Assembly: GCA_946186185.1 (NCBI GenBank)
Contig: CAMHMJ010000007.1
Span: 38,266 to 102,265 of the forward strand
Length of the DNA: 64,000 nucleotides
Direction: 5' to 3'
Origin: an uncultured Treponema sp.
GTDB taxonomy: Bacteria; Spirochaetota; Spirochaetia; Treponematales; Treponemataceae
How positions within the stretch are numbered: position 1 is the first letter of the stretch; every line of letters starts with the position of its first letter. The notes under the pieces were generated by a model. The model did not search any database and was not told the DNA's origin. It worked only from the letters and a program-made list of their open reading frames with translations. Below, one piece after another: positions 1-64,000 of this stretch. A program made the position numbers and the translations under genes.

Positions 1-696
1 AAGGGCTCTGCCATCAGAATCGGTGTAAACACAGGAAGTCTTCCTAAGGATCTGGCTGAAAAAGTTGAAAAAGGCGGGATTTCACGGGCAGAGGCTCTTG
101 CAGAAACTGCAGCCCGGGAATGTCAGGTCTTTGAAGAACTGAAATTTGACCAGTATGTTGTCAGCATGAAGGCAAGTTCCGTTCAGGAAACAATTGATGC
201 AAACGAAGCTTTTGCCAGCCGCTATGATTCACCTTTGCACATTGGTGTTACTGAAGCCGGACCTTTGATTTCCGGAGTTGTAAAATCAACCATAGCCTTT
301 ACTCATCTTCTTTCAGAGGGAATTGGAAGTACAATCCGGGTAAGCCTCTCTTCGGCGCCGGAAAATGAAGTAATTACCGGCCGGGAAATTTTACATGAGT
401 GCGGCTTACGGAAGGGGGGAGTTACTTTAATAAGCTGTCCTAGATGCGGTCGTGAAGGCTTTGATGTTCACTCCTTTGTTGACCGCTGGCAGAACAGGCT
501 TCTTTCAATGGATAAGGAAATTACCGTTGCCATAATGGGCTGCATCGTAAACGGACCGGGGGAAGGAAAGCACGCTGACATCGGAATAGCCGGTGCCGGG
601 GATAAAGCCATTATCTTTAAAAAGGGCGAAATAATACGAACAATTCAGGCAAAAGATGCCGATAAAGTATTTGAAGAAGAATTGTCTTCTCTTTAG
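1..696 (+). CDS. ispG: 4-hydroxy-3-methylbut-2-enyl diphosphate synthase, C-terminal part
   Basis: This is the last 231 residues of IspG (GcpE), the [4Fe-4S] enzyme that converts MEcPP to HMBPP in the cytosolic MEP isoprenoid pathway. The frame is open from base 1, so the start lies outside the window. RIGVNTGSL is visible at the left edge. The two cluster segments SCPRCGREGF and GCIVNGPGEG carry the three cysteines that bind the cluster in characterised IspG enzymes. The C-terminus ends normally, about 45 residues after the last cluster motif. The next gene starts 61 nt downstream on the same strand with its own weak ribosome site (AAGG), so the two may or may not be co-transcribed. The family assignment is secure; only the 5' end is missing. 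Confidence 0.96.
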   Translation, partial: KGSAIRIGVNTGSLPKDLAEKVEKGGISRAEALAETAARECQVFEELKFDQYVVSMKASSVQETIDANEAFASRYDSPLHIGVTEAGPLISGVVKSTIAFTHLLSEGIGSTIRVSLSSAPENEVITGREILHECGLRKGGVTLISCPRCGREGFDVHSFVDRWQNRLLSMDKEITVAIMGCIVNGPGEGKHADIGIAGAGDKAIIFKKGEIIRTIQAKDADKVFEEELSSL

Positions 697-757
697 TTTA
701 AGTTATTTTAATACTGTAAAATGCCCAGCTGTGCAATTTACATATTAAGGCAAAAAA

Positions 758-1873
758 ATGAAAAATCTCATAATTCTTTCCGTTTTCTTTTGTATCTCTT
801 TCTGCGGTTTTGCTTCACCTGTGGTAAAGCCCGATTATATAATTACTGACAAAAGAATCCTGCAGGACGCAGTTATTGCCTATGAAAATCAGGAGTATGG
901 AGAATGCCTTAAGCTGGTGGAAAGGGCAGAAGCCTACAGACGAAACAAGGTTAGCTGGGAAGTTTCTGTGCTTCAGAATTCTTTTAAGCCTGCTGAAGTA
1001 AAAATGCGGGGGGACAACCTGTTTGATATCATTCCGGTTCTTGAGGAACGCCAGGATTACGATGCCCTGGACATAATTAACCGGTATTTAAAAGTTTTTG
1101 GAGCCGATTATTTTGAAAGCTCTGCTAAAAAGCTGATTGAATACATTAAAAATCACCGGGAGTTTCCGGAGGCTTCATATTTAAAGGGAAAAATTTATCA
1201 GCTGGAAGGTGAATATCAGTTCAGCGAAAAACTTTTCCTTCAGGCCTACAAATATGCTTCAATTCTTGATGTTCCGGACCAGAAATACGATATCCTCTAT
1301 TCTCTTGCCGATATTTCCTACACTCAGAAGGAAATGAAAAAGTATGAAGAATACCTTCTTATGATTTTGAGTTTTGACCGTGCTTTTACAGATACGGCTC
1401 TCCTTAATTCCATGAACAATGTAATTGAAAGCACAAAGCCAGATGCTCTTGAAAAGTTTTTCCTGATGTACAGGGCTTCCAATTACAGGCTTTTGAACGC
1501 ATATTTCAGACTGTCGGAATACTATCTTTCAAAAAATGAAAAGCAGAAGGCTCTGAATTCCGTGGCTCTGGGCGCCCTTACCGGTTTTACCAAAATATAT
1601 GAGATTGTTTCAAAAAGAAATGCTGAATTTGAGTATTCCGGCTTTGAAAAACTGATCCAGGAGGCTTCGGAATACGAAGATCTTGTGGAATGGGGCAAGG
1701 TAAACAACGTGTGGCGCGGCTTTAATGAATTCGGTGACGGCGCCTTCAGAAATAACTGCCCGCTTTTTGCCCTGGCTCTTTTCAACGCAATAAAAGACTC
1801 CAGCCCGGAAGAATACTGGCGGCTGGATGCAGAAAAAAAGATTCTTGTTATAACAGGGGAAGTACAGAGGTAA
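758..1873 (+). CDS. secreted helical-repeat (TPR-like) protein, function unknown
   Basis: A 371-residue protein with a typical Sec signal peptide at residues 1-19 (MKNLIILSVFFCISFCGFAS). There is no clear lipobox. The mature part is a run of amphipathic helices spaced roughly 30-40 residues apart (for example SYLKGKIYQLEGEYQFSEKL and LYSLADISYTQKEMKKYEEY), which looks like degenerate tetratricopeptide repeats. I see no catalytic motif. Such proteins usually act as periplasmic or outer-membrane-associated scaffolds; that is inference. The start is supported by AAGG 8 nt upstream. It sits between ispG and a convergent barrel gene, so the context gives little help with function. Confidence 0.8.
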   Translation: MKNLIILSVFFCISFCGFASPVVKPDYIITDKRILQDAVIAYENQEYGECLKLVERAEAYRRNKVSWEVSVLQNSFKPAEVKMRGDNLFDIIPVLEERQDYDALDIINRYLKVFGADYFESSAKKLIEYIKNHREFPEASYLKGKIYQLEGEYQFSEKLFLQAYKYASILDVPDQKYDILYSLADISYTQKEMKKYEEYLLMILSFDRAFTDTALLNSMNNVIESTKPDALEKFFLMYRASNYRLLNAYFRLSEYYLSKNEKQKALNSVALGALTGFTKIYEIVSKRNAEFEYSGFEKLIQEASEYEDLVEWGKVNNVWRGFNEFGDGAFRNNCPLFALALFNAIKDSSPEEYWRLDAEKKILVITGEVQR

Positions 1874-1955
1874 TTATCCTGGTGCATGGGGAGCCCCGTT
1901 TTCGCCAATTTTTAAGCACAAAAAGTATAAAAAACTAAATTAAGGTAATTATAAA

Positions 1956-3677
1956 CTAGTAATGAAGTCCGATTCCGATGGAGATTTCTTTCCAGTCAGA
2001 GTTTCGCCAGTCCTGAGTCAAATGACCTTTTAATCCCGGCATTTTCTGGCTCAAATCTACACCAAAGCTTCCCCGAACCTCGATTCCGCGCCACTTTAGC
2101 GGATAAATCAGGGCTTCCATTCCGGCTGCATAAAAGCCGTCTTTGTAATGGAAATCCCGGTCTGTGGCTCTGTTTCTTGAAAGGGCTACATCTACAAAAG
2201 GCGAAAGCTGTAATTCCATATTGAAGTATTTTGCAATTTTCCTGATTCCAGGAATCTTCTGAATAAGAGTCATTTCGTCCCAGCGGGCTGTAAAGATGTG
2301 AACCGGAAGGTCAAAATTCATAACGATTGCAGCCGGGCTTTCGCAGGCCTGCTTGTCAAAGTCTTCCGGATAGTTTTCCTTGTCGTAATACTGTTTATCT
2401 TTAATACCTCTCAGTCTTGAACCGAAGGCCTGTTTTCCGTTCAGGTAGGCAAAGGCGTAAATGTCGGTACAGAGACCTGCGTATTTGAAGGCTTTGTAAC
2501 CCTTCAGCTCTGCTTCAAAGCCCGGAATAAAGTGGCTTTTCTGAAGGTTGTAGGAAAAGCTTTCCGTAAGGCTAACGGAAAGGCCGTTTCTGAAGTTTCC
2601 GATCCAGTTTACACGGGAGGTGGAAACCGTCTGTCCGATTGTGAAAACCGGGCTCATTAAATCTTCGTTTACAATTCCGTCCTTATCCCAGTTGTACTTT
2701 GCTTCAATATAAGGGGTATAGTAGATTTTTCCCCAGTCGGTAATTTCCTGAATTACAATCGGAATGGAAAGATTTCCTTCTTCTACAAAATAGGTTCCGT
2801 CTCCGTAATATACTTCTTCGCCGTTTACAATTTCTTCTTCGTAATCAAGATTGCGGATAAAGGACTGCAGGAGCTTTAATTTTACAGAAAAGCTCTGAAA
2901 TGGAAGTTCAAACTGCAGTCCGGTTTTCATATTCCATTCAGGCGTATTTTCCCCGATTGTGTATGAAAGGGAATGACTGTTAATCCAGGTGGTTTCAAAA
3001 ATCCCCATTTTGAACGGAATGTCAAAATCAATGGCAAAACCGAATTTTGCATCTGTGGAACCGTCATCATCTGGTTCAAGACTGAAGTTTACGTCCGTTG
3101 CCATGGTTTCAAGGGAGCCCATGAAGTTGGTATCCTTCATCTTCAGTTTGAAAAGGAAACCGTTGTTGCTGTCGTATTTTGGATATGGCGCACCCAGAAT
3201 GTGAAGGGAATCTTTTGCTTTGACAGAAAGGTCTACATAGTAAAGTTTGTTTTCTTCCTCAACTTGATTTTCCGTGCTGTCTGCTGCTTCAGTGTTGAAG
3301 CCAGTTTTGTTTTCAGAACTATCTGCGCTTCCGGGATTTTCTGTACTTTCCTCAGTTCTGGAAGCGGAATCACTCAGGGAAAAATCCACTTCAACTGTAT
3401 CGAAGGCTCTTGTATTTTCAAGGCGTACCTTAAAATCCTCAAGGTATTCCATGAGGCTGTCTTCATCTTTAAAGGTGCGCTTTTTATCAACGGGAACCTT
3501 GGTCTGCAGTGCGTATTTTCTTGTTTTTCCGGTGAGGTCATAATCAACATTTCTGATTTTATATGAATCAGAATAGGAAAGAGCGGTTGTAAAAAGAAAG
3601 CTAACTGCTGCAATGCTCCTTATAAGCTTTTTTTTGCTGAAAGAAACTGTTTTCACTTTAGTAAGCACCTTTTCCAT
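1956..3677 (-). CDS. outer-membrane beta-barrel protein with N-terminal POTRA-like domain
   Basis: A 573-residue secreted protein. Residues 1-36 form a signal peptide with an unusually long basic n-region. Residues about 38-105 have the beta-alpha-alpha-beta look of a single POTRA domain (YKIRNVDYDLTGK, then LENTRAFDTVEVDF), as in Omp85/TamA proteins. A Ser/Glu/Asn-rich linker follows at about 108-145. The rest alternates aromatic and polar residues, as expected of a 14-16 strand barrel, and ends in the aromatic-terminated strand SIGIGLHY. It is the last gene of a minus-strand operon with two glycosyltransferases and an initiating sugar-phosphate transferase, and overlaps the latter by 20 nt. 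That suggests a role in exporting or anchoring a surface glycan, but it could equally be a general TamA-like factor. Confidence 0.8.
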   Translation of the reverse strand: MEKVLTKVKTVSFSKKKLIRSIAAVSFLFTTALSYSDSYKIRNVDYDLTGKTRKYALQTKVPVDKKRTFKDEDSLMEYLEDFKVRLENTRAFDTVEVDFSLSDSASRTEESTENPGSADSSENKTGFNTEAADSTENQVEEENKLYYVDLSVKAKDSLHILGAPYPKYDSNNGFLFKLKMKDTNFMGSLETMATDVNFSLEPDDDGSTDAKFGFAIDFDIPFKMGIFETTWINSHSLSYTIGENTPEWNMKTGLQFELPFQSFSVKLKLLQSFIRNLDYEEEIVNGEEVYYGDGTYFVEEGNLSIPIVIQEITDWGKIYYTPYIEAKYNWDKDGIVNEDLMSPVFTIGQTVSTSRVNWIGNFRNGLSVSLTESFSYNLQKSHFIPGFEAELKGYKAFKYAGLCTDIYAFAYLNGKQAFGSRLRGIKDKQYYDKENYPEDFDKQACESPAAIVMNFDLPVHIFTARWDEMTLIQKIPGIRKIAKYFNMELQLSPFVDVALSRNRATDRDFHYKDGFYAAGMEALIYPLKWRGIEVRGSFGVDLSQKMPGLKGHLTQDWRNSDWKEISIGIGLHY

Positions 3678-5130
3678 TGATTACAACCCAGACGGTCTTG
3701 ATTAAAATCCAGATATCCAGCCACAAAGACCAGTTTTGAATATAGAAGGAGTCAAGATTTATGCGCTCTTCGTACCCGGTATCGCTGCGGCCGGAAATCT
3801 GCCACATGCCGGAAAGTCCCGGAGTTACGCTGAGTACATATTCAGCACTGTCTCCGTATTTTTCAATTTCGTCTCTGGTAACCGGGCGAGGGCCTACAAA
3901 GCTCATCTGTCCGGATAGAATGTTGAAAAGCTGAGGAAGCTCATCCAGACTGGTCTTCCTTAAGAAAGACCCGAATTTTGTAACCCGAGGGTCATTTACG
4001 AATTTTCGTTCCCGTTCCCATTCTTCCTTCATTTCTGGATTTGTTCGAAGAATTTCTTCCAGCATTTCCTGACTGTTTTTATACATTGAGCGGAATTTCC
4101 AGCACTTAATTTCTTTACCCCGTTTTCCGACACGCTTGTGACCGTAGAAAACCGGTCCCGGAGAGGTGAGTTTAACTCCAAGGGCAAGAACCAGCATTAC
4201 CGGAATAAGAACCGGAAGGAAGATTACAATCAGAAGAATGTCGATAAGACGTTTAATAAGCAGATTGTATTTTTTTGTAAGCTCGTGGGTTGCGCTGAAT
4301 GCCAGAATACCGCCCATGTCCCGAAGATGAAGGGAGGTGGTAAGGGAATCCTGATTCTTTGAACAGGTAATTGTATATCTGTAGTAAGAAGCAACCGGTT
4401 TTATGTTTCCCTCGTAATCGCAGAGAATTGCAACCTTGATGTGAAGATGACGGATGATTTCAAGAATTTCCTTTGAATCCGGGAAAACCGGGATTCCGTC
4501 CTTCATTGAGCAGTCTGTTGCGGTGCTGTCAATGATGATTGCAGGCTTGTAGCCCAGGGCTTTTCTTTTTAAAAGACGCTGAATCACGGTGTCTGCGCTG
4601 TTTCCGGTAGTGTAGATAACGGCTGGAACACCCCACCACTTAAAGTGTCCGTAAATGTGGCGGGCAACTTCCCGAAAGCCCGGAAGAAAAATTGTGGTAA
4701 AAGGAATGGCAAGACAGAATGAAAAAATTGCGGCTTTTTTTGAGGTATCCTTCAAAATTCGTTCTGCAACAGCGGCGGAAAAGAAGCCGTCTCCGTTCTG
4801 TATGATTATGCTCAAAATAATTCCGATGAAACAGAAGGCTGAACAGATGGAAAGCTTTCTTACTTCATCGGAAGGGCTTACCATAATTCCCGGGTAAAGC
4901 CCTGCTGCATAGTAAACGATTAAAATCAGGGGGAAATAATAGCTGTAGTTTACAAACGATTTGAAGTTTACGGCTTCTGAGTCAATAATGTTTGCTATAA
5001 AGAAGGAAAGACCGATGCACATAAAGAGCATTGCGGCATCCGCAGCCATAATCATTATGCCGGAAAGAAATGAACTGGTTCTCCGTTTATAGTTTTTTCT
5101 GAAATATGTTATAAAATCGTTTGTAGTCAT
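3658..5130 (-). CDS. polyprenyl-phosphate sugar-1-phosphate transferase (WbaP type)
   Basis: A 490-residue membrane enzyme of the WbaP/undecaprenyl-phosphate galactose phosphotransferase family, which loads the first sugar phosphate on undecaprenyl phosphate for O-antigen or capsule repeat units. The N-terminal part (about 20-150) has hydrophobic segments, and the middle holds a CoA-binding-like region. The C-terminal catalytic domain (about 290-490) shows KRLIDILLIVIFLPVLIPV, LTSPGPVFYGHKRVGKRG, CWKFRSM, TSLDELPQLFNILSGQMSF and VGPRPV, all hallmarks of the bacterial sugar transferase family. It begins 4 nt after the preceding glycosyltransferase and overlaps the barrel gene, so the operon is tight. 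The exact sugar cannot be read from the sequence. Confidence 0.93.
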   Translation of the reverse strand: MTTNDFITYFRKNYKRRTSSFLSGIMIMAADAAMLFMCIGLSFFIANIIDSEAVNFKSFVNYSYYFPLILIVYYAAGLYPGIMVSPSDEVRKLSICSAFCFIGIILSIIIQNGDGFFSAAVAERILKDTSKKAAIFSFCLAIPFTTIFLPGFREVARHIYGHFKWWGVPAVIYTTGNSADTVIQRLLKRKALGYKPAIIIDSTATDCSMKDGIPVFPDSKEILEIIRHLHIKVAILCDYEGNIKPVASYYRYTITCSKNQDSLTTSLHLRDMGGILAFSATHELTKKYNLLIKRLIDILLIVIFLPVLIPVMLVLALGVKLTSPGPVFYGHKRVGKRGKEIKCWKFRSMYKNSQEMLEEILRTNPEMKEEWERERKFVNDPRVTKFGSFLRKTSLDELPQLFNILSGQMSFVGPRPVTRDEIEKYGDSAEYVLSVTPGLSGMWQISGRSDTGYEERINLDSFYIQNWSLWLDIWILIKTVWVVINGKGAY

Positions 5131-5134
5131 AGCC

Positions 5135-6247
5135 TTAATATTTTAACTTCTTAATTGTTTCTTGTACAGTAGTTTTAAATTCGCTTATGAATCTTTCTTC
5201 AGTAAAGGAATTTGCATGGGCAATTATTTCGTCTTTTTTGAAAACTCCTTCTGAATCAAGTGTTTCGAACTTAAGGATTGCATCTGCAAGGCTGTCTGTT
5301 TCCTGTTTTTCAAAGAAAAGCCCGGTTTTTCCGTCTACAACGGTTTCAAGGGCACCGCCTTTTCCAAAGGCAATTACAGGGGTTCCGCAGGCCTGTGCTT
5401 CAAGAGGAACAAAGCCGAAATCTTCCTCGGCACAGAAAAGAAGGGCGCGGCATCTCTGAAGGTGATTTTCAAGAACATCGTCCGGTGCCCGGCCAAGGAA
5501 AGTGATATTTTTATCTTTTCCCGCAAGCTTTTTAAGGTTTTCCATTTCGCTTCCGCCGCCGATAACAACAAGCTTTTTTCCAAGCTTTTTGCAGGCGCTT
5601 ACGGCAAGGTCAATTCGTTTGTAGGGAACTAATCGGCTGAAGGCAACATAAAAATCTTCACGGTGTGTATCTGAAGGATGAAAGCGGCTTGTGTCCACCG
5701 GGAGGTAGATTACTTTTGCGTCTCTGTTCCAGAACTTTTTAATGCGTCGGGAAATGAACTTTGAATTTGCAATGAGGGTGTCTACCCGCTGGCTTGAAAC
5801 ATAGTCCCAGAGCCTTAAGGCCGGAATCTGGCGGTTCATAAAGAATCTGGTCAGGCGGCCGCTTCGTTTTCTGTAATCAAAGAAAAGGTCCCAGGCATAA
5901 CGCATTGGAGAGTGAATGAAAGCAACATGAGGAACCATGGGTGGAGTGATAACTCCCTTTGCACAGCAGGAAGATGAAGAAATTACAAGATCGTAACCGG
6001 TAAAATCAAAGGATTCAAAGGCTGCCGGCATAAGGGAAAGAAGTTTTGTGTAGATTTTTGAGGAAAAAGGTATTTTCTGAACGAAGGATGTGTGAATTGT
6101 GCAGTTTTTAAAATGCTCACCCATCTTCTTTTTGTTATAGACCAGGGTGAAAATTTCTGCTTCCGGGTAGATTTTTAGAAGGTATTCTACAAAAAGCTCG
6201 GCACCGCCGTAATTTACAAGCCAGTCGTGAACGATTGCAACGCGCAT
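5135..6247 (-). CDS. GT4 glycosyltransferase (WbaZ-like)
   Basis: A 370-residue cytosolic retaining glycosyltransferase of the GT-B/GT4 fold. It opens with MRVAIVHDWLVNYGGAEL, typical of mannosyltransferase-like WbaZ proteins. The acceptor lobe has VPHVAFIHSPMRYAWD. The donor lobe begins near residue 205 (YVAFSRLVPYKRIDLAV) and has the E-x7-E type motif region EEDFGFVPLEAQACGTPVIA. A strong GGAGG lies 7 nt before the ATG, and the start overlaps the upstream stop in a TAATG junction. It probably adds a hexose to the lipid-linked unit begun by the WbaP-type enzyme downstream. Sugar specificity is not determinable. Confidence 0.9.
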   Translation of the reverse strand: MRVAIVHDWLVNYGGAELFVEYLLKIYPEAEIFTLVYNKKKMGEHFKNCTIHTSFVQKIPFSSKIYTKLLSLMPAAFESFDFTGYDLVISSSSCCAKGVITPPMVPHVAFIHSPMRYAWDLFFDYRKRSGRLTRFFMNRQIPALRLWDYVSSQRVDTLIANSKFISRRIKKFWNRDAKVIYLPVDTSRFHPSDTHREDFYVAFSRLVPYKRIDLAVSACKKLGKKLVVIGGGSEMENLKKLAGKDKNITFLGRAPDDVLENHLQRCRALLFCAEEDFGFVPLEAQACGTPVIAFGKGGALETVVDGKTGLFFEKQETDSLADAILKFETLDSEGVFKKDEIIAHANSFTEERFISEFKTTVQETIKKLKY

Positions 6248-7350
6248 TATTTTTCCTCCAGGGTTTTATGAATGATAGAGTAGGTTCTTGAAAAAGAATA
6301 GATTTCTGGAATTTCAAGCTTTGTGCTGCATATTTCATCCAGCTTCAAAAGTTTTTCTTCCAGGGAAGATGCATTTCCAGTTTCAAAAAAGGTTACCGGA
6401 AAGTCTTTGTAGATTTCCCGGAAAACCGGAATGTCGCTTAAAATTACATGGGTTCCAAGACTCAGGGCTTCAAGGGGCGGCATTCCAAAGCCTTCGTAAA
6501 AGCTTGGCTGAACAAGAACCCGGGCTTTCTGGTAGGTCTCCTTTAGTTTTTCCTGGTTTACCTTTCCGGTAAATATTACAGAACCCTCCGGAGCCGTTTC
6601 AATTTTTTCGAATATGGAATTATCAGCAGTCCTGAAGTTATCCCTGTTTCCAACGATTACAAGCTTTGAGGAAAGCCCTTTCTTTTTAGCCTGAAGAAAG
6701 GCTGTGAGGAGGGTGCTTAAGCCCTTGTGCTTTTTTATGTTTCCTACGAATAAAATCACATCGTCTTTTGGGGCAGGTTGCTGGCTCGCGGCTCCCATTG
6801 AAACGGCAGCGCTGCCGGCGGATTTATTAGTTGTTTCATCCTTAAACCAGTCGGGAAGGGCGTTATAGGTGCAGATAACCGGAGTGTTTTTTAAAGCCCT
6901 TTTCAGATGATACTGGATTCGTTCTGCAGAAAAGTTTGATACTGTGAATACTGCCTTTGATTTTTTACAGGCTCGCATGTAAAAATATTTTCTGATTAAG
7001 GTTCCCGCCTTTCCTGCAAGCCCCGGAACATCCAAAAATACTACATCGTGAATTGTGGTGAATACCGGGATTTTTATTCCTCCGGGAATGTTGCAGTAGG
7101 GACTGTAGTACACGTCGCATTCATTGATTTCTTTAAGCAGATTTTTTGGAAAAGAGTACATTTCTTTTATTGAAAAGCATTTTTCGTTATATTCAAGGAG
7201 CCTGCAATTTTCTGTTTTATATGGTTCAAGCTGTTCTTTTGTTCCAAGAAGAACACACTGATTTTCTTTAATAAAATATGGAAGCAGAGCGGAAAGATAG
7301 GAGCCGATGCCGCCGCTGTCCGTCATTCTGATATCGATGGCGATTTTCAT
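6247..7350 (-). CDS. GT4 glycosyltransferase
   Basis: A 367-residue GT4-family glycosyltransferase and first gene of the minus-strand operon that continues to the WbaP-type enzyme. The N-terminal lobe has the short start MKIAIDIRMTDSGGIGSY and TTIHDVVFLDVPG. The donor lobe has VILFVGNIKKHKGLSTLL and the conserved SFYEGFGMPPLEALSLGTHV. An Ala/Ser-rich low-complexity insert at about 174-196 (NKSAGSAAVSMGAASQQPAP) separates the lobes and is not part of the family core. No good ribosome site precedes the ATG, and AT-rich promoter-like DNA lies in the 71 nt gap to the divergent gene. The acceptor and donor are unknown. Confidence 0.9.
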   Translation of the reverse strand: MKIAIDIRMTDSGGIGSYLSALLPYFIKENQCVLLGTKEQLEPYKTENCRLLEYNEKCFSIKEMYSFPKNLLKEINECDVYYSPYCNIPGGIKIPVFTTIHDVVFLDVPGLAGKAGTLIRKYFYMRACKKSKAVFTVSNFSAERIQYHLKRALKNTPVICTYNALPDWFKDETTNKSAGSAAVSMGAASQQPAPKDDVILFVGNIKKHKGLSTLLTAFLQAKKKGLSSKLVIVGNRDNFRTADNSIFEKIETAPEGSVIFTGKVNQEKLKETYQKARVLVQPSFYEGFGMPPLEALSLGTHVILSDIPVFREIYKDFPVTFFETGNASSLEEKLLKLDEICSTKLEIPEIYSFSRTYSIIHKTLEEK

Positions 7351-7421
7351 AAGAATGTTATATCATATATATAGAATAAAAACTATAGATAAAAAAACTT
7401 AAAAATGTTAAAACTATCAGT

Positions 7422-9308
7422 ATGTTTCGTATGCAAAGTAGAAGAGTAATTGCTTTTCTGTGCTTTTTGAATCTTTTTCCCCTTTGTGCACAGGTTTTTC
7501 AGGTATATTCTTCAAACCAGCTTATTCCGTTCTCAAGTCCGGTTTACGACGCCCTGATTACGCTTTTCAATGAAAAAGGAATGAGTACTTTTGCAACTAA
7601 TGCTCCTTTGACTGGCGGAGAACTTAAATTCTATCTTGAACTTCTGGATTTTGATTCCCTTACGGACTCTTCAAAGGAAATTTACAGACAGCTTGAGGCT
7701 TACCTTACCCCGGAGCTTGAAAAAAGGAAAAATACAGTAAAGGTGGGTGGAGCATTTTTCGGTTTTGAAACCATAGCTAGTCCGGCACTTCTTGGAAAAA
7801 CCTCTGATGCCCTGGACTGGAGCTTTGCTACGGATTACACGGGACATAAAAATTCCGTTGACAGCTATGATATTCTTTCAAAAGAAGAGTACAGGAGTGA
7901 CACAGGCTATAAGTGGTCTGAAGTCGACCCGGAACACCCGGAAAACAGACCGGAGATAACATACGAGGACTCCAACTATATTTCTTCATCAGAATTCTGG
8001 AGAAATCCGGCTTCCACATCGGTTCTCACTTTTCCAGTATATCTTGGCTGGGGTTCTGCATTCTTTGCTTCCGCAGATCCGGGAATCGGAAAAAGCCTAT
8101 GGGGAATGAGCGGAGACGGGAACTTTTCAAACCTTGTTACATCTGGAGACGACCTTGATTTTCTGTGGCCCCGGAATGGAAACGGTACCCTTGGATATCA
8201 GGGAAAGGGCTGGGGAACCAATTTAAGTGTTTTCAGAAGCGGTATGGAGTCAGGAAGAAGCATTATGGGCTCCAGCGTATACAGTTCTTCCTTTGAAACT
8301 GAAGGGGTTGTAAAATTCAATCTTTACTCTCCACGAATAAAATACAATCTTGATGTTGTTGAAGTAAATACGAATAAATACCTTTACATGCATTCCATCA
8401 ACGTGCGGCCATATTTTAAGTGGCTCAGAATGGAAGTAACGGAAGCCACCTTTGTGGACGGACCTTTTGAAATGAAGTTCCTGAATCCGCTTATGATAAT
8501 GCATTCCTTCGGCTCCTGGTCGGACAGCGATTACTGCTCTGAAACCGAGGAAAAACTCTACGGCGAGGCTCACATCTGTCAGTACATGGGCTTTAATCTG
8601 GATTTTACTCCTTTTAAGAACTCCCGTCTTTATCTTCTTTATGCACAGAATGAAATTCAGCCCCCTAATGAGCTTGGAAGCACCAACGGAAAATCCATGC
8701 CGGACAGCTTTGCCCTTCAGCTGGGCTATGAACGCACCTTTAGCTGGAACGACGGCTTTTTTACGGGAACCCTTGAAGGAATCTATACAACGCCTTTCTG
8801 CTATATAAAGCAGGGCGCCGGCTGGTCCCTTTATTCTGAGCGTTACGACATGCAGTCAAACTGTTCTTATCCGATACGCTCCTGGATTGGAAGCCCTTTT
8901 GGACCGGACGCAATCGGTGCAAAACTTCGTGTAAAATATACAAAGCTTCATAAATTTTCTGTAGAAACTTCCTATCTTTTTGTGGCTCACGGAACCAATT
9001 CCTTCGGCCTTTTTGATAATCAGATTGAAATTGACGGTCAGAAGTATTCTGCATACTATCCCAGTGTTCTTAGAAAAATGGGTCTTATAAGTGATGAGGA
9101 AGCCGAAAAAATTGCCCGGGCGAAAAATCTTACGGGCACGGTTGAATATACGAACCGTTTCTGCACGGATGTTTCCTATGTGCTTTCGGATAAATTTTCT
9201 TTTGATACACGAATCATATATTCTGTGATTTTTAACAATAAAAATGAAATCGGAGAGACAGCCCAGGGACTTGAAGGCTATCTTTCCTTAAAATATTCTC
9301 TTTTTTAA
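7422..9308 (+). CDS. Wzi-like outer-membrane beta-barrel protein
   Basis: A 628-residue secreted protein with signal peptide to about residue 24 (FLNLFPLCAQVFQ). Residues about 28-100 form a helical N-terminal module (PVYDALITLFNEKGM, LTDSSKEIYRQLEAYL) that recurs in the next gene. The remainder is barrel-like. LRMEVTEATFVDG followed by MKFLNPLMIMH resembles the segment of Wzi-type capsule surface-assembly proteins that precedes their NP motif. In Wzi the barrel helps hold exported polysaccharide on the outer membrane. Its position beside glycan biosynthesis genes fits, but the similarity is distant and seen only by eye. No clear Shine-Dalgarno site precedes the chosen ATG; a second ATG three codons later is possible. 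Confidence 0.72.
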   Translation: MFRMQSRRVIAFLCFLNLFPLCAQVFQVYSSNQLIPFSSPVYDALITLFNEKGMSTFATNAPLTGGELKFYLELLDFDSLTDSSKEIYRQLEAYLTPELEKRKNTVKVGGAFFGFETIASPALLGKTSDALDWSFATDYTGHKNSVDSYDILSKEEYRSDTGYKWSEVDPEHPENRPEITYEDSNYISSSEFWRNPASTSVLTFPVYLGWGSAFFASADPGIGKSLWGMSGDGNFSNLVTSGDDLDFLWPRNGNGTLGYQGKGWGTNLSVFRSGMESGRSIMGSSVYSSSFETEGVVKFNLYSPRIKYNLDVVEVNTNKYLYMHSINVRPYFKWLRMEVTEATFVDGPFEMKFLNPLMIMHSFGSWSDSDYCSETEEKLYGEAHICQYMGFNLDFTPFKNSRLYLLYAQNEIQPPNELGSTNGKSMPDSFALQLGYERTFSWNDGFFTGTLEGIYTTPFCYIKQGAGWSLYSERYDMQSNCSYPIRSWIGSPFGPDAIGAKLRVKYTKLHKFSVETSYLFVAHGTNSFGLFDNQIEIDGQKYSAYYPSVLRKMGLISDEEAEKIARAKNLTGTVEYTNRFCTDVSYVLSDKFSFDTRIIYSVIFNNKNEIGETAQGLEGYLSLKYSLF

Positions 9309-9330
9309 TTCATTATGACAGGGGTTTTAT

Positions 9331-11580
9331 ATGAATAATTATTTTACAGTTACAGCAAAAAAAGTATTTCTGGCTTGTCTGATTGTATTTTCTGCAGGCT
9401 GGTTTCTGACTGCCCAGGAAAAAGCTTCGGGAACGCTCTCTTCAACCGAAAATCCGACAGTGTCTGAAAATCAGGGCGTTTCCAGTTCCGTTTCCGGAAA
9501 TCAGGCTCTATCCGAAAAACAGTCCGTTTCTGAAACCAGAAAATCTCAGATTGCGCTGAAAAATAATTCAGTTCCTTTGACTGATGACATTTATCAGGTT
9601 CTTGACTACTATGAAATCAAAGGTCTTTTGTCTCCCCTTGGAACTGCAAAGCCATATACTTTAGGCCGCATTCTTGATGCCATCGATGAAATCTGTGAGA
9701 AAAAAAATCAGCTTACTGATACAGAATACGAATATTTTGAAGAATTCAAGAAAAATCATGTTCCTCAGTATGATCTTAAAAACTGGCTTGGTCACTGTGC
9801 AATTTCCAATAAATCAGAAAAATTACCTGTTACTTTCCTATATGATTTTTCTCTTGAAACGGCAGTTTCCGGCGGCGTTTACAATAACTCCGATTTTAAT
9901 ACCATGGGCTACGATATTATTCCGTCCTTCGATTTTTCCGGAGACATTACAAAGTATGTTTCCTACAACATGCACAACTTTTTTGACCTTTCAAAGATGC
10001 CTCTTTACGAGTGCACCGATACTGACGCTGTTGGCTACGAGAAAAATGCACCATATTTAATCGGATATTACTGGTATGAAGACGATGTATCGGACTTTTT
10101 GTACGGGGAGTACAAGACTTATAAGGATACTGAGGGAAAGACTCAGTATGAAACGGATGAAAATGGCAACAAAATCCCCATGTATGTCGACCTGGATGTA
10201 AAGGATGCTGAGGGAAATGTGGTTCGAAAGGCGGAAATTAAGCGCCGCACCATCCGGAAATACAAGAACAACAGCTATCTTCCTTACGCATACCATAAGC
10301 CATGGGCAGGACAGTTTTACTATCTTTCAAACCTTTCTGCCAGCGGACTTGAAGGCTGGGCTATGAAAACCGGTATTTCCGGCGGAACAGAAGCAGAGGT
10401 TCGTTCTTCACTTTTTGACAATAAGGTAAACCTTGGAATCGGCCGTGGCAGAAAGGAATGGGCCGGAATGGATAACGGTGCTTCCCTTGTACTGAACGCC
10501 AACGCCCAGCCTTTCTTTGAAGCGGACCAGACCTTAGAGCTTTTCCCGTTCCTGCATTTTTCTTCCATGGTGGGTATCCTGGAGTATCCGAACCAGAACT
10601 ATATTGTTGAAGGAGCCTACCCGGAAAAAGATCACACCGACGATGCCTGGGTTTTCCAGAATGCTTTCTCCATCAACATGCTTGACCTTGACTGGAAATA
10701 CGTTCACCTGGATTTAGGTTCTACTGTAGTATGGCCAAAGCGCTTTGACTTAGGCTATATGTTCCCGCTGGTTTTCTATGTTGAATATCAGAATCATATC
10801 GGTGACTATGACAACATGTCGCTTTTTGCCGATTTGAAGCTTAAATACCCGGGACTTGGAAGCGTCTGGGCATCCATGTACCTTGACGAGCTTAATGTAA
10901 TGAGCAACTGGCTCAAAAATACCCGTGTTATGTATGCAGCTCAGGTGGGTGCCAAAGCGGCTCTTCCATTCCTGAATTCAACAACGGTTTCCTTCCGTTA
11001 TACAAAGGTTGAACCTTTCTGTTATACCCATAATGCCGTAAACTACACCCCTTGGTATGACCACTATATTACGGAAGCTTATATGAATAACGGGGAGTCC
11101 CTTGGATATTACCTGGATCCGAATAGCGATGAATTTTTCCTGCGGCTTGATTCAATGTTTACAAAGGGAACAAAAGGCTTTTTCCAGTACCAGTTTATCC
11201 GTCACGGTGCTGATTACGGAAGCCAGCAGGTTCCGGGTTCTTCACTTTATTCAGAGCTTTCAACAAAAAACCGTGATGAACTTAAGAAATACTTCCTTCA
11301 CGATGGAGCCTATAACTGGATTCACATTGCAAACTGCGGCGTAACTTATTCATCTGTTACCAACAAATACAAACTTCCGTTTGAGCTTTCGGCAAATCTT
11401 GGTTTTATGTACAGCTATTACACAATGATTGACGATGAAAATTACGACAGAAGCATATACGGAAACAACGGAAACTGTGCAGATGCAGATTTTTCAACAA
11501 AATACCACTTTGTTGACACAGACGAATACCCGGTTCAGTGGGGCTTCGTACTGGGAGCAGGAGCAAAAATCCGGCTCTAA
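9331..11580 (+). CDS. Wzi-like outer-membrane beta-barrel protein, larger paralogue
   Basis: A 749-residue secreted protein that follows the previous barrel by 22 nt, with AGGGG 6 nt before its ATG. It has a signal peptide (to about residue 29, FLTAQE), a Ser/Glu/Asn-rich low-complexity stretch (30-72) and the same helical module as its neighbour (DDIYQVLDYYEIKGLLSPLG, LTDTEYEYFEEF). The barrel contains NLGIGRGRKEWAGMDNGASL, which matches the Wzi-type pattern of a GRG/W-G segment before the polymer-facing strands. The two genes look like a tandem duplication that has since diverged. A role in surface attachment or assembly of the locus glycan is inferred. A Lys/Asp/Glu-rich insert at about 250-310 is peculiar to this copy. 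Confidence 0.72.
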   Translation: MNNYFTVTAKKVFLACLIVFSAGWFLTAQEKASGTLSSTENPTVSENQGVSSSVSGNQALSEKQSVSETRKSQIALKNNSVPLTDDIYQVLDYYEIKGLLSPLGTAKPYTLGRILDAIDEICEKKNQLTDTEYEYFEEFKKNHVPQYDLKNWLGHCAISNKSEKLPVTFLYDFSLETAVSGGVYNNSDFNTMGYDIIPSFDFSGDITKYVSYNMHNFFDLSKMPLYECTDTDAVGYEKNAPYLIGYYWYEDDVSDFLYGEYKTYKDTEGKTQYETDENGNKIPMYVDLDVKDAEGNVVRKAEIKRRTIRKYKNNSYLPYAYHKPWAGQFYYLSNLSASGLEGWAMKTGISGGTEAEVRSSLFDNKVNLGIGRGRKEWAGMDNGASLVLNANAQPFFEADQTLELFPFLHFSSMVGILEYPNQNYIVEGAYPEKDHTDDAWVFQNAFSINMLDLDWKYVHLDLGSTVVWPKRFDLGYMFPLVFYVEYQNHIGDYDNMSLFADLKLKYPGLGSVWASMYLDELNVMSNWLKNTRVMYAAQVGAKAALPFLNSTTVSFRYTKVEPFCYTHNAVNYTPWYDHYITEAYMNNGESLGYYLDPNSDEFFLRLDSMFTKGTKGFFQYQFIRHGADYGSQQVPGSSLYSELSTKNRDELKKYFLHDGAYNWIHIANCGVTYSSVTNKYKLPFELSANLGFMYSYYTMIDDENYDRSIYGNNGNCADADFSTKYHFVDTDEYPVQWGFVLGAGAKIRL

Positions 11581-11627
11581 CTGAAAAGAGTCACACACTT
11601 CGAGTTAATACAAAGTTGGCGGGAGTT

Positions 11628-11668
11628 TAGCGGCAGGCAGGAAAAAAATCTTTTTTCGGCTGCCGCTA
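11628..11668. terminator. bidirectional hairpin between convergent genes
   Basis: TAGCGGCAG and CTGCCGCTA form a 9-bp perfect stem around an A/T-rich loop, placed in the 94-bp gap between the plus-strand barrel gene and the minus-strand glycosyltransferase. A run of T inside the loop and A/T flanks fit a two-way terminator, although no long T tract follows the stem directly. Confidence 0.55.
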
Positions 11669-11674
11669 TATGGC

Positions 11675-12733
11675 TTAAAACTCTTCCAGAAGCTTTTTAA
11701 GTTCCCGGGCGGCGTTATCGTAGGAATACTTTTTTAAGATAGCGTCCGCATCCTCAGTTTCTTCTTCTAAAAGTTCATTCAGGCTTACATCTGTGTTATT
11801 GCAGTCAATGTAATGTGCGGTTTTCCCGTACAGCTCTGGAAGAGAGGCAGCGTTACCTATGATGATTTTTGCTCCGCAAGAAAGGGCTTCAAGAGGCGGA
11901 ATGCCAAAGCCTTCGTAGTAGCTTGGAAAAACGAAGGCCCTGCAGTTTTTCATCAGGGCTTTTACCTGACCGTCGGAAACATATCCTAGAAGAACTACAT
12001 TTTTTAAGGTCTGCAGGGCGGCTATATCATCGGAAACCATTCCCGAAATCGCTTTCCCTGAAATTGCAAAAATATCTTCCGGATGTTTTGAAGCGTATTC
12101 AGAAATCCATTTTAAGTTTTTGCGTTTCTGAAGGCTTCCTAAAGTAAAAAAGAACTGGCCTTTTTTGAGTTCCGGATGCGCATCAAGAACCGAAGAATCT
12201 TCCTGAATATCGTTCAAGTGTTCCCAGCCGTTATAGATTACGTTGATTTTATCTTCACTTATTTTGTAATTTTCACAGATTTCCTTTCTGCTGAAAGCAC
12301 TTACGGTAATTATCTTTTTTGCGTGGCGGACACAGTGTCTGTACATTGTACACATATAAAGCCGAATCAAAGTGTCTTTCCGTGAAGTAAAATCTTCCGG
12401 ATGAGTTTTTGCATAGATATCGTGGATAAAAACTATTCCAGGCTTAAAAAGAGGTGTTGCATTGGAAAAATCAAGGGGGAAGGCCTTTTCTTTTTTTAAG
12501 AAACGAGAGAAGGTTCCGTGCTCCCATAATGGAAAGACCTTGCATTCTTTTTTTGAGCGAAGGATTTTTATATTCTGAAATTCACAGACATTTTTTGCAT
12601 TTGCCGGAACATAAATTGAAATTGAATCTTTATCAACAATTTTATCAAGGCGTTTACATACCTCGTATGCAAATCTTTCAATTCCAGTAAGGTTCCTGCA
12701 GAAAAAATCTCCGTTAATTACTATTTTTTTCAC
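11675..12733 (-). CDS. GT4 glycosyltransferase (GTG start)
   Basis: A 352-residue GT4-family glycosyltransferase. I place the start at a GTG (12733), preceded by AAGGA with 7 nt spacing; this gives the family-typical start VKKIVINGDFF. A TTG five codons further upstream has no better site. Donor-lobe motifs are FTLGSLQKRKNLKW and SYYEGFGIPPLEALSCGAKI. It overlaps the preceding TagF-like gene by 20 nt and ends the minus-strand operon that begins with the YidC-LtaS fusion at 16.7 kb or further upstream. It may glycosylate the polymer made by these genes; substrate unknown. Confidence 0.9.
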   Translation of the reverse strand: MKKIVINGDFFCRNLTGIERFAYEVCKRLDKIVDKDSISIYVPANAKNVCEFQNIKILRSKKECKVFPLWEHGTFSRFLKKEKAFPLDFSNATPLFKPGIVFIHDIYAKTHPEDFTSRKDTLIRLYMCTMYRHCVRHAKKIITVSAFSRKEICENYKISEDKINVIYNGWEHLNDIQEDSSVLDAHPELKKGQFFFTLGSLQKRKNLKWISEYASKHPEDIFAISGKAISGMVSDDIAALQTLKNVVLLGYVSDGQVKALMKNCRAFVFPSYYEGFGIPPLEALSCGAKIIIGNAASLPELYGKTAHYIDCNNTDVSLNELLEEETEDADAILKKYSYDNAARELKKLLEEF

Positions 12734-13961
12734 TTTCAAATCCTTCAACTGTTTTTACCATAAAGTCCACAGTTCGCTTTCCTGATTCACCGATGTATTC
12801 CCAGGCTTCTTCCCGGGCCTTGTGCCGAAGTGACTTTAATTCTTCGCTGTCGGCAGCGTTCTGGATTACATTTTTAATGTCAGAAAAGTCTTTTTCTTCA
12901 AGTTTTATGCCGATTTTTTTGAGGGTGGAAAACTGCCAGATTTCATGATCCAGATCCCAGGCGTCGTATGGCATTAAATCCATTTCTGCATTGGCATACA
13001 TAACCGGCTTGTCGCAGAGGAAGGTATAGTCCCAGATGATTCCTGAAAAATCGGTAATCATGATGTCTGCTTTCTTAAGGGAATAAATATTGTCCCGCTG
13101 GTAATCCCATTCAATGTTTGGATTGCTTTTGTATTTTTCTTCCAGTGCAGAAAGAACTTCCTGCTCGCTGATTTTTGACTGGGGATGAGGACGGATAATA
13201 ATTTTCCAGCCAGTTTCTGAAAGCGGGGTAAGTAATTTTTCGCCGTAGAGACTTAAGAGCCCTGATTTTCCCCAGGTTGGTGAAACCTGAACCGTAAATT
13301 TATGGTTTTCTTCAGCCGGCAGCGCCTCGATTTTTGATTTAAACACATCAAGGTACGGGCAGCCAACGGTAAAAAGCTCCTTTGCTGGAAGATTTCTCTG
13401 CTTTTCCAGGGCTCTGATGTCCGAGTACTGGTATTCTGCCGTACAGAGAATTGAATCGAAATAGTCAATTCCAAAGAGACGGTACATTGTAGGGTCACCC
13501 AGGGCATGGAAAATATGGGAATAGTGCTTTACGTTCCGGCTTCTTTTAAGCTGGTACACCTGAAGTCCCGGGGTTGTCATAAGAACAAAGCCTGCAGAAA
13601 GCATGTTGAGCTTTGCAAAGGCCTTGTTTCCTTCGCCGATAACTTCCGGATGAACAAACTGGTATTTTTCTTCAAAAACGGGATCCTGTTCTGTGGCAAC
13701 AAAGTATGTCACCTCCAGTTTTCTGTTTTCAAATTCGTCAAGAACCGGTTTAAAAAGATTCCAGTAGCGCTTATCTTCGCAGTAAATTACATATTTTTTG
13801 TAGGACTTTTCAAGCTTTGAAGCATCCTTGCCGCCGGAAAGAAAAAGCTTAATTTTAAGCCAGAGGGCCTTTGCAAGAAAGAAGAGGGTTGCACATGCTC
13901 CAATGAGAATTGAAAAAAGCATGCTTCCTGTTCCCGGGTCAATATATAATGGTAAAATCAT
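12714..13961 (-). CDS. CDP-glycerol glycerophosphotransferase family protein (TagB/TagF-like)
   Basis: A 415-residue member of the TagB/TagF family, which in Gram-positive bacteria transfers glycerol phosphate from CDP-glycerol in wall teichoic acid synthesis. It starts with a membrane hairpin bearing YIDPGTGSMLFSILIG (about 6-35) and a basic SGGK stretch. The catalytic part carries VQVSPTWGKSGLLSLYGEKL, IIIRPHPQSK and MITDFSGIIWDYTFLCDKP, the usual His and Asp motifs of the family. GAGG lies 5 nt before the ATG, and the gene follows the YidC-LtaS fusion by 20 nt. The second TagF-like protein at 27.7 kb has the same N-terminal anchor and the same neighbour. Whether the donor is CDP-glycerol or another CDP-alditol is open. 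Confidence 0.88.
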   Translation of the reverse strand: MILPLYIDPGTGSMLFSILIGACATLFFLAKALWLKIKLFLSGGKDASKLEKSYKKYVIYCEDKRYWNLFKPVLDEFENRKLEVTYFVATEQDPVFEEKYQFVHPEVIGEGNKAFAKLNMLSAGFVLMTTPGLQVYQLKRSRNVKHYSHIFHALGDPTMYRLFGIDYFDSILCTAEYQYSDIRALEKQRNLPAKELFTVGCPYLDVFKSKIEALPAEENHKFTVQVSPTWGKSGLLSLYGEKLLTPLSETGWKIIIRPHPQSKISEQEVLSALEEKYKSNPNIEWDYQRDNIYSLKKADIMITDFSGIIWDYTFLCDKPVMYANAEMDLMPYDAWDLDHEIWQFSTLKKIGIKLEEKDFSDIKNVIQNAADSEELKSLRHKAREEAWEYIGESGKRTVDFMVKTVEGFESEKNSN

Positions 13962-13981
13962 AAAATCCTCTTAAAAATAAT

Positions 13982-16675
13982 TTATTCAGTGACTTTTTCC
14001 CAGCTGGAGTCTTCAAAAATATTATCTTTGACCTTCCACCAGGAATCATCCTTTACAGTAAAAATCTTGTCGCTTTTTGAGTAATATGGCACGAATAAGT
14101 CGTCAATGGTAACTTCAAGACCGTCATTTTTATCAAGATACGGGATTTTGTTTCCTGTAAACGGATTTTTTGGCTCTTCAACAATACCTTTAAGTGCAAG
14201 GGTCGGAACATCGGCATTTGACATAAATGTATTGTCGATTTTAAGGGTGCCCCGTTCATTAAAATCCTTTACTACAAGAATCGGATTCAAATGGCATTTT
14301 GCATATCCGTCAATTTTTTCAGTTTTGAACATTTCTTTTGAAAGAGAATTATTTCCGTTTCCGTGATCGCTTACAAAAATAATTCTGGTGTTGTCGTATA
14401 CATCGTTTTCCTTGAGCCAGTCCAGCCATGAAGAAATTGCGTACCAGGTAACGGTATTTACGATATAAGCCTTGTTTTCATTCAGGAAAGGCTTGCCGGA
14501 AAGAGGAATATTGTACATTGAAACATCCTCATTTGAGTGAGGAGCTTCGTTTGCAAGCATTATAAAACTTGATTTTTCAGAATCCAGGGTGGTGAGGGTT
14601 GGTAAATAGTGAAGCTCGCTGTACCAGTCTGCAAAACTGTTGTAGCTTTCCTGAACTCCGTTTTCCCACCAGGTTCCTTTATAGTAAACTACCGGGCGAA
14701 GCATTGCAGGGGCTTCACGGAAAAGGCTTACCCAGAAAAGATTTCGGTTCAAGAAATGGCTTAAGGAAACATTAGATGAAGAATCCTTTAAAAGCTCCTT
14801 TTTCATGTCTCCGGCGTATCGTCCCATGAGTGACATCGGATGAATGCCTTCCATATTTTTTGCAAAGCTCATGTCGCTTACATAACTGTAGTTTCCCCAG
14901 GAAAGGTCAGCAATATAGGATTCAAATCCCGCTTCCTGAGTAAAAAGCTTTGGAAGAACTAAAAGGGCTTCGTTGTGCTTTTCCTTCAAAGTCTTTTCCG
15001 GAACTCTGTTGATTTCCCTTGGAGTGTATTCGTATCCGCCGTAAAGTCCCGGAGAGCCCATCAGGGTGTGTCCGTTAAAGGAAAGTGTGTTCGGATAGAA
15101 GGTAAAGCCTTCAAACTTTTCCTTAATATCCTGCTGGTCCTCCATAATCTGAAGAAAATTAACGCTTTCCATTCTGTCCAGCATCATGATAACTACGTTT
15201 TTACCGGTTTTGGAAAGGGAAAATTTCTTGCTGAAACCGGAATCAGAAGCCTGATTCTGGGACGCGATGTTGAATTCCCTGTACTGCTTTGAGATTGTAA
15301 AGGAATTTACAACGCTGAAGATGACCATTGTAAAGAAAAGAATTCCGTTTGCGTAAACGCCCCAGGTTCCTTTCTTAAATTTAAGAAGAAATGCAAGACC
15401 TGCAAAAATGGCGCAGATACAGAGAAGATTTAACAAGAGGTAGATTTTTGAAGGGGAAGCAAGACCATCAATGAACTTTAATGTTGCATCCATGGAGCCG
15501 TAATTGCCCTTGAAGATAAAGGCGTTGATTATGGCTGAAATAAAGCCTGCGGTAAACAAAAATGAAAGCAGGGTCTGTATTCTTTCCTTGAACAGGAAAT
15601 ATATACAGAAAGGCCAGAAAACAAAGAGACCGGCACTAACCCAGAAGCTGGATTTAAGGAAGGCTGTTGGCGTAGTATAGCTTTCAATGTTAGAAAACTC
15701 CTGAACTGATGAAAGAATCAGGTTTTCAGGAAGTACGAGTCCTGTAAGGAAGGCAAGTGCAAGGGAAGAAAGGGCAAAAAGTGAAAAACGAAGCTTTTTG
15801 TCGTCCCTGAGGGCAAATGCAACCTTGTCGATAAATGCCTGAACAAGTTTAATATAAACAGGAAGGGGAAGGAGAATAAGAAGGGCAAAGGCAGCAGGGA
15901 GTCTCTTTTTTAAGTCTGCTACGCCTGAATAAATAAATACAATATATACCGCCATAAAAATTACGGAAGCACACATGATTATGTACAGGGTTTTCAGCGG
16001 GTTTTTAAGCTTGTAGAAAATATTTTTAATCAGGCTGAAAACATTGTTCATGGTCCAGTAAAGTACAAGACCTGCCGGACTCTGATATAAAATTACAAGG
16101 AATAACAAGGCCATTCCGTAGATTGGTGCTTTTTCCTTGAAAGAAAATCCTTTTGTGTAGATTGCACTGGCGATTATGTTTATAAGGGTCATTGCAATCG
16201 GAAGAACATTTACAGGAAAGGAACCGATTGTAAATAGTGCATCCGGCCGGCTCATATCCCGGATAAAAAGAAAATGGGCACCGTTTAGTGCAGGAAGCTT
16301 TGAAAGACAGCTGTAGGCCGCCATAAAGAAAGGAACCTGAATTAAAAGTCCAAAGCTGGATCTTAAGGCCATAAGGGGGTGGTAATGATTCTGCTTATAA
16401 AAAGTAGAAAGAATCATGTACTGTTCGTCACCCTTGAAGGTCTTTTTAATGCGGTCAATGCCGCTCTTCATTCTTTTTTGTGTATCCCGTTCTATCTGCT
16501 GCCATTTTTCTGCAACAATGTAAAGGGGAAGGCAGAAAAGTGTTACGCAGAGAGATACTCCAAGAATTGAAATTCCCGTGTTTCCGAAAAGCTTGTCAAA
16601 AAGCTTGAAGGAAATTTCTATCAGCTGAACAAGAGGTGACAGAATTAAATTATAAAGAATCATTCCGATTGTCAT
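13982..16675 (-). CDS. YidC/Oxa1-like domain fused to LTA-synthase/sulfatase-type phosphotransferase, copy 1
   Basis: An 897-residue fusion. Residues 1-220 match the YidC core: ALRSSFGLLIQVPFFMAAY, FIRDMSRPDALF and PAGLVLYWTMNNVFSLIKN align with YidC TM3 to TM6. About 225-475 is further membrane segments. Residues about 490-870 are a sulfatase/LtaS-fold domain outside the membrane: VVIMMLDRM (metal Asp near 500), FNGHTLMGSPGLYGGYEYTP (candidate Thr nucleophile near 537), ANEAPH, and VSDHGNG (Asp-His near 770). By alignment the groove arginine that YidC insertases need is Thr45 here. AAGGA precedes the ATG. LtaS-type enzymes move a phospho-alcohol from a phospholipid; the actual substrate here is unknown. 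A TagF-like gene follows. Confidence 0.88.
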   Translation of the reverse strand: MTIGMILYNLILSPLVQLIEISFKLFDKLFGNTGISILGVSLCVTLFCLPLYIVAEKWQQIERDTQKRMKSGIDRIKKTFKGDEQYMILSTFYKQNHYHPLMALRSSFGLLIQVPFFMAAYSCLSKLPALNGAHFLFIRDMSRPDALFTIGSFPVNVLPIAMTLINIIASAIYTKGFSFKEKAPIYGMALLFLVILYQSPAGLVLYWTMNNVFSLIKNIFYKLKNPLKTLYIIMCASVIFMAVYIVFIYSGVADLKKRLPAAFALLILLPLPVYIKLVQAFIDKVAFALRDDKKLRFSLFALSSLALAFLTGLVLPENLILSSVQEFSNIESYTTPTAFLKSSFWVSAGLFVFWPFCIYFLFKERIQTLLSFLFTAGFISAIINAFIFKGNYGSMDATLKFIDGLASPSKIYLLLNLLCICAIFAGLAFLLKFKKGTWGVYANGILFFTMVIFSVVNSFTISKQYREFNIASQNQASDSGFSKKFSLSKTGKNVVIMMLDRMESVNFLQIMEDQQDIKEKFEGFTFYPNTLSFNGHTLMGSPGLYGGYEYTPREINRVPEKTLKEKHNEALLVLPKLFTQEAGFESYIADLSWGNYSYVSDMSFAKNMEGIHPMSLMGRYAGDMKKELLKDSSSNVSLSHFLNRNLFWVSLFREAPAMLRPVVYYKGTWWENGVQESYNSFADWYSELHYLPTLTTLDSEKSSFIMLANEAPHSNEDVSMYNIPLSGKPFLNENKAYIVNTVTWYAISSWLDWLKENDVYDNTRIIFVSDHGNGNNSLSKEMFKTEKIDGYAKCHLNPILVVKDFNERGTLKIDNTFMSNADVPTLALKGIVEEPKNPFTGNKIPYLDKNDGLEVTIDDLFVPYYSKSDKIFTVKDDSWWKVKDNIFEDSSWEKVTE

Positions 16676-16685
16676 TTTTTATTCC

Positions 16686-17876
16686 TTAGTCCCGTGAGTA
16701 TAAATCCCGGGTGTATACTTTGTCTTTTACATCGTTTAAGTCGTCTGAAAGGCGGTTTGCAAGAATTACATCGCTGATTTTCTTGAATTCGTTAAAATCT
16801 TTTACTACCTTTGAATTAAAGAAATCTTCGCCCTTGTAGGTCGGTTCGTATACAACGACTGTAATTCCCTTTGCCTTTATGCGTTTCATTACGCCCTGAA
16901 TAGAACTCTGGCGGAAATTATCGCTGTTAGCTTTCATGGTAAGGCGGTAAATTCCCACGATTTTCGGTTTTTTTGCAATTATCTGGTCTGCAATAAAATC
17001 CTTTCGGGTGGAATTTGAGTCAACGATGGCCTTTATAAGGTTCTGAGGAACGGAATTGTAGTTTGCAAGAAGCTGTTTTGTGTCCTTCGGAAGACAGTAG
17101 CCGCCGTAACCAAAGCTCGGGTTGTTATAAAAATTACCAATTCTAGGATCCAGACAGATTCCCTGAATGATCTGCTTTGTGCTTAAACCCCGGACTTCTG
17201 CGTATGTGTCAAGTTCGTTAAAGAAGGCAACACGGAGGGCAAGGTATGTGTTTGCAAAAAGCTTAATTGCTTCGGCTTCGGTGCAGTGTGGGAAAAGTAC
17301 TTCAATTTCTTCCGCCGGTTTCAGTGCTCCTTCCTTTAAAAGGGAAGCGAAAACTTCGGCTTTTTCCTTGAGGCTTTCATCGTCCTTCGGATAGCTTACT
17401 ACGATTCTAGAAGGGTAAAGATTGTCGTAAAGGGCGTGTCCTTCCCGCAAAAACTCAGGACTGAAAATCATGTTTTTATAGCCGGTTTCTTCCCTGAGTT
17501 TTTCTGTGTATCCTACAGGAACAGTGGATTTTATTACGACCGTTGCCTTTGAGCCGCTTTCCTTTACTGCCTTCATTACAGCGTCAATGCTTGAAGTATC
17601 AAAGTAATTTTTATCCGGGTCGTAGTTCGTTGGCGTGGAGATTACAATGAAGTCTGCATCTTTGTACGCATTTTTGCCGTCAGTAGTTGCAGTCAGGTTC
17701 AGGTCCTTTGTCTGAAGATATTCTTCAATCTCCTTATCGATAATTGGAGATTTTTTGCTGTTAATTAAGTCCACTTTCTCCGGAAGGATATCAACCGCCG
17801 TTACTTCGTTATGCTGCGAAAGTAAGATAGCGTTTGAAAGTCCTACATAACCTGTTCCTGCAACTGCAATTTTCAT
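16686..17876 (-). CDS. ugd: UDP-glucose 6-dehydrogenase
   Basis: A 396-residue NAD-dependent enzyme that oxidises UDP-glucose to UDP-glucuronate. It is close in length and sequence to E. coli Ugd. It opens with the Rossmann motif [15 protein letters not shown], and has [37 protein letters not shown], the hinge helix segment [18 protein letters not shown] and the catalytic-cysteine segment [24 protein letters not shown] lies 8 nt before the ATG. Together with the UDP-glucuronate 4-epimerase at 20.9 kb it would supply UDP-glucuronate and UDP-galacturonate to the glycosyltransferases of the locus. It lies between the fusion gene and the cytidylyltransferase-PLP gene on the same strand. Confidence 0.95.
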
Positions 17877-17892
17877 AAAATTATTCCTTTAA

Positions 17893-19722
17893 TTATTTGA
17901 TAAATTCTTTGAGAGCATTGATAAGAATGTCATTGTCTTCCCGGTTTCGGATTGCAAGACGAATGTAGCGTTTTTCATCAAAGCAGGTTTTTCCGGTCAA
18001 ATCTTTAATGTAAACGTTTGCTTTTTCAAGCAGGGAAACTGCAAGCTCATCGGAATAATTATCTCCGCTCAATTTGCAGAGAATGAAATTTGCCTGGCTT
18101 GGATAAACCTTAAGGTTTTTAATGCCGGAAAGCTCCTTTATAAAGCGGTTTCTTTCATCTGCAATTGAGTTACATGCGGCAGCATAAACTGAATTGTACT
18201 TCTCGTAAATCTGAAGGTAGTATTCTGCAAATGAGTTGATGTTCCAGATTGTATTTGTCTTTTTGATTGAAGTTACATAATCTGCATCTGCGCTTGCAAG
18301 AATTCCAAGGCGAAGGCCCGGAACTCCGTAGCTCTTGCTGATTGACTTTACAACTACAAGGTTCGGGTATTTTTCAATTATATCCTGTTTTAAAAGTGTG
18401 TAACGGATGTTCTTTTCTGCAAAGTCAATGAAGCTTTCATCAAAGTAAAGGGTAACTCCCAGGTTCTTCAATTCGTCAAGGAGCGAGAACATTTCTTCCT
18501 GCTTTAAGAAATTTCCTGAAGGATTATCCGGATTGATAAGAAGAACTGTTTTTGCACCGCTTTTCTTTACCGTTTCCAGAATGTCTTTTGCAGTATATGA
18601 AAAATCTTTATCCTGTGTATAAAGAGGAACGATTTCTGCATTCTTGAATCGTTCCGGATATTCGTTGAAAGTAGGGTATGGAACCACAACCTTTCCGGTG
18701 AGCTTTTCACCAAGGGAAGCAATGAGCTCTGCGGCTCCGTTTCCAACAACAATGTTTTCCGGAAGAATATTATAGATTTTACCTGCAAGAATGCTCTGTT
18801 CCTGAGCGCCGCTTGGATACTGGGTCAAAAGGGTTTTAAAGCTTGCCGTAAGTTCGTCAACCATTTTCTGCGGCGGGAAATATGGGTTTACAAGGTAGCA
18901 GTAGTCCTTGAGCTGCGGGAAACGCCAGTATCCGCCGTAGCGCTTCTGAAGGCGGGTAAGCTTTTCTTTTCCGGTAGCAAAACGGTTCTCTGCAATTGCC
19001 AGGTCTGCCGGGTCATCGATTTCGTACCATTCTTCCCCGGAAACCTTAAGTCCCTTCAAAACTGAAGAAGAAAGGAAGGAAAGAACCTTTAAAACCTGCT
19101 CGTAATATTCATTTTTTCCGAAGGCCTTCTGATAGGCTTCAAGGAAGGGTACATAGTAGTTCTTTGAGAAGTCCTTTGAGAATTTGTAAATATTTACAGT
19201 CTTGTGGTAATTTTCTGTATGAAGCCAGTCAAAGTGAGCCTTATCAAGAATGCCTGTAATATAGTTATTTTCATCAAGAAGGGTACAGGTTCCGTCCATC
19301 CACGGCTCAAATGGAGAAACAACTGCAAGGTTCGGATCTTTGCTTTCAAGGAGCTGTTTAATGATGGAAGGTTTGTAAATCAGGTCGCTTTCAAGAAGAA
19401 TTGTGTCATCCTGAACCAGCCTGTCACAGGCAAGATAGAGCGAATAGATATTGTTGGTTTTGTCGTAAACCTTGTTTTCAATATATTCAATTTCCATGCC
19501 ATTCAGGTTTGAAGCATTGAACTTGCTTTTTATAAAATCGATAAGAACATCGCCTTTATAGCCCACTACGATTATAAGTTTTTTTATTCCGTTCTGAACA
19601 AGGGATTCGATAGCATATTCAATAAGTGCTTTTCCGTTTACTTTTACCATACACTTTGTTGCGTTTTTAGTGTATCTTCCAAGTCTTTTTCCCATTCCTG
19701 CTGCTAAAATTAAAGCCTGCAT
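17893..19722 (-). CDS. bifunctional cytidylyltransferase (LicC-like) / PLP-dependent HisC-CobD-like enzyme
   Basis: A 609-residue natural fusion. Residues 1-240 are a sugar-nucleotidyltransferase domain of the LicC (phosphocholine cytidylyltransferase) type: LILAAGMGKRLGRYTKNATK, MVKVNGKALIEYAI, LESDLIYKP and EEWYEIDDPADLAIAE. Residues about 265-609 are a fold-type I PLP enzyme: VGNGAAELI, LLINPDNPSGNF, LYFDESFIDF, the Schiff-base segment VVKSISKSYGVPGLRLGIL, and IRLAIRNREDN. The PLP part most resembles CobD (threonine-phosphate decarboxylase) and HisC. A decarboxylase or aminotransferase making a phospho-amino-alcohol, then its CDP derivative, is a reasonable inference. It is comparable in logic to PntC of Treponema denticola, a cytidylyltransferase fused to a transaminase. 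GAGG sits 5 nt before the ATG. Confidence 0.88.
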   Translation of the reverse strand: MQALILAAGMGKRLGRYTKNATKCMVKVNGKALIEYAIESLVQNGIKKLIIVVGYKGDVLIDFIKSKFNASNLNGMEIEYIENKVYDKTNNIYSLYLACDRLVQDDTILLESDLIYKPSIIKQLLESKDPNLAVVSPFEPWMDGTCTLLDENNYITGILDKAHFDWLHTENYHKTVNIYKFSKDFSKNYYVPFLEAYQKAFGKNEYYEQVLKVLSFLSSSVLKGLKVSGEEWYEIDDPADLAIAENRFATGKEKLTRLQKRYGGYWRFPQLKDYCYLVNPYFPPQKMVDELTASFKTLLTQYPSGAQEQSILAGKIYNILPENIVVGNGAAELIASLGEKLTGKVVVPYPTFNEYPERFKNAEIVPLYTQDKDFSYTAKDILETVKKSGAKTVLLINPDNPSGNFLKQEEMFSLLDELKNLGVTLYFDESFIDFAEKNIRYTLLKQDIIEKYPNLVVVKSISKSYGVPGLRLGILASADADYVTSIKKTNTIWNINSFAEYYLQIYEKYNSVYAAACNSIADERNRFIKELSGIKNLKVYPSQANFILCKLSGDNYSDELAVSLLEKANVYIKDLTGKTCFDEKRYIRLAIRNREDNDILINALKEFIK

Positions 19723-19854
19723 CTTTACCTCTCTATTGTAGAATATCTACTATACAATATATTTTAAACACTTTCTGTCTTTAAGGTCAATAAGGCGCGA
19801 ATTCCGGATACCACGAAGGGAACCCTGAAACATTTAACGGCGCCCTGAAACCAC

Positions 19855-20850
19855 CTATCGCTTCAGTTTTTTTCCGATTGACCTTAAAAAGGCTGCCTGA
19901 CCTTCCATTATTTTAAACAGGAAGGGAAGCTTTGCCTTTATGTCAGCGATTGTGAATGTAAGCGGTGACTGCATTATATCCACGATTCTTCTGTCATTTA
20001 TCAGGTGAACATAGTTGAACTGAAATTTAGGGTCTAAAATCATGTTCTGTATGTCTTCCGGAATGCTGCCGGCTTTCTTTATGCGGTTCTGAAGGGTTTT
20101 ATCAGCCAGCTTGTAATAAGGAACATAGTTTTTTCCGCTGAACTCGCTGGAATAATAGTGAATGATTTTAGCTTCCTTAAGAAACTGAAGACCGCCGTGG
20201 CTTACCTGGCAGTTCCATTTTCCGTCCAGATGACCCATTTTAAGGCCTGTCCTGAAGTTTGCTTCGTTCAGGGCGCTCTGGTCGTGAAGGTCGTGCTTTT
20301 TGTAAGCAGAATATTTCCAGACTTCATTCCAGGTTTTAAAAAGGGAGCGGGATTCTTCTCCTTCTTTTGCAAGAATGATACCTCCGTTTATGTTTAAGCC
20401 GGCTTCCTTTGTTCCCTTAAAGCCCAGCTTTTTATCTCTTTTAAGAAAGTAATTTTTGTGAATGTGCTCATCTAAAAGGCAGTGAGCGTCAAGAATACCT
20501 GCGGTGGCGAAGGGCTCGTTTTCAATTTCTGAAAGATCGTCGCAGATGATTGTATCGCAGTCGATGTACAAAAAAGAGCCTTCAACATAATCAGGAATTG
20601 CAGTTTTTATGAGGCGGCTTCTTTCTACATTCGTAACCTTATCTTCAAAATCTATGCTTACAATACGGCTTGCGTATTTGTAAAGCTCAACTCTTTTATT
20701 TTCCGGCGTAAAGGAAGCCTTGGTTTTATCGTCAACTAAAACGATTATTTCTGCAGCCCTCATGTGCTGTCTTAGTGACCAGACGGACATAAGGCACTGC
20801 TCATAATATAAATCCTTTGGTGTAGAGGTCAGAACATATACATATTTCAT
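19855..20850 (-). CDS. GT8-like glycosyltransferase
   Basis: A 331-residue GT-A fold glycosyltransferase. MKYVYVLTSTPKDLYYEQCL is followed by the DxD metal site in GSFLYIDCDTIICDDLSEI (about 95-115), INGGIILAKEG, and HDQSALNEANF, all in the order seen in family 8 glycosyltransferases and related stealth-type transferases. Such enzymes work at the cytosolic face and use UDP-sugars. It ends 132 nt before the fusion gene and starts 2 nt after the epimerase stop, so it is probably co-transcribed with the epimerase. UDP-galacturonate or UDP-glucuronate could be its donor given the neighbours, but this is inference. Confidence 0.82.
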   Translation of the reverse strand: MKYVYVLTSTPKDLYYEQCLMSVWSLRQHMRAAEIIVLVDDKTKASFTPENKRVELYKYASRIVSIDFEDKVTNVERSRLIKTAIPDYVEGSFLYIDCDTIICDDLSEIENEPFATAGILDAHCLLDEHIHKNYFLKRDKKLGFKGTKEAGLNINGGIILAKEGEESRSLFKTWNEVWKYSAYKKHDLHDQSALNEANFRTGLKMGHLDGKWNCQVSHGGLQFLKEAKIIHYYSSEFSGKNYVPYYKLADKTLQNRIKKAGSIPEDIQNMILDPKFQFNYVHLINDRRIVDIMQSPLTFTIADIKAKLPFLFKIMEGQAAFLRSIGKKLKR

Positions 20851-20852
20851 GG

Positions 20853-21920
20853 TTATCTATTATAATATGTTTTATACCACTTGGCAAATTCGCCTAATCC
20901 CTGCTCTAAGGTAGTTGAAGGTTTGAAGCCGAAATCTCTTTCAAGCTCCGTAACATCGGCATAGGTCTGGTAAACATCCCCCGGCTGCATCGGAAGCAGC
21001 TCTTTCTTTCCAGGTTCTTTAATAATGCCTTCTTTTATAAGGCAGTTTTCAAGGATTTCAACAAAGTTCATAAGGCTTGAAGGCTTGTTGTTTCCGATGT
21101 TGTAAACCTTGTAAGGCGCTCCGTCTTCGGTTTCTTCCGGAGTTTTCTGCATTACATTAACAATACCCGTTACAATGTCGCTTACGAAGGTAAAATCCCG
21201 GTACATGTCTCCCATATTGTAAATCTGAATCGGTTCACTCTTTACCAGCTTGTTTGTGAACTTAAAATATGCCATGTCCGGGCGGCCCATAGGTCCGTAC
21301 ACCGTAAAAAAGCGTAAGCCCGTGCTTGGAATTTTATACAGCTTTGAGTACGCGTGGGCAAAAAGCTCGTTGGATTTTTTTGTAGCGGCGTAAAGGGAAA
21401 CCGGGTTATCAACCTTGTCTTCAGTGGAATAAGGCACCTTTTTATTGGAGCCGTAGACGCTTGAAGAAGAAGCATAAACAAGGTGCTCCACAGGCTTTTC
21501 CGTTCCCATGGTAGCGCGGCAGGCTTCAAGAATATTGTAAAAGCCGATTATGTTTGAATGAATGTAACTTTCCGGGTTTGTTATTGAATACCGGACCCCG
21601 GCCTGGGCTGCAAGGTTTACCACAACAGAAGGATTGTACTCGGCAAAAATGTCGTCGATGAAGGCTTTGTCGGCAATGTCGCCCTTTATAAAGGTGAAGG
21701 AAGATTTTCCGCTTTCCTTCTGGTTTATGGAAGCGGCGGTTTCTTCCAGCATTTTAAGGCGTTCTTCCTTTAAGGAAACATCGTAATAATCGGTGATGGA
21801 ATCGATTCCGATGATTTTAATTTCCTTTACACTTTCAAGAAGCCGTTTGGTAAGAAAGCTTCCGATAAATCCGGCCGCTCCAGTTATGAGTATTGTTTTT
21901 CCTTCTAAAGTTACTTTCAT
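20853..21920 (-). CDS. UDP-glucuronate 4-epimerase (extended SDR)
   Basis: A 355-residue NAD-dependent epimerase of the extended short-chain dehydrogenase family. It has ILITGAAGFIGSFLTKRLL, the catalytic Tyr-Lys in VSLYAATKKSNELFAHAY, and FFTVYGPMGRPDMAYFKFT plus YRDFTFVSDIVTGI. This combination is typical of UDP-glucuronate 4-epimerases, which interconvert UDP-glucuronate and UDP-galacturonate. GGGAG lies 6 nt before the ATG. The gene is followed closely by the GT8-like gene and shares the region with ugd, which makes its substrate. Specificity is inferred from these motifs and the presence of ugd. Confidence 0.9.
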   Translation of the reverse strand: MKVTLEGKTILITGAAGFIGSFLTKRLLESVKEIKIIGIDSITDYYDVSLKEERLKMLEETAASINQKESGKSSFTFIKGDIADKAFIDDIFAEYNPSVVVNLAAQAGVRYSITNPESYIHSNIIGFYNILEACRATMGTEKPVEHLVYASSSSVYGSNKKVPYSTEDKVDNPVSLYAATKKSNELFAHAYSKLYKIPSTGLRFFTVYGPMGRPDMAYFKFTNKLVKSEPIQIYNMGDMYRDFTFVSDIVTGIVNVMQKTPEETEDGAPYKVYNIGNNKPSSLMNFVEILENCLIKEGIIKEPGKKELLPMQPGDVYQTYADVTELERDFGFKPSTTLEQGLGEFAKWYKTYYNR

Positions 21921-22012
21921 TTTTTACTCCCGCTAAGTGAAACAACCTTCTTTAAATTACGAAAAAAGGCGGTGTTTCCAGAATATCTCTTTTTCGATTT
22001 TCTAATGTCCTG

Positions 22013-24805
22013 TTATTTCAGTCTGTCCCAGCATTCATCCAGGAAGATATTGTCCTTTACGGTGTACCATTCTTCTTTTTTTACATCGAAGGTCTTTTCT
22101 TTCCTGATTCGTGTGCTCTGTGCCCTGGAATTGTTCAGGATTGTATAATCGTTTTTGTTCTGAACTTCAAGTTCCTTTCCGGTGAAAGGACTTTTTGCAT
22201 TATCGATAATGTCCTTAGTTGCCAGATAAGGCGCATCCGCGTTGGTCATAAAGGTGTGGTCGGTCTTGATTTTTCCGTGGGCATTAAAATCCTTTACCAG
22301 AAGGGAAGCTACAAAAAGGGTTTTTGTAAACGGAATTTTTTCCGATGCCTTAAGGTTCTGGATTACTTCCTGTGCCGCTCCGTGAAGGTCATTGGCCATT
22401 CCGTGATCTGACACAATGATGATTCTTGTATTGTCATATACATCGTTTTTCTTAAGATAATCAAAAAAATCATTAAGGCGGCTGAAAATTCCGCACATTG
22501 TACTGAATTCCGGGTTTTCCTTAAGGAAGCTGTTTCCAAGGTTTGTAATGTCCTTTTCTTTCCTGAAATCAAATTCCGGCGCCTGAAGGAGTGTAGGTTC
22601 GTGAGTTGCTTCATTATCAAGGAGAATCAGGTTTCCTTTTCCTTCTTCAATTTTTGTAAGTTCCGGCAGGTAATCGATTACAGAATAGTTGTCGATAAAC
22701 CGGGCGCTGTTGTCCCACTTGTTGTAGGCCATCCAGTAATCCCTGTGGTATACGACGCCCCTTAAGGATGGATGAACCATTTTGAATAGAGAGAACCAGA
22801 AGAAATTCCTGAAAATCAGGGAACTTATGTAAGGCTCTTTTTCCATATTGTGCTGGGCGTACCAGTAGTTGGTGTAGGTGGCCAGCACCTTGTTGTGACG
22901 GATTGCTTCGTGGTCTTTGTATTTTACGATATAGGAAATATCGCTTAAATCTTCCCGTGATTCAACTTCAATTCCGTAACGTTTCAAATCCGGATTATCA
23001 AAATACATATTGCTTTCCGGCTGTTCAAGGTAGTTTTCATAGGGAAGGTTTGCTACCTCTGCCGTAAAGCCGTTTTGTGTGAAAATTAATGGAAGGGATA
23101 GAAGAGCTTCGTTGTGCTTGTCCTGAAGGGTTTTCTCCGGCTCTTCCTTTGCCCGCTGGTTCATTCTGTAAGGTGTGTAATCGTATCCTCCGAAAAGGCC
23201 AGGAGTTCCAATCATGGTAAGCTTTCCCATGGAAATTGAGTTCGGATAGTAAGTAAAGCCGTCAAAATCCTCGCTTAATCCGGGAATTTCTTCAAAAACG
23301 TATGGAACGAAAGGTGAAAAGCACCTGTCCTGCATGATAAAAATTACATTGGGCTCAGTTTTTGAAAGGTGGAAGATTGGTTCCAGCTCATTGTCGTAGG
23401 AAGGCACGCTCATTTTTGCGAATTCTGAATGAATTCTTGCGGAGTTTTTAATTCCCAGGGCTCCCGTTGACAAAAGAATGATTACAAGAAGTGACTGAAG
23501 GATTTTTGGAAATTTTATCGTAAGGAAAATGACCAGGGAAAATACAAGAAGCGCTGCAATTGTGCTTGAAAGAAACAGTCCCTTTGACGGAGAAAGATTT
23601 TGTGGCTGCATGAACTCAAACCATGGTTCTATAGGACCGTATTTTCCTCCGAAGATGAAGGTGTTTATAACTGCAAGGGGAGTGATTGTGCAGAATATAA
23701 CCGTCAGGGCTTTTTTTATTCTTGAAGAGAAAAGGGCGTAGATTGCTCCTGCCCACATCAAAAAGAAGCCTGCACTCTGGAAAAGAGTAGAAATGATAAA
23801 TACTGACGGAGATTTATAGCTGTCCACATAGCAGTAATTGTTCACTTCGCTTTCAATAATAATTGATGGTATTGCAAAGCCGGCAAGTACCGTAAGTGAA
23901 ACGGCGGCCGTGTAGAAAAGAAGACAGCGTGCTTTTTTATTTTCATCAAGGAATTTAAAGTGAGAGTCGAGGAATTTTGCTATTCCCATGACTGCAAAAG
24001 GTATCAGCGGAAGAACAAGTCCTGCAAGGAATATTGCTTTTCTGAAAGCGCCTTTTTTTGTGGCAAGAAGGGTAAATGGCGCGATAAGACAGAAAGCGGC
24101 AAAAATGCAGAGAATTATGTAGAGAACTTTCTTAGGCTTTTTAATCTTATAGAAAATATTTTTTACAAGGGAGAGAATGTTATTCATTGTCCAGTAGACT
24201 ACAAGTCCGGCTGGTGAATTGTAGAGAACCACAAGGAATATCAGGGCAAAGGCGTAAATCTGAACCTTTTCTCTGAGGGGATGTCCTTTTGAGTAAACAA
24301 AGCCGGAGACGCAGTTTATGAGTGTCATTGCAATAGGAAGAACGTTTACCGGAAGGGAACCGATAAAAAAAGTATTGTCCGGAGCACCAAAATCTTTGAT
24401 GAATAAGAAACTTACGCCTTTTAAATCTCCCAACTCAGACAAAAAACGGTATGCGGCAAGGAAAAAAGGAATCTGAATTAAAATTCCCAGAGCTGAGCGC
24501 ACTGCCATAAGGGGATTGTAGCCCATCTGTTTATTGTAGGCAGAAAGCATCATGTAGCGCTCATCACCACGGAATGCTTTTTTTATGCGCTCTGTGCGGA
24601 AGGCCATATTTTTTTGAATTTCCCGCTCTTTTTCCTGCCAGCTTTCGGCTACCATGTAAAGCGGAAGGGTACACAAGGTAACGGCAAAACTTAAGCCGAT
24701 TACGGCAACCGCTTCCTTGTCCGTTGCTTCATATAAAAACTGATAAAAGAATTCAAGAAGTTGTGAAATCGGGTAAATAATCAGATTATAAAAGAAAGAT
24801 CCCAT
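22013..24805 (-). CDS. YidC/Oxa1-like domain fused to LTA-synthase/sulfatase-type phosphotransferase, copy 2
   Basis: A 930-residue paralogue of the fusion at 14-16.7 kb, with the same domain order. The YidC-like part (1-220) shows LGILIQIPFFLAAYRFL, FIKDFGAPDNTFF and PAGLVVYWTMNNILSLVKN. The groove position is Thr43. More membrane segments follow to about 475. The phosphotransferase part has IFIMQDRC (Asp near 493), GKLTMIGTPGLFGGYDYTP (Thr near 530), DNEATH and VSDHGMAND (Asp-His near 800). Unlike the other two copies it has no TagF-like gene after it on its own strand. It stands head to head with copy 3 across a 169-bp repeat-containing gap. There is no clear ribosome site upstream. Confidence 0.88.
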   Translation of the reverse strand: MGSFFYNLIIYPISQLLEFFYQFLYEATDKEAVAVIGLSFAVTLCTLPLYMVAESWQEKEREIQKNMAFRTERIKKAFRGDERYMMLSAYNKQMGYNPLMAVRSALGILIQIPFFLAAYRFLSELGDLKGVSFLFIKDFGAPDNTFFIGSLPVNVLPIAMTLINCVSGFVYSKGHPLREKVQIYAFALIFLVVLYNSPAGLVVYWTMNNILSLVKNIFYKIKKPKKVLYIILCIFAAFCLIAPFTLLATKKGAFRKAIFLAGLVLPLIPFAVMGIAKFLDSHFKFLDENKKARCLLFYTAAVSLTVLAGFAIPSIIIESEVNNYCYVDSYKSPSVFIISTLFQSAGFFLMWAGAIYALFSSRIKKALTVIFCTITPLAVINTFIFGGKYGPIEPWFEFMQPQNLSPSKGLFLSSTIAALLVFSLVIFLTIKFPKILQSLLVIILLSTGALGIKNSARIHSEFAKMSVPSYDNELEPIFHLSKTEPNVIFIMQDRCFSPFVPYVFEEIPGLSEDFDGFTYYPNSISMGKLTMIGTPGLFGGYDYTPYRMNQRAKEEPEKTLQDKHNEALLSLPLIFTQNGFTAEVANLPYENYLEQPESNMYFDNPDLKRYGIEVESREDLSDISYIVKYKDHEAIRHNKVLATYTNYWYAQHNMEKEPYISSLIFRNFFWFSLFKMVHPSLRGVVYHRDYWMAYNKWDNSARFIDNYSVIDYLPELTKIEEGKGNLILLDNEATHEPTLLQAPEFDFRKEKDITNLGNSFLKENPEFSTMCGIFSRLNDFFDYLKKNDVYDNTRIIIVSDHGMANDLHGAAQEVIQNLKASEKIPFTKTLFVASLLVKDFNAHGKIKTDHTFMTNADAPYLATKDIIDNAKSPFTGKELEVQNKNDYTILNNSRAQSTRIRKEKTFDVKKEEWYTVKDNIFLDECWDRLK

Positions 24806-24847
24806 GGTTTTAGTCTATTCAAAATGGAGAAAAATTACAAGGGAAGG

Positions 24848-24930
24848 GAGGGAATTGTGTAAGCGAGGGAATTGTGAAGCAGGGAATGCTGCAGAATCTG
24901 GCGCAAACAAGTTGAATCTGGCACAAACAA
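24848..24930 (+). repeat. two short tandem repeats between divergent fusion genes
   Basis: Two back-to-back copies of a 16-17 bp unit (GAGGGAATTGTG then AAGC, with one extra T in the first copy) occupy 24848-24880. Two copies of a 17-bp unit (GAATCTGGCGCAAACAA and GAATCTGGCACAAACAA) lie at 24894-24910 and 24914-24930, 20 bp apart. They fill the shared promoter region of copies 2 and 3, so they could be binding sites or simply slippage duplications. Confidence 0.6.
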
Positions 24931-24974
24931 AATTCCTTGTTGTACCGTGCAAAAAAAAATGATATAGTTTTACC

Positions 24975-27701
24975 ATGTTATCAGTTTTGTATACGATAAT
25001 TATCTATCCTTTGTACCAGATTGTTGAACTGGTTTACAGAGTCTTTAATTCGGTTTTTAACAATACCGGTATTTCCATCGTAGGTGTAAGCATTGTAATT
25101 ACTCTGCTTTGTCTTCCATTATATAATGTTGCTGAAAAATGGCAGGAGATTGAACGGGATACCCAGAAGAAAATGGCGTATCGTGTTCAGCGGATTAAGC
25201 TTGCTTTTAAAGGCGACGAAAGATACATGATGCTTTCGGCCTATAACCGCCTTATGGGTTATAACCCGCTGATGGCTCTCCGTTCTTCCTTTGGTATACT
25301 TATTCAGATTCCCTTCTTTATTGCGGCCTATAAATTCCTTTCAACAAATCCTGATTTACAGAATAAATCATTTCTGTTTATAAAAAATATGGGGGAGCCG
25401 GACAACCTTTTCCATATCGGAAAATTCGGAGTGAACGTTCTTCCGATTCTGATGACTGCAATCAACATTGCGGCAGGTGCCATCTATACCAGGGGCTTCA
25501 GGTTCAAGGATAAGCTTCAGGTGTACGGTATGGCACTGGTTTTCCTGGTGCTGCTTTACGGTTCTCCTGCGGGTCTGGTATTTTACTGGACCATGAACAA
25601 TGTTTTTTCCCTTGTAAAGCATATTTTTTACAAGCTTAAAAATCCCCTTAAGAAATTTTACATACTCTGTGCCGCTGTATTTACGGCCGGCGTTGTCTAC
25701 CTTCTTATAAAGCGCTTTGAAAGAGTAACAATCCTGATTCTTCTGGATCTGCTTCTGCTTTCTCTTTCTTTCCTGATTAAGCTTGTTAAAAGATTTTTCG
25801 GCGGAATGTTCCGATCTATTATTGAAGAAAAAAATCTGAGCGCTTCAGTTTTCTGGCAGACTTCCATTGCCCTTGCGTTTTTATGCGGAATCGTAATTCC
25901 GTCCCTGCTGGTGGTTTCTTCCACCCAGGAATACTGCTATCTTGAAGGCTACGCAAATCCACTTTACTTCCTGTACAACAGCTTTTTACAGGCGGTGGGC
26001 TTCTTTGTTTTCTGGCCGGTCTGCCTCTATTACCTTTTCAATAAAAAGGTGAAGGCAGTTATGGCCTTCGGCTTTTTTGCCTGCTTTGTTCTGGGTGTAA
26101 TAAATGCTTTCTGCTTCCAGGGAAATTACGGCGTAATTTTACCGGAGGTTGTCTTCAGCGAGCATAAAACCTTCTTCCCGTCAAAGCCGGAGTTTTTTGC
26201 AAACATGCTGACTCTTGCGGCGGTTTCTGCTCTGATAATCTTCCTGTTTTACAGGAAGCTTTACCGGGTAATTACACTCTGTTCGACAATCTGTTTAGCC
26301 TCCGTGGTGCTGATTTCCGTATTCAACCTTTCACGGGTTGGTTCATTTTTCAAAAAATACGAAAAGCCTTCAGAGCAGCTTACTGAAACCGACAAAATTG
26401 TAAATCTTTCAAAGACCGGAAAGAACGTTGTTGTAATCATGATGGACCGTTCCACCGGCTTTGTAATCGACCCGGTTTTTGAAAACCGTCCTGAACTTTA
26501 CGACCAGTTTGATGGCTTTGTAAAATACCCGAATACTGTTTCCTTCGGCTTCTGGACAATTCAGGGTGCTGTGTGCCTTTACGGCGGCTATGAATATACT
26601 CCATGGGAGATGAATCACCGCCGTGAGCTACCTATGGTGGACAAGCACAACGAGGGGCTTTCCCTTCAGGCAAATATTTTTGCAAACAACGGCTACAAGT
26701 GTACCGTTATGGATCCTCCGTACCCGAATTACGACAAGCCGCCGGTTTCGAAGGCTTTTGACCAGCTTCCGAATACCAGCTTTTATCAGTGTATCGGCCG
26801 CTATTCAAGTCTGTGGTACCAGGAGCACGATTTCCCGATTATTCCAATCCGAAGCAATCTGATTAAGCGAAACTTTATCTGGTTCAGTTTCTTTAAGATT
26901 TCCCCCATGATTCTTCGTCCGGTAATTCATTACAAGGAATTCTGGGGAGCAGAAAAGGGCGCCGGCGGACAGGATGTTTCCCATTTCATCGACAATTATT
27001 CGATTCTGGAATATCTTCCGCGGCTTACAAATTTCAATAATGAAGAAAACTGTTTTGTCATCATGGATAATGAGATTGCCCATGACTGGGTTTTCACCCA
27101 GCTTCCAGATTTTACTCCGTCACTTGAACTGAAGAACACGAAAGACAGCGGCTGGTTTAATAAGAAAATTTTCCATGTAAACTCAGCAGGCTATTTAATG
27201 CTTGGAAAATGGTTTGACTACTTAAAGGAAAACGGCGTCTGGGACAACACCAGAATCATCATTGTTGCTGACCATGGCGCAAATGAACGGGTTAAGGCTT
27301 CTTTTGATGAAAGCCCCCTTCCAAGAACCATTGAAAGCTACAACCCGGTTCTTATGGTAAAGGATTTTAATGCCAAAGGCAGGCTTCATGACGATTTTAC
27401 CTACATGACTCACTCTGATGTTCCGTCCATTGCCTTTGAGGGGCTGATTGAAAATCCGGTGAATCCGTATACAGGAAAGGAAATCAAAAAACTTACCGTT
27501 GAAGAAAAAAATGAGCGATCAGTTATTTCTTTAAGCGGTGCAAACTCGGTAAATAACACGGTAAATAACGGCTACAGAATCAAGGATTCGGACTGGTATA
27601 CCGTTCACGATAATATTTTTAAGGCTGAAAACTGGAAACACGAAATGCCTGAATACAAAACAGAAGCAGAACCGCTTCTCTCTGGAGATAAAAATGAATA
27701 A
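24975..27701 (+). CDS. YidC/Oxa1-like domain fused to LTA-synthase/sulfatase-type phosphotransferase, copy 3
   Basis: A 908-residue paralogue, divergent from copy 2. The YidC-like part has ERDTQKKMAYRVQRIKLAFK, FGILIQIPFFIAAYKFL, FIKNMGEPDNLFHIG and PAGLVFYWTMNNVFSLVKH, with Thr43 where YidC has its groove arginine. Membrane segments continue to about 470. The outer domain has VVVIMMDRS (Asp near 491), FGFWTIQGAVCLYGGYEYTP (Thr near 528), DNEIAH and VADHGANERV (Asp-His near 766). The C-terminus runs 8 nt into a TagF-like gene, so the two are translationally linked, mirroring the arrangement of copy 1. The function is presumably transfer of a phospho-substituent on the outer face of the inner membrane; substrate not known. 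Confidence 0.88.
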   Translation: MLSVLYTIIIYPLYQIVELVYRVFNSVFNNTGISIVGVSIVITLLCLPLYNVAEKWQEIERDTQKKMAYRVQRIKLAFKGDERYMMLSAYNRLMGYNPLMALRSSFGILIQIPFFIAAYKFLSTNPDLQNKSFLFIKNMGEPDNLFHIGKFGVNVLPILMTAINIAAGAIYTRGFRFKDKLQVYGMALVFLVLLYGSPAGLVFYWTMNNVFSLVKHIFYKLKNPLKKFYILCAAVFTAGVVYLLIKRFERVTILILLDLLLLSLSFLIKLVKRFFGGMFRSIIEEKNLSASVFWQTSIALAFLCGIVIPSLLVVSSTQEYCYLEGYANPLYFLYNSFLQAVGFFVFWPVCLYYLFNKKVKAVMAFGFFACFVLGVINAFCFQGNYGVILPEVVFSEHKTFFPSKPEFFANMLTLAAVSALIIFLFYRKLYRVITLCSTICLASVVLISVFNLSRVGSFFKKYEKPSEQLTETDKIVNLSKTGKNVVVIMMDRSTGFVIDPVFENRPELYDQFDGFVKYPNTVSFGFWTIQGAVCLYGGYEYTPWEMNHRRELPMVDKHNEGLSLQANIFANNGYKCTVMDPPYPNYDKPPVSKAFDQLPNTSFYQCIGRYSSLWYQEHDFPIIPIRSNLIKRNFIWFSFFKISPMILRPVIHYKEFWGAEKGAGGQDVSHFIDNYSILEYLPRLTNFNNEENCFVIMDNEIAHDWVFTQLPDFTPSLELKNTKDSGWFNKKIFHVNSAGYLMLGKWFDYLKENGVWDNTRIIIVADHGANERVKASFDESPLPRTIESYNPVLMVKDFNAKGRLHDDFTYMTHSDVPSIAFEGLIENPVNPYTGKEIKKLTVEEKNERSVISLSGANSVNNTVNNGYRIKDSDWYTVHDNIFKAENWKHEMPEYKTEAEPLLSGDKNE

Positions 27702-29019
27702 TATGTTTTTACTTTACATTGACCCGGGTACGGGAAGTATGCTTTTTTCTCTTTTTATAGGACTTGCAGCAGCATTAACCTTCGGACTCAGGGCTTTATT
27801 CATGAAAATAAAGTTTTTCCTTTCCGGCGGAAAGGCTTCAAAGACCGAAAGCGATAAAATTCCCTTTGTGATTTTTTCTGACCACAAGCGTTACTGGAAT
27901 GTTTTTAAGCCCATCTGCGACGAGTTTGAAAAGCGGGGAGTGGATCTGGTTTACCTTACTGCGAGCCCGGACGATCCTGCATTAACCGCCGGATATCAGC
28001 ATATTAAGGGGGAATATCTTGGTGAAAACAACAAGCCTTATGCACGGCTGAATATGCTCAATGCCGATATCGTGATTTCTACAACCCCGGGACTTGGGGT
28101 TCTTCAGTGGAAGAGAAGTAAGGGCGTAAAGCTTTATGTTCATGTTCCTCACACAGTTGATGATTTGTCAGGTTACCGCATGTTCGGTCTTGACTACTAC
28201 GATGTTGTTCTTACCACCGGCCAGAACCAGATTGACTTGATTCGTAAAATCGAAGAGCTTCGGCCTGCAATTGCAAAAAAAGAGCTTGTAACTGTAGGTT
28301 CTCCAAATCTTGACGCAATGAAGGCCCGGCTTTCAGAAGAGTCGTCAAAAGCATCTTCAAAACTGCCGGACAGGGAACCTTCAAATGTGTCTGCACTGGG
28401 AACTGGTGAACATGCTGACGCATCAAATGCTGCTGATGGTTCAGGCGAAAAAAATAGCGGCAAGAAAACTGTTCTTGTGGCACCAAGCTGGGGCGTAAGC
28501 GGAATTTTAAGCCGTTACGGAGAAAAGCTTCTGGATTCCCTTTCTAAAACTGACTTTAATGTAATTGTTCGTCCTCATCCTCAGACAGTTGTAAGCGAGC
28601 AGAATATTTTAAAGCCTCTTGAAGAAAAGTATCAGAATATCGAATGGAATTACGATAACGATAACTTTTCAGTTCTTGATAAGGCAGACCTTCTTATCAC
28701 AGATTTTTCCGGCATTATCTTTGATTATTCACTTGTTTTTGATAAGCCTCTGATTTATGCAGATACAAACTTTGACACTCTCCCATACGATGCAGACTGG
28801 CTTTCTGAACCGATGTGGTCTTTCCGGGTGCTTCCAAGACTTGGTCTTCAGCTAAAAGAAGAGGATTTTGATAAAATCGGAAGCATAATAAATCAGGCAA
28901 TTGAAAGCAAAAATCTTCAGGAAGGTAGAAATGCCGTTCGCGCAGAATGCTGGGAACACCAGGGCGAATGCGCAAAGCGGATTACAGACTACCTTCTTGA
29001 AAAACAGAAGAATCTGTAA
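27694..29019 (+). CDS. CDP-glycerol glycerophosphotransferase family protein (TagB/TagF-like)
   Basis: A 441-residue second TagB/TagF-like enzyme. It has the same N-terminal anchor as the 12.7-kb copy (LLYIDPGTGSMLFSLFIGLA, FLSGGKASK). Catalytic motifs are VAPSWGVSGILSRYGEKLL, VIVRPHPQTVVSEQN and LITDFSGIIFDYSLVFDKP. A 45-residue Ser/Ala/Asn-rich insert (about 212-258), absent from the other copy, interrupts the region before the first motif. GGAG sits 6 nt before the ATG, and the gene overlaps the fusion by 8 nt. Its stop codon is only 1 nt from the convergent DltD-like gene, leaving no room for a terminator. It presumably polymerises or adds glycerol phosphate, or another CDP-alditol, on the cytosolic side. 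Confidence 0.88.
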   Translation: MNNMFLLYIDPGTGSMLFSLFIGLAAALTFGLRALFMKIKFFLSGGKASKTESDKIPFVIFSDHKRYWNVFKPICDEFEKRGVDLVYLTASPDDPALTAGYQHIKGEYLGENNKPYARLNMLNADIVISTTPGLGVLQWKRSKGVKLYVHVPHTVDDLSGYRMFGLDYYDVVLTTGQNQIDLIRKIEELRPAIAKKELVTVGSPNLDAMKARLSEESSKASSKLPDREPSNVSALGTGEHADASNAADGSGEKNSGKKTVLVAPSWGVSGILSRYGEKLLDSLSKTDFNVIVRPHPQTVVSEQNILKPLEEKYQNIEWNYDNDNFSVLDKADLLITDFSGIIFDYSLVFDKPLIYADTNFDTLPYDADWLSEPMWSFRVLPRLGLQLKEEDFDKIGSIINQAIESKNLQEGRNAVRAECWEHQGECAKRITDYLLEKQKNL

Positions 29020-29020
29020 A

Positions 29021-30016
29021 TTAGTTGCTTATGTTTCGTCTGTCTTTTATCCAGTTACAAACGTACTGGGTGTAGGTCTGGTTGAAAGGTGTGGTCATGT
29101 GGCCGAAACAGTCGGAAAAATTGGTGTTTCGGGTAATGTCCGGGAAATATTTTTCATCTGTTGTATCGATGTAAGGAATATTCTGTTCCTTGAAAAACTC
29201 CCGGCTCACATTTACCGCTTCCTTTAATTCCGGGTGCACTTCATAAATACATTCCGGAATCGGGCAGGAAATTACGTAGAAGTCTATTCCGTGTTTCTGG
29301 CAGTAATTCTGGATTTTAAGGAAATATGCCTTGTCATTTTCCTGAATTTCTGTTCCATAGGTTCGGTTTACGGCCTCATAATAGTTCCATCTTTCGTTTG
29401 TCTTAAGGGTTTCTTCGTCAATGGGAGTCGGAGAAGCCATGGTCTTGTCATCAACAACCTTTTTTCTTGAGGCAATAACCTTTGGAATTTCTTTTATATT
29501 CTCCGGGAAGGAAGACCAGTCAAAGAAGGTTGAAGTGTAGCGCTGCTCCATTACATTTTTAAATACGATTTTCTGAAGCTCCGGATTCCCTTTCATGTCG
29601 TGAATGAATTCACGGTACAGTTCTTCTGAGTGCGGATAGATATAAGCAGGCAGCTGGAAATTCTGCATTATGTCCCAGCCTGCAACAACAGTCTTTACTT
29701 TATGGGTGTGGGCTGCATCCACAAGAAGATAATAAAGGCTTTCCGGGTAAGAGCCCTGTGGAGCTAGAAGTCCGCAGTATTCTCCGAAATTCTCTTCAAC
29801 CACTTCAGGAACAAAGCCATCATTTTCAAGAGAGTTTCCCAGAACTAAAAAGTCGATGTTTCTGGTAATTCTGTGGTAACGCACAAAACGCTGGTTCAGG
29901 GAAGAAAAGGGGTAGAGTAAAAAAGTCATCAGCCGTGAACAGAGAACTAAAACAACGCAAAATGCGGCGGCTTTGATGATTCCGGAAATTTTTGTACCGT
30001 GGTTAGAACTGTGCAT
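29021..30016 (-). CDS. DltD/AlgX-like membrane-anchored SGNH-type protein
   Basis: A 331-residue protein with one N-terminal membrane segment (about 12-34) and a periplasmic domain. NIDFLVLGNSLENDGFVPEV contains a GNS motif placed like the serine block of SGNH hydrolase-fold proteins. The C-terminal part has YVISCPIPE and DCFGHMTTPFNQTYTQ, with Asp and His where the fold puts them. It is the last gene of the dlt-like operon and overlaps the MBOAT gene by 14 nt. DltD proteins move the acyl group relayed by DltB onto the teichoic acid, and that is the best analogy. Overall similarity to classical DltD is not obvious by eye, so an AlgJ/AlgX-like acetyl-transfer partner is the main alternative. 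Confidence 0.7.
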   Translation of the reverse strand: MHSSNHGTKISGIIKAAAFCVVLVLCSRLMTFLLYPFSSLNQRFVRYHRITRNIDFLVLGNSLENDGFVPEVVEENFGEYCGLLAPQGSYPESLYYLLVDAAHTHKVKTVVAGWDIMQNFQLPAYIYPHSEELYREFIHDMKGNPELQKIVFKNVMEQRYTSTFFDWSSFPENIKEIPKVIASRKKVVDDKTMASPTPIDEETLKTNERWNYYEAVNRTYGTEIQENDKAYFLKIQNYCQKHGIDFYVISCPIPECIYEVHPELKEAVNVSREFFKEQNIPYIDTTDEKYFPDITRNTNFSDCFGHMTTPFNQTYTQYVCNWIKDRRNISN

Positions 30017-31559
30017 AGATGAACCCCACCATATTTGCAGCCTGGAAGAAAGGCACGCTTAAAATCAGTGCAAGATAAATTGCCCAGCGAAGCGGAAGCT
30101 TGAGCTTAGAAATGGAAAGACGCACGTCAATTCCTTTTTCCTTAAGAATGCTGACAATGAACCAGATTACAGAGAAGAGTGCAACGGTATAAATTGTCAG
30201 CTGGCTGAAGGTATTAAACTGCCAGTTTTGAATCAGGCTTCCGTTTGTAAATGTAAAAAGGCTTTTGAGCATTGAAAAACTCATTTTGAGGTCAGTTACG
30301 TCGTCAAATGCCCAGCCAATATTTACGAGCAGGAAAGTTCTTACGATTCTGAAGACTTTCCAGGCTGCACTATGAACATTGATTCGGAAAAGTTTTACCA
30401 GTTTTTCAAAAAGCGGCTTAAAAATGATGCCTAGAACAATTAAAAGTCCGTTGTACAAACCGTAGATTACAAAATGCCATTCAGCTCCGTGCCAGACGCC
30501 CACGATAAAGAACACCAGAAGGTTTCCGATGCAGGCCGGAACCAGCTTCCCAAGATTTTTGTTTACTTTTGAAAGTTTTTTTCCCATATTTGTGGAGAAA
30601 GGGGAAAGACTGTAGGGATAGAAAACGTAGTCCTTCATCCAGGTTCCAAGGGTGATATGCCATCGCCGCCAGAATTCACCAATGGACTGGCTGAAAAACG
30701 GCTGCCGAAAGTTTTCTGAAAGTTTAATTCCGTAGAGTTCTGAAACTCCAAGAACAACATCCATACCGCCGGAAAAATCTGCGTACAGTTCAATTGAATA
30801 AAACAGAAGGCCGGTAAACATAATGTACCAGGGCAGGTTCTGATGATTTTCAAAAATATAGGTTACAACCTCTGTAGCCCGGTCTGCTATTACAAGCTTT
30901 TTAAGGAAACCCCAGAGAATTCTCTGCATGGCAAACTGAGTATTTTCCAGTGAAAAACGGTGTTCCGTTTCAAAAAACTGGCCTTTCAATTCGTTGTACC
31001 GGCTGATAGGGCCCTGAAGAATTGAAGGAAAATAGCTTACATAAAGTGCGTAGTGAAAAAGATTTTTTTCTGCTTCATATTTTCCGTTGTAGACATCCAG
31101 AAGATAGCTTACAACCTGGAAAGTATAGAAGGAAATACCCAGAGGCAGAATCAGATTGAACATCCGGATTTGGGTTTTAAAAATTGAATTGATGTTGAAA
31201 ACAACAAAATTGGTATATTTTAAAACCGCAAGGATTGCAAAGCTTAAGATTACTCCAAGGGTAACATATCGTTTTTTTATTTTGTTGTATTTTGTCCGGA
31301 TCTGCTTTCGTTCTTCCTTGTCTTCCGTAAGGGCGCGTTTTTCTTCACACTCTGAAATTATTGCCTGAAGTTTTCGTGCAACCAGAAAACTAATGAGGGT
31401 AGAAAGAACAATAAAAATTAAGGCTTTAAAATTGTTCAGTGCATAAAAAACATAACTTGCAGAAAGAAGCACAATCCACTTTGCTTTCTGTGGAAGTGCA
31501 TAATATAGTACGCCTGTTAAGAGAAAAAAGAGAACGAAGCCTGTTGATACAAATGACAT
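30003..31559 (-). CDS. MBOAT-family membrane O-acyltransferase (DltB/AlgI-like)
   Basis: A 518-residue polytopic membrane-bound O-acyltransferase. It shows the family signatures FYTFQVVSYLLDVYNGKY, YADFSGGMDVVLGVSELYG, FWRRWHITLGTWMKDYVFYP and VGVWHGAEWHFVIYGLYNG, with the catalytic His in the last. In DltB the enzyme relays D-alanine from the DltC carrier across the membrane; in AlgI it relays acetyl. Here the carrier gene ends 2 nt upstream and a ligase is in the operon, so a DltB-like role is favoured. Length and the FWRRWH motif are equally AlgI-like. Confidence 0.92.
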   Translation of the reverse strand: MSFVSTGFVLFFLLTGVLYYALPQKAKWIVLLSASYVFYALNNFKALIFIVLSTLISFLVARKLQAIISECEEKRALTEDKEERKQIRTKYNKIKKRYVTLGVILSFAILAVLKYTNFVVFNINSIFKTQIRMFNLILPLGISFYTFQVVSYLLDVYNGKYEAEKNLFHYALYVSYFPSILQGPISRYNELKGQFFETEHRFSLENTQFAMQRILWGFLKKLVIADRATEVVTYIFENHQNLPWYIMFTGLLFYSIELYADFSGGMDVVLGVSELYGIKLSENFRQPFFSQSIGEFWRRWHITLGTWMKDYVFYPYSLSPFSTNMGKKLSKVNKNLGKLVPACIGNLLVFFIVGVWHGAEWHFVIYGLYNGLLIVLGIIFKPLFEKLVKLFRINVHSAAWKVFRIVRTFLLVNIGWAFDDVTDLKMSFSMLKSLFTFTNGSLIQNWQFNTFSQLTIYTVALFSVIWFIVSILKEKGIDVRLSISKLKLPLRWAIYLALILSVPFFQAANMVGFIYAQF

Positions 31560-31561
31560 GA

Positions 31562-31783
31562 CTACTGAAGCTTTTCAATCATTTTCCACATTGCATCTGC
31601 GGAATTGAAATTCTCCGGAATGATATCTGCCGGCGTAATGTCGATATCAAAGGTATCTTTAAGGGTTGTAATGAGCTGAACGATGTCGAATGAGTCTAAA
31701 ATTGCATTATCGATAAGGCCGGTTTCTGATTTGAAATCTACATCCGGCTTGAGTTCTTCCAAAATGCTGTATAATTCGTCCAT
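31562..31783 (-). CDS. acyl/aminoacyl carrier protein (DltC-like)
   Basis: A 73-residue acidic carrier protein. The start is the ATG at 31783, preceded by GGAG with 6 nt spacing; a TTG four codons upstream overlaps that ribosome site and is unlikely. The phosphopantetheine-attachment motif is AILDSFDIVQL, Ser31. Helix pattern and size match acyl carrier proteins, and DSF-xxVQL resembles DltC. It lies between a PLP decarboxylase and the MBOAT gene in the dlt-like operon. The AMP-binding ligase at 33.0-34.6 kb should load it. Confidence 0.9.
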   Translation of the reverse strand: MDELYSILEELKPDVDFKSETGLIDNAILDSFDIVQLITTLKDTFDIDITPADIIPENFNSADAMWKMIEKLQ

Positions 31784-31809
31784 TTTTATCTCCAAATTCT
31801 GTTTATAAA

Positions 31810-33024
31810 TTATGAATTTATTTTATAGGTTTCTTCACATTTTCGCAATACGGTAACGGCACTGCTTTCTGATGCTAGAACCGCCGGAAGGGGATGGCTT
31901 AAAAAGAGGTAAATTCCTTCCGTAATTGAGTAGGCGCCGATGTCGTTGAATACCAGTAAGTCTCCGGGCTGGGGATTTGAAAGGGGTAATTTTCTAAGAA
32001 CAATGTCGGCAGTGGTACAGAGGGATCCTGCAATGGTGAAATTCTTTTCGGTTTCAAGACCTGAGGTTTTCTGCTGTATATGGTCAACTACAGGATTTTT
32101 CATTCCCATCATCTGGCCGTAATAGTTTATGTGGTTGATTCCGCCGTCAATTAAACAATAATTGTTCTTTTCGTCCCCCTTAACATCCATTATTTTTGTA
32201 ACATATTTTCCGCACGGTGAAGCAACATAGCGGCCAAGCTCGATTACATAATTGAAGGAAGAATTTTCGATGAGTTTTGAAAAGTCTTCCAGGACGCAGT
32301 AATCGTCTTTTGCCATGGCTGAAGGCTGGGGAAAATACTCGTAGGGAAGGCCTGCACCGTATTCAATTTCCAGGCCCTCAAGAGAAAACTTAGAAACAAG
32401 CTTTGTGCAGTATTCTTCAATAAATGGAATTTCTTCCTGTATGGTTTTAAACTTTTTCTGAGTGCCAGTAAAATAGTGAATTCCCCGGATTTTTATGGAA
32501 GGAACCTGGAGAATTTTTGTAATGCATTCTTCAAGGTCCTTTTCACTCATTCCGAACTGATTTCCCCCGGTAAGACGGAGAATTACATTCTGCTGGTGAA
32601 GTTCTTTTCCTTCTCCTTCAAGAGTTTTTACGGTTTTTAAAAGGTATTCACAGTGCAAAGGGGATTCCAGGGTAATTGTGTGAACCTTAAGGAGATAAGC
32701 GCGTTTTACATCTTCAAGGGATTTTACAACTCCGGAAAATACGATTTTTTCAGGGGAAAGACCGTATTTTTCACAGATTGAAAGCTCTCCAGGGGAGCAG
32801 ACTTCAAAGAGAATATCTTCATCTTTCAGAAAATCCGTTAAAAAAGCATTGGACTTTATTGCGTAGCACAGCTTTGCATTCTCCGGAAGGCGTCGTTTTA
32901 TTTCTGAAACACGGTTTATAACTTCATCCTTATCAAGAAGATAGAACGGGGTTCCGTATTTTTCAGCGCACAGGGCTGCGGTTGAAAGGTAATCAGTCTT
33001 TGCAGAGGTTTTGATTTCTGGCAT
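31810..33024 (-). CDS. PLP-dependent decarboxylase, fold type III (DAP/ornithine decarboxylase-like)
   Basis: A 404-residue alanine-racemase-fold PLP enzyme related to diaminopimelate decarboxylase. The start at 33024 has GGAG 7 nt upstream; a more upstream ATG would overlap the ligase gene by about 100 nt. The PLP lysine is Lys57 in KLCYAIKSN, followed by FEVCSPGELSICEKYG, EIELGAGLPYE-like IEYGAGLPYEYFP, and C-terminal GSLCTTADIV with the subunit-bridging Cys, then GDLLVFNDIGAYS. It sits between ligase and carrier genes of the dlt-like operon, overlapping the ligase by 32 nt. A ligase/carrier/PLP-decarboxylase trio is also known in exosortase-A loci. A role in making or modifying the loaded amino acid is inferred. 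Confidence 0.85.
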   Translation of the reverse strand: MPEIKTSAKTDYLSTAALCAEKYGTPFYLLDKDEVINRVSEIKRRLPENAKLCYAIKSNAFLTDFLKDEDILFEVCSPGELSICEKYGLSPEKIVFSGVVKSLEDVKRAYLLKVHTITLESPLHCEYLLKTVKTLEGEGKELHQQNVILRLTGGNQFGMSEKDLEECITKILQVPSIKIRGIHYFTGTQKKFKTIQEEIPFIEEYCTKLVSKFSLEGLEIEYGAGLPYEYFPQPSAMAKDDYCVLEDFSKLIENSSFNYVIELGRYVASPCGKYVTKIMDVKGDEKNNYCLIDGGINHINYYGQMMGMKNPVVDHIQQKTSGLETEKNFTIAGSLCTTADIVLRKLPLSNPQPGDLLVFNDIGAYSITEGIYLFLSHPLPAVLASESSAVTVLRKCEETYKINS

Positions 33025-34612
33025 TAAGCTTCTCCGTAAGCAGTTTTTTGTCGATTTTTCCGTTTTTGGTAAGTGGAAATTCCTTTTCAAAAATGAAATC
33101 GGAAGGAACCATGTAGGCAGGAAGAGCCGCCTTAAGAAGGGTTACGATTTCTTTTTTCTCAGTTTCTTTTCCGGTGTAGAAGGCCGTGATTTTGTTGTCA
33201 GCGAAAATGCAGCAGGCTCGGGTAATGTTTTCATGACGGGTAATTGCGTTTTCAATTTCCCCCAGCTCGATTCTGTGTCCCATGTGCTTAATCTGGGTAT
33301 CTTTCCGGCCAATATAATAGTAGTTTCCGTCTTTTCCAAGAGAGGCAAGGTCGCCGGTTCTGTAAATTCGTTCAAAAGTCTGAGGGTTCAAAGGATTCTG
33401 AATGAAGACTTCCTTTGTTTTTTCGCTGTTGTAATAGCCCAGGGCAACGCAGGTTCCGCTTACGCAGACCTCTCCCTCTTTATCAGGCTCCGTAATAAGG
33501 GCATCGTTTTCGTCCAGAAGAAGGATGCGCTCGTTCGGGAAAGCCTTACCCATGGGAATCCCCCTTGTGTATCCGCTTAAATCCGCGTCCTTTGGAATTC
33601 TGAAATAGGTGCAGTTGCAGGTAATTTCAGTCGGTCCGTAAAGATTAATGTATTCAACTTCAGGAAGGAAGCGTTTCCAGATTTCAAGCTGTTTTAAAGG
33701 CATTACTTCCCCGGAAAACATAACTTTTCGTAATTTTGAAGGAACCTTGTAGTCAAAGCCGTTGAGGGTGGAAACGATGCAGAGGGCTGAAACCGCCCAG
33801 ATAAGGGTGGTAATCTGTCGTTCTTCAAGATAGTCAAGAAGCTTTGTAGGGAAGGAGAAAAACATTTTTGGAACCAGGTGAACAGTGGCTCCCGTAAATA
33901 CTCCGGAGAAAATGTCCTTTACGGAAACATCGAAGTCGAAGGGTGCCTGGTTTGCAATATTATCTTCAGAAGTAATTCCGAAAATTTCGGTAAAGACTGA
34001 AATAAAGTCGATTACAGAACGGTGAGAAACCACCACGGCTTTTGGAGTTCCGGTTGAGCCGGAGGTAAAGTTTGCATAAACAGCATCCGTATCTATGATG
34101 GAAGAGCGGCGAGTATCGGAATAAACTTTTTTGAAGCCTGTGCTGTTGGCGCTGCAAGCTGTATTGTTAGTTCCGCTGGCTGTACCGCCGGTTGTAGTGT
34201 CGTCTGAGCATCCTTCCGGCATCGCTTCCGCTTCTAGGTTTTTCAAAAGAAGGGGGGTAACCTTCAGATTCGAAATTTTTTTTTCAAAGCGGTTATCTGC
34301 GATGATGTACTTTACTTCCAGGGTTTCAATCATGGAATTTAAGCGTTCATCCGGGAAGGTTGCGTCAAAATAGGAATAAAAACAGCCGGCGTAAAGGGCT
34401 CCAAAAAAGTATTCCAGAGTTTTTACGCTTTTTTCTATCATTACCGGAACAGCGTGCCCCGGTTCAAAATATTCAGAGATTATAATTGCTTTTTCCTTTG
34501 CTTTTTTTACAAATTCGCTCCAGGTAACGGAGGTGGTAACATCGGCAAAGGCAGTTTTATCAGGGTATTTTCGTGCAGTTTCTTCAAGGTAATCAAGAAT
34601 CGTAAATTTCAT
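32993..34612 (-). CDS. AMP-forming amino-acid:carrier ligase (DltA-like)
   Basis: A 539-residue adenylate-forming enzyme. It has VYANFTSGSTGTPKAVVVSH (P-loop), INLYGPTEITCNCTYF, IYRTGDLASLGKDGNYYYIG, GHRIELGEIENAI and the C-terminal lysine in PLTKNGKIDKKLL. This set matches amino-acid-activating enzymes such as DltA (D-alanine:carrier ligase) and NRPS adenylation domains. A Thr/Ser/Gly/Asn-rich insert (about 137-165) lies in the N-terminal domain and is foreign to the family. Gene order with carrier, MBOAT and DltD-like genes supports a dlt-type pathway. The amino acid is not readable by eye; the nearby PLP decarboxylase hints that it may not be D-alanine. Confidence 0.88.
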   Translation of the reverse strand: MKFTILDYLEETARKYPDKTAFADVTTSVTWSEFVKKAKEKAIIISEYFEPGHAVPVMIEKSVKTLEYFFGALYAGCFYSYFDATFPDERLNSMIETLEVKYIIADNRFEKKISNLKVTPLLLKNLEAEAMPEGCSDDTTTGGTASGTNNTACSANSTGFKKVYSDTRRSSIIDTDAVYANFTSGSTGTPKAVVVSHRSVIDFISVFTEIFGITSEDNIANQAPFDFDVSVKDIFSGVFTGATVHLVPKMFFSFPTKLLDYLEERQITTLIWAVSALCIVSTLNGFDYKVPSKLRKVMFSGEVMPLKQLEIWKRFLPEVEYINLYGPTEITCNCTYFRIPKDADLSGYTRGIPMGKAFPNERILLLDENDALITEPDKEGEVCVSGTCVALGYYNSEKTKEVFIQNPLNPQTFERIYRTGDLASLGKDGNYYYIGRKDTQIKHMGHRIELGEIENAITRHENITRACCIFADNKITAFYTGKETEKKEIVTLLKAALPAYMVPSDFIFEKEFPLTKNGKIDKKLLTEKLNARNQNLCKD

Positions 34613-34622
34613 ACCTTAGATT

Positions 34623-35756
34623 TTAACTTAAACTTGAAAAGATTTCCATATATTGTCTGGCAAGATTTTCCGGATTGTAGTTATTTGTGAGGGTCTGTGA
34701 AATTTCTTCAAGTTTTTCCGGAGAGTCAGGATGCGAAAGCTTTTCCAGAATCAGATCTGCAAGTTCTTTTTCATCCTTTGGATTTTCAACATAGCGTGCA
34801 AGACCCATGGTTGCTTCATATAAAGAAGTTTCCTTTGTGGAAATGACAGGAATTTTACAGATTGCCGCTTCTACCGGAGTTCTTCCAAAGCCTTCGAACA
34901 AAGACGGGGTTACAAAAAGGGCGGCATTTGTTAAAAGCCAGTTTCGCTCTTCGTCGGTTACCCGGAAAAGAAGCTGTACCCGGTCTTTAAGGCTGTTCCG
35001 GGCGATAAAATCCTGCATTTCTTTCCAGACGGCTTCTTCCTTGTAGCCGCCGCAGAAAACCAGCGCTGCGTCAGTTTTATCTTTTATAAGATTGAAGGCC
35101 TTTAAAAGGGTGAGGGGATTCTTTTTTTCGATAAAGGCGTTCAAATCAAGAATGTATTTCTTTCCGGAAAGGGCACTGGTTTCCTTTTTGCTTGAAACAT
35201 CAAATACGATTGAATTGGGAATTTTTTTGATGGAAGAAGCGCGGTCTTCGTCCAGGGTAAAGGTTTTTACGATGTCGTCTTTTGTGTAATTTGAAACTGT
35301 GGAGAGTGCGCAGCTTTTATCCGTTATGAAAGACCAGCCCTCTTTTCCATTGCGGTGAACCGGATAAATGTCGTGAACGGTGCAGAGGGAAGGAAGGGAA
35401 GTCTTTACAAAGGTGTAATCTACGCAGTATGGAAACCAGACTGCGTCAAAGCCTGCGGTTTTACGTTTGAAAATCCCCAGCTTTTTAAGGTATTTGGTTC
35501 CTTTAAATCTTCCCCCGGTAAGCCTGTATGCAAGGGTAAGGGGAAGGCTTCGGAGAACCTGAAGCTTGTACTGGGGAAAACGAGACTTAAAAAACTCTTC
35601 GTGGTTGTAATTTATAAAAAGAGTAAAATTATCAGAAAGTCCTAGGCGGACAAAGGCATCTAAAATGTCTGCAGTAAAAAAAGAAGTTGAAAGAGAAAGC
35701 TTTTTTGCCCGTGCTTCTTCATGTCCAAAAAATGTACAGTCTATTGCGATATGCAT
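34623..35756 (-). CDS. GT4 glycosyltransferase
   Basis: A 377-residue GT4-family glycosyltransferase. I start it at the ATG at 35756, which has GGAG 8 nt upstream and gives MHIAIDCTFFG; a further ATG six codons upstream would overlap that site. Motifs include LCTVHDIYPVHRNGK, FVTPSLFEGFGRTPVEAA and ICKIPVISTKE. It heads the minus-strand operon that continues through the dlt-like genes with a 10-nt gap. The 98 nt upstream contain TATTAT, which could be a -10 element. Sugar specificity is unknown. Confidence 0.88.
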   Translation of the reverse strand: MHIAIDCTFFGHEEARAKKLSLSTSFFTADILDAFVRLGLSDNFTLFINYNHEEFFKSRFPQYKLQVLRSLPLTLAYRLTGGRFKGTKYLKKLGIFKRKTAGFDAVWFPYCVDYTFVKTSLPSLCTVHDIYPVHRNGKEGWSFITDKSCALSTVSNYTKDDIVKTFTLDEDRASSIKKIPNSIVFDVSSKKETSALSGKKYILDLNAFIEKKNPLTLLKAFNLIKDKTDAALVFCGGYKEEAVWKEMQDFIARNSLKDRVQLLFRVTDEERNWLLTNAALFVTPSLFEGFGRTPVEAAICKIPVISTKETSLYEATMGLARYVENPKDEKELADLILEKLSHPDSPEKLEEISQTLTNNYNPENLARQYMEIFSSLS

Positions 35757-35854
35757 TTTAAATTCTCCGTACACTTATAATAGCATAGGGAAAGAAGTTT
35801 TTCCACTGGAGATGTATTTTATTAAAATATTCGTAATTTTTTGCAGTGGATTGT

Positions 35855-36292
35855 TTACATGTAGGTCGCTTCCAGAATTCGTTCGATTGCCTGTTTACAG
35901 TCAAGAGTATGATATGCCGGATAAAGAATTTTCATGGTTTCTGCATTGCATATTTCATTTATTTCCCGGCTGGTTTGTCCCTTTAGAAAGTGCCAGTATC
36001 GGTATATGTAACCAATCCAGAAAATACAATCTATGTCATAGGTCTCTCCGGTTTTTAATTCTGGATTTTCTTCGGTAACATCACACAGAAGGTTTTCTTC
36101 TCCAAGCCACTGAGTACGGTCAAAGGGAAGATCAAAATATGCAGCGGTTTTGCTGTTCATGAAAAAATCAATAAATTCTCTGCTTGAATAATTTTTTTTT
36201 ACTGAAAGAACAAACATCTTTCCCTGAATATTACAAAGCTGTCGTTCAAATTCTGATAGCGTATGAAGCTCTTTATTCTGCAATGAGTTCAT
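35855..36292 (-). CDS. unrecognised small protein, partner of the DUF3990-like gene
   Basis: A 145-residue protein from the ATG at 36292, chosen because GAAGG lies 9 nt upstream; a start 48 nt further upstream would overlap the neighbour more. The overlap with the DUF3990-like gene is 20 nt. It has no signal peptide or membrane segment. C-terminal WIGYIYRYWHFLKGQTSREI and MKILYPAYHTLDCKQAIERI are helical and aromatic-rich. I do not recognise the family with certainty. The tight overlap with an ADP-ribosyltransferase-like gene suggests an antitoxin or specificity partner, which is inference only. Confidence 0.7.
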   Translation of the reverse strand: MNSLQNKELHTLSEFERQLCNIQGKMFVLSVKKNYSSREFIDFFMNSKTAAYFDLPFDRTQWLGEENLLCDVTEENPELKTGETYDIDCIFWIGYIYRYWHFLKGQTSREINEICNAETMKILYPAYHTLDCKQAIERILEATYM

Positions 36293-36902
36293 CAAAGTAT
36301 TTTCCTTCACGTCTGTATTTTTTGCAGATTTCATCCGCAAGTGAGATTCCTGTTTTTCTGTTTTCTTCGCTTTTTATGGAAAGGAATTTTTTTGCCTCTG
36401 TAGAGAGCTTTTCTGTTTTTAAAATTTTTATAGCATCACAGGCTTTTTGGGTAACAGCCACATATTGAATCCCCAGTTTTAATGCAGATAAGCTTTCAAC
36501 CAGTGCAATGTCAGTAATCTGTCCGTCAAAAAATCTGTCTAATACAACGAACATTCTGTCATTTGCAATAAATCCTTTGAATATGTCAATATTATTCTTA
36601 TAAAGTTCATATTTTTTATACAGAGAAGGAGCTATGTTTTCTGTAAGACGACCTCTGTTAAAAGCAACAAAAAGAGCCCAATCAATATCAAGCGGAATTT
36701 CTTTTATGTTCAGGCATTCTGTTTCAAGTTCAAGAGTGTAAAAAGTGGCATCTGGAAAATTACATATAAGCGTTAGCGGCTGTTCTTCTTCCGTTCCCAT
36801 ATAAAATCCCTGTCCAAAATCACAGAAAGAACGACTTACAGGCTTTATGTTTCCATTTATTCCACTCTTAGAACCATGAAAAAGTTTAATTTTTTCCGAC
36901 AT
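36273..36902 (-). CDS. DUF3990-like, putative ADP-ribosyltransferase-fold toxin
   Basis: A 209-residue protein. KLFHGSKSGINGNI followed by CDFGQGFYMGTEEEQ fits the DUF3990 pattern, thought to be an ADP-ribosyltransferase-like fold with His and Tyr of the H-Y-E type. The start is the ATG at 36902; a TTG six codons upstream is less likely. TATAAT ends only 6 nt before this ATG, so a nearly leaderless transcript is possible. The gene and its overlapping partner are AT-rich and lie between two polysaccharide operons, as toxin-antitoxin pairs often do. Toxicity is inferred from family and context. Confidence 0.75.
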   Translation of the reverse strand: MSEKIKLFHGSKSGINGNIKPVSRSFCDFGQGFYMGTEEEQPLTLICNFPDATFYTLELETECLNIKEIPLDIDWALFVAFNRGRLTENIAPSLYKKYELYKNNIDIFKGFIANDRMFVVLDRFFDGQITDIALVESLSALKLGIQYVAVTQKACDAIKILKTEKLSTEAKKFLSIKSEENRKTGISLADEICKKYRREGKYFDELIAE

Positions 36903-36998
36903 GCTTACATTATACAGCAAATTTCAAGAGAATGCCATTGAACTTTGATTATTGCGGAAATTATAGAATGGGTTGTGTTCCAAAAAAATGTCTGCCCC

Positions 36999-38435
36999 TT
37001 ATTTTCTCTTTAACATTCCAAGAATAATAAAGGCAGGTTCATTTTTTAAAAGGATTTCACTTAAAGCAAAAATTATTGAGCCTGTCAATGTTGTTAAAAT
37101 CGTACAAATGAATGGATTCTGAATAATTCCTGATAATTTGTATATCGCGAAGAACATCAGGCAAGTTCCAATAAGAGACTTCAAAATTGAAAGGAAGTTG
37201 TCTTTGCTGCGTATATATTTCCAGGAAGGTACAAGTTTTACGATTGGAAGTGTAGTTTCAACGATTAAAGTTGCAAGTCCGGCGCCGAAAACTCCCCATT
37301 TTGAAATGAAGAAATAGTTTAAGGTCATATTTAAAAATAATGCAATTATCTGTGCATATAAAAGAAATCTTTCTTTTCTCTGTGGCGTTATTATCAGATT
37401 GTTCAAGAAACTGTTTACTGTTTGAGATATAATCATAAGGGTTAAAAGCTGCATTGTGGTTGTGGCAGGTAGATATTTTTCACCGCTGAAAAGAAGAATA
37501 AGAGGCTTGCTTAATACAAAAAGGCCTGCGGCCGCCGGAAATGCGAAAAAACAGGTTATTTTTAAAACTTTGGATACCAGCGCTGTGTATTCATCCTCTT
37601 TGTTCTGTTCCAGAAGGTATGAAGTTCTTGGCAAAAAAGAGCTTACCGTAGAGGTTATAAGTTCAATAACCATTGTATTAATTTTTATTGCAGCGGAATA
37701 AAAACCGACAGAAGCATTGCCTGAAAGAAAACCAAGCATTGTTGTGTCCAGAACACTGTTGATTTTTCCTGCACAGGAAACTCCGAAAAAGGTAAATATC
37801 GGTCTTGCATGTTGTTTTAATTCGATTTTCGATTTTTGATGTATATCAATAAATTTTCTGGCATATATGAAGTTAAATATGTTTGCACCAACATTTGAAA
37901 AAACGCCTATGCCGGCATATATAAGATAGTCATCACTCGTGTGAACTAATGTAAAAAGAAGAATTAAGCTTATAACCTGAAAAAGGGTATGCCGAAGAGT
38001 TATATACCCGAATTCCTCCATTGCGGTGAAGAGCCAGTTTGTTCCCAGCGTGAAAAAAAGAACTTTCGTTGAACAGACAATCAAAAGCAAACGATAATCT
38101 GCAAGTTTATCAACGAATATAAAGCATGCTATAAAAAGAAGATAGGCTGCAGCTGTTGAGATAAAATTGAATAAGAGTATTTCCTTTGTAAACTTGGATA
38201 ATTTCTCTTTATTATCCCTGATTTTTGCCGCTTCTCGTGCAGCGTAAGTATTCACTCCCAGAACTGCAATCATGGAAAAATATTCAATAATTGAGTTTGC
38301 AAAATTTACTTTTCCAATTCCTTCCGGTAAAAGAATTCTGGATGCGTATGGAAATGAGATGATTGGAAATATAATATTCATGAACGACTTAATGAAATTA
38401 AAAATTGCGTTCAATTTTAAGGATTTTTGTTTCAT
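36999..38435 (-). CDS. polysaccharide flippase, Wzx/MOP superfamily
   Basis: A 478-residue polytopic protein with about 12-14 membrane segments. It opens with a typical Wzx start (LKLNAIFNFIKSFMNIIFPI, ISFPYASRILLPEGIGKVNF). Wzx proteins flip undecaprenyl-linked repeat units to the outer leaflet of the inner membrane. AAGG lies 8 nt before the ATG. It ends an AT-rich minus-strand operon with an SDR enzyme and a TarI/IspD-type cytidylyltransferase, so its cargo probably carries the substituent those genes make. No Wzy-like polymerase is visible in the window. Confidence 0.92.
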   Translation of the reverse strand: MKQKSLKLNAIFNFIKSFMNIIFPIISFPYASRILLPEGIGKVNFANSIIEYFSMIAVLGVNTYAAREAAKIRDNKEKLSKFTKEILLFNFISTAAAYLLFIACFIFVDKLADYRLLLIVCSTKVLFFTLGTNWLFTAMEEFGYITLRHTLFQVISLILLFTLVHTSDDYLIYAGIGVFSNVGANIFNFIYARKFIDIHQKSKIELKQHARPIFTFFGVSCAGKINSVLDTTMLGFLSGNASVGFYSAAIKINTMVIELITSTVSSFLPRTSYLLEQNKEDEYTALVSKVLKITCFFAFPAAAGLFVLSKPLILLFSGEKYLPATTTMQLLTLMIISQTVNSFLNNLIITPQRKERFLLYAQIIALFLNMTLNYFFISKWGVFGAGLATLIVETTLPIVKLVPSWKYIRSKDNFLSILKSLIGTCLMFFAIYKLSGIIQNPFICTILTTLTGSIIFALSEILLKNEPAFIILGMLKRK

Positions 38436-38463
38436 TTATATAACCTTATTTTATTTCAAAAAA

Positions 38464-39516
38464 TCATTTAACCTGTTCTTCTCTAAATGAATTAATCATT
38501 CGAGAATAGGCTTCCTTTAATCCTATTTTTGCATCCCAGCCTAGAGTTTTTAATTTTTCTGAAGAAAGATTTAAAATTACGTCTGGTGCAAAATTATTTT
38601 TTTCCTGAATATCAAAAATAACGCTGATTTTATCAGAAGCTATCTCGTGTGAAATCATAAGAGCTGTGTCTTTAATTGTTGAGAATGTATTTTCATTTGC
38701 AACGTTATAGCTGCTTCCATTTTCACCGTATTTAAGAATGGTTAAAATTCCGGAAACTGCATCTGTAGTATAAATTACTGGTCGTTTTGTTGTTCCGGCT
38801 GTTTTCAAGGTAATATCCTTGTCTTCTACAGCACATCTTGCAAACATGGCTGTGACTCTTGTGTCATTATAATCAATTCCTGCTCCAAGGGTTTGCGCAA
38901 GCCGTGCACATTTTACTGGAACATTATATTCACTGGCATAACAAGAACATAGACATTCACAGATTCGTTTTCCTTCAGAATAACTGCTTCTAGGTTGATG
39001 AATATCTATATAGCCCAAATCCTTTTCAGTCACAGATTCCAGATCATGAGCCGTAACTCCATAGACTTCCATACTTGAAAGGTAGACAATACTTCGGCAT
39101 TTTTTTATATGTGCAAGATTCAGAATTGTTTTAGTACCTGAATAAGCAATATCAAGTGTTTCTACAGCTTTTTCAACCATATCCTTTGAAGTTGTAATTG
39201 CTGCTCCATGGATTATGTAATCTATATCGATGTCAATCTTGTTTACATCGAATGATAATAAATCTGCATAAACTGGAGATAAATCATTGCCAATAAAATC
39301 TGAAAAAACTTTTTTGAACTTTTCTTCAGAACGGCATAGTGCGTATATTTTAATGTTCGCTTTATTCACCCGGGAATAGGTAAGAAGAGCCTTTATAATA
39401 AGAGAGCCGATAAGCCCTGTGCTTCCGGTAATAAAAAATGAAGAATTGTTAAACTGTTCAAATAATGTTTTCTGGGATGTGAGTTCTTCTAAATCAAGTT
39501 TTAATTGTTTATTCAT
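38464..39516 (-). CDS. NAD-dependent epimerase/dehydratase family protein (extended SDR)
   Basis: A 350-residue extended SDR protein with SSFFITGSTGLIGSLIIKAL (cofactor site), IIHGAAITTSKDMV, VYLSSMEVYG and the catalytic Tyr-Lys in RSSYSEGKRICECLC. The closest well-known relatives are UDP-glucuronate decarboxylases and CDP- or dTDP-sugar dehydratases, but I cannot assign the reaction. Its start lies 2 nt from the stop of the upstream cytidylyltransferase gene, so the two enzymes probably act on the same nucleotide-linked compound. A reductase step toward a CDP-alditol is one option. Confidence 0.85.
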   Translation of the reverse strand: MNKQLKLDLEELTSQKTLFEQFNNSSFFITGSTGLIGSLIIKALLTYSRVNKANIKIYALCRSEEKFKKVFSDFIGNDLSPVYADLLSFDVNKIDIDIDYIIHGAAITTSKDMVEKAVETLDIAYSGTKTILNLAHIKKCRSIVYLSSMEVYGVTAHDLESVTEKDLGYIDIHQPRSSYSEGKRICECLCSCYASEYNVPVKCARLAQTLGAGIDYNDTRVTAMFARCAVEDKDITLKTAGTTKRPVIYTTDAVSGILTILKYGENGSSYNVANENTFSTIKDTALMISHEIASDKISVIFDIQEKNNFAPDVILNLSSEKLKTLGWDAKIGLKEAYSRMINSFREEQVK

Positions 39517-39518
39517 AA

Positions 39519-40235
39519 CTAAAGTCCAAAAATCTGCTGATTCTCTCTTACTTCATATAATGCTTTAAAAGTATAAAAATCTGCCGGTGTTGTAATTTTG
39601 ATGTTATCAACATTTCCTGGTACTGTGTAGAGTGTATGACCATACTCTTTCATAAGAGAAGCTGAATCTATCATATTCAGATTTCCATCGTTAATTGCCT
39701 TTGTATGAGTTTCAAGTAATTCACCTAAATAAAAACATTGTGGAGCACGAGCCAGTTGACATTTACTTCTGTCTGTGATGGAAGTAATTTTGTTATTTTC
39801 AGTTGTAATAATTGTTTCTGTTGCAGGAACAACTGTTATTGCAGAACCATTGTCTCTAACACTTTTTATACAAGCTGAAATTACGTCTTCATTAATGAAT
39901 GGGCGTACACCATCGTGAACAAGAATAATTGATTTTTCATCTGCATATTCCTTTGTTACACACAAACCCTTGTAAATGGATTCTTGACCAGTTTTTCCAC
40001 CAGAGACAACAGCTTTTACTTTTGAAATATCGAATTTTTTAAGAAGCTTATTTAAGTACGGAATCCATTCTTCAATGCAAACTATTGTAATCGCATCTAT
40101 TTCCGGATGATTCTGAAAATTTTCTAGAGTATGAATTATGAGTTCTTTTCCAAAAAACTGTAAAAACTGCTTCGGACGGGCTTTACTATTCATTCTGGTT
40201 CCAGATCCGCCAGCAAAAATAAGTGCTATATTCAT
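39519..40235 (-). CDS. TarI/IspD-family cytidylyltransferase
   Basis: A 238-residue cytidylyltransferase. ALIFAGGSGTRMNSKARPKQ is the nucleotide-binding loop, LVHDGVRPFINEDV carries the metal Asp, and VDNIKITTPADFYTF is the C-terminal signature. TarI (ribitol-5-phosphate) and IspD (MEP pathway) share this family; the PKQFLQF...IIHTLENFQ start is more TarI-like. Location inside a flippase/LicD region argues for CDP-alditol synthesis and not isoprenoid synthesis. GAGGG lies 4-5 nt before the ATG. A second paralogue is encoded 1.2 kb away on the other strand. Confidence 0.85.
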   Translation of the reverse strand: MNIALIFAGGSGTRMNSKARPKQFLQFFGKELIIHTLENFQNHPEIDAITIVCIEEWIPYLNKLLKKFDISKVKAVVSGGKTGQESIYKGLCVTKEYADEKSIILVHDGVRPFINEDVISACIKSVRDNGSAITVVPATETIITTENNKITSITDRSKCQLARAPQCFYLGELLETHTKAINDGNLNMIDSASLMKEYGHTLYTVPGNVDNIKITTPADFYTFKALYEVRENQQIFGL

Positions 40236-40275
40236 TCTTCCCTCGAATTCAAAATATCAGATAACTGTTTGTTAT

Positions 40276-40304
40276 TTGCAATGCATGTAAAAAGTATATA
40301 TAAT
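40276..40304 (+). promoter_or_regulatory. sigma-70-type promoter for the PLP enzyme/cytidylyltransferase/rpiB operon
   Basis: TTGCAA (40276-40281), a 17-bp spacer and TATAAT (40299-40304) make a strong vegetative promoter 37 nt before the ATG at 40341. It lies downstream of an earlier in-frame ATG (40269), which rules that ATG out as the main start. Confidence 0.75.
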
Positions 40305-40340
40305 TTACGGGTATTATATTATGCAAGAAGGGAATATGCA

Positions 40341-41396
40341 ATGCACTATGTTGATCCTGTAATAAAAGATTTTTTGAGAACCAACCAGCCAGAAGACAGA
40401 GGCTCATATATACGTCTTGACCAGAACGAAAATCCTGATGGCCTTCCTAAATGGCTTTTTAAAAAAGCTATGAAAAAAATTACACCTCAGTATTTATCAC
40501 TTTATCCTGAGGAAATCAGATTCACCACAAAATACGCAAAACTCCTTGGTCTCGAATATGAAAATGTAACTTTAACAGATGGGTCTGTTGTTGCAATGGG
40601 CTATGTTATAAAAGTATTCGGAGAACCTGGAAAAACTCTTCTTTGTGTAACGCCGACCTTTGGAATGTATAAGGTTTATGCGGATATGTCTCAGATGAAT
40701 ACAGAGATGATTCATTATGAACCTGATTATACCTTCAATATTGATAAACTTGTTGAAAGAATTGATGAGAAAACAGGAATTGTTTCCCTTGTAAATCCAA
40801 GTATGCCGATTGGAAATGCCTATTCTGATGAAGAAATCAGAAAGGTTGTAGAAAAAGCAAAAAGCGTTAATGCTCTGGTTATCATCGATGAAGCATATCA
40901 TTATTTTTATGATAAACATTCACTTGAGCTTTTAAAGCAGTATGACAATGTTGTTATTTTGCGTACTTTTTCAAAAATGCTATCAATGCCTGGTTTAAGA
41001 ATGGGTGTTGTAATTTCTACAAAAGAAAATGTGCAGTATATAAAAAATTACAAGCCTCATTATACGGTTAATAATGTGGCACTTGCTTTTGGGGAAACAA
41101 TTGTAGATAACTTTGACAGGGTTATTACAGAATTAAAGGCTACTTTCAATGGTGGAAAAGAATACCTTCTGAAGGCTTTGGATGATGCAAAATACTCTTA
41201 TATTCCTACCCACGGCTGTTTTATTTGTATTACTCCAAAGCATAAGACAGCGGAGCAGATTACGGCAGAATTAAAGGAACGGAATATTTTAATTTTCTGC
41301 GGAAAGGGTGACAGCGCAGGATTCCTTCGCGTTACAATCTGGGATAAAAAATATATGAAAATTTTTATGGATGCCCTTCTGGACATTGATAAATAA
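40341..41396 (+). CDS. PLP-dependent aminotransferase/decarboxylase, HisC-CobD-like
   Basis: A 351-residue fold-type I PLP enzyme. The start at 40341 (MHYVDPVIKDFL) has AGAAGG about 10 nt upstream and follows the promoter. Motifs are IRLDQNENPDGLP, VSLVNPSMPIGNAY, VIIDEAYHYFYDK, the Schiff-base Lys in ILRTFSKMLSMPGLRMGV, and the carboxylate or phosphate-binding Arg in FLRVTIW. It resembles histidinol-phosphate aminotransferase and CobD. It is followed after 26 nt by a cytidylyltransferase gene, repeating as separate genes the pairing that is fused at 17.9-19.7 kb. The product is thus likely an amino-alcohol phosphate or amino sugar acid feeding a CDP derivative; the substrate is not known. 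Confidence 0.87.
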   Translation: MHYVDPVIKDFLRTNQPEDRGSYIRLDQNENPDGLPKWLFKKAMKKITPQYLSLYPEEIRFTTKYAKLLGLEYENVTLTDGSVVAMGYVIKVFGEPGKTLLCVTPTFGMYKVYADMSQMNTEMIHYEPDYTFNIDKLVERIDEKTGIVSLVNPSMPIGNAYSDEEIRKVVEKAKSVNALVIIDEAYHYFYDKHSLELLKQYDNVVILRTFSKMLSMPGLRMGVVISTKENVQYIKNYKPHYTVNNVALAFGETIVDNFDRVITELKATFNGGKEYLLKALDDAKYSYIPTHGCFICITPKHKTAEQITAELKERNILIFCGKGDSAGFLRVTIWDKKYMKIFMDALLDIDK

Positions 41397-41422
41397 TTGA
41401 TATACTGGAGGCAGTTTATTTT

Positions 41423-42136
41423 ATGAAAAATGTTGCAATAATTCTCGCTGGTGGCGTTGGTTCCAGAATGGGTGGAAAAATGCCAAAGCAGTTTCTTTCT
41501 CTGAATGATAAGCCGGTAATTATTCATACACTGGAAAATTTTCAGAAACACCCGCAGATAGACAGCATAATAATTGTTTGTGTAAAAGACTGGATTTCCC
41601 ACTTACAAGAAATTCTTGATGAATATAATATTTCAAAGGTTTCTTCAATAGTAGAAGGAGGGGAAACCGGTCATGATTCAACGAGAAACGGAATTTTCAG
41701 TTTAAAAGGCGTTTTAAATGATGATGATTTTATTATTATTCATGATGCTGCCCGACCAATTCTTCCAAAAGCCGCCATCGATGATATGCTTCGTGTTTCT
41801 CATGAAAAAGGAAATGCCTCTCTTTCAATTCCCTGCTATGAAACAGTAATTTATACGGACAACGGTACCGATGGTAACCGACAGCTTGACCGCAGTAAGA
41901 TTATGCGAATTCAGACACCTCAGGCATACAAGTTTGGTCCCATGTTAAAACTATATGAAAGGGCAGAAGCTGAAAATAAACACGATTTCATTTACGCAGA
42001 TCTTGTTTTAATCCATTATGGCGAAACGGTTTATTTTTCAAAAGGGTTTACAAATAACATAAAAATTACAAGAAAAGAGGATATTCCGCTTTGCAAGGCG
42101 TTAATGTCTTTTTCTGAAGAGGAGTTGTTTTCATGA
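41423..42136 (+). CDS. TarI/IspD-family cytidylyltransferase, second copy
   Basis: A 237-residue cytidylyltransferase close to the 39.5-kb copy, sharing KQFL and PVIIHTLENFQKHPQIDSI-type stretches, but distinct in the rest. LAGGVGSRMGGKMPKQ is the binding loop, IIHDAARPILPKAA has the metal Asp, and FTNNIKITRKEDIPL is the C-terminal signature. GGAGG lies 11 nt before the ATG. Its stop overlaps the rpiB start by 4 nt (ATGA). TarI-like activity on a pentitol phosphate or on a related phospho-compound is inferred; two copies so close suggest two different CDP-linked products. Confidence 0.86.
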   Translation: MKNVAIILAGGVGSRMGGKMPKQFLSLNDKPVIIHTLENFQKHPQIDSIIIVCVKDWISHLQEILDEYNISKVSSIVEGGETGHDSTRNGIFSLKGVLNDDDFIIIHDAARPILPKAAIDDMLRVSHEKGNASLSIPCYETVIYTDNGTDGNRQLDRSKIMRIQTPQAYKFGPMLKLYERAEAENKHDFIYADLVLIHYGETVYFSKGFTNNIKITRKEDIPLCKALMSFSEEELFS

Positions 42137-42558
42137 AAATTGCAATTGGTGCAGATCACGCAGGCTTTGAGTATAAGGCAAAATTGATTGATTATCTTGT
42201 TTCTAAAGGACATGAGGTTATAAATGTGGGAACCGATACAGCAGATTCTGTTGATTATCCGGTTTATGCAGATAAAGTGTGTGAATGCGTTACACAAAAA
42301 CTTTGTGATACAGGAATTCTTATATGTGGTACTGGTATCGGCATGAGCATGGCTGCAAACAGACACAGGGGAATTCGTGCAGCAGTTTGCGGAGATTTAA
42401 AATCTGCTGAATTTACCCGTCTTCATAATGATGCGAATGTTCTTTGTATGGGAGCCCGCATTATCTCTTATGAACTTGCACAGGAAATTACTGAAAAATA
42501 CCTTACTACGGATTTTTTAGGCGGTAAGCATAAAAATCGTATTGATATGTTCAATTAA
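42133..42558 (+). CDS. rpiB: ribose-5-phosphate isomerase B family
   Basis: A 141-residue RpiB/LacAB-family isomerase. GADHAGFEYK holds the Asp-His pair, ILICGTGIGMSMAANRHRGI has the catalytic Cys, and LHNDANVLCMGARI completes the signature, so all usual catalytic residues are present. RpiB interconverts ribose-5-phosphate and ribulose-5-phosphate in the cytosol. GAGGAG precedes the ATG, which overlaps the cytidylyltransferase stop. Linked to a TarI-like gene it could supply ribulose-5-phosphate for a pentitol phosphate, though no TarJ-type reductase is recognisable next to it. Its 3' end overlaps the convergent LicD gene by 8 nt. Confidence 0.92.
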   Translation: MKIAIGADHAGFEYKAKLIDYLVSKGHEVINVGTDTADSVDYPVYADKVCECVTQKLCDTGILICGTGIGMSMAANRHRGIRAAVCGDLKSAEFTRLHNDANVLCMGARIISYELAQEITEKYLTTDFLGGKHKNRIDMFN

Positions 42559-43465
42559 GATATTCTTTGTAGCTTTTTTGTGTATCGACTAGTAAATTTC
42601 CGTGAGCCGAAGTTCCGACTTCAAAAACTTTCCATTGTCCATACTGTCTGTTTAAAATGTTCTCATATCCATTTGGTGCATTTATTGACATAAATTCGAA
42701 TGGCAAACTTATACTTTTGTCGTAGTCGATTTTTGCTTGCGGTGGTTCTCGTTTGCCCTTATACAGAACCGAACTAATCTCCTTTGTGTTTTTCCTGTTA
42801 TATTTCTGAGTATATCTGTTTAAGTGAAGAAAACACGGATTGGTAACGTTAAAAAATGCGTATAGAACTTTGAATAAGACTTTTAGAACTTTCTTAAGGG
42901 AGAAATTATCATCTGCCGGATTATAGCGATAGGTCAAACGATTTAATTTTTTTGCTTTTTCCCGTAATTTGTCTGTTTTAGAAATGAATCCTTGTTTTTC
43001 TGTTTCATTATCAGGAACGTTATCAAAGCAAATTATGTCTAAAAATATTCCCTGAGAAAATTTTAATTTTCTTTCTTTTTCTGTCAGAAGAATTGAGGTT
43101 GTGTTCAGATTCATTATTTTTCCCATAAAACGCAATGAACCTTTGTCAGTAAACTCGTCCTGAAAAAAATACGGGGCCTTTAATTCTTCTTTTGCAGCCT
43201 TAGAAAACTTTTCGAAATTTTCACGGGTCATCATTAAATCGATATCGTCGTCCCAGGAAATAAAGCCTTTGTGGCGTACAGCTCCTAAAAGAGTTCCACT
43301 GTCAGCAAAATATTGAATATTATGTTTTTCACATATTTGCTGAACCTGGTAGAGCAAGTCTAATAATACGGCAAACAGTTCTTTTTGCTCTTTTGAAACT
43401 AAAAATCCAGCTCTTTCTTCTGGTTCAAGATAGTTTTCTGGTAATGAAATTGTAATTGGTAACAT
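42551..43465 (-). CDS. LicD-family phosphotransferase, copy A
   Basis: A 304-residue LicD-family protein. The signature GTLLGAVRHKGFISWDDDID plus MTRENFEKF holds the metal-binding Asp residues. LicD enzymes transfer phosphocholine from CDP-choline to glycans, and their eukaryotic relatives fukutin and FKRP use CDP-ribitol. Nearby CDP-forming enzymes (two TarI/IspD-type, one LicC-type fusion) offer possible donors. It has no membrane segment. It is the last of three consecutive LicD genes on the minus strand and has a weak ribosome site. The acceptor is unknown. Confidence 0.9.
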   Translation of the reverse strand: MLPITISLPENYLEPEERAGFLVSKEQKELFAVLLDLLYQVQQICEKHNIQYFADSGTLLGAVRHKGFISWDDDIDLMMTRENFEKFSKAAKEELKAPYFFQDEFTDKGSLRFMGKIMNLNTTSILLTEKERKLKFSQGIFLDIICFDNVPDNETEKQGFISKTDKLREKAKKLNRLTYRYNPADDNFSLKKVLKVLFKVLYAFFNVTNPCFLHLNRYTQKYNRKNTKEISSVLYKGKREPPQAKIDYDKSISLPFEFMSINAPNGYENILNRQYGQWKVFEVGTSAHGNLLVDTQKSYKEYLN

Positions 43466-43516
43466 GTCATATCCATAAAAAAATTACTTCCCAATCCAAA
43501 TTTTACACTTTTTATA

Positions 43517-44428
43517 CTAAAATTTATATGTTTTATATGATTTACTTGTATCTATAATGGGCTCAAAACCATGATCTGGCGGCAGAGCTTTCGGAGTTCG
43601 CCAGTTGTTACCATAGTGTTCTGAAAGATATTCTTCATATTCAGCAGTAACAGGAATGCTTAAAAATTCAAAAAACTGAGAAACAGATTCGTTGTACCAG
43701 GCTTTCTTTGTTATAAGAACTTTTGTAAAGGAGAATAGATCGGCAACATATTCTGTTTGCTGTGAGTTATATTTCTGACATAAATTTGATAGTTTTTTAT
43801 AGTATGGATTTTTTATGTGAAAGAATTTAATAGTTTTTTCACACAGATTTTTTATTCTGCCTTTTGGTGTATTAAGTTCTGCTTTGTCACAGTGAAAGGT
43901 GTTTCTAAATTTTAAGGATTTTGCTTTTAAAACTTCAACTTTGTCAAAGAATATTTCCCGTTCTTTTTGGTCATTTGGAATATTGTCATATACAAAGATA
44001 TCAATAAACATTCCCTGATTAAAAGAAAAAGTTCTTGATTTATGACTTTGCAAAATCATTGTTGTATTAGAATTCCGAAGTTTTGCTAAGCCTGTTACGC
44101 AACCGAAGTCAGTTTCTTCTGTTTGAAAAAAATATGGATGCTTAAATTCTTTTTTTGCTACCTTACAAAGTTTAGTAAAATCTTCCCGATTCATTATTAA
44201 ATCTATATCGTCATCCCAGGGAATAAAGCCGTTGTGGCGTATAGCCCCCAGTGCGGTTCCTGCGTAAGCAAAATATTTCAGATTGTATTTATCCAGAACC
44301 CTCTGTAACTGTGAAAGCAGGTCCAGTTCTACAGCCCAAATTTCTTTTCTTTCTTTGGTAACTGTATATTCATTACGAACTTCCTGGTCTAAAAATTGTT
44401 CGGGTAAATCTATAGTAAGCTGTACCAT
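43517..44428 (-). CDS. LicD-family phosphotransferase, copy B
   Basis: A 303-residue LicD-family protein. Its core signature is GTALGAIRHNGFIPWDDDID with MNREDFTKL after it. N-terminal TIDLPEQFLDQEVRNEYTV and the helix KEIWAVELDLLSQLQRVLDK parallel copy A, so A and B look like a recent duplication, while copy C lacks this 40-residue N-terminal extension. GGAG lies 6-8 nt before the ATG and the gene follows copy C by 3 nt. The role is inferred as transfer of a phospho-alcohol from a CDP donor to the glycan. Confidence 0.9.
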   Translation of the reverse strand: MVQLTIDLPEQFLDQEVRNEYTVTKERKEIWAVELDLLSQLQRVLDKYNLKYFAYAGTALGAIRHNGFIPWDDDIDLIMNREDFTKLCKVAKKEFKHPYFFQTEETDFGCVTGLAKLRNSNTTMILQSHKSRTFSFNQGMFIDIFVYDNIPNDQKEREIFFDKVEVLKAKSLKFRNTFHCDKAELNTPKGRIKNLCEKTIKFFHIKNPYYKKLSNLCQKYNSQQTEYVADLFSFTKVLITKKAWYNESVSQFFEFLSIPVTAEYEEYLSEHYGNNWRTPKALPPDHGFEPIIDTSKSYKTYKF

Positions 44429-44431
44429 TTT

Positions 44432-45238
44432 TTATCTCCAGAATACTTCAAAATCATGCTTTGAAATTTGTTTGTCTTTTGGTGGTAATTGCATATAATC
44501 GCCAAAAAGATTTGAAAGATAGGTATTATAATCTTTTACAGCAGAAAATTTTCTGTCTTCAAAATCTAATAATATAAAATCATCGAAAATAGTTTTTGGC
44601 ATCTGTTCTTTTTTATGGTAGCCAAAAATTGAGTTTGCAACAAACAAACTTTCTTCAAAAGGATTTTTCATTCCCATTTTGTGCAATTTTTTTGCATACC
44701 AGTTTGCAGGAAAAGGACGGAATAAAGTGAATAGAACTTTTCTTACTATTTTTTTTATTCCTCTTTCATTCTTATTAAACTTAGAATAGATTACAGTAGA
44801 AAAATTCTTTTTTTTAGCAATTATGTTCCAATATTTTTCTCTTTCTTCTTCTTTGTTTGGAAGTCCATCGATTGGAAAGATATCGACATAAACGCCAAGA
44901 TTTGGCTGCGGGCGGTCTTCATGTTCAATCAATTGAGTTTTCGTATTTACCACTTTTGCAAAAGGCTGAAAAAAATAGCTGTCATTAAAGCTTGAAAATA
45001 CTTTTAAGCCTGAGTTATTATCTTTGTTGAATGTGCTCAGAAATTTTTCATAGTCTGGGCGCGGCATCATACAATCGATATCATCGTCCCAGGGAATATA
45101 GCCTTTGTGTCGTACAGCGCCCAGAAGTGTTCCTCCGCTTATAGAATAGCGAATTTCATTCTTCGAACAAAAATCATGTATAGACTGCATTATGTCTAAC
45201 TGAAGGTTTCTTAATTCATCTATTTTTATTTCTTTCAT
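44432..45238 (-). CDS. LicD-family phosphotransferase, copy C
   Basis: A 268-residue LicD-family protein of the compact type. GGTLLGAVRHKGYIPWDDDI followed by MMPRPDYEKFL is the full canonical signature, closer to the published LicD consensus than the other two copies. GGAG precedes the ATG by 7 nt. It follows a Wzi-like barrel gene by 15 nt and begins a minus-strand run of three LicD genes. The three copies may add different substituents or modify different positions. Confidence 0.92.
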   Translation of the reverse strand: MKEIKIDELRNLQLDIMQSIHDFCSKNEIRYSISGGTLLGAVRHKGYIPWDDDIDCMMPRPDYEKFLSTFNKDNNSGLKVFSSFNDSYFFQPFAKVVNTKTQLIEHEDRPQPNLGVYVDIFPIDGLPNKEEEREKYWNIIAKKKNFSTVIYSKFNKNERGIKKIVRKVLFTLFRPFPANWYAKKLHKMGMKNPFEESLFVANSIFGYHKKEQMPKTIFDDFILLDFEDRKFSAVKDYNTYLSNLFGDYMQLPPKDKQISKHDFEVFWR

Positions 45239-45253
45239 ATTCCGTCTCCTGAA

Positions 45254-47062
45254 TTAAAAATTATATTTAGCTCCAAGCTGTATATTAAAGTTATGAAGTT
45301 TTGCTGGAATCTGGTACATGTCGGAGTCTTCAAACTTTTTGCTTGGATTATAATTCGGATTTAATATCAGATTATATACAAAACCGCCTTTAACGCAAAA
45401 TTTCTTTGTTATAAAATGGTCGGTAATAATTCCAATACAAAAATTTGCTTTGTAAGCAACATAATATCTGTAATATGTATCTTTATCTGATGCTGTTGTA
45501 GATATGGTTTTACTGTAAATGTAATTATTGTCAGGATTGTTTCTCCATATAAAAATAAGGGATTTTCCTTTTGGATAATACAGATTAAAGCCTAAAAACT
45601 GGCTGTTTCCTCCGTAGCCAGTTCCTGAACCAATCCACTGACCTTTATTCGTGTACCCCTGAGATGTTATGTGATGAAAACCGAAGTTATATGGCCATTC
45701 GAACTGGAAATCCTGTGACATTTCTGTAGTATTCCATTCAAACAGAAGTTCTCCGTAAAAATTTTCCTCTTTTTTAAATGCAACAGTTTTCTTCAGTCCA
45801 AATGTGTAAGTCATGGTATGGAAAGGATTTCTGATTGCGCTGCCGATTTTTGAATAACTGTGCCAGCCCTGGATATAATCGTCAACACCAAGTTCTCCAT
45901 AAATTTCAAGTCCAACTTTTGTGAAAACCCAGTCAGCCGTAAATGAAAGTTTCTGATCTTCCAGATCATTTACATCGTAAAAAGGATTCAGATATTTATA
46001 ATATTCATCATCGTCCCATTTACTCATGCATATTTTATTCATTCCCAGTGTCAGACCGGGAAGAAATGACGGTGCATAAGAAAAACTTATTCCCGTGATC
46101 TGGTTGTGGTCATTTGAGCTGTCATTATCAAAATATTCTGATTCGTTTGTTTTTCCAATCCAGAAACGACCTTCTATATCGCCAAGGTACCAGTTGAGCC
46201 ATGGTAAAACAATTTTTGTCTTTCTCAAGCCAAAATCAAATTTCGGATAGGTTGGGGCATTATTTGAGTGAAGTAAAGGATTCAGCCAGGCAGGTCCAAG
46301 CCAGATTGACTGAGTTCCAAAGCCAATTGTAAAGGAATGCCATGACCAGCGCGCTTCCGTATCGCCCCAGTCGAAGGTCCAGAACTCTGAATCTCCAAAT
46401 CTTTGAGGTGCGTCTGCACCTTTATCATTTCCATAACCCCAGGTATATGCATATTTACTTGTGTAATATGCACTGTTATCCATCAGTTCAAACTCCCTGT
46501 TCTCGCTAAAACTTACCTGTGGCTTAAATGTCAGTTCAAATCCGTAGGCTTCCAGTCTGGCTCCTGCGGTCAGGGAGGTGTTGTAGCCGCGACCCTGCCA
46601 GAGGGCGCCGTCGTTCTGGCCGTAGGGGGCGGCGGTGTTGTAGCTGTTATACCATTCAGGGCCGTAGATTTTTATCTTCAGGTTTTCGTTAAGTCCCCGG
46701 GTAAACCAGTTAGAGTTCTGGTTTTCTGCCTGCCAGAGGATGTATTTTGTTCCAAGGCTGTTGTTCTGCCAGGGGTGAGAAAGGGAAGATATTTCATGTT
46801 TCTGGGGGGTATTTTCTGTAGAAATGGCAGATGTTTGGGAGGACTGAAGTTCTTCTTCATTCAAATTGTTAACAGCATCAGTTTGTTCAACGAACTTCCA
46901 CTCTGAATCGCTCAAAGTTCTGTAACCTAGTGTTGGGCGTTCTGTAATTCCTAAGAGGGAAAGAAAATCATAATATTCTTCTTCCGTGCTTTTTAATGCT
47001 TCCTGAGAAAAAACTGCTGCCATGAAAAATATAAACAAAATTGAGAAGAATACGCGTTTCAT
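45254..47062 (-). CDS. Wzi-family capsule assembly outer-membrane protein
   Basis: A 602-residue barrel protein from the ATG at 47062, which gives a proper signal peptide (MKRVFFSILFIFFMAAVFSQ). A longer frame exists upstream but would run into the ZIP gene. It has the Wzi features IGFGTQSIWLGPAWLNPLLH and YYKYLNPFYDVNDL in the usual order, and many aromatic strands ending in IQLGAKYNF. Wzi attaches group 1-type capsule at the cell surface. It precedes the three LicD genes, consistent with a surface polymer carrying phospho-substituents. Base composition changes sharply inside the gene: the 100 bases 46551-46650 hold 66 G/C, whereas the flanks and downstream genes are AT-rich. Confidence 0.85.
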   Translation of the reverse strand: MKRVFFSILFIFFMAAVFSQEALKSTEEEYYDFLSLLGITERPTLGYRTLSDSEWKFVEQTDAVNNLNEEELQSSQTSAISTENTPQKHEISSLSHPWQNNSLGTKYILWQAENQNSNWFTRGLNENLKIKIYGPEWYNSYNTAAPYGQNDGALWQGRGYNTSLTAGARLEAYGFELTFKPQVSFSENREFELMDNSAYYTSKYAYTWGYGNDKGADAPQRFGDSEFWTFDWGDTEARWSWHSFTIGFGTQSIWLGPAWLNPLLHSNNAPTYPKFDFGLRKTKIVLPWLNWYLGDIEGRFWIGKTNESEYFDNDSSNDHNQITGISFSYAPSFLPGLTLGMNKICMSKWDDDEYYKYLNPFYDVNDLEDQKLSFTADWVFTKVGLEIYGELGVDDYIQGWHSYSKIGSAIRNPFHTMTYTFGLKKTVAFKKEENFYGELLFEWNTTEMSQDFQFEWPYNFGFHHITSQGYTNKGQWIGSGTGYGGNSQFLGFNLYYPKGKSLIFIWRNNPDNNYIYSKTISTTASDKDTYYRYYVAYKANFCIGIITDHFITKKFCVKGGFVYNLILNPNYNPSKKFEDSDMYQIPAKLHNFNIQLGAKYNF

Positions 47063-47111
47063 ATTTTCAATATAATGGAAAAAAACGTGAAATTCAATCT
47101 GCTTGCGGCTT

Positions 47112-47900
47112 TTACCCCAGTGCCACATCCAGAACCATCATCAGTGCAAAGCCCAGGGCAAAGCCGATGGTGCAGATATCCGTTTTTTCGTCCCGGGTGG
47201 CTTCCGGAATCAGTTCTTCTACTACAACATAGACCATGGCGCCGGCTGCAAAGGCAAGAAGATAGGGGAGAAACGGCAGAATCACGGATGTGAGTAAAAT
47301 TGTAAGAATTGCGGCCACCGGTTCTACGGCTCCGGACAGGGTTCCGTACAAAAAGGATTTTCCCTTTCCGTTTCCTTCGGTTCGAAGAGGCATGGAAATA
47401 ATGGCGCCTTCCGGAAAGTTCTGGATTGCAATTCCTATTGAAAGGGCAAGGGCGTCAGCGGCGGTGATGGTGCTTGTTCCGTTTAAGAAGCTTGCAAAAA
47501 CAACGCCAACGGCCATTCCTTCCGGGATATTATGAAGGGTGACTGCAAAGAAAAGCATCATGGTTCGGCTGATTTTTCCCTGAAGGGTTTTTGAGCCTTC
47601 AGGATTTTCAGCCATTGCGTGAAGGTGAGGGGTAATGGTATCGAGCAAAAATAGAAACCCGACGCCCAGGATGAATCCAACCAGAGCCGGAATAAACGCA
47701 AGGCGTCCCATGGATTCAGACATGCTCATTGCAGGGATTAAAAGCGACCACACGCCGGCTGCTATCATGACTCCACCGGCAAAACCTAAAAGGGCTCTCT
47801 GAACATTGTCGTTCATTCTGTTTTTCATGAAGAAAACTGTTGCTGAACCGAATGTGGTTCCCAAAAAAGGCAGTAAAAGTCCGATAAATGTCATCTGCAT
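47112..47900 (-). CDS. ZIP-family divalent metal transporter
   Basis: A 262-residue membrane protein of the ZIP (GufA/ZupT-like) family, which imports zinc and other divalent metals. The two metal-site segments are VTLHNIPEGMAVGVVFAS and IAIQNFPEGAIISMPLRTEG, with the His/Glu pairs of TM4 and TM5; a His-containing loop (ITPHLHAMAE) lies before them. GGAGG lies 6 nt before the ATG at 47900. A minus-strand promoter and a palindromic operator lie immediately upstream, so expression is probably metal-controlled. Confidence 0.92.
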   Translation of the reverse strand: MQMTFIGLLLPFLGTTFGSATVFFMKNRMNDNVQRALLGFAGGVMIAAGVWSLLIPAMSMSESMGRLAFIPALVGFILGVGFLFLLDTITPHLHAMAENPEGSKTLQGKISRTMMLFFAVTLHNIPEGMAVGVVFASFLNGTSTITAADALALSIGIAIQNFPEGAIISMPLRTEGNGKGKSFLYGTLSGAVEPVAAILTILLTSVILPFLPYLLAFAAGAMVYVVVEELIPEATRDEKTDICTIGFALGFALMMVLDVALG

Positions 47901-47936
47901 ATTGAACCTCCGGCTTCAATAATTGTCTTTAAAATA

Positions 47937-47965
47937 AATTTAGCGCAAATTTGTTAAATTTTCAA
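47937..47965 (-). promoter_or_regulatory. promoter of the ZIP transporter gene
   Basis: On the minus strand TTGAAA (47960-47965), a 17-bp spacer and TAAATT (47937-47942) form a reasonable sigma-70 promoter 36 nt from the ZIP start codon. The 47969-47984 operator sits just upstream of the -35 box. Confidence 0.6.
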
Positions 47966-47968
47966 TAA

Positions 47969-47984
47969 GTTAGCACTGTCTAAC
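47969..47984. promoter_or_regulatory. DtxR-like palindromic operator, site 1
   Basis: GTTAGCACTGTCTAAC is a nearly perfect 16-bp palindrome (one mismatched pair) placed between the divergent ZIP and DUF3793-like promoters. GTTAG...CTAAC half sites resemble DtxR/IdeR-family boxes. Confidence 0.6.
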
Positions 47985-47987
47985 CGC

Positions 47988-48016
47988 TTGACATTTTTTT
48001 ATATAATTTGTATTTT
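47988..48016 (+). promoter_or_regulatory. promoter of the DUF3793-like gene
   Basis: TTGACA (47988-47993), a 17-bp spacer and TATTTT (48011-48016) form a plus-strand promoter. A palindromic operator begins 10 nt downstream, covering the expected transcription start. Confidence 0.6.
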
Positions 48017-48025
48017 ACAAATGAG

Positions 48026-48041
48026 GTTAGCAAGTGCTAAC
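48026..48041. promoter_or_regulatory. DtxR-like palindromic operator, site 2
   Basis: GTTAGCAAGTGCTAAC is a perfect 7-2-7 palindrome overlapping the start of the DUF3793-like transcript. It shares its half sites with site 1 (47969-47984), so one metal-sensing repressor probably controls both directions. Confidence 0.65.
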
Positions 48042-48060
48042 TAGACTAAAAGAGAAAAGT

Positions 48061-48234
48061 ATGAAATTTGATAGTCTGATAATTCAGTACAGTGCACCTT
48101 CAATCTGCGGAATAAAGCCTTCGAACCTGTTTTCAGTTTCAAAGGCGGCCGCTGAACCTCTCCAGATAAACCTTTCTCCGGATGAAGAGGGAATTGCTCA
48201 GTGCAAAGCATGGGCTGCTTCCGCAATTAAATAA
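48061..48234 (+). CDS. short DUF3793-like protein
   Basis: A 57-residue protein. YSAPSICGIKPSNLFS matches the N-terminal signature of DUF3793 proteins (CAPTLAGIK...LF). Those are usually about 190 residues, so only the first quarter is present. AGAGAAA lies just upstream of the ATG, and a good promoter and operator precede it. A 16-bp near-duplication (GCAATTAAATAAA twice, 48223-48251) spans the stop codon, and no downstream frame continues the domain. It could be a truncated remnant or a genuine small metal-regulated protein; the intact promoter and terminator favour expression. DUF3793 has no established function that I know of. Confidence 0.65.
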   Translation: MKFDSLIIQYSAPSICGIKPSNLFSVSKAAAEPLQINLSPDEEGIAQCKAWAASAIK

Positions 48235-48312
48235 AATTGCAATTAAATAAATCAGGCTCCTATAAAATATGTTTTCTATACAGTTCTGAAGTCATATTTT
48301 ATTTTTATATGA

Positions 48313-48351
48313 GGGACGTTCGGTTTTGCCAGGCCGTGCGTCTCTTTTTTT
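48313..48351 (+). terminator. rho-independent terminator
   Basis: GGGACG-TT-CGG pairs with CCG-TG-CGTCTC (one G-T pair) and is followed directly by seven T. It lies 79 nt after the DUF3793-like stop, leaving a fairly long 3' untranslated region. Confidence 0.85.
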
Positions 48352-48396
48352 GTGGCGCAAAGTGTTCTTGTTGGCGGAACGAGAGCTTGTTCATTT

Positions 48397-49254
48397 CTAT
48401 CTGTAAAAATTTGCTGCTATACTGCACAGAACAAAAACACCAATATCAAGTGCCACAATTGTTGAGCCCACCGGCGTTCCTGCAAGAATAGAAATCAGCA
48501 TCCCTAAAACTGTGCAGACCACGGAAATCACTGATGATGCAACTGTAACTTTCCTAAAGCTCTTAAAAAGCCGCATTGCAGTCATCGCAGGAAAGATTAT
48601 CAGGGCTGATATCAGAAGGGAGCCCACAAGATTCATTGCAAGAACGATTACAACGGCAATAACCATTGCCGTCATCAGATTGTAAAAATTTGTTTTTATT
48701 CCGGAAGCTTTTGCAAACTCTTCATCAAAGGTGGTTGAAAAAAGAGCGTTGTAGCTCAGAATAAAATAGACCAGCACGCAAAGGCTTAAAACTATGCACA
48801 AAATCACTTCTTCCTTTCTGAGGGTTAAAATCGAGGTGGAACCAAAAAGAATGGTGCACACATCCCCGGAAAGGTTTGAAGAGGGCTTAAAGATATTCAT
48901 CAGAAGGTAGCCTATGGCAAGAGAGCCTACAGAAATCATTGCAACGGAGGCGTCTCCATTCATCTTTCGGACAAATATGCCGGATCCGCATAAAAGAAGA
49001 ATTGCGCAAAGAACAGTAACCGGAAGAACTAAGAGCATATTGTTTGTAAGACCGAAAACTGCTGCAAAGGCCATCGCTCCAAATGCAACATGGGAAAGTC
49101 CGTCCCCGATAAAAGAAAAGCGCTTAAGAACAAGAGTGACGCCCAAAAGAGATGAGCAGAGGGCAATCAGGGTTCCAGTGATTAGGGCGTATCTTACAAA
49201 GGGGTAGGAAAAGTACAGTGAGAATGTTTCAAATAGAGTTTTTAGTGCGTTCAT
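48397..49254 (-). CDS. ABC-3 family metal ABC transporter permease (ZnuB/TroC-like)
   Basis: A 285-residue polytopic permease of the ABC-3 family for zinc/manganese/iron import. It has LKRFSFIGDGLSHVAFGAMA, VSVGSLAIGYLLM-type core segments and LMTAMVIAVVIVLAMNLVGSL LISALIIFPAM-like coupling region near the C-terminus. It forms a 4-nt ATGA overlap with the binding-protein gene, with AAGGAAG as ribosome site. No ABC ATPase gene is adjacent on either side, so the transporter must use an ATPase encoded elsewhere. Confidence 0.93.
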   Translation of the reverse strand: MNALKTLFETFSLYFSYPFVRYALITGTLIALCSSLLGVTLVLKRFSFIGDGLSHVAFGAMAFAAVFGLTNNMLLVLPVTVLCAILLLCGSGIFVRKMNGDASVAMISVGSLAIGYLLMNIFKPSSNLSGDVCTILFGSTSILTLRKEEVILCIVLSLCVLVYFILSYNALFSTTFDEEFAKASGIKTNFYNLMTAMVIAVVIVLAMNLVGSLLISALIIFPAMTAMRLFKSFRKVTVASSVISVVCTVLGMLISILAGTPVGSTIVALDIGVFVLCSIAANFYR

Positions 49255-50207
49255 TTCAATGCTTCCTTTAATACTTCCAGGTTTTTCTGCATAACCCCAA
49301 GGTAGGTCGCGCCTTTTTTAATGTCCCCGGTGGTGGTTGACTGCATTGAATCCAGAGTCAGGACTTTTGCATTTTTATTATTTGGATTTTTATTATTTGA
49401 AGACTGGATTATGGTTCTGGCAATTTTCCCGTTTGAACTTTCGGTCTGGCAGACGCTTTTAAGACCCAGCTCATCTAATTTTCTGGAAAGAAAAACAATG
49501 TTTTCAAAGCTTGCTTCGCTTTCTGCAGAACAGCCTTTGAAGGCTGCGTAATATTTTAAGCCGTAGTCATCTGTTAAGTACCGGAAAGGAAAACGGTCTC
49601 CAAAGAGCAGGGTATTTGTGCCGGCATTTTGAACTGCTGATTCATACTCTGAATCAAGCTTCTGAAGCTTTTTGGCGTAGGAAGAATAGTTTTCCTTGTA
49701 GATACGCTCATTGATTGAATCCGCCTGGCACAGCTTCTGGCAGATTTCTTTGCAAAGAAGCTCTGCGTTCTGGAGTGAAAGCCAGATGTGTTCGTCGTAT
49801 TCAATTTCTTCATCATCTTCAGTCTGCATTCCTTCAACGGATTCTTCCGCTTTTGCCCTGTTTCCAAGAGCCTCCATAAGACAAATAGTTTTCAGGCTGC
49901 CGCTTTCTACATTTTTCAGTACATCTTGAACCCATTCGTCGCTTTCTCCGCCCACATAAATAAAAATGTCGGCTGAGCTTATTTTTGCAATGTCTTTGAT
50001 GGATGGCTGGTAAGAGTGAAGGTCAACTCCGTTCTTTAAAAGAAGAGTAATTTCGGCATTTTTTTGCTCTGAACCCGTAATTTCCCGAACCCAGTCATAT
50101 ATCGGAAAGATTGTGGTTACGATTTTTGTTTTTGCAAAACAGAATGAAGAGAGAAAAATTACAATTATGGTTGTAAAATGTTTTTTTACTGATAAATCTG
50201 CTTTCAT
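49251..50207 (-). CDS. zinc/manganese ABC transporter substrate-binding protein (ZnuA/TroA-like)
   Basis: A 318-residue periplasmic cluster A-I binding protein with signal peptide (TTIIVIFLSSFCFAK). IVTTIFPIYDWVREITG starts the fold; metal ligands are likely His in NGVDLHSYQPS and in YDEHIWLSLQNA, with an acidic loop (EDDEEIEYDEH) in between. The third histidine usual in ZnuA is replaced by Asp in LFGDRFPFRYLTDDYGL. A 15-bp tandem direct repeat at 49371-49400 encodes the Asn/Lys stretch SNNKNPNNKN. A Fur/Zur-type box lies 11 nt upstream of the start. It is the first gene of a two-gene operon with the permease. Confidence 0.93.
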   Translation of the reverse strand: MKADLSVKKHFTTIIVIFLSSFCFAKTKIVTTIFPIYDWVREITGSEQKNAEITLLLKNGVDLHSYQPSIKDIAKISSADIFIYVGGESDEWVQDVLKNVESGSLKTICLMEALGNRAKAEESVEGMQTEDDEEIEYDEHIWLSLQNAELLCKEICQKLCQADSINERIYKENYSSYAKKLQKLDSEYESAVQNAGTNTLLFGDRFPFRYLTDDYGLKYYAAFKGCSAESEASFENIVFLSRKLDELGLKSVCQTESSNGKIARTIIQSSNNKNPNNKNAKVLTLDSMQSTTTGDIKKGATYLGVMQKNLEVLKEALK

Positions 50208-50218
50208 ATTGTCTACAA

Positions 50219-50237
50219 TTTGATAATGATTATCAAA
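50219..50237. promoter_or_regulatory. Fur/Zur-family operator
   Basis: TTTGATAATGATTATCAAA is a perfect 9-1-9 palindrome containing GATAAT-type half sites of the classic Fur box. It sits 11 nt before the binding-protein ATG, so a Fur or Zur repressor should shut off this transporter when metal is plentiful. Confidence 0.85.
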
Positions 50238-50322
50238 TTATGCGAATTACACGGAAATTGTCAAGGAATAATGGATATTTCCGCCAGTTATAAAACCCGG
50301 CACCACAAAAAACGGCACCTTA

Positions 50323-50350
50323 TTGACATTTGTTTTCACTATGGTATTAT
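50323..50350 (+). promoter_or_regulatory. promoter of the lipoprotein pair
   Basis: TTGACA (50323-50328), a 16-bp spacer and TATTAT (50345-50350) precede the first lipoprotein ATG (50398) by 47 nt. Confidence 0.7.
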
Positions 50351-50397
50351 CTGTCTTACCTGCAAAATATGCTGCAGCGGATAAAGTTTACGAGTTT

Positions 50398-50895
50398 ATG
50401 AAAAAAATATTTACAGCCTTATCAATTATATTTCTTTTATCTGTTGCTTCCTGCGCCGTTCAGGATGATTTTCCCGAGACCTACGATAATATAAACTGGG
50501 TTGAAATCTCCCGGGATGAAGCAATTGAAATCTGGAAAAACTACGATACCACCACTGTCCGCCACAACGACCTTACTGTCTGGGAAAAACAACTGGGAAA
50601 AAATGCCCAGAAATGGAGCAGGGCAGAAATCGATGCTTCTTCCTATGAAAATGCCTCTGGAATTATTGGTTTAGCCGGCGATATCGGAAACCTGACCACA
50701 AATCCTTCAAAAGAGGATGAAACTGCACATTTCTTCAAAAAAGAAAACGATACTTCCCTTATAAAAATTGAACGCATTCCGGAATACGCAGATTTAAACT
50801 ATACTCTGGACATTTATAAAGACGGATGGTGCGTTTTAAAAAAAATATACCGCGGCTTTGACGGATACAATTTTTATTTTATAGATTACGACTGA
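50398..50895 (+). CDS. small lipoprotein, function unknown
   Basis: A 165-residue protein from the ATG at 50398, downstream of the promoter; it has a lipoprotein signal with lipobox SVASC (Cys near residue 19). The mature part begins INWVEISRDEAIEIWKNY and is otherwise unremarkable, with an aromatic C-terminus (GYNFYFIDYD). The next gene, starting 1 nt after its stop, encodes a related lipoprotein, so the two form a duplicated pair. No known domain is recognised. Confidence 0.75.
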   Translation: MKKIFTALSIIFLLSVASCAVQDDFPETYDNINWVEISRDEAIEIWKNYDTTTVRHNDLTVWEKQLGKNAQKWSRAEIDASSYENASGIIGLAGDIGNLTTNPSKEDETAHFFKKENDTSLIKIERIPEYADLNYTLDIYKDGWCVLKKIYRGFDGYNFYFIDYD

Positions 50896-50896
50896 T

Positions 50897-51499
50897 ATGA
50901 AAAAAATATTCTCTGTATTACTTGTACTCATACTTACAAATCTTCTCTTTACTTCCTGCCTTCAGTTTCTGGAGCCCGGCTACTGGCAGGAACTGGGTGA
51001 CCGGATTGCTTCCCGGGAAGTTGTAAAATCCATGCCGAACTACCTGAATAAATACAAATGGAGCGAGGTTACTTCAGAGGAGGCGGATAAGCTCTGGCAG
51101 ACCGACGCATACAGGGAAAATATAAAAAATCCGCCGAAAAATGTAACGATTTACCAGCCAGGAGCACTGAAATCCTATTACAAAAGCAAGGACTGCAAGG
51201 TTGAAAAATTTCCCAACTACATCTATTCAAAAGAAATTGCAGAATACATTTATGTAATCGGCTTTGAATCCGATTGCTACGGAGAAGACAGCATTGCCCT
51301 GAACCGGTATATCCCTTCAGCTGTGCCGGCTGGAACAAAACTTTACAAGGCCAGAGATGATGAAGCCTTTGTAAAAATGGTGATTCCTTCGGAAAACGAA
51401 GACGACGAATGCCTTCGGAAGCCTCAGAAAACTTTAATTTTCAAAAACGGCCTTGTAATTCAGCAGGAAATGAGTACTTCAACCGTTGCAGAATACTAA
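50897..51499 (+). CDS. small lipoprotein, function unknown, paralogue
   Basis: A 200-residue lipoprotein with signal peptide and lipobox LFTSC (Cys near 21). YKWSEVTSEEADKLWQT mirrors the mature start of the preceding lipoprotein (NWVEISRDEAIEIWKNY). It begins 1 nt after the previous stop and is certainly co-transcribed. It is longer by about 35 residues. There is no functional clue beyond envelope location. Confidence 0.75.
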   Translation: MKKIFSVLLVLILTNLLFTSCLQFLEPGYWQELGDRIASREVVKSMPNYLNKYKWSEVTSEEADKLWQTDAYRENIKNPPKNVTIYQPGALKSYYKSKDCKVEKFPNYIYSKEIAEYIYVIGFESDCYGEDSIALNRYIPSAVPAGTKLYKARDDEAFVKMVIPSENEDDECLRKPQKTLIFKNGLVIQQEMSTSTVAEY

Positions 51500-51629
51500 G
51501 ATTCAGAATTTTAAATGGAAAAAAATCAGACTTCAGAAAAACGACTGTTCACAGGACTGTTCATCTTCTGCTTCAAGCGTTTCCAGCGGCTGTAGTCATT
51601 CCTGCCCGGGGATGCAAGGCACACTCCTC

Positions 51630-51650
51630 CCAGTCAGGAACTAAGACTGG
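51630..51650. other. short inverted repeat in a 226-bp gap
   Basis: CCAGTC (51630-51635) and GACTGG (51645-51650) can form a hairpin between the lipoprotein pair and the convergent small gene; there is no T tract. Nothing else is seen in 51500-51725. Confidence 0.3.
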
Positions 51651-51725
51651 CAGGGTGGGTGAAAATAATTCTGGAAATTCTCCCTGCAAAAACTGCCTAT
51701 TACGAAAAAGGTCTAAAAACAATCC

Positions 51726-52007
51726 TTAATTCTTGCTAATGTAGCTTGTATAGCCCTTTTTACGTAACAATCCTTCTAATACGTCAGACATAGGGTCACC
51801 ACTTATAGTCCAAATAGGTAAATTTGATTCTAAGATTGCTTGAAAGCCTTTTTTAAATGATACCAATGTATTATGTTCTACTGCAAAGTCCCAATCAGAC
51901 GTTCCTATACGAACGAAATACGGCAATCTAGTTAATTCGTCTGAACGCAGTCTGCGTAAATCAAACGCATAATTTTCTTCAAGTTCATCGATTATTTTAT
52001 CGTCCAT
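51726..52007 (-). CDS. small hypothetical protein
   Basis: A 93-residue acidic protein with no signal peptide. It carries DLRRLRSDELTRLPYFVRIG, TSDWDFAVEHNTLVSFKKGF and SGDPMSDVLEGLLRKKGYT. I do not recognise a family. The ribosome site is weak (TAGG). It is supported only by open length and protein-like composition in an otherwise empty gap; a phage or plasmid-derived fragment is possible. Confidence 0.5.
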   Translation of the reverse strand: MDDKIIDELEENYAFDLRRLRSDELTRLPYFVRIGTSDWDFAVEHNTLVSFKKGFQAILESNLPIWTISGDPMSDVLEGLLRKKGYTSYISKN

Positions 52008-52298
52008 AAAAGCCTACATTCTTGATTTAAATATTATAACCCTCTATTAATTTACCCTGTAAAAGTCCACTTACCACCTCTATCTTAAACATAGTACATC
52101 TTTTTGAATTTGTAAAACTAAATTCACATAAGGGAGATATTAATTTTTTATGAAAATTAAGTTCACAAAATTGCCGACCACAGGGGGTACAATATACTGT
52201 GCAAGACTTTCCCTATTTTTTGTGCTATATTTATGAATATGGGAGGAAATAAACGCCAGTAAGTATTAACATTGAAATAACCAATAGGAGGTACCCGT

Positions 52299-53393
52299 AT
52301 GAAATCAAAGCGTCATCACAGTAAACTTCTGGTTCTTGATAACTGTACATTGCTGAAGGATTTAGAAGTAAAACTCCCTGAAGAATTATTTTATTTTGAA
52401 GATAAACTGAAAGAATTTTTTAAAACACTGGAAGAATTCTATGCAAAGTTCTTTAAAATTGAAGGCTTTGTGAAAGATTTGTCTGTTATATTTTATTTAC
52501 ATCACGAGTCTCCAAAAAGCGCGGAATTTGATTGCTGCGATTGTAAAACAAATAAACCTGTTATTAAAATGTATGATCCGGTATGTCTTTTTGAGTTCGG
52601 AAATTTAGCTCACATATTAGCCCGGGAATTTGCTCAGTTTATAGACTGGAAATTAGGAATGATAAAGGATGGGGGAGGTTATATTTCTGAACGGAAGGAT
52701 ACAATTGAAAATGAGCTTACTAAGAAATTTTTAAGTTTCCAGAAAATAAAACATTCAGACTATCCCTTGAATGATATGTCAGGGAAAGAAATGATTAGTC
52801 CCAGTGATTTTTATGCCCGCTATTTAGAAGACTATTACCAGTATTGTTTTAGAAAAGATTCTGAGCTTTTGGCCAGAGAAGTTTACAAAAAAAACTTCCT
52901 TTATGTAATGTATTCAGACCTGGAAAGCGGACTTCTTGAAACAATTAAAGACTATCTTGAGTTTTATCACGCCCCAGAAGAAATAGAAACTGTGATGTAT
53001 GAAGGGAACCTTTATTCTCCAGACAAAAAGATTTTGTTAGAAATTTTGCAGAAAGATACCCATAGCTTTGTAGTTCCAGATTTTGTTGAAATTATCGGGA
53101 AATTTGCATTTCACGGCTGTGACTCTTTAAAAACAGTTACAGGAGGAAAGAATGTTCACTTTATAATGTTTGGAGCCTTTGGGAGCTGTAGAGAACTTGA
53201 ATCTCTTAAAGGATTTGATAATCTTGAAATTGTTGGAATGCAGGCTTTTATAAACTGCTGGAAATTAAAGAAATTGCCGAAATTCAGTAATCTGAAATAT
53301 GTGAGAAGCCGGGCCTTTGGAAAGCTGAATTTTATAAAACGGATAAAGATTTTACACAAAGCGTCCTGTGTGGAAGAAAACGCATTTTTTTAG
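52299..53393 (+). CDS. BspA-type leucine-rich-repeat protein without signal peptide
   Basis: A 364-residue protein with AGGAGG 8 nt before its ATG. Residues 1-230 are an uncharacterised helical domain with a possible metal-ligand cluster (FDCCDCKTNK) near 87. From about 240 there are three or four BspA/LRR_5 repeats: VEIIGKFAFHGCDSLKTV, FIMFGAFGSCRELESL, LEIVGMQAFINCWKLKKL, YVRSRAFGKLNF. BspA-type repeats are usually on surface adhesins in oral and gut bacteria, but no export signal is visible here, so it may act in the cytosol. The 291 nt before it hold no gene I can support. Confidence 0.82.
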   Translation: MKSKRHHSKLLVLDNCTLLKDLEVKLPEELFYFEDKLKEFFKTLEEFYAKFFKIEGFVKDLSVIFYLHHESPKSAEFDCCDCKTNKPVIKMYDPVCLFEFGNLAHILAREFAQFIDWKLGMIKDGGGYISERKDTIENELTKKFLSFQKIKHSDYPLNDMSGKEMISPSDFYARYLEDYYQYCFRKDSELLAREVYKKNFLYVMYSDLESGLLETIKDYLEFYHAPEEIETVMYEGNLYSPDKKILLEILQKDTHSFVVPDFVEIIGKFAFHGCDSLKTVTGGKNVHFIMFGAFGSCRELESLKGFDNLEIVGMQAFINCWKLKKLPKFSNLKYVRSRAFGKLNFIKRIKILHKASCVEENAFF

Positions 53394-53447
53394 TGTAAGG
53401 ATAAAAAGCCTCGTGACAAAAAAATGTTTTCTTAAAAAATTATTCTT

Positions 53448-54092
53448 TTATTTATCATGGGAGCATGGAATACCCATCATGTGAATCATTCCGTACCTGG
53501 TGAACTCTTCAATATTTTCAATGTACTGAAAGGCTTCTTCCTTAGACATTTTATGAGTTATGATTTCAACAAAGGCGTTGATTACAGTTGAGGCGATAAA
53601 ATGCACTGTCATGTCATCCACTTTTTTTTGGGCGATTTTATTTTCATACATCCAGTCAAAGGTTTCACTGCAGCTTTTTGTGTATAACTCGCAGATTTCT
53701 TCCTGAAAATGCTCGTGGGTGCTTCCAGCCGCCTTTGTTAAAAGCAGGGTAAAGGTATCAAAATTGTCAAACATGTAGTTTAAAAGCTCGCTGGTGGATT
53801 CCCGTTCCTGCTCAAAATGCTCTTTTGAAATCAGATTATCCAGATCCAGGTGATGACTGGAATCCGCCATCATCACGGTTTTTGTAGTAAATTCAATTGC
53901 CTCATCAACCAGGGTACAGAAAAAATCATCCTTGTCTTTAAAATGCCTATACATGGCACCGGTGGTAACTCCTGCATTTGCGGCGATGGTGCGGAGGGAA
54001 GCTCCCATAAAGCCTTTTTCAAGGAATTCTTTTTTTGCGCTTTCCAGAAGTTTTTTCTTTGTTTCAGTAGCTGAAGTTGATGATTCTGTCAT
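53448..54092 (-). CDS. TetR-family transcriptional repressor
   Basis: A 214-residue TetR-family regulator, starting at the ATG at 54092 (MTESSTSATETKKKLLESAK) with GGGA nearby; an in-frame ATG 29 codons upstream is possible but adds an unrelated tail. The N-terminal helix-turn-helix is FMGASLRTIAANAGVTTGAM then YRHFKDKDDFF. The ligand-binding C-terminal domain is unique to this protein. It stands head to head with an RND exporter gene, and three GATAAC...GTTATC palindromes in the shared gap are its probable operators. Confidence 0.92.
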   Translation of the reverse strand: MTESSTSATETKKKLLESAKKEFLEKGFMGASLRTIAANAGVTTGAMYRHFKDKDDFFCTLVDEAIEFTTKTVMMADSSHHLDLDNLISKEHFEQERESTSELLNYMFDNFDTFTLLLTKAAGSTHEHFQEEICELYTKSCSETFDWMYENKIAQKKVDDMTVHFIASTVINAFVEIITHKMSKEEAFQYIENIEEFTRYGMIHMMGIPCSHDK

Positions 54093-54236
54093 ATTTTCCC
54101 GTGAGTATAACCCGATTTCCGTGAGACTGTGTGGTGAGTACGAAAACAAATTGTTCCCCGTCAAACCCGCAATATTCATTTTATCTTTATACCCAAATTT
54201 TTGTCAATAAAAAGAAAACAATGTTATCTAATTTAC

Positions 54237-54265
54237 TTGACAGATAACACTGTTATCGCTATATT
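54237..54265 (+). promoter_or_regulatory. promoter of the RND exporter gene, overlapped by an operator
   Basis: TTGACA (54237-54242), a 17-bp spacer and TATATT (54260-54265). Operator 1 lies entirely within the spacer, which would block RNA polymerase when bound. Confidence 0.8.
54243..54257. promoter_or_regulatory. TetR operator 1
   Basis: GATAACACTGTTATC, a perfect 7-1-7 palindrome inside the spacer of the RND promoter. Confidence 0.85.
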
Positions 54266-54266
54266 T

Positions 54267-54281
54267 GATAACGATGTTATC
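54267..54281. promoter_or_regulatory. TetR operator 2
   Basis: GATAACGATGTTATC shares both outer half sites with operator 1 and lies immediately downstream of the -10 box, centre 24 bp from site 1. Confidence 0.8.
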
Positions 54282-54286
54282 GTAGT

Positions 54287-54301
54287 GGTAACAGTGTTAT
54301 C
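54287..54301. promoter_or_regulatory. TetR operator 3
   Basis: GGTAACAGTGTTATC, one base off a perfect palindrome, centre 20 bp from operator 2 and 25 nt before the RND start codon. Confidence 0.8.
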
Positions 54302-54325
54302 AGAAATAACATCAGAGAGGTTTTT

Positions 54326-56695
54326 ATGCAGGTTAAAAAAATAAACGACTGGTTTGAAAAGTTCGGCCGCTTTGAAGTAAAGCACCGCTGGGCTTTTATC
54401 ATCGGACTTTTAATTGTTACGATTATTGGTTGTCTGGGGCTCCCGCGGCTCAAACTGGACAACAATGAAGAGGAATGGTTTGATAACTGGGATGCAGTTA
54501 AGAAAAATCAGGACCACTTTGAAAGCATTTTCGGTTCAACTGACACTCTTATGGCTCATATCACCGCAGACGACGTTTTTTCGCCGGAATGCCTTGAAAT
54601 GATTGACAAGCTTGGAGACCGGCTTTTACAGGAAGTTCCCTATGCCTCAACCATAACTTCCCTTATGGAGCTTTCCCTCCCAATCGGAACGGACGAGGGC
54701 TTTGAGGTTTCCAGTCCCTTTGAAGATGGAGTTCCCCGAAATCCTGACGGCTCTGTGGATACAGAAACCCTTAAGGAAAAGAAAGATTTTATTTTAAGCC
54801 GGGAATCCCTTGTAAATGTTCTTGTAAGTGCAGATTCCACCGAAACCTGGCTTATCGTAAATCTTGAACAGTATTCCGAAGGCCTTGAGGATGCCATGAA
54901 AAAAATCGCTCCTCCGGCCATGAAAATTTTCAACTCCGACGAGTTCAAATCTGATAAATGGATAATCCGACCGGCAGGTCTTTCCTACACAGAATACGAA
55001 GAAACGGAAGCTACAATCAAGCAGTGTATCAGCCGAATCGGAATCGGTTTTATCGTAATGCTGATTTTCCTTGTGGTGTTTATCCGTTCCCTTCGGGGAG
55101 TAATCGTTCCTACAATCGCAACCGTTGGAGCAATCCTTACAACTCTGGGTTATTCTGCCTGGCTGAACATTACCGGAAACAACACAATGATTATGGTAAC
55201 CGTTCTTTTGACCATGGCTCTTGCAGTTGGATACGCAGTCCACTACATCAACAGCTTTAAGCTCTATTTCAGAAAAACCGGAAAGCGAAAGGAATCCATC
55301 GTAATGGGAGTTCGGGATTCCGGCTGGGCACTTTTCTTTACCGTAATTACAACCATGGGCGGAATGCTTTCCTTCCTTGCCGGGGGAATCAAACCGATGC
55401 GATGGGTAGGTGCAATCACTGCTGCCGTTGTATTTATGGTTTTTGTCTACACCATGATTCTTCTTCCTTGTTTGTACAGCTTTGGAAAAGACACCGAACC
55501 TGATCCTAGTTTTGTAGACACAGCTGGTTCTACAAAGGCAGACCTTCGGGTAGAAGCCATGGGAAAATCAATCCTTGAAAAAAAATGGATTACTGTAATT
55601 GTAGCTTCAGTTGTAATGGCGGCCTGTATTCCGGGCATGTTCAAAATTAAAGTAAACATGGACTATTCTGAAATGATGGGTGAGCGAACTCCATATATCA
55701 AACGCCTTATGGACATTACCCGAAGTCAGCTGGGAAGCCAGTACAGCTACGATGTTCTGATTGAGTACGATGAGGAAGACGCCATCAAAAATCCAGAGGT
55801 TCTTAAGAACATGGACGAGCTTTCCCGCCGCATTGGAACTTTGAGCATGACAAAGATTTCAAACGGCAAGGAACGGGTTTCAAGCGTTACAAAAGTCATT
55901 AAGGAAATGAACCGAACCTTAAACGGTGATGAGCCGGAATTTTACTCAATTCCTGACGACCAGGATTTAGTAAGTCAGATTATGTTCCTCTACGAGATTT
56001 CCGGAGGCACAGACCTTTACGATTATGTAAGCGAAGATTTCAAGGCAGCCTACCTTCACGTAGATTTGGCCGGCTACGATGCCGAAGAATGCGTTCAGAA
56101 TGTAGATATGGTAGAAAAGTGGGTAAAAGAGCTTTTCCCTGATGCCACAAACGGCGGCGTAGTAGGGGAAGTTATGCAGTACGCCGTAATGAACGGAAAA
56201 CTGGTTCGCGGCTCAATCAAGTCCATCGGAACATCCCTTATCGTTATTCTTGTGCTTCTTATCATCGCCTTTATGTCCTTCCGAACAGGCTTTATCGCCA
56301 TGATTCCAAATGTTGCTCCAATCGTGATAATCGCAGGCGTTATGGGCTACTTTGGAGTAAACCTGGATATGATTACCGCAATGATTATGCCGATGATTCT
56401 TGGTATTGCCGTAGACGACACAATTCACTTTACAAACCACATCAAGTACCACTGGGAACTTACCGGCGACTACAAAAAAGCAATTCTTGCAAGTTACCGG
56501 GAAATCGGAAAGACCATGATTATGACCACAATAATTCTCTGCGGACTTTTCTTCATCTTCCTTTTCAGTACAATGTCCGTTCTGGTTCGCCTTGGATATC
56601 TTTCAATTATCGGACTTGGAAGCGCCCTTGTAGCCGACTACACAATTACACCGGTGCTTCTGTACATAACCAAGCCATTTGGAAAGAATAAATAG
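54326..56695 (+). CDS. RND-superfamily (MMPL/HAE3-type) exporter
   Basis: A 789-residue inner-membrane transporter with the two-fold RND plan: TM1 near residue 25, a first periplasmic loop, TM2-6 (about 215-390), a second TM and loop, and TM8-12 near the C-terminus. The signature acidic membrane segment is MILGIAVDDTIHFTNHIKY. It belongs to the single-gene MMPL/HpnN-like group that exports lipids, hopanoids or drugs and needs no adaptor. No membrane-fusion or TolC gene is adjacent. Expression is very likely controlled by the divergent TetR protein through three operators. Start: MQVKKINDWFEKF, with GAGAGG upstream. Confidence 0.92.
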   Translation: MQVKKINDWFEKFGRFEVKHRWAFIIGLLIVTIIGCLGLPRLKLDNNEEEWFDNWDAVKKNQDHFESIFGSTDTLMAHITADDVFSPECLEMIDKLGDRLLQEVPYASTITSLMELSLPIGTDEGFEVSSPFEDGVPRNPDGSVDTETLKEKKDFILSRESLVNVLVSADSTETWLIVNLEQYSEGLEDAMKKIAPPAMKIFNSDEFKSDKWIIRPAGLSYTEYEETEATIKQCISRIGIGFIVMLIFLVVFIRSLRGVIVPTIATVGAILTTLGYSAWLNITGNNTMIMVTVLLTMALAVGYAVHYINSFKLYFRKTGKRKESIVMGVRDSGWALFFTVITTMGGMLSFLAGGIKPMRWVGAITAAVVFMVFVYTMILLPCLYSFGKDTEPDPSFVDTAGSTKADLRVEAMGKSILEKKWITVIVASVVMAACIPGMFKIKVNMDYSEMMGERTPYIKRLMDITRSQLGSQYSYDVLIEYDEEDAIKNPEVLKNMDELSRRIGTLSMTKISNGKERVSSVTKVIKEMNRTLNGDEPEFYSIPDDQDLVSQIMFLYEISGGTDLYDYVSEDFKAAYLHVDLAGYDAEECVQNVDMVEKWVKELFPDATNGGVVGEVMQYAVMNGKLVRGSIKSIGTSLIVILVLLIIAFMSFRTGFIAMIPNVAPIVIIAGVMGYFGVNLDMITAMIMPMILGIAVDDTIHFTNHIKYHWELTGDYKKAILASYREIGKTMIMTTIILCGLFFIFLFSTMSVLVRLGYLSIIGLGSALVADYTITPVLLYITKPFGKNK

Positions 56696-56703
56696 GGCGT
56701 TCC

Positions 56704-56808
56704 CGGCCCGGCGACTCGCTTAAAGCTCGCCACCGGGCCGGTCGCTATGTTCCGGGTTCGCTATCCGCTCATTCCTGCGCTTCGCTCCGGAACAGCCCTT
56801 GCGGGCTG
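56704..56808. repeat. GC-rich inverted-repeat cluster
   Basis: Three hairpins in a row: CGGCCCGG/CCGGGCCG (56704-56740), TTCCGG/CCGGAA (56750-56792) and CAGCCC-TTGC-GGGCTG (56793-56808). The stretch is much more GC-rich than its surroundings and ends a transcription unit, so it may be an extragenic repeat of the REP/BIME kind that also terminates transcription. I see nothing else in 56696-56889. Confidence 0.6.
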
Positions 56809-56889
56809 CCCTGCACAGCGCTAACGCAGAAAGAAATCCAGAGAGGCTTCCGGTTTGCAATACCTGCTTATCTTCGATATACTACACCT

Positions 56890-57675
56890 ATGATTATCGA
56901 TTTTCACGCTCATATTTATCCAGAAAAAATTTCTTCAAAAGCAACCTTAGCAATAAGCGAATTTTATGACGGCGCTCCCATGGCTTTCAGCGGTACAGCT
57001 TCCGAACTGATTGAAAGCGGAAGAAAATGCGGAGTTACAAAATATGTTGTTCATTCTGCCGCCACCGGAGAAAAACAGGTTTCTTCAATAAATAATTTTA
57101 TTCTGTCAGAAATGAACGAACATTCTGAATTCATCGGTTTTGGAACAATGCATCCGGATTTTCTTGATTTTGAAAACGAGCTTAAAAAAATCAAAAATGA
57201 AGGAATGAAAGGCATAAAGCTCCATCCTGATTTTCAGAAATTCAAGGCAGACTGTGAACAGATGGATAATATTTATGAGGTATGCTCTTCCCTGGGGCTG
57301 ATTGTCCTTTTTCACGCAGGAGATGCCAGATACGATTTTTCCGGACCAAAGCGCATATTCAGGGTTTTAGAAAAGCATCCAAAATTAAAGATAGTTGCCG
57401 CTCATTTTGGCGGATACACAGAATGGGATAAGTCTCTTGAAATCCTCTGCGGAAAAAATATTTTCTTTGACACCTCAAGCACTCTCTGGAAGCTGCCATA
57501 CGAAAAAGCCGACCAGATGATTGCTGCTCACGGGATTGAAAAATTCCTTTTCGGTTCAGATTTTCCAATGTGGAGTCATGAAGAAGAATTAAAGCGGTTT
57601 AACAGACTCAAATTATCTGAAAATGATAAAGAATTAATGCTGTATGAAAATGCAAAAAATCTCCTCGGTTTATAG
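56890..57675 (+). CDS. amidohydrolase-family (TIM-barrel) metal-dependent hydrolase
   Basis: A 261-residue amidohydrolase_2-type protein. MIIDFHAHIYPEKIS has the metal His pair, GIKLHPDFQKF and VLFHAGDARYDF carry further ligands, VAAHFGGYTEWDKSL contains a conserved His, and FLFGSDFPMW carries the final Asp. These are the canonical metal and catalytic residues of the family, which acts on varied decarboxylation or hydrolysis substrates in the cytosol. There is no obvious Shine-Dalgarno site. It is followed after 33 nt by the radical SAM gene. The substrate cannot be predicted. Confidence 0.85.
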   Translation: MIIDFHAHIYPEKISSKATLAISEFYDGAPMAFSGTASELIESGRKCGVTKYVVHSAATGEKQVSSINNFILSEMNEHSEFIGFGTMHPDFLDFENELKKIKNEGMKGIKLHPDFQKFKADCEQMDNIYEVCSSLGLIVLFHAGDARYDFSGPKRIFRVLEKHPKLKIVAAHFGGYTEWDKSLEILCGKNIFFDTSSTLWKLPYEKADQMIAAHGIEKFLFGSDFPMWSHEEELKRFNRLKLSENDKELMLYENAKNLLGL

Positions 57676-57708
57676 AGTCTTTTAGTACATCTTATTCTGG
57701 CGGTTGAT

Positions 57709-59421
57709 GTGAAAAAAGCAGTTGTTTTTACGCTGTTAATCGAAACTTCTCCTCAGGCTCTTCCTTTGGGAGCTGCCTGCATTTCTTCTTCAATCAGGGA
57801 AAAAACATCCCTGAAAGACACGCTTGAAGTAAAACTTTTAAAATGCAGCATGGAAGAAGAAGGTTTCCTCGTGGAAAATCCTTCAGATTTCTGCTTAAAG
57901 AAGATTTTAACCGCATTTTCAGAAGAAAACAGTTCTTCCATGGAAAATAACCAGAATCAGAGCAAAACAGTTCCAGATTTTGTTCTTTTCAGCGTTTTTG
58001 TCTGGAACAGGAAAGTTCTTTGTCAGGTTGCCTCCAAATTAAAGAAACTCTATCCTCATATAATTACTATTGCTGGTGGACCAGAGGTTACCAGTAATCC
58101 ACAAAGTTTTTCTGAATTTGATTACGCGGTTTCCGGTCAGGGTGAAGAAATTATTCCGGCTCTTCTTGAAGATATAACTTTTAAGAAAAATAACCTCTCA
58201 AAACATAAAATCCATTATGGTACCGTTCAGGATCTGGCTCTTCTTCCATCACCGTACCTTTCAAAAGAGATAAATCTTTCCGAATACGGCGGTGCCCTCT
58301 GGGAGCTTGCCCGGGGCTGTCCGTTTAAATGCTCCTACTGCTATGAATCGAAAGGGGAAAAGAAAATCCGCTATTTTCCGGAAGAACGGCTGGAAAAAGA
58401 ACTGGAACTTTTTTCAAAAGAAAAGATAAGACAGGTTTTTGTCCTGGATCCCACCTATAATGCAGATAAAAAGCGTGCTTTAAGGATGCTTGATTTGATT
58501 TCAAAAAAAGCACCGGATATTTTCTTTTATTTTGAAGCCCGGGCAGAATTCATAGACCGGGAAATGGCAAAAGCCTTTACCAGGGTAAACTGCGCCCTTC
58601 AGTTTGGACTTCAAAGTGCAGACTCTGAAGTTCTCCGGCTGGTTCACCGTTCTTTCGATAAAAAAATATTTTCTCGGAATATCGGTTATCTCAATGAAAC
58701 CGGAGTAGTTTTCGGCTTTGACTTAATTTACGGTCTCCCCGGGGATTCTTTAGAAGGCTTTAAGAAGAGTATAGATTATGCCCTTTCTCTTTATCCCAAT
58801 AATCTTGAAACCTTCTGCCTTTCAGTTTTACCGGGCACAACACTCAATGATGATGCCCAAAATCTGGGGCTTGTGTGGCAGCCAGAACCGCCTTACAAAG
58901 TAATTAAAACAAATAAATTCAGCGAAAAAGATATAAAGAATGCCCAGAACTTAAGTTATGCTGTAAGTTTTTTGTATAATCAGGCACGGACTGTACCTTT
59001 TTTTAATTCCCTTTTGTATTTTTTTAAGAAAAGAGCTTCTATATTCCTTGAGGAATTTTACCGCTGGGTAAAGGAAAATTCTCTTGAAGAAACCGTAATT
59101 TCTTCAGTTGACAGATGTAATTTAGCCCATATTGAAATTGAAAAAATCGTCCTCCGTTTCATTCAAAATGAATTACAGAGGCGGAATGCAGGTCAAAAAA
59201 TTGTAAAAACTGTCACTTCAATTATTAAACTCAACGGTGCTTTAAGTCGCGTTGAAGAATGCGGCAAGGAAGAAAAGGTTTTTCTTGATTTTCATCCCGA
59301 CGACCTGATGAGTGAAGCCGCCATGGACATACAGTATTTTTCAAAAGCTGCCCGAGAATATAAATGCAGTGTCCGGTGCGTTATCAATAAAGGAAATGTT
59401 GACTGGAAAGTTATAAAATAG
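57709..59421 (+). CDS. B12-binding-domain radical SAM protein (DUF4080-like)
   Basis: A 570-residue radical SAM enzyme with GTG start at 57709. The N-terminal 170 residues resemble a cobalamin-binding Rossmann domain (TIAGGPEVTSNPQSF, YAVSGQGEEIIPALL). The cluster motif is Cys204-x3-Cys208-x2-Cys211 in ELARGCPFKCSYCYESKG. GFDLIYGLPGDSLEGF and FCLSVLPGTTLNDDA continue the SAM barrel, and the C-terminal 150 residues look like the DUF4080 extension. The reaction is unknown; relatives are often of unknown function in anaerobes. It follows the amidohydrolase and is probably in the same operon. Confidence 0.88.
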   Translation: MKKAVVFTLLIETSPQALPLGAACISSSIREKTSLKDTLEVKLLKCSMEEEGFLVENPSDFCLKKILTAFSEENSSSMENNQNQSKTVPDFVLFSVFVWNRKVLCQVASKLKKLYPHIITIAGGPEVTSNPQSFSEFDYAVSGQGEEIIPALLEDITFKKNNLSKHKIHYGTVQDLALLPSPYLSKEINLSEYGGALWELARGCPFKCSYCYESKGEKKIRYFPEERLEKELELFSKEKIRQVFVLDPTYNADKKRALRMLDLISKKAPDIFFYFEARAEFIDREMAKAFTRVNCALQFGLQSADSEVLRLVHRSFDKKIFSRNIGYLNETGVVFGFDLIYGLPGDSLEGFKKSIDYALSLYPNNLETFCLSVLPGTTLNDDAQNLGLVWQPEPPYKVIKTNKFSEKDIKNAQNLSYAVSFLYNQARTVPFFNSLLYFFKKRASIFLEEFYRWVKENSLEETVISSVDRCNLAHIEIEKIVLRFIQNELQRRNAGQKIVKTVTSIIKLNGALSRVEECGKEEKVFLDFHPDDLMSEAAMDIQYFSKAAREYKCSVRCVINKGNVDWKVIK

Positions 59422-59673
59422 GGGAAATACCTAGATTAATTACCCATAATTTCAAATTTATGAAGTTTGCATTAAAATTAGCTTCCAGTCACGGCTTTGT
59501 GGTTGCAAAACCGTGCGCTAGCGCACTATGCGCTGTTTGTGGCATAGGAACTATAAAATGTCGCTTCGCGCCATCCACAAACAGAGCATTTTTGCCCCAC
59601 AATCCGTTCCCTTCCGCCAATTTTAATTAAATGATTAAAAACTCGAATTTCTGACTACTTAATATTTTAGTAA
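59422..59673. repeat. repeat-rich intergenic DNA
   Basis: No gene is seen. It contains a perfect 14-bp palindrome GTGCGCTAGCGCAC (59513-59526) and a 15-bp inverted repeat with one mismatch, ATGCGCTGTTTGTGG at 59528-59542 against CCACAAACAGAGCAT at 59575-59589. CACGG/CCGTG lies just before. These can stack into one long structured RNA or mark an extragenic repeat element. Confidence 0.6.
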
Positions 59674-59794
59674 AGGGGCTGTCTAATAAGTTTAGTAACT
59701 GCGGTCATTGAGCCTGTCGAAATGACCATTTTCACTATATCTGGTGGTTTCGAGAACCTCAACCACCGCAAACTTTTCTTTTTAGACAGCCCCC
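59674..59794. mobile_element. MITE-like element
   Basis: GGGGCTGTCTAA (59675-59686) and its exact reverse complement TTAGACAGCCCC (59782-59793) form 12-bp terminal inverted repeats around about 95 bp without a reading frame. AGTAA occurs on both sides (59669-59673 and 59795-59799) as a likely target duplication. Internally it carries TTGAGCCTGTCGAAA, a sequence also found as part of a hairpin at 63018. Transposase-like ends of this type are common in small non-autonomous elements. Confidence 0.65.
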
Positions 59795-59801
59795 AGTAAT
59801 G

Positions 59802-61439
59802 CTATTTTGTTGCTCCTGGAATTTCTTTGTCAAACTCTGGGTTACCGTGGTGGTATGTTGGAAGCACTTTTGGAGATACAGCGTCGCCAGCAATCTTTGC
59901 AGCTTCGCGTTCTTTTTCGAATGCTTTTACATGGTCAAGGTTCATCTTGTCTGAAAGCTTGATGTTCTTGAACATTTTTCCGGCTTCGATTCCGGCTTCG
60001 CGTCCGAATACAACTACGTCAAGGAGTGAGTTACCCATCAAGCGGTTTGTACCGTGAACACCACCAGAAGCTTCACCTGCAACCAAAAGGTTAGCAACGT
60101 TTGTGTGACAGGTCTTGTCGATTTCAACACCACCGTTCTGATAATGGAGTGTTGGGTAAACAAGAATTGGTTCCTTTCGGATATCGATTCCGTACTTGAT
60201 GAACATGTTGTACATGGCAGGAATTGACTTAAGGATTGTTCCTTCTCCGTGAATCATTTCAATCATCGGAGTATCAAGCCATACAGCATCCTGTACATCG
60301 TTTTTAACACCACGGCCTTCTCGAACTTCGCGGATGATACCGGAAGCGTTTACGTCGCGGGTTTCAAGAGGGTGAATGTAAACTTCACCGTCTTTGTTGA
60401 TAAGTTTTGCACCAAGAGAGCGAACCTTTTCTGTTACAAGCTTACCAAGAATCTGTGTCGGGTAAGCAGCTCCAGTCGGATGATACTGCAATGAATCCTG
60501 ATAAAGGAGTTTTGCACCTGCGCGGTAAGCCATTACAAGACCGTCGGCTGTAGCACCGTAGTGGTTAGAAGTTGGGAATCCCTGATAGTGCATGCGTCCG
60601 GCACCACCGGTTGCAATGATTACAACCTTTGCCTTTGCAATGCGGATTTCTCCAGTTTCAATGTTCATAAGAACTGCACCACAAGCTTCGCCCTTGTCAT
60701 TTTTGATAAGTTCGATTGCAGCAGAGAAATCTACAACAGTGATAGAGTCTGCGCGGTTGAAGGTTTCGTCACGGAGTGTACGCATGATTTCAGCACCGGA
60801 GTAGTCCTTACATGCGTGCATGCGCTTGCGGCTTGTTCCGCCACCATGAGTTGTAACCATTGTTCCGTCTGGCATTTTGTCGAATTCAACACCAAGGTCG
60901 TTAAGCCATTTGATTACAGATGGAGCCTTGTTTACAAGTGTGTATACAAGTTCCGGTTTTCCGTCAAAGTGGCCGCCGCCGTAACAGTCAAGGTAGTGCT
61001 GTGCAGGTGAATCGTTCGGCTTGTCTGCAGCCTGAATACCACCTTCAGCCATCATTGTGTTAGCATCCCCTACACGAAGCTTTGTTACCAGGAGAACTTT
61101 TGCTCCTGCTTCGCTTGCCATGATTGCAGCAGAAGTTCCGGCACCGCCACCTCCGATTACAAGAACATCTGATTCATAGTCGATGTGGTTAAGGTCAATT
61201 TTTTCCGGTTCAAGGCGTGGTTTTGCCTGAAGCATTTCTGCAAGCTCGATTGGAGCCTTCTGTCCTTTGTTTGGACCGATTTTAAGTTCTGTAAACTGTT
61301 CCTTGATGCGGTCCGGGTGGAATTTCAAAAGCAAATCGTCTTTCTGTTCAGCAGTAAGACGGGCATGTTCAAATTTAAGGTTTTCTTCGCGTTTTTCTGC
61401 TACAATTTTTGCAGCATCATCAAGATAATTTCCGTACAT
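59802..61439 (-). CDS. fumarate-reductase-type flavoprotein subunit (FrdA/TfrA-like)
   Basis: A 545-residue FAD enzyme of the succinate dehydrogenase/fumarate reductase flavoprotein family. It has the FAD motif DVLVIGGGGAGTSAAIMAS, HGGGTSRKRMHACKD, YHPTGAAYPTQ, TRDVNASGIIREVREGRG and GEASGGVHGTNRLMGNSLLD, in which His and Arg are the active-site residues. GGAGG lies 6 nt before the ATG. It is the last gene of a four-gene minus-strand operon with no membrane-anchor gene after it. Together with the upstream iron-sulfur and AsrB-like proteins it probably forms a soluble NAD(P)H-linked fumarate reductase used in fermentation to succinate. A thiol:fumarate (TfrA) type is the main alternative. Confidence 0.9.
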   Translation of the reverse strand: MYGNYLDDAAKIVAEKREENLKFEHARLTAEQKDDLLLKFHPDRIKEQFTELKIGPNKGQKAPIELAEMLQAKPRLEPEKIDLNHIDYESDVLVIGGGGAGTSAAIMASEAGAKVLLVTKLRVGDANTMMAEGGIQAADKPNDSPAQHYLDCYGGGHFDGKPELVYTLVNKAPSVIKWLNDLGVEFDKMPDGTMVTTHGGGTSRKRMHACKDYSGAEIMRTLRDETFNRADSITVVDFSAAIELIKNDKGEACGAVLMNIETGEIRIAKAKVVIIATGGAGRMHYQGFPTSNHYGATADGLVMAYRAGAKLLYQDSLQYHPTGAAYPTQILGKLVTEKVRSLGAKLINKDGEVYIHPLETRDVNASGIIREVREGRGVKNDVQDAVWLDTPMIEMIHGEGTILKSIPAMYNMFIKYGIDIRKEPILVYPTLHYQNGGVEIDKTCHTNVANLLVAGEASGGVHGTNRLMGNSLLDVVVFGREAGIEAGKMFKNIKLSDKMNLDHVKAFEKEREAAKIAGDAVSPKVLPTYHHGNPEFDKEIPGATK

Positions 61440-61453
61440 ATTCGTCCTCCGCC

Positions 61454-62143
61454 TTATTTTTCAATATCTCTGTTATTATACAAGTTCTTTATCTGCTCTT
61501 TGTCACCAGTAGACATTTCAACGAACTTCTTGATTGCTTCTTCGCATTTACCTGCGTCGATTTCAGCAACGCGGTCAAGAAGGTGCTGTGTCTGTGGCTG
61601 AAGATACTTACCGTTAATACGGCGGGCAAGCTCAGCAACCTGAGGGTGACTGATTCCTGCTGGACAGCGTGAAGAACAGCATCCGCACATTACACAGTCG
61701 AATGAGAGGTCTGCACATTTTGCAAAGTCTCCGCGCTGAGCGTATGCGATGTACTGCATTGTCTTAAGACCCTGAGGACAGGCACGGGTACAGGCGTTAC
61801 AGCCTACACAAGAGTAAATCTCAGGGTAAAGCTGCATCATTACAGCCTGTTCAGGCTTAATCTTATTGATGTCGTAAATCTGCTTTACAAGAGGGAAGAA
61901 AGGAAGGGTAGCGATATACATATCGTTTTCAACCTTCTTTGAACATGCAAGACAAGTCTGCAGCTGGTTCTGTCCCTTAATGCGGTAGATTGTAGCGCAG
62001 GCTCCACAGAAACCGTTACGGCATCCGCAGCCTCGTTTAAGCTGGTATCCGGCATATTCCATCGCATTCATGATGGTCAGTTCAGCCGGAACATCATATT
62101 TTTTACCAAAAATGTAAATTGTTGCCATTTCTTTTTCAGCCAT
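61454..62143 (-). CDS. iron-sulfur subunit (FrdB/TfrB-like)
   Basis: A 229-residue iron-sulfur protein. Residues about 30-70 are a [2Fe-2S] ferredoxin domain (RGCGCRNGFCGAC, TCLAC). Two [4Fe-4S] motifs follow: SCVGCNACTRACPQGL and CVMCGCCSSRCPAGI. This is one more [4Fe-4S] than the usual single [4Fe-4S]/[3Fe-4S] set of SdhB/FrdB, and is like the electron-conduit subunits of archaeal TfrB or hydrogenase-linked complexes. GGAG lies 8 nt before the ATG. It bridges the AsrB-like subunit and the flavoprotein in the same operon. Confidence 0.9.
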   Translation of the reverse strand: MAEKEMATIYIFGKKYDVPAELTIMNAMEYAGYQLKRGCGCRNGFCGACATIYRIKGQNQLQTCLACSKKVENDMYIATLPFFPLVKQIYDINKIKPEQAVMMQLYPEIYSCVGCNACTRACPQGLKTMQYIAYAQRGDFAKCADLSFDCVMCGCCSSRCPAGISHPQVAELARRINGKYLQPQTQHLLDRVAEIDAGKCEEAIKKFVEMSTGDKEQIKNLYNNRDIEK

Positions 62144-62160
62144 TTTTTTGCTCCTATAAA

Positions 62161-62997
62161 TTAATATTCTGGAGGAAGTTCCCCAAGCTGGTCAAAGCTG
62201 AATACAGGACCGTCTTTGCAGACAAATTTATCTCCAATATTACAGCGGCCGCATTTTCCGATACCACACTTCATGCGCATTTCCATAGTTGTGAATACCT
62301 GCTCGTCTTTAAAGCCAAGCTTCTTCAATGCATCAAGTGAAAGGTGAATCAAAATCGGAGGTCCACACATAATTACTGTCATTCCAGGATCTGGATTAAG
62401 TTCTGTTACGAATGGAGGAACAAAACCAACGTGTCCGTCCCAGCCTTCTTCTGCACGGTCGATTGTGAGGTCGATAGAGCAGTTTGGCTGTTTCATCCAA
62501 ACGTTCTTCATCTCTTCAAGACGTACAAGGTCAGCCATAGAGCGGGAACCGTAAATTACCTGAATTTTACCGTAATCTGCACGGTGATCCATCATGTAGT
62601 TTACTACAGAATGAACCGGTGCAATTCCGATACCTCCGGCAATTACCAGGATATCTTTACCTTTGAGTTTTGTATCTACAGGGAATCCGTTTCCGATTGG
62701 ACCGCGGACACAAATCTGCTGACCAACTTCTGCGCTGTGGAGCCATTCAGTTACAACACCGCATTTTTTGATCGAGAATTCCATGTGAGTTTCGAGAGTA
62801 GGAGAAGAAGTGATGGAAATCATTGACTCACCCACGCCAGGAACGATGAGCATTGCACACTGTCCCGGAATGTGGTTGAACAATTTCTTTCCATCAAGAC
62901 CAACTACGCTGAAGGTTTTTACGTCAGGAGTTTCCTGTTTGATGTCAATAATTTTTCCTACATAAGGAATGAATGATTCTTTTGTTTCCATAATCAT
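62161..62997 (-). CDS. FAD/NAD(P)-binding ferredoxin-reductase-type subunit (AsrB/PyrK-like)
   Basis: A 278-residue protein of the ferredoxin-NADP reductase superfamily. It has a FAD domain (VVGLDGKKLFNHIPGQCAML, MISITSSPT), the NAD(P) site (ILVIAGGIGIAPVHSVV) and a C-terminal Cys-rich loop (MKCGIGKCGRCNIG...VC) that binds a [2Fe-2S] cluster, as in AsrB, PyrK and hydrogenase gamma subunits. It probably feeds NAD(P)H electrons to the iron-sulfur subunit. The start follows a weak GGAA; a second ATG two codons on is possible. Confidence 0.9.
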   Translation of the reverse strand: MIMETKESFIPYVGKIIDIKQETPDVKTFSVVGLDGKKLFNHIPGQCAMLIVPGVGESMISITSSPTLETHMEFSIKKCGVVTEWLHSAEVGQQICVRGPIGNGFPVDTKLKGKDILVIAGGIGIAPVHSVVNYMMDHRADYGKIQVIYGSRSMADLVRLEEMKNVWMKQPNCSIDLTIDRAEEGWDGHVGFVPPFVTELNPDPGMTVIMCGPPILIHLSLDALKKLGFKDEQVFTTMEMRMKCGIGKCGRCNIGDKFVCKDGPVFSFDQLGELPPEY

Positions 62998-63017
62998 TTA
63001 TCAGTTCCATGCGTTGA

Positions 63018-63064
63018 TTGAGCTTGCCGAAACCAACTTTTTTCCGTTGATCCGGCAGGCTCAA
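63018..63064. repeat. stem-loop repeat between operon genes
   Basis: TTGAGCTTGCCG and CGGCAGGCTCAA form a 12-bp stem with one G-T pair, placed between the AsrA-like and AsrB-like genes. A similar TTGAGCCTGTCGAAA sequence lies in the element at 59674. It is probably a dispersed REP-type repeat; it might also adjust expression within the operon. Confidence 0.65.
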
Positions 63065-63071
63065 ACCTCTG

Positions 63072-64000
63072 CTACAGATCTGCATCCTCCTGTATCATTT
63101 TTATAACCTTTACGATATTCATGTTTACAGGGCAGCTTTCAAGACAGCGTCCGCATCCAACACAAGAGAAAAGTCCTTCATGTGCCATTGGATAGTAAAC
63201 AAGTTTATGCATAAAGCGCTGGCGGCTTCTCTCTTTCTGAGAAAGTCGAGGGTTTGCAGCTGCCATCTGAGTAAAGTCGTTGTACATGCAGGAATCCCAG
63301 CAGCGAACCTGACGGATTCCGTTTCCTGTATCAAAGTCGCGAACATCGAAACACATACAGGTAGGGCAGACATAAGTACAGGTTCCACAGCCAAGACAAG
63401 GTTCCTGAACCTTATCCCAGATTTTTGAATTGAAGATTTTCATCATCTGGTCAGGTTTTACACCGCCAAGTTTTGAAAGGTCAAGGTGAGCAAAAGGAAG
63501 CTTTTCTGTCTTATCTGCAATTTCTTTTTTAAGGCTTTCAACAGCTTTGTCTGCTTCATCCTTCAAAACAGATTTTGCAGCGTCGAGGAACTTCTTACCT
63601 TTGTCTGTATTTGCTGCAAAGAAATATTTTCCGTCTGCATTCCAGCAGCTTACATCACCTGCCGCTTTGGAAAGGCTTGAGTCAATTCCATAGCTTGAAC
63701 AGAAACATTCTTTTGCCGGTTCATTACAAGCAAGAGTAATTACAGTTCCGTGTTCACGGCGGTTTGTATAGTAAGAATCCTGTGGAGTCATGTGCATATA
63801 AACATTGTCAATGCATTCAAAACCCTTTGCGTCACAGGCACGTACACCAAAGATAACAAAATCTTCGATTTCTTTGCGTGGATCTGTTACAGTAATTTCC
63901 TGTCCCTTTCTCTGATATTCAACCATCTTTTCAGCTTTTGGAAAAAAGAAGTCTTTTGCAGAGCGAACAGTTTTAAGGGCAGAAGAAAGCTTTACGCCTT
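63072..64000 (-). CDS. AsrA-like 4Fe-4S dicluster protein, partial
   Basis: The frame is open to the right edge of the window, so the start is missing; 308 residues are visible. VRACDAKGFECIDNVY and ITLACNEPAKECFCSSYG, then PCLGCGTCTYVCPTCMCFDV (a [4Fe-4S] motif) and CVGCGRCLESCPVNMN (a second), match the A subunit of anaerobic sulfite reductase and related hydrogenase beta subunits. Here it is followed by AsrB-like, FrdB-like and FrdA-like genes, not by AsrC (sulfite reductase). That suggests it serves as an electron-transfer subunit in a fumarate-reducing complex. A REP-like stem-loop lies between it and the next gene. Confidence 0.88.
   Translation of the reverse strand, partial: GVKLSSALKTVRSAKDFFFPKAEKMVEYQRKGQEITVTDPRKEIEDFVIFGVRACDAKGFECIDNVYMHMTPQDSYYTNRREHGTVITLACNEPAKECFCSSYGIDSSLSKAAGDVSCWNADGKYFFAANTDKGKKFLDAAKSVLKDEADKAVESLKKEIADKTEKLPFAHLDLSKLGGVKPDQMMKIFNSKIWDKVQEPCLGCGTCTYVCPTCMCFDVRDFDTGNGIRQVRCWDSCMYNDFTQMAAANPRLSQKERSRQRFMHKLVYYPMAHEGLFSCVGCGRCLESCPVNMNIVKVIKMIQEDADL

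Follow-up and report, generated by a model that had tools for sequence, protein, structure and literature searches.

YidC-like proteins fused to an LtaS-type enzyme domain in a Treponema polysaccharide locus, and their TagF-like partner: a tentative three-component system for surface glycan decoration

To our knowledge, few enzymes have been described that put small groups containing phosphorus on the sugars of the cell surface. The closest described systems come from several protein families. AlkP-type transferases move a group from a lipid to an acceptor via a Thr ester, and LtaS/LtaP and PbgA/YejM combine an AlkP domain with five membrane helices. Enzymes of the family PF04464, to which the CDP-alcohol phosphotransferases TagF, TarL and Cps3D belong, form a phosphodiester with a hydroxyl. 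A division into three components is known from glycosylation systems, where GtrB charges the lipid, GtrA is the flippase and GtrC acts outside. In phosphonyl tailoring (Pnt), CMP-activated 2-aminoethylphosphonate is provided for surface glycans or lipids. Passages of PMC6697681 describe the formation of CMP-2-aminoethylphosphonate, including the Treponema denticola enzyme PntC, call the steps that follow ‘enigmatic’ and point to LicD-like enzymes; the words ‘YidC’ and ‘sulfatase’ are absent from the main text of that paper.

We analysed a stretch of 64,000 nucleotides from an uncultured Treponema sp. (the window). By its predicted gene content, most of the window belongs to a single surface-polysaccharide locus: it contains an initiating sugar transferase, glycosyltransferases, a flippase, a Wzi-like protein, a Dlt-alanylation-like set, three LicD-family genes (42551..45238, reverse strand) and two IspD/TarI-like cytidylyltransferases (39519-40235, reverse strand; 41423-42136, forward strand). 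Three of its open reading frames share one architecture. They had been singled out in a first-pass annotation and were confirmed with lengths of 897, 930 and 908 residues, i.e., fusion 1 (P0001; 13982..16675, reverse strand), fusion 2 (P0002; 22013..24805, reverse strand) and fusion 3 (P0003; 24975..27701, forward strand). In fusion 1, a YidC-like core (residues 1-225; 16001..16675, reverse strand) is followed by linking helices, a five-helix part of LtaS/PbgA type (residues 293-475) and an AlkP-superfamily domain (residues 486-897; 13985..15220, reverse strand). The N-terminal YidC/Oxa1 core and the extra membrane segments in mid-protein, both described before, are thereby borne out.

All three proteins match PF02096 (60KD_IMP/YidC) in profile searches, with E-values of 2.8e-22, 3.9e-22 and 1.9e-19 and scores of 79.9, 79.4 and 70.7 bits against a curated cut-off of 35. 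Profile matches of the sulfatase-fold part are weak: PF00884 is over its cut-off in one of the three fusions and PF01663 is at its cut-off in another. The AlphaFold2 model of fusion 1 (mean pLDDT 90.6, pTM 0.81) matches solved folds in both halves, which agrees with the earlier assignment to YidC and LtaS. Its N-terminus resembles E. coli YidC (3wvf; 197 columns, 26% identity, rmsd 4.2), including the five-helix core and the cytosolic hairpin. In a fold search its C-terminus matches LtaP, LtaS, PbgA/YejM and many sulfatases; the PbgA alignment begins at residue 290 and has a high rmsd. The LtaS-type half brings five membrane helices of its own before the AlkP domain. From sequence and model, the fusions are predicted to span the membrane with 12 helices and to expose the catalytic domain on the outer side. 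Compared with LtaS/LtaP and PbgA/YejM, to which their identity is 9-14%, they differ by the complete YidC-like core and the linking helices that precede the LtaS-type half.

The enzyme part of fusion 1 carries Asp500, Thr537, His713 and Asp770-His771. We inspected these positions in 81 aligned fusions: the three window proteins, 11 of the best 120 relatives and 67 of 85 complete fusions from the fusion loci (both see below). Two Pseudomonadota isolates and MAGs with Bacillota labels are represented in this set. All 81 sequences keep Asp500, Thr537, Asp770 and His771, and 80 keep His713, where the correspondence to the catalytic residues of LtaS is one of pattern and not of superposition. When an LtaS alignment was sought for Thr537, the matched stretches were limited to Asp-His-Gly with its surroundings and the region that precedes it. 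The first metal ligand is Asp in the fusions and Glu in LtaS. With the fold match and these residues, the claim of an LtaS-type domain with an intact Thr and metal site holds. Formylglycine sulfatases have the motif C/S-x-P-x-R. The fusions lack it, the nucleophile position being Thr throughout the alignment. Judged by how LtaS and EptA work, a Thr in place of the formylglycine Cys/Ser points to a phospho-group transferase rather than a sulfatase.

The best 120 of 3480 matches (E <= 1e-3) to the fusion are all full-length (891-909 aa), while the weaker matches beyond them may include ordinary YidCs. Where these 120 are named, databases call them ‘membrane protein insertase YidC’; for enzyme parts that occur on their own, the names are LTA synthase family or sulfatase-like. 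The same domain order was sought outside spirochaetes and is found in Azohydromonas and Photobacterium isolates as well as in Bacillota-labelled MAGs, with Lachnospiraceae and Ruminococcaceae among the labels. A spirochaete-only invention was rejected on these grounds. MAG labels may be mis-binned, and the truncated matches from a Sumerlaeota-labelled (L069) and a Tannerellaceae-labelled MAG (L086) were set aside. Judged from the sequences, the fusion recurs more than by chance.

The first-pass annotation had drawn its boundaries at 13982 and 27701. They hold for the fusions, but the unit reaches further on both sides, to a pair of PF04464 genes that had been missed. One (415 aa; 12714..13961, reverse strand) lies 20 bases downstream of fusion 1, and the other (441 aa; 27694..29019, forward strand) overlaps fusion 3 by 8 bases; no such gene directly adjoins fusion 2. 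They score 50.4 and 37.3 bits (cut-off 22.1), the match is confined to their C-terminal half, and they are the only PF04464 matches in the window's genome. The order of parts is an N-terminal YxDPGxGS motif, one helix and a GT-B domain. The motif is invariant in 40/40 aligned members and reads YIDPGTGSM in the window (codons 13920-13946 and 27715-27741). A model of the protein from 27694..29019 shows one helix and a GT-B fold (pLDDT 88.0). By sequence, the solved proteins nearest to it are Cps3D, TarL and TagF. A fold search instead ranks UDP-GlcNAc 2-epimerases and glycosyltransferases first; TagF and TarL come within some 1 to 3 Z units of them, TagF being tied with the 2-epimerases. We call the partner TagF-like because we let the sequence match decide over the fold ranking. 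Compared with TagF, TarL and Cps3D, the partner adds the invariant motif and the helix, and it co-occurs with a variant YidC. In some members, a signal-peptide-like stretch was noticed by eye in front of the motif, which is why the motif is predicted to lie outside and the enzyme part inside.

To quantify the co-occurrence, we compared 296 spirochaete genomes. PF04464 is present in 65/68 genomes with a fusion or variant YidC and in 18/228 genomes without (Fisher p about 1e-44, kinship ignored). Here, a genome counts as positive for a best E-value below 1e-30, which includes two genomes with split forms (G092, G183). PF04464 is absent from three positive genomes (G159, G171, G175). In the fusion-negative genome G111, the PF04464 gene reaches no more than 52 bits with the partner profile, and its start lacks the motif. 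Distances were taken for 83 of the 95 PF04464 matches of positive genomes, with the 12 high-scoring ones left out: 51 of these lower-scoring matches are at most 2 kb and 70 at most 10 kb from a fusion and 11 are on another contig, all distances being upper bounds measured to the fusions among the matches listed. A distance of 254 kb between the partner and any fusion in a Brachyspira-like genome (G072) was rejected; a fusion adjoins the partner there.

The same association is seen for single loci. From 107 variant-YidC open reading frames, 86 are fused and complete and 65 of them have 1.4 kb on both sides. A partner is found within 400 bp of 35 of these 65 testable fusions (34 on the same strand, 23 overlapping), while 30 have none at this distance. 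We also kept 79 fusion loci from at least 588 stretches and drew 40 control regions from 14 contigs, all of variant-positive genomes. The partner is present in 53/79 fusion loci but in 1/40 random regions, a region that happens to overlap a fusion. It is missing from the examined stretch in 26/79 loci, and in 8/43 loci of at least 12 kb.

Some lineages encode the parts separately. In two contigs (L036 and that of HGW-Spirochaetae-5, counted under the two labels L037/L052), a standalone variant YidC, the partner and a membrane-plus-sulfatase protein are three successive genes. The latter protein is not matched by the enzyme domain of the fusion at the threshold used, i.e., it is of a different lineage. 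Treponema putidum (L055) has the partner, a variant YidC of 221 aa and a membrane-plus-enzyme protein of 664 aa in a row, in addition to full fusions. In G222, the partner and two split-type sulfatase proteins are located at a contig end with no YidC seen there. A fusion in a T. brennaborense MAG (L085) is interrupted behind its membrane part, perhaps through an error of assembly. Parts that are fused in some lineages and adjacent in others are a classic mark of cooperation. Given this arrangement, the gene order is a sign that the YidC part, the enzyme part and the partner work together. A further locus (L051) has four fusions in an array but a single partner, and its genome (G212) has one PF04464 match. 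This suggests a common donor and different acceptors.

The genes around the fusions also hint at the donor. Between fusions 1 and 2, a gene (17893..19722, reverse strand) encodes a nucleotidyltransferase (NTP_transf_3) joined in one protein to a CobD/HisC-like PLP enzyme, whose PLP part scores 180.5 and thus stays below the CobD cut-off of 290.55. Its product is, as a guess, a candidate maker of a CMP-activated phospho-alcohol. Relatives of this gene (>200 bits) occur in 9/79 fusion loci and relatives of the nucleotidyltransferase/2-aminoethylphosphonate-aminotransferase in 8/79, both in 0/40 random regions; PepM alone is found in 8/79 fusion loci. When all seeds for CMP-activation genes are pooled, 28/79 fusion loci are positive versus 0/40 random regions, a count tilted towards the donor reading by several seeds that came from fusion loci themselves. 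By the seeds used, a donor gene is missing in 51/79 loci.

With regard to phosphonates, PEP mutase is over its cut-off in 23/68 variant-positive and in 13/228 negative genomes. It is located at most 5 kb from the partner in 13 of the 23 genomes and on another contig in three. The remaining 45/68 positive genomes are without it, among them the window's own (G000, 93% complete), where TIGR02320 (PEP mutase) is unmatched. Because of this missing match, a phosphate ester, perhaps phosphoethanolamine, is our likelier guess for the group that would be moved in the window's organism. This differs from the Pnt pathway, while relatives of its genes do adjoin the module of fusion and partner elsewhere. 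In Azohydromonas (A. caseinilytica G-1-1-14), the order is PEP mutase (over cut-off), aminotransferase, nucleotidyltransferase, fusion and partner. In Photobacterium sp. Ph5, a glycerol-3-phosphate-cytidylyltransferase-like gene (below cut-off) and a 2-aminoethylphosphonate importer (PhnS2 over, PhnT2 and PhnU2 below their cut-offs) precede fusion and partner. Each of these two isolates has a single fusion with its partner in the examined stretch.

The YidC part is the best-conserved segment of the fusions. Among the 81 aligned sequences, 56 of its 225 columns are conserved to at least 90%, compared to 5/260 in the middle and 34/412 in the enzyme part. Nevertheless, the basic groove residue of YidC is missing. 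Thr45 of fusion 1 (codon 16541-16543) takes the groove position that is Lys or Arg in canonical YidCs (Lys 23, Arg 4, n=27 in this and related spirochaetes). The position is Thr/Ser in 152/152 fusions of a first set and Thr/Ser/Asn/Gln in 81/81 of the wider aligned set. Also for TIGR03592, the fusions are narrowly below the cut-off (82.7, 83.7 and 82.7 bits versus 84.3). A separate canonical YidC is encoded elsewhere in the genome by an open frame of 614 aa. While PF02096 and the 3wvf fold are shared with YidC/Oxa1, the C-terminal tail of the fusion continues into a second membrane enzyme. Since its sequence is strictly conserved and yet lacks the insertase charge, the YidC-like domain is probably used for something other than insertion. 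According to passages of PMC10491306, lipid scrambling in vitro is seen with E. coli YidC and with other insertases of the Oxa1 family, and simulations place it along the insertion path; the report is cited in a passage of PMC7618853. Scrambling in vitro need not be the cellular role of YidC. A passage of PMC7868338 also lists YidC among the proteins that co-precipitated with MCR-1.

We propose, with a probability of roughly 0.4, that the fusions and the TagF-like partner form a three-component system which decorates surface glycans with phospho- or phosphono-alcohols such as phosphoethanolamine or 2-aminoethylphosphonate. The partner would take the group off a CMP-linked donor and place it on a lipid hydroxyl in the inner leaflet of the membrane. 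The polar head group would then cross to the outer leaflet through the YidC-like groove, a role suggested by the lipid scrambling of Oxa1-family insertases in vitro (passages of PMC10491306). Finally, the outer domain would take the group onto its Thr, release the lipid and pass the group to the surface polysaccharide. A single partner could serve several fusions with different acceptors. The chemistry matches the known reactions of PF04464 and AlkP-type enzymes. By analogy, the proposed labour division (cytosolic charging, flipping, outer transfer) equals that of GtrABC, with a phospho- or phosphono-alcohol in place of the sugar and with three different protein families.

The addition of a phospho-substituent at the surface, as suggested in the first-pass annotation, is in accordance with fold, residues and gene context. 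Its idea of a YidC-like part acting on a lipid-linked substrate is retained and made more precise by the loss of the groove residue, the co-occurrence with the partner and the split neighbours. Overall, its reading is supported in part; the partner and the CMP-donor genes had escaped it. The most far-reaching version, in which a YidC-fold insertase was turned into a lipid head-group flippase, integrated in a surface transferase or placed next to it, within a new three-component machine that supplies the missing late steps of phosphonate tailoring, we consider doubtful.

Several of these observations would also fit a working mode closer to LtaS and EptA. Here, the outer domain would use PE or PG, the partner would, like TagF or TarL, add phospho-alcohols to a cytosolic lipid-linked polymer, and the YidC-like domain would hold or present this acceptor polymer. 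The LtaS/LtaP/PbgA fold of the enzyme part, the sequence match of the partner to the polymerases Cps3D, TarL and TagF, which are closest to it among solved proteins, and the polysaccharide locus with its LicD and TarI-like genes are all consistent with it. What it leaves unexplained is the tight co-occurrence of fusion and partner, the recurring adjacent CMP-phosphonate genes, and the pairing of as many as four fusions with a single partner (as in L051/G212). We hold this alternative to be rather unlikely.

A dedicated insertase has still less in its favour. In this case, the YidC-like domain would have no lipid role but insert or fold the helices of its own enzyme or the short outer N-tail of the partner. 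It belongs to the YidC family by profile and fold, and YidC handles substrates with a short N-tail before one helix, which is the build of the partner. However, the basic groove residue is missing in all 81 aligned fusions, the genome also encodes a canonical YidC, the domain has no free C-terminal tail, and several partners with a signal-peptide-like stretch (by eye) still co-occur with a variant YidC, such that we regard this as improbable. A simple sulfate-ester hydrolase with an incidental YidC-like membrane anchor is very improbable: the name of PF00884 is sulfatase, and by fold sulfatases rank equal to LtaS, but the Thr at the nucleophile position, the YidC part as best-conserved segment and the recurrence of the domain order outside spirochaetes disfavour it.

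No description of the fusion or of the trio was found in the literature searched, which left most subscription papers outside; passages of PMC6697681, PMC7868338 and PMC2650404 do not describe either. Literature on treponemal glycolipids and phosphoserine decarboxylase provided nothing useful. Proteins of the fusion kind that are named ‘membrane protein insertase YidC’ are probably surface-decoration enzymes. If the three-component reading is true, they would be candidates for the steps after CMP-2-aminoethylphosphonate that passages of PMC6697681 call enigmatic, and they would provide a genetic handle on spirochaete surface glycans bearing phosphorus. They would further represent a YidC-fold protein with a dedicated lipid role, by which the scrambling by Oxa1-family proteins described in passages of PMC10491306 would become testable physiologically.

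Among the database matches listed, the fusions of a YidC-like core with an LtaS/PbgA-type domain are, where named, called membrane protein insertase YidC. In the B. hyodysenteriae genome paper, a yidC is placed among ATP/ADP translocases (PMC2650404). For the AlkP-type phosphoethanolamine transferase MCR-1, the proteins listed as co-precipitating with it in E. coli include YidC (PMC7868338).

Certain fusion copies in three fusion loci (L047 of genome G070, L094 and L106) are split over two or three ORFs. These were left unmended, and the breaks may reflect either decay or draft errors.

Besides the CobD-like and 2-aminoethylphosphonate types of nucleotidyltransferase-PLP fusion, we observe a third, HisC-like type (661-689 aa) that differs from both and adjoins the YidC-like fusions in L068, L081, L111, L118 and L125. 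This enzyme may make another donor.

Within the window, two large ORFs of 628 and 749 aa (7422-11580) adjoin glycosyltransferases; neither has a Pfam match, even at a threshold as loose as E 1. A DUF3990 protein is encoded inside the polysaccharide locus (36273-36920), and a zinc uptake set (ZIP, ABC-3 and ZnuA genes; 47112-50207) lies at its edge.

Finally, the genes at 29021-34612 resemble the Dlt alanylation set. Their products are an MBOAT protein, an AMP-binding enzyme, a protein of the PLP decarboxylase type and another of 331 aa with no Pfam match. This set suggests aminoacyl decoration of the polymer of the surrounding polysaccharide locus.
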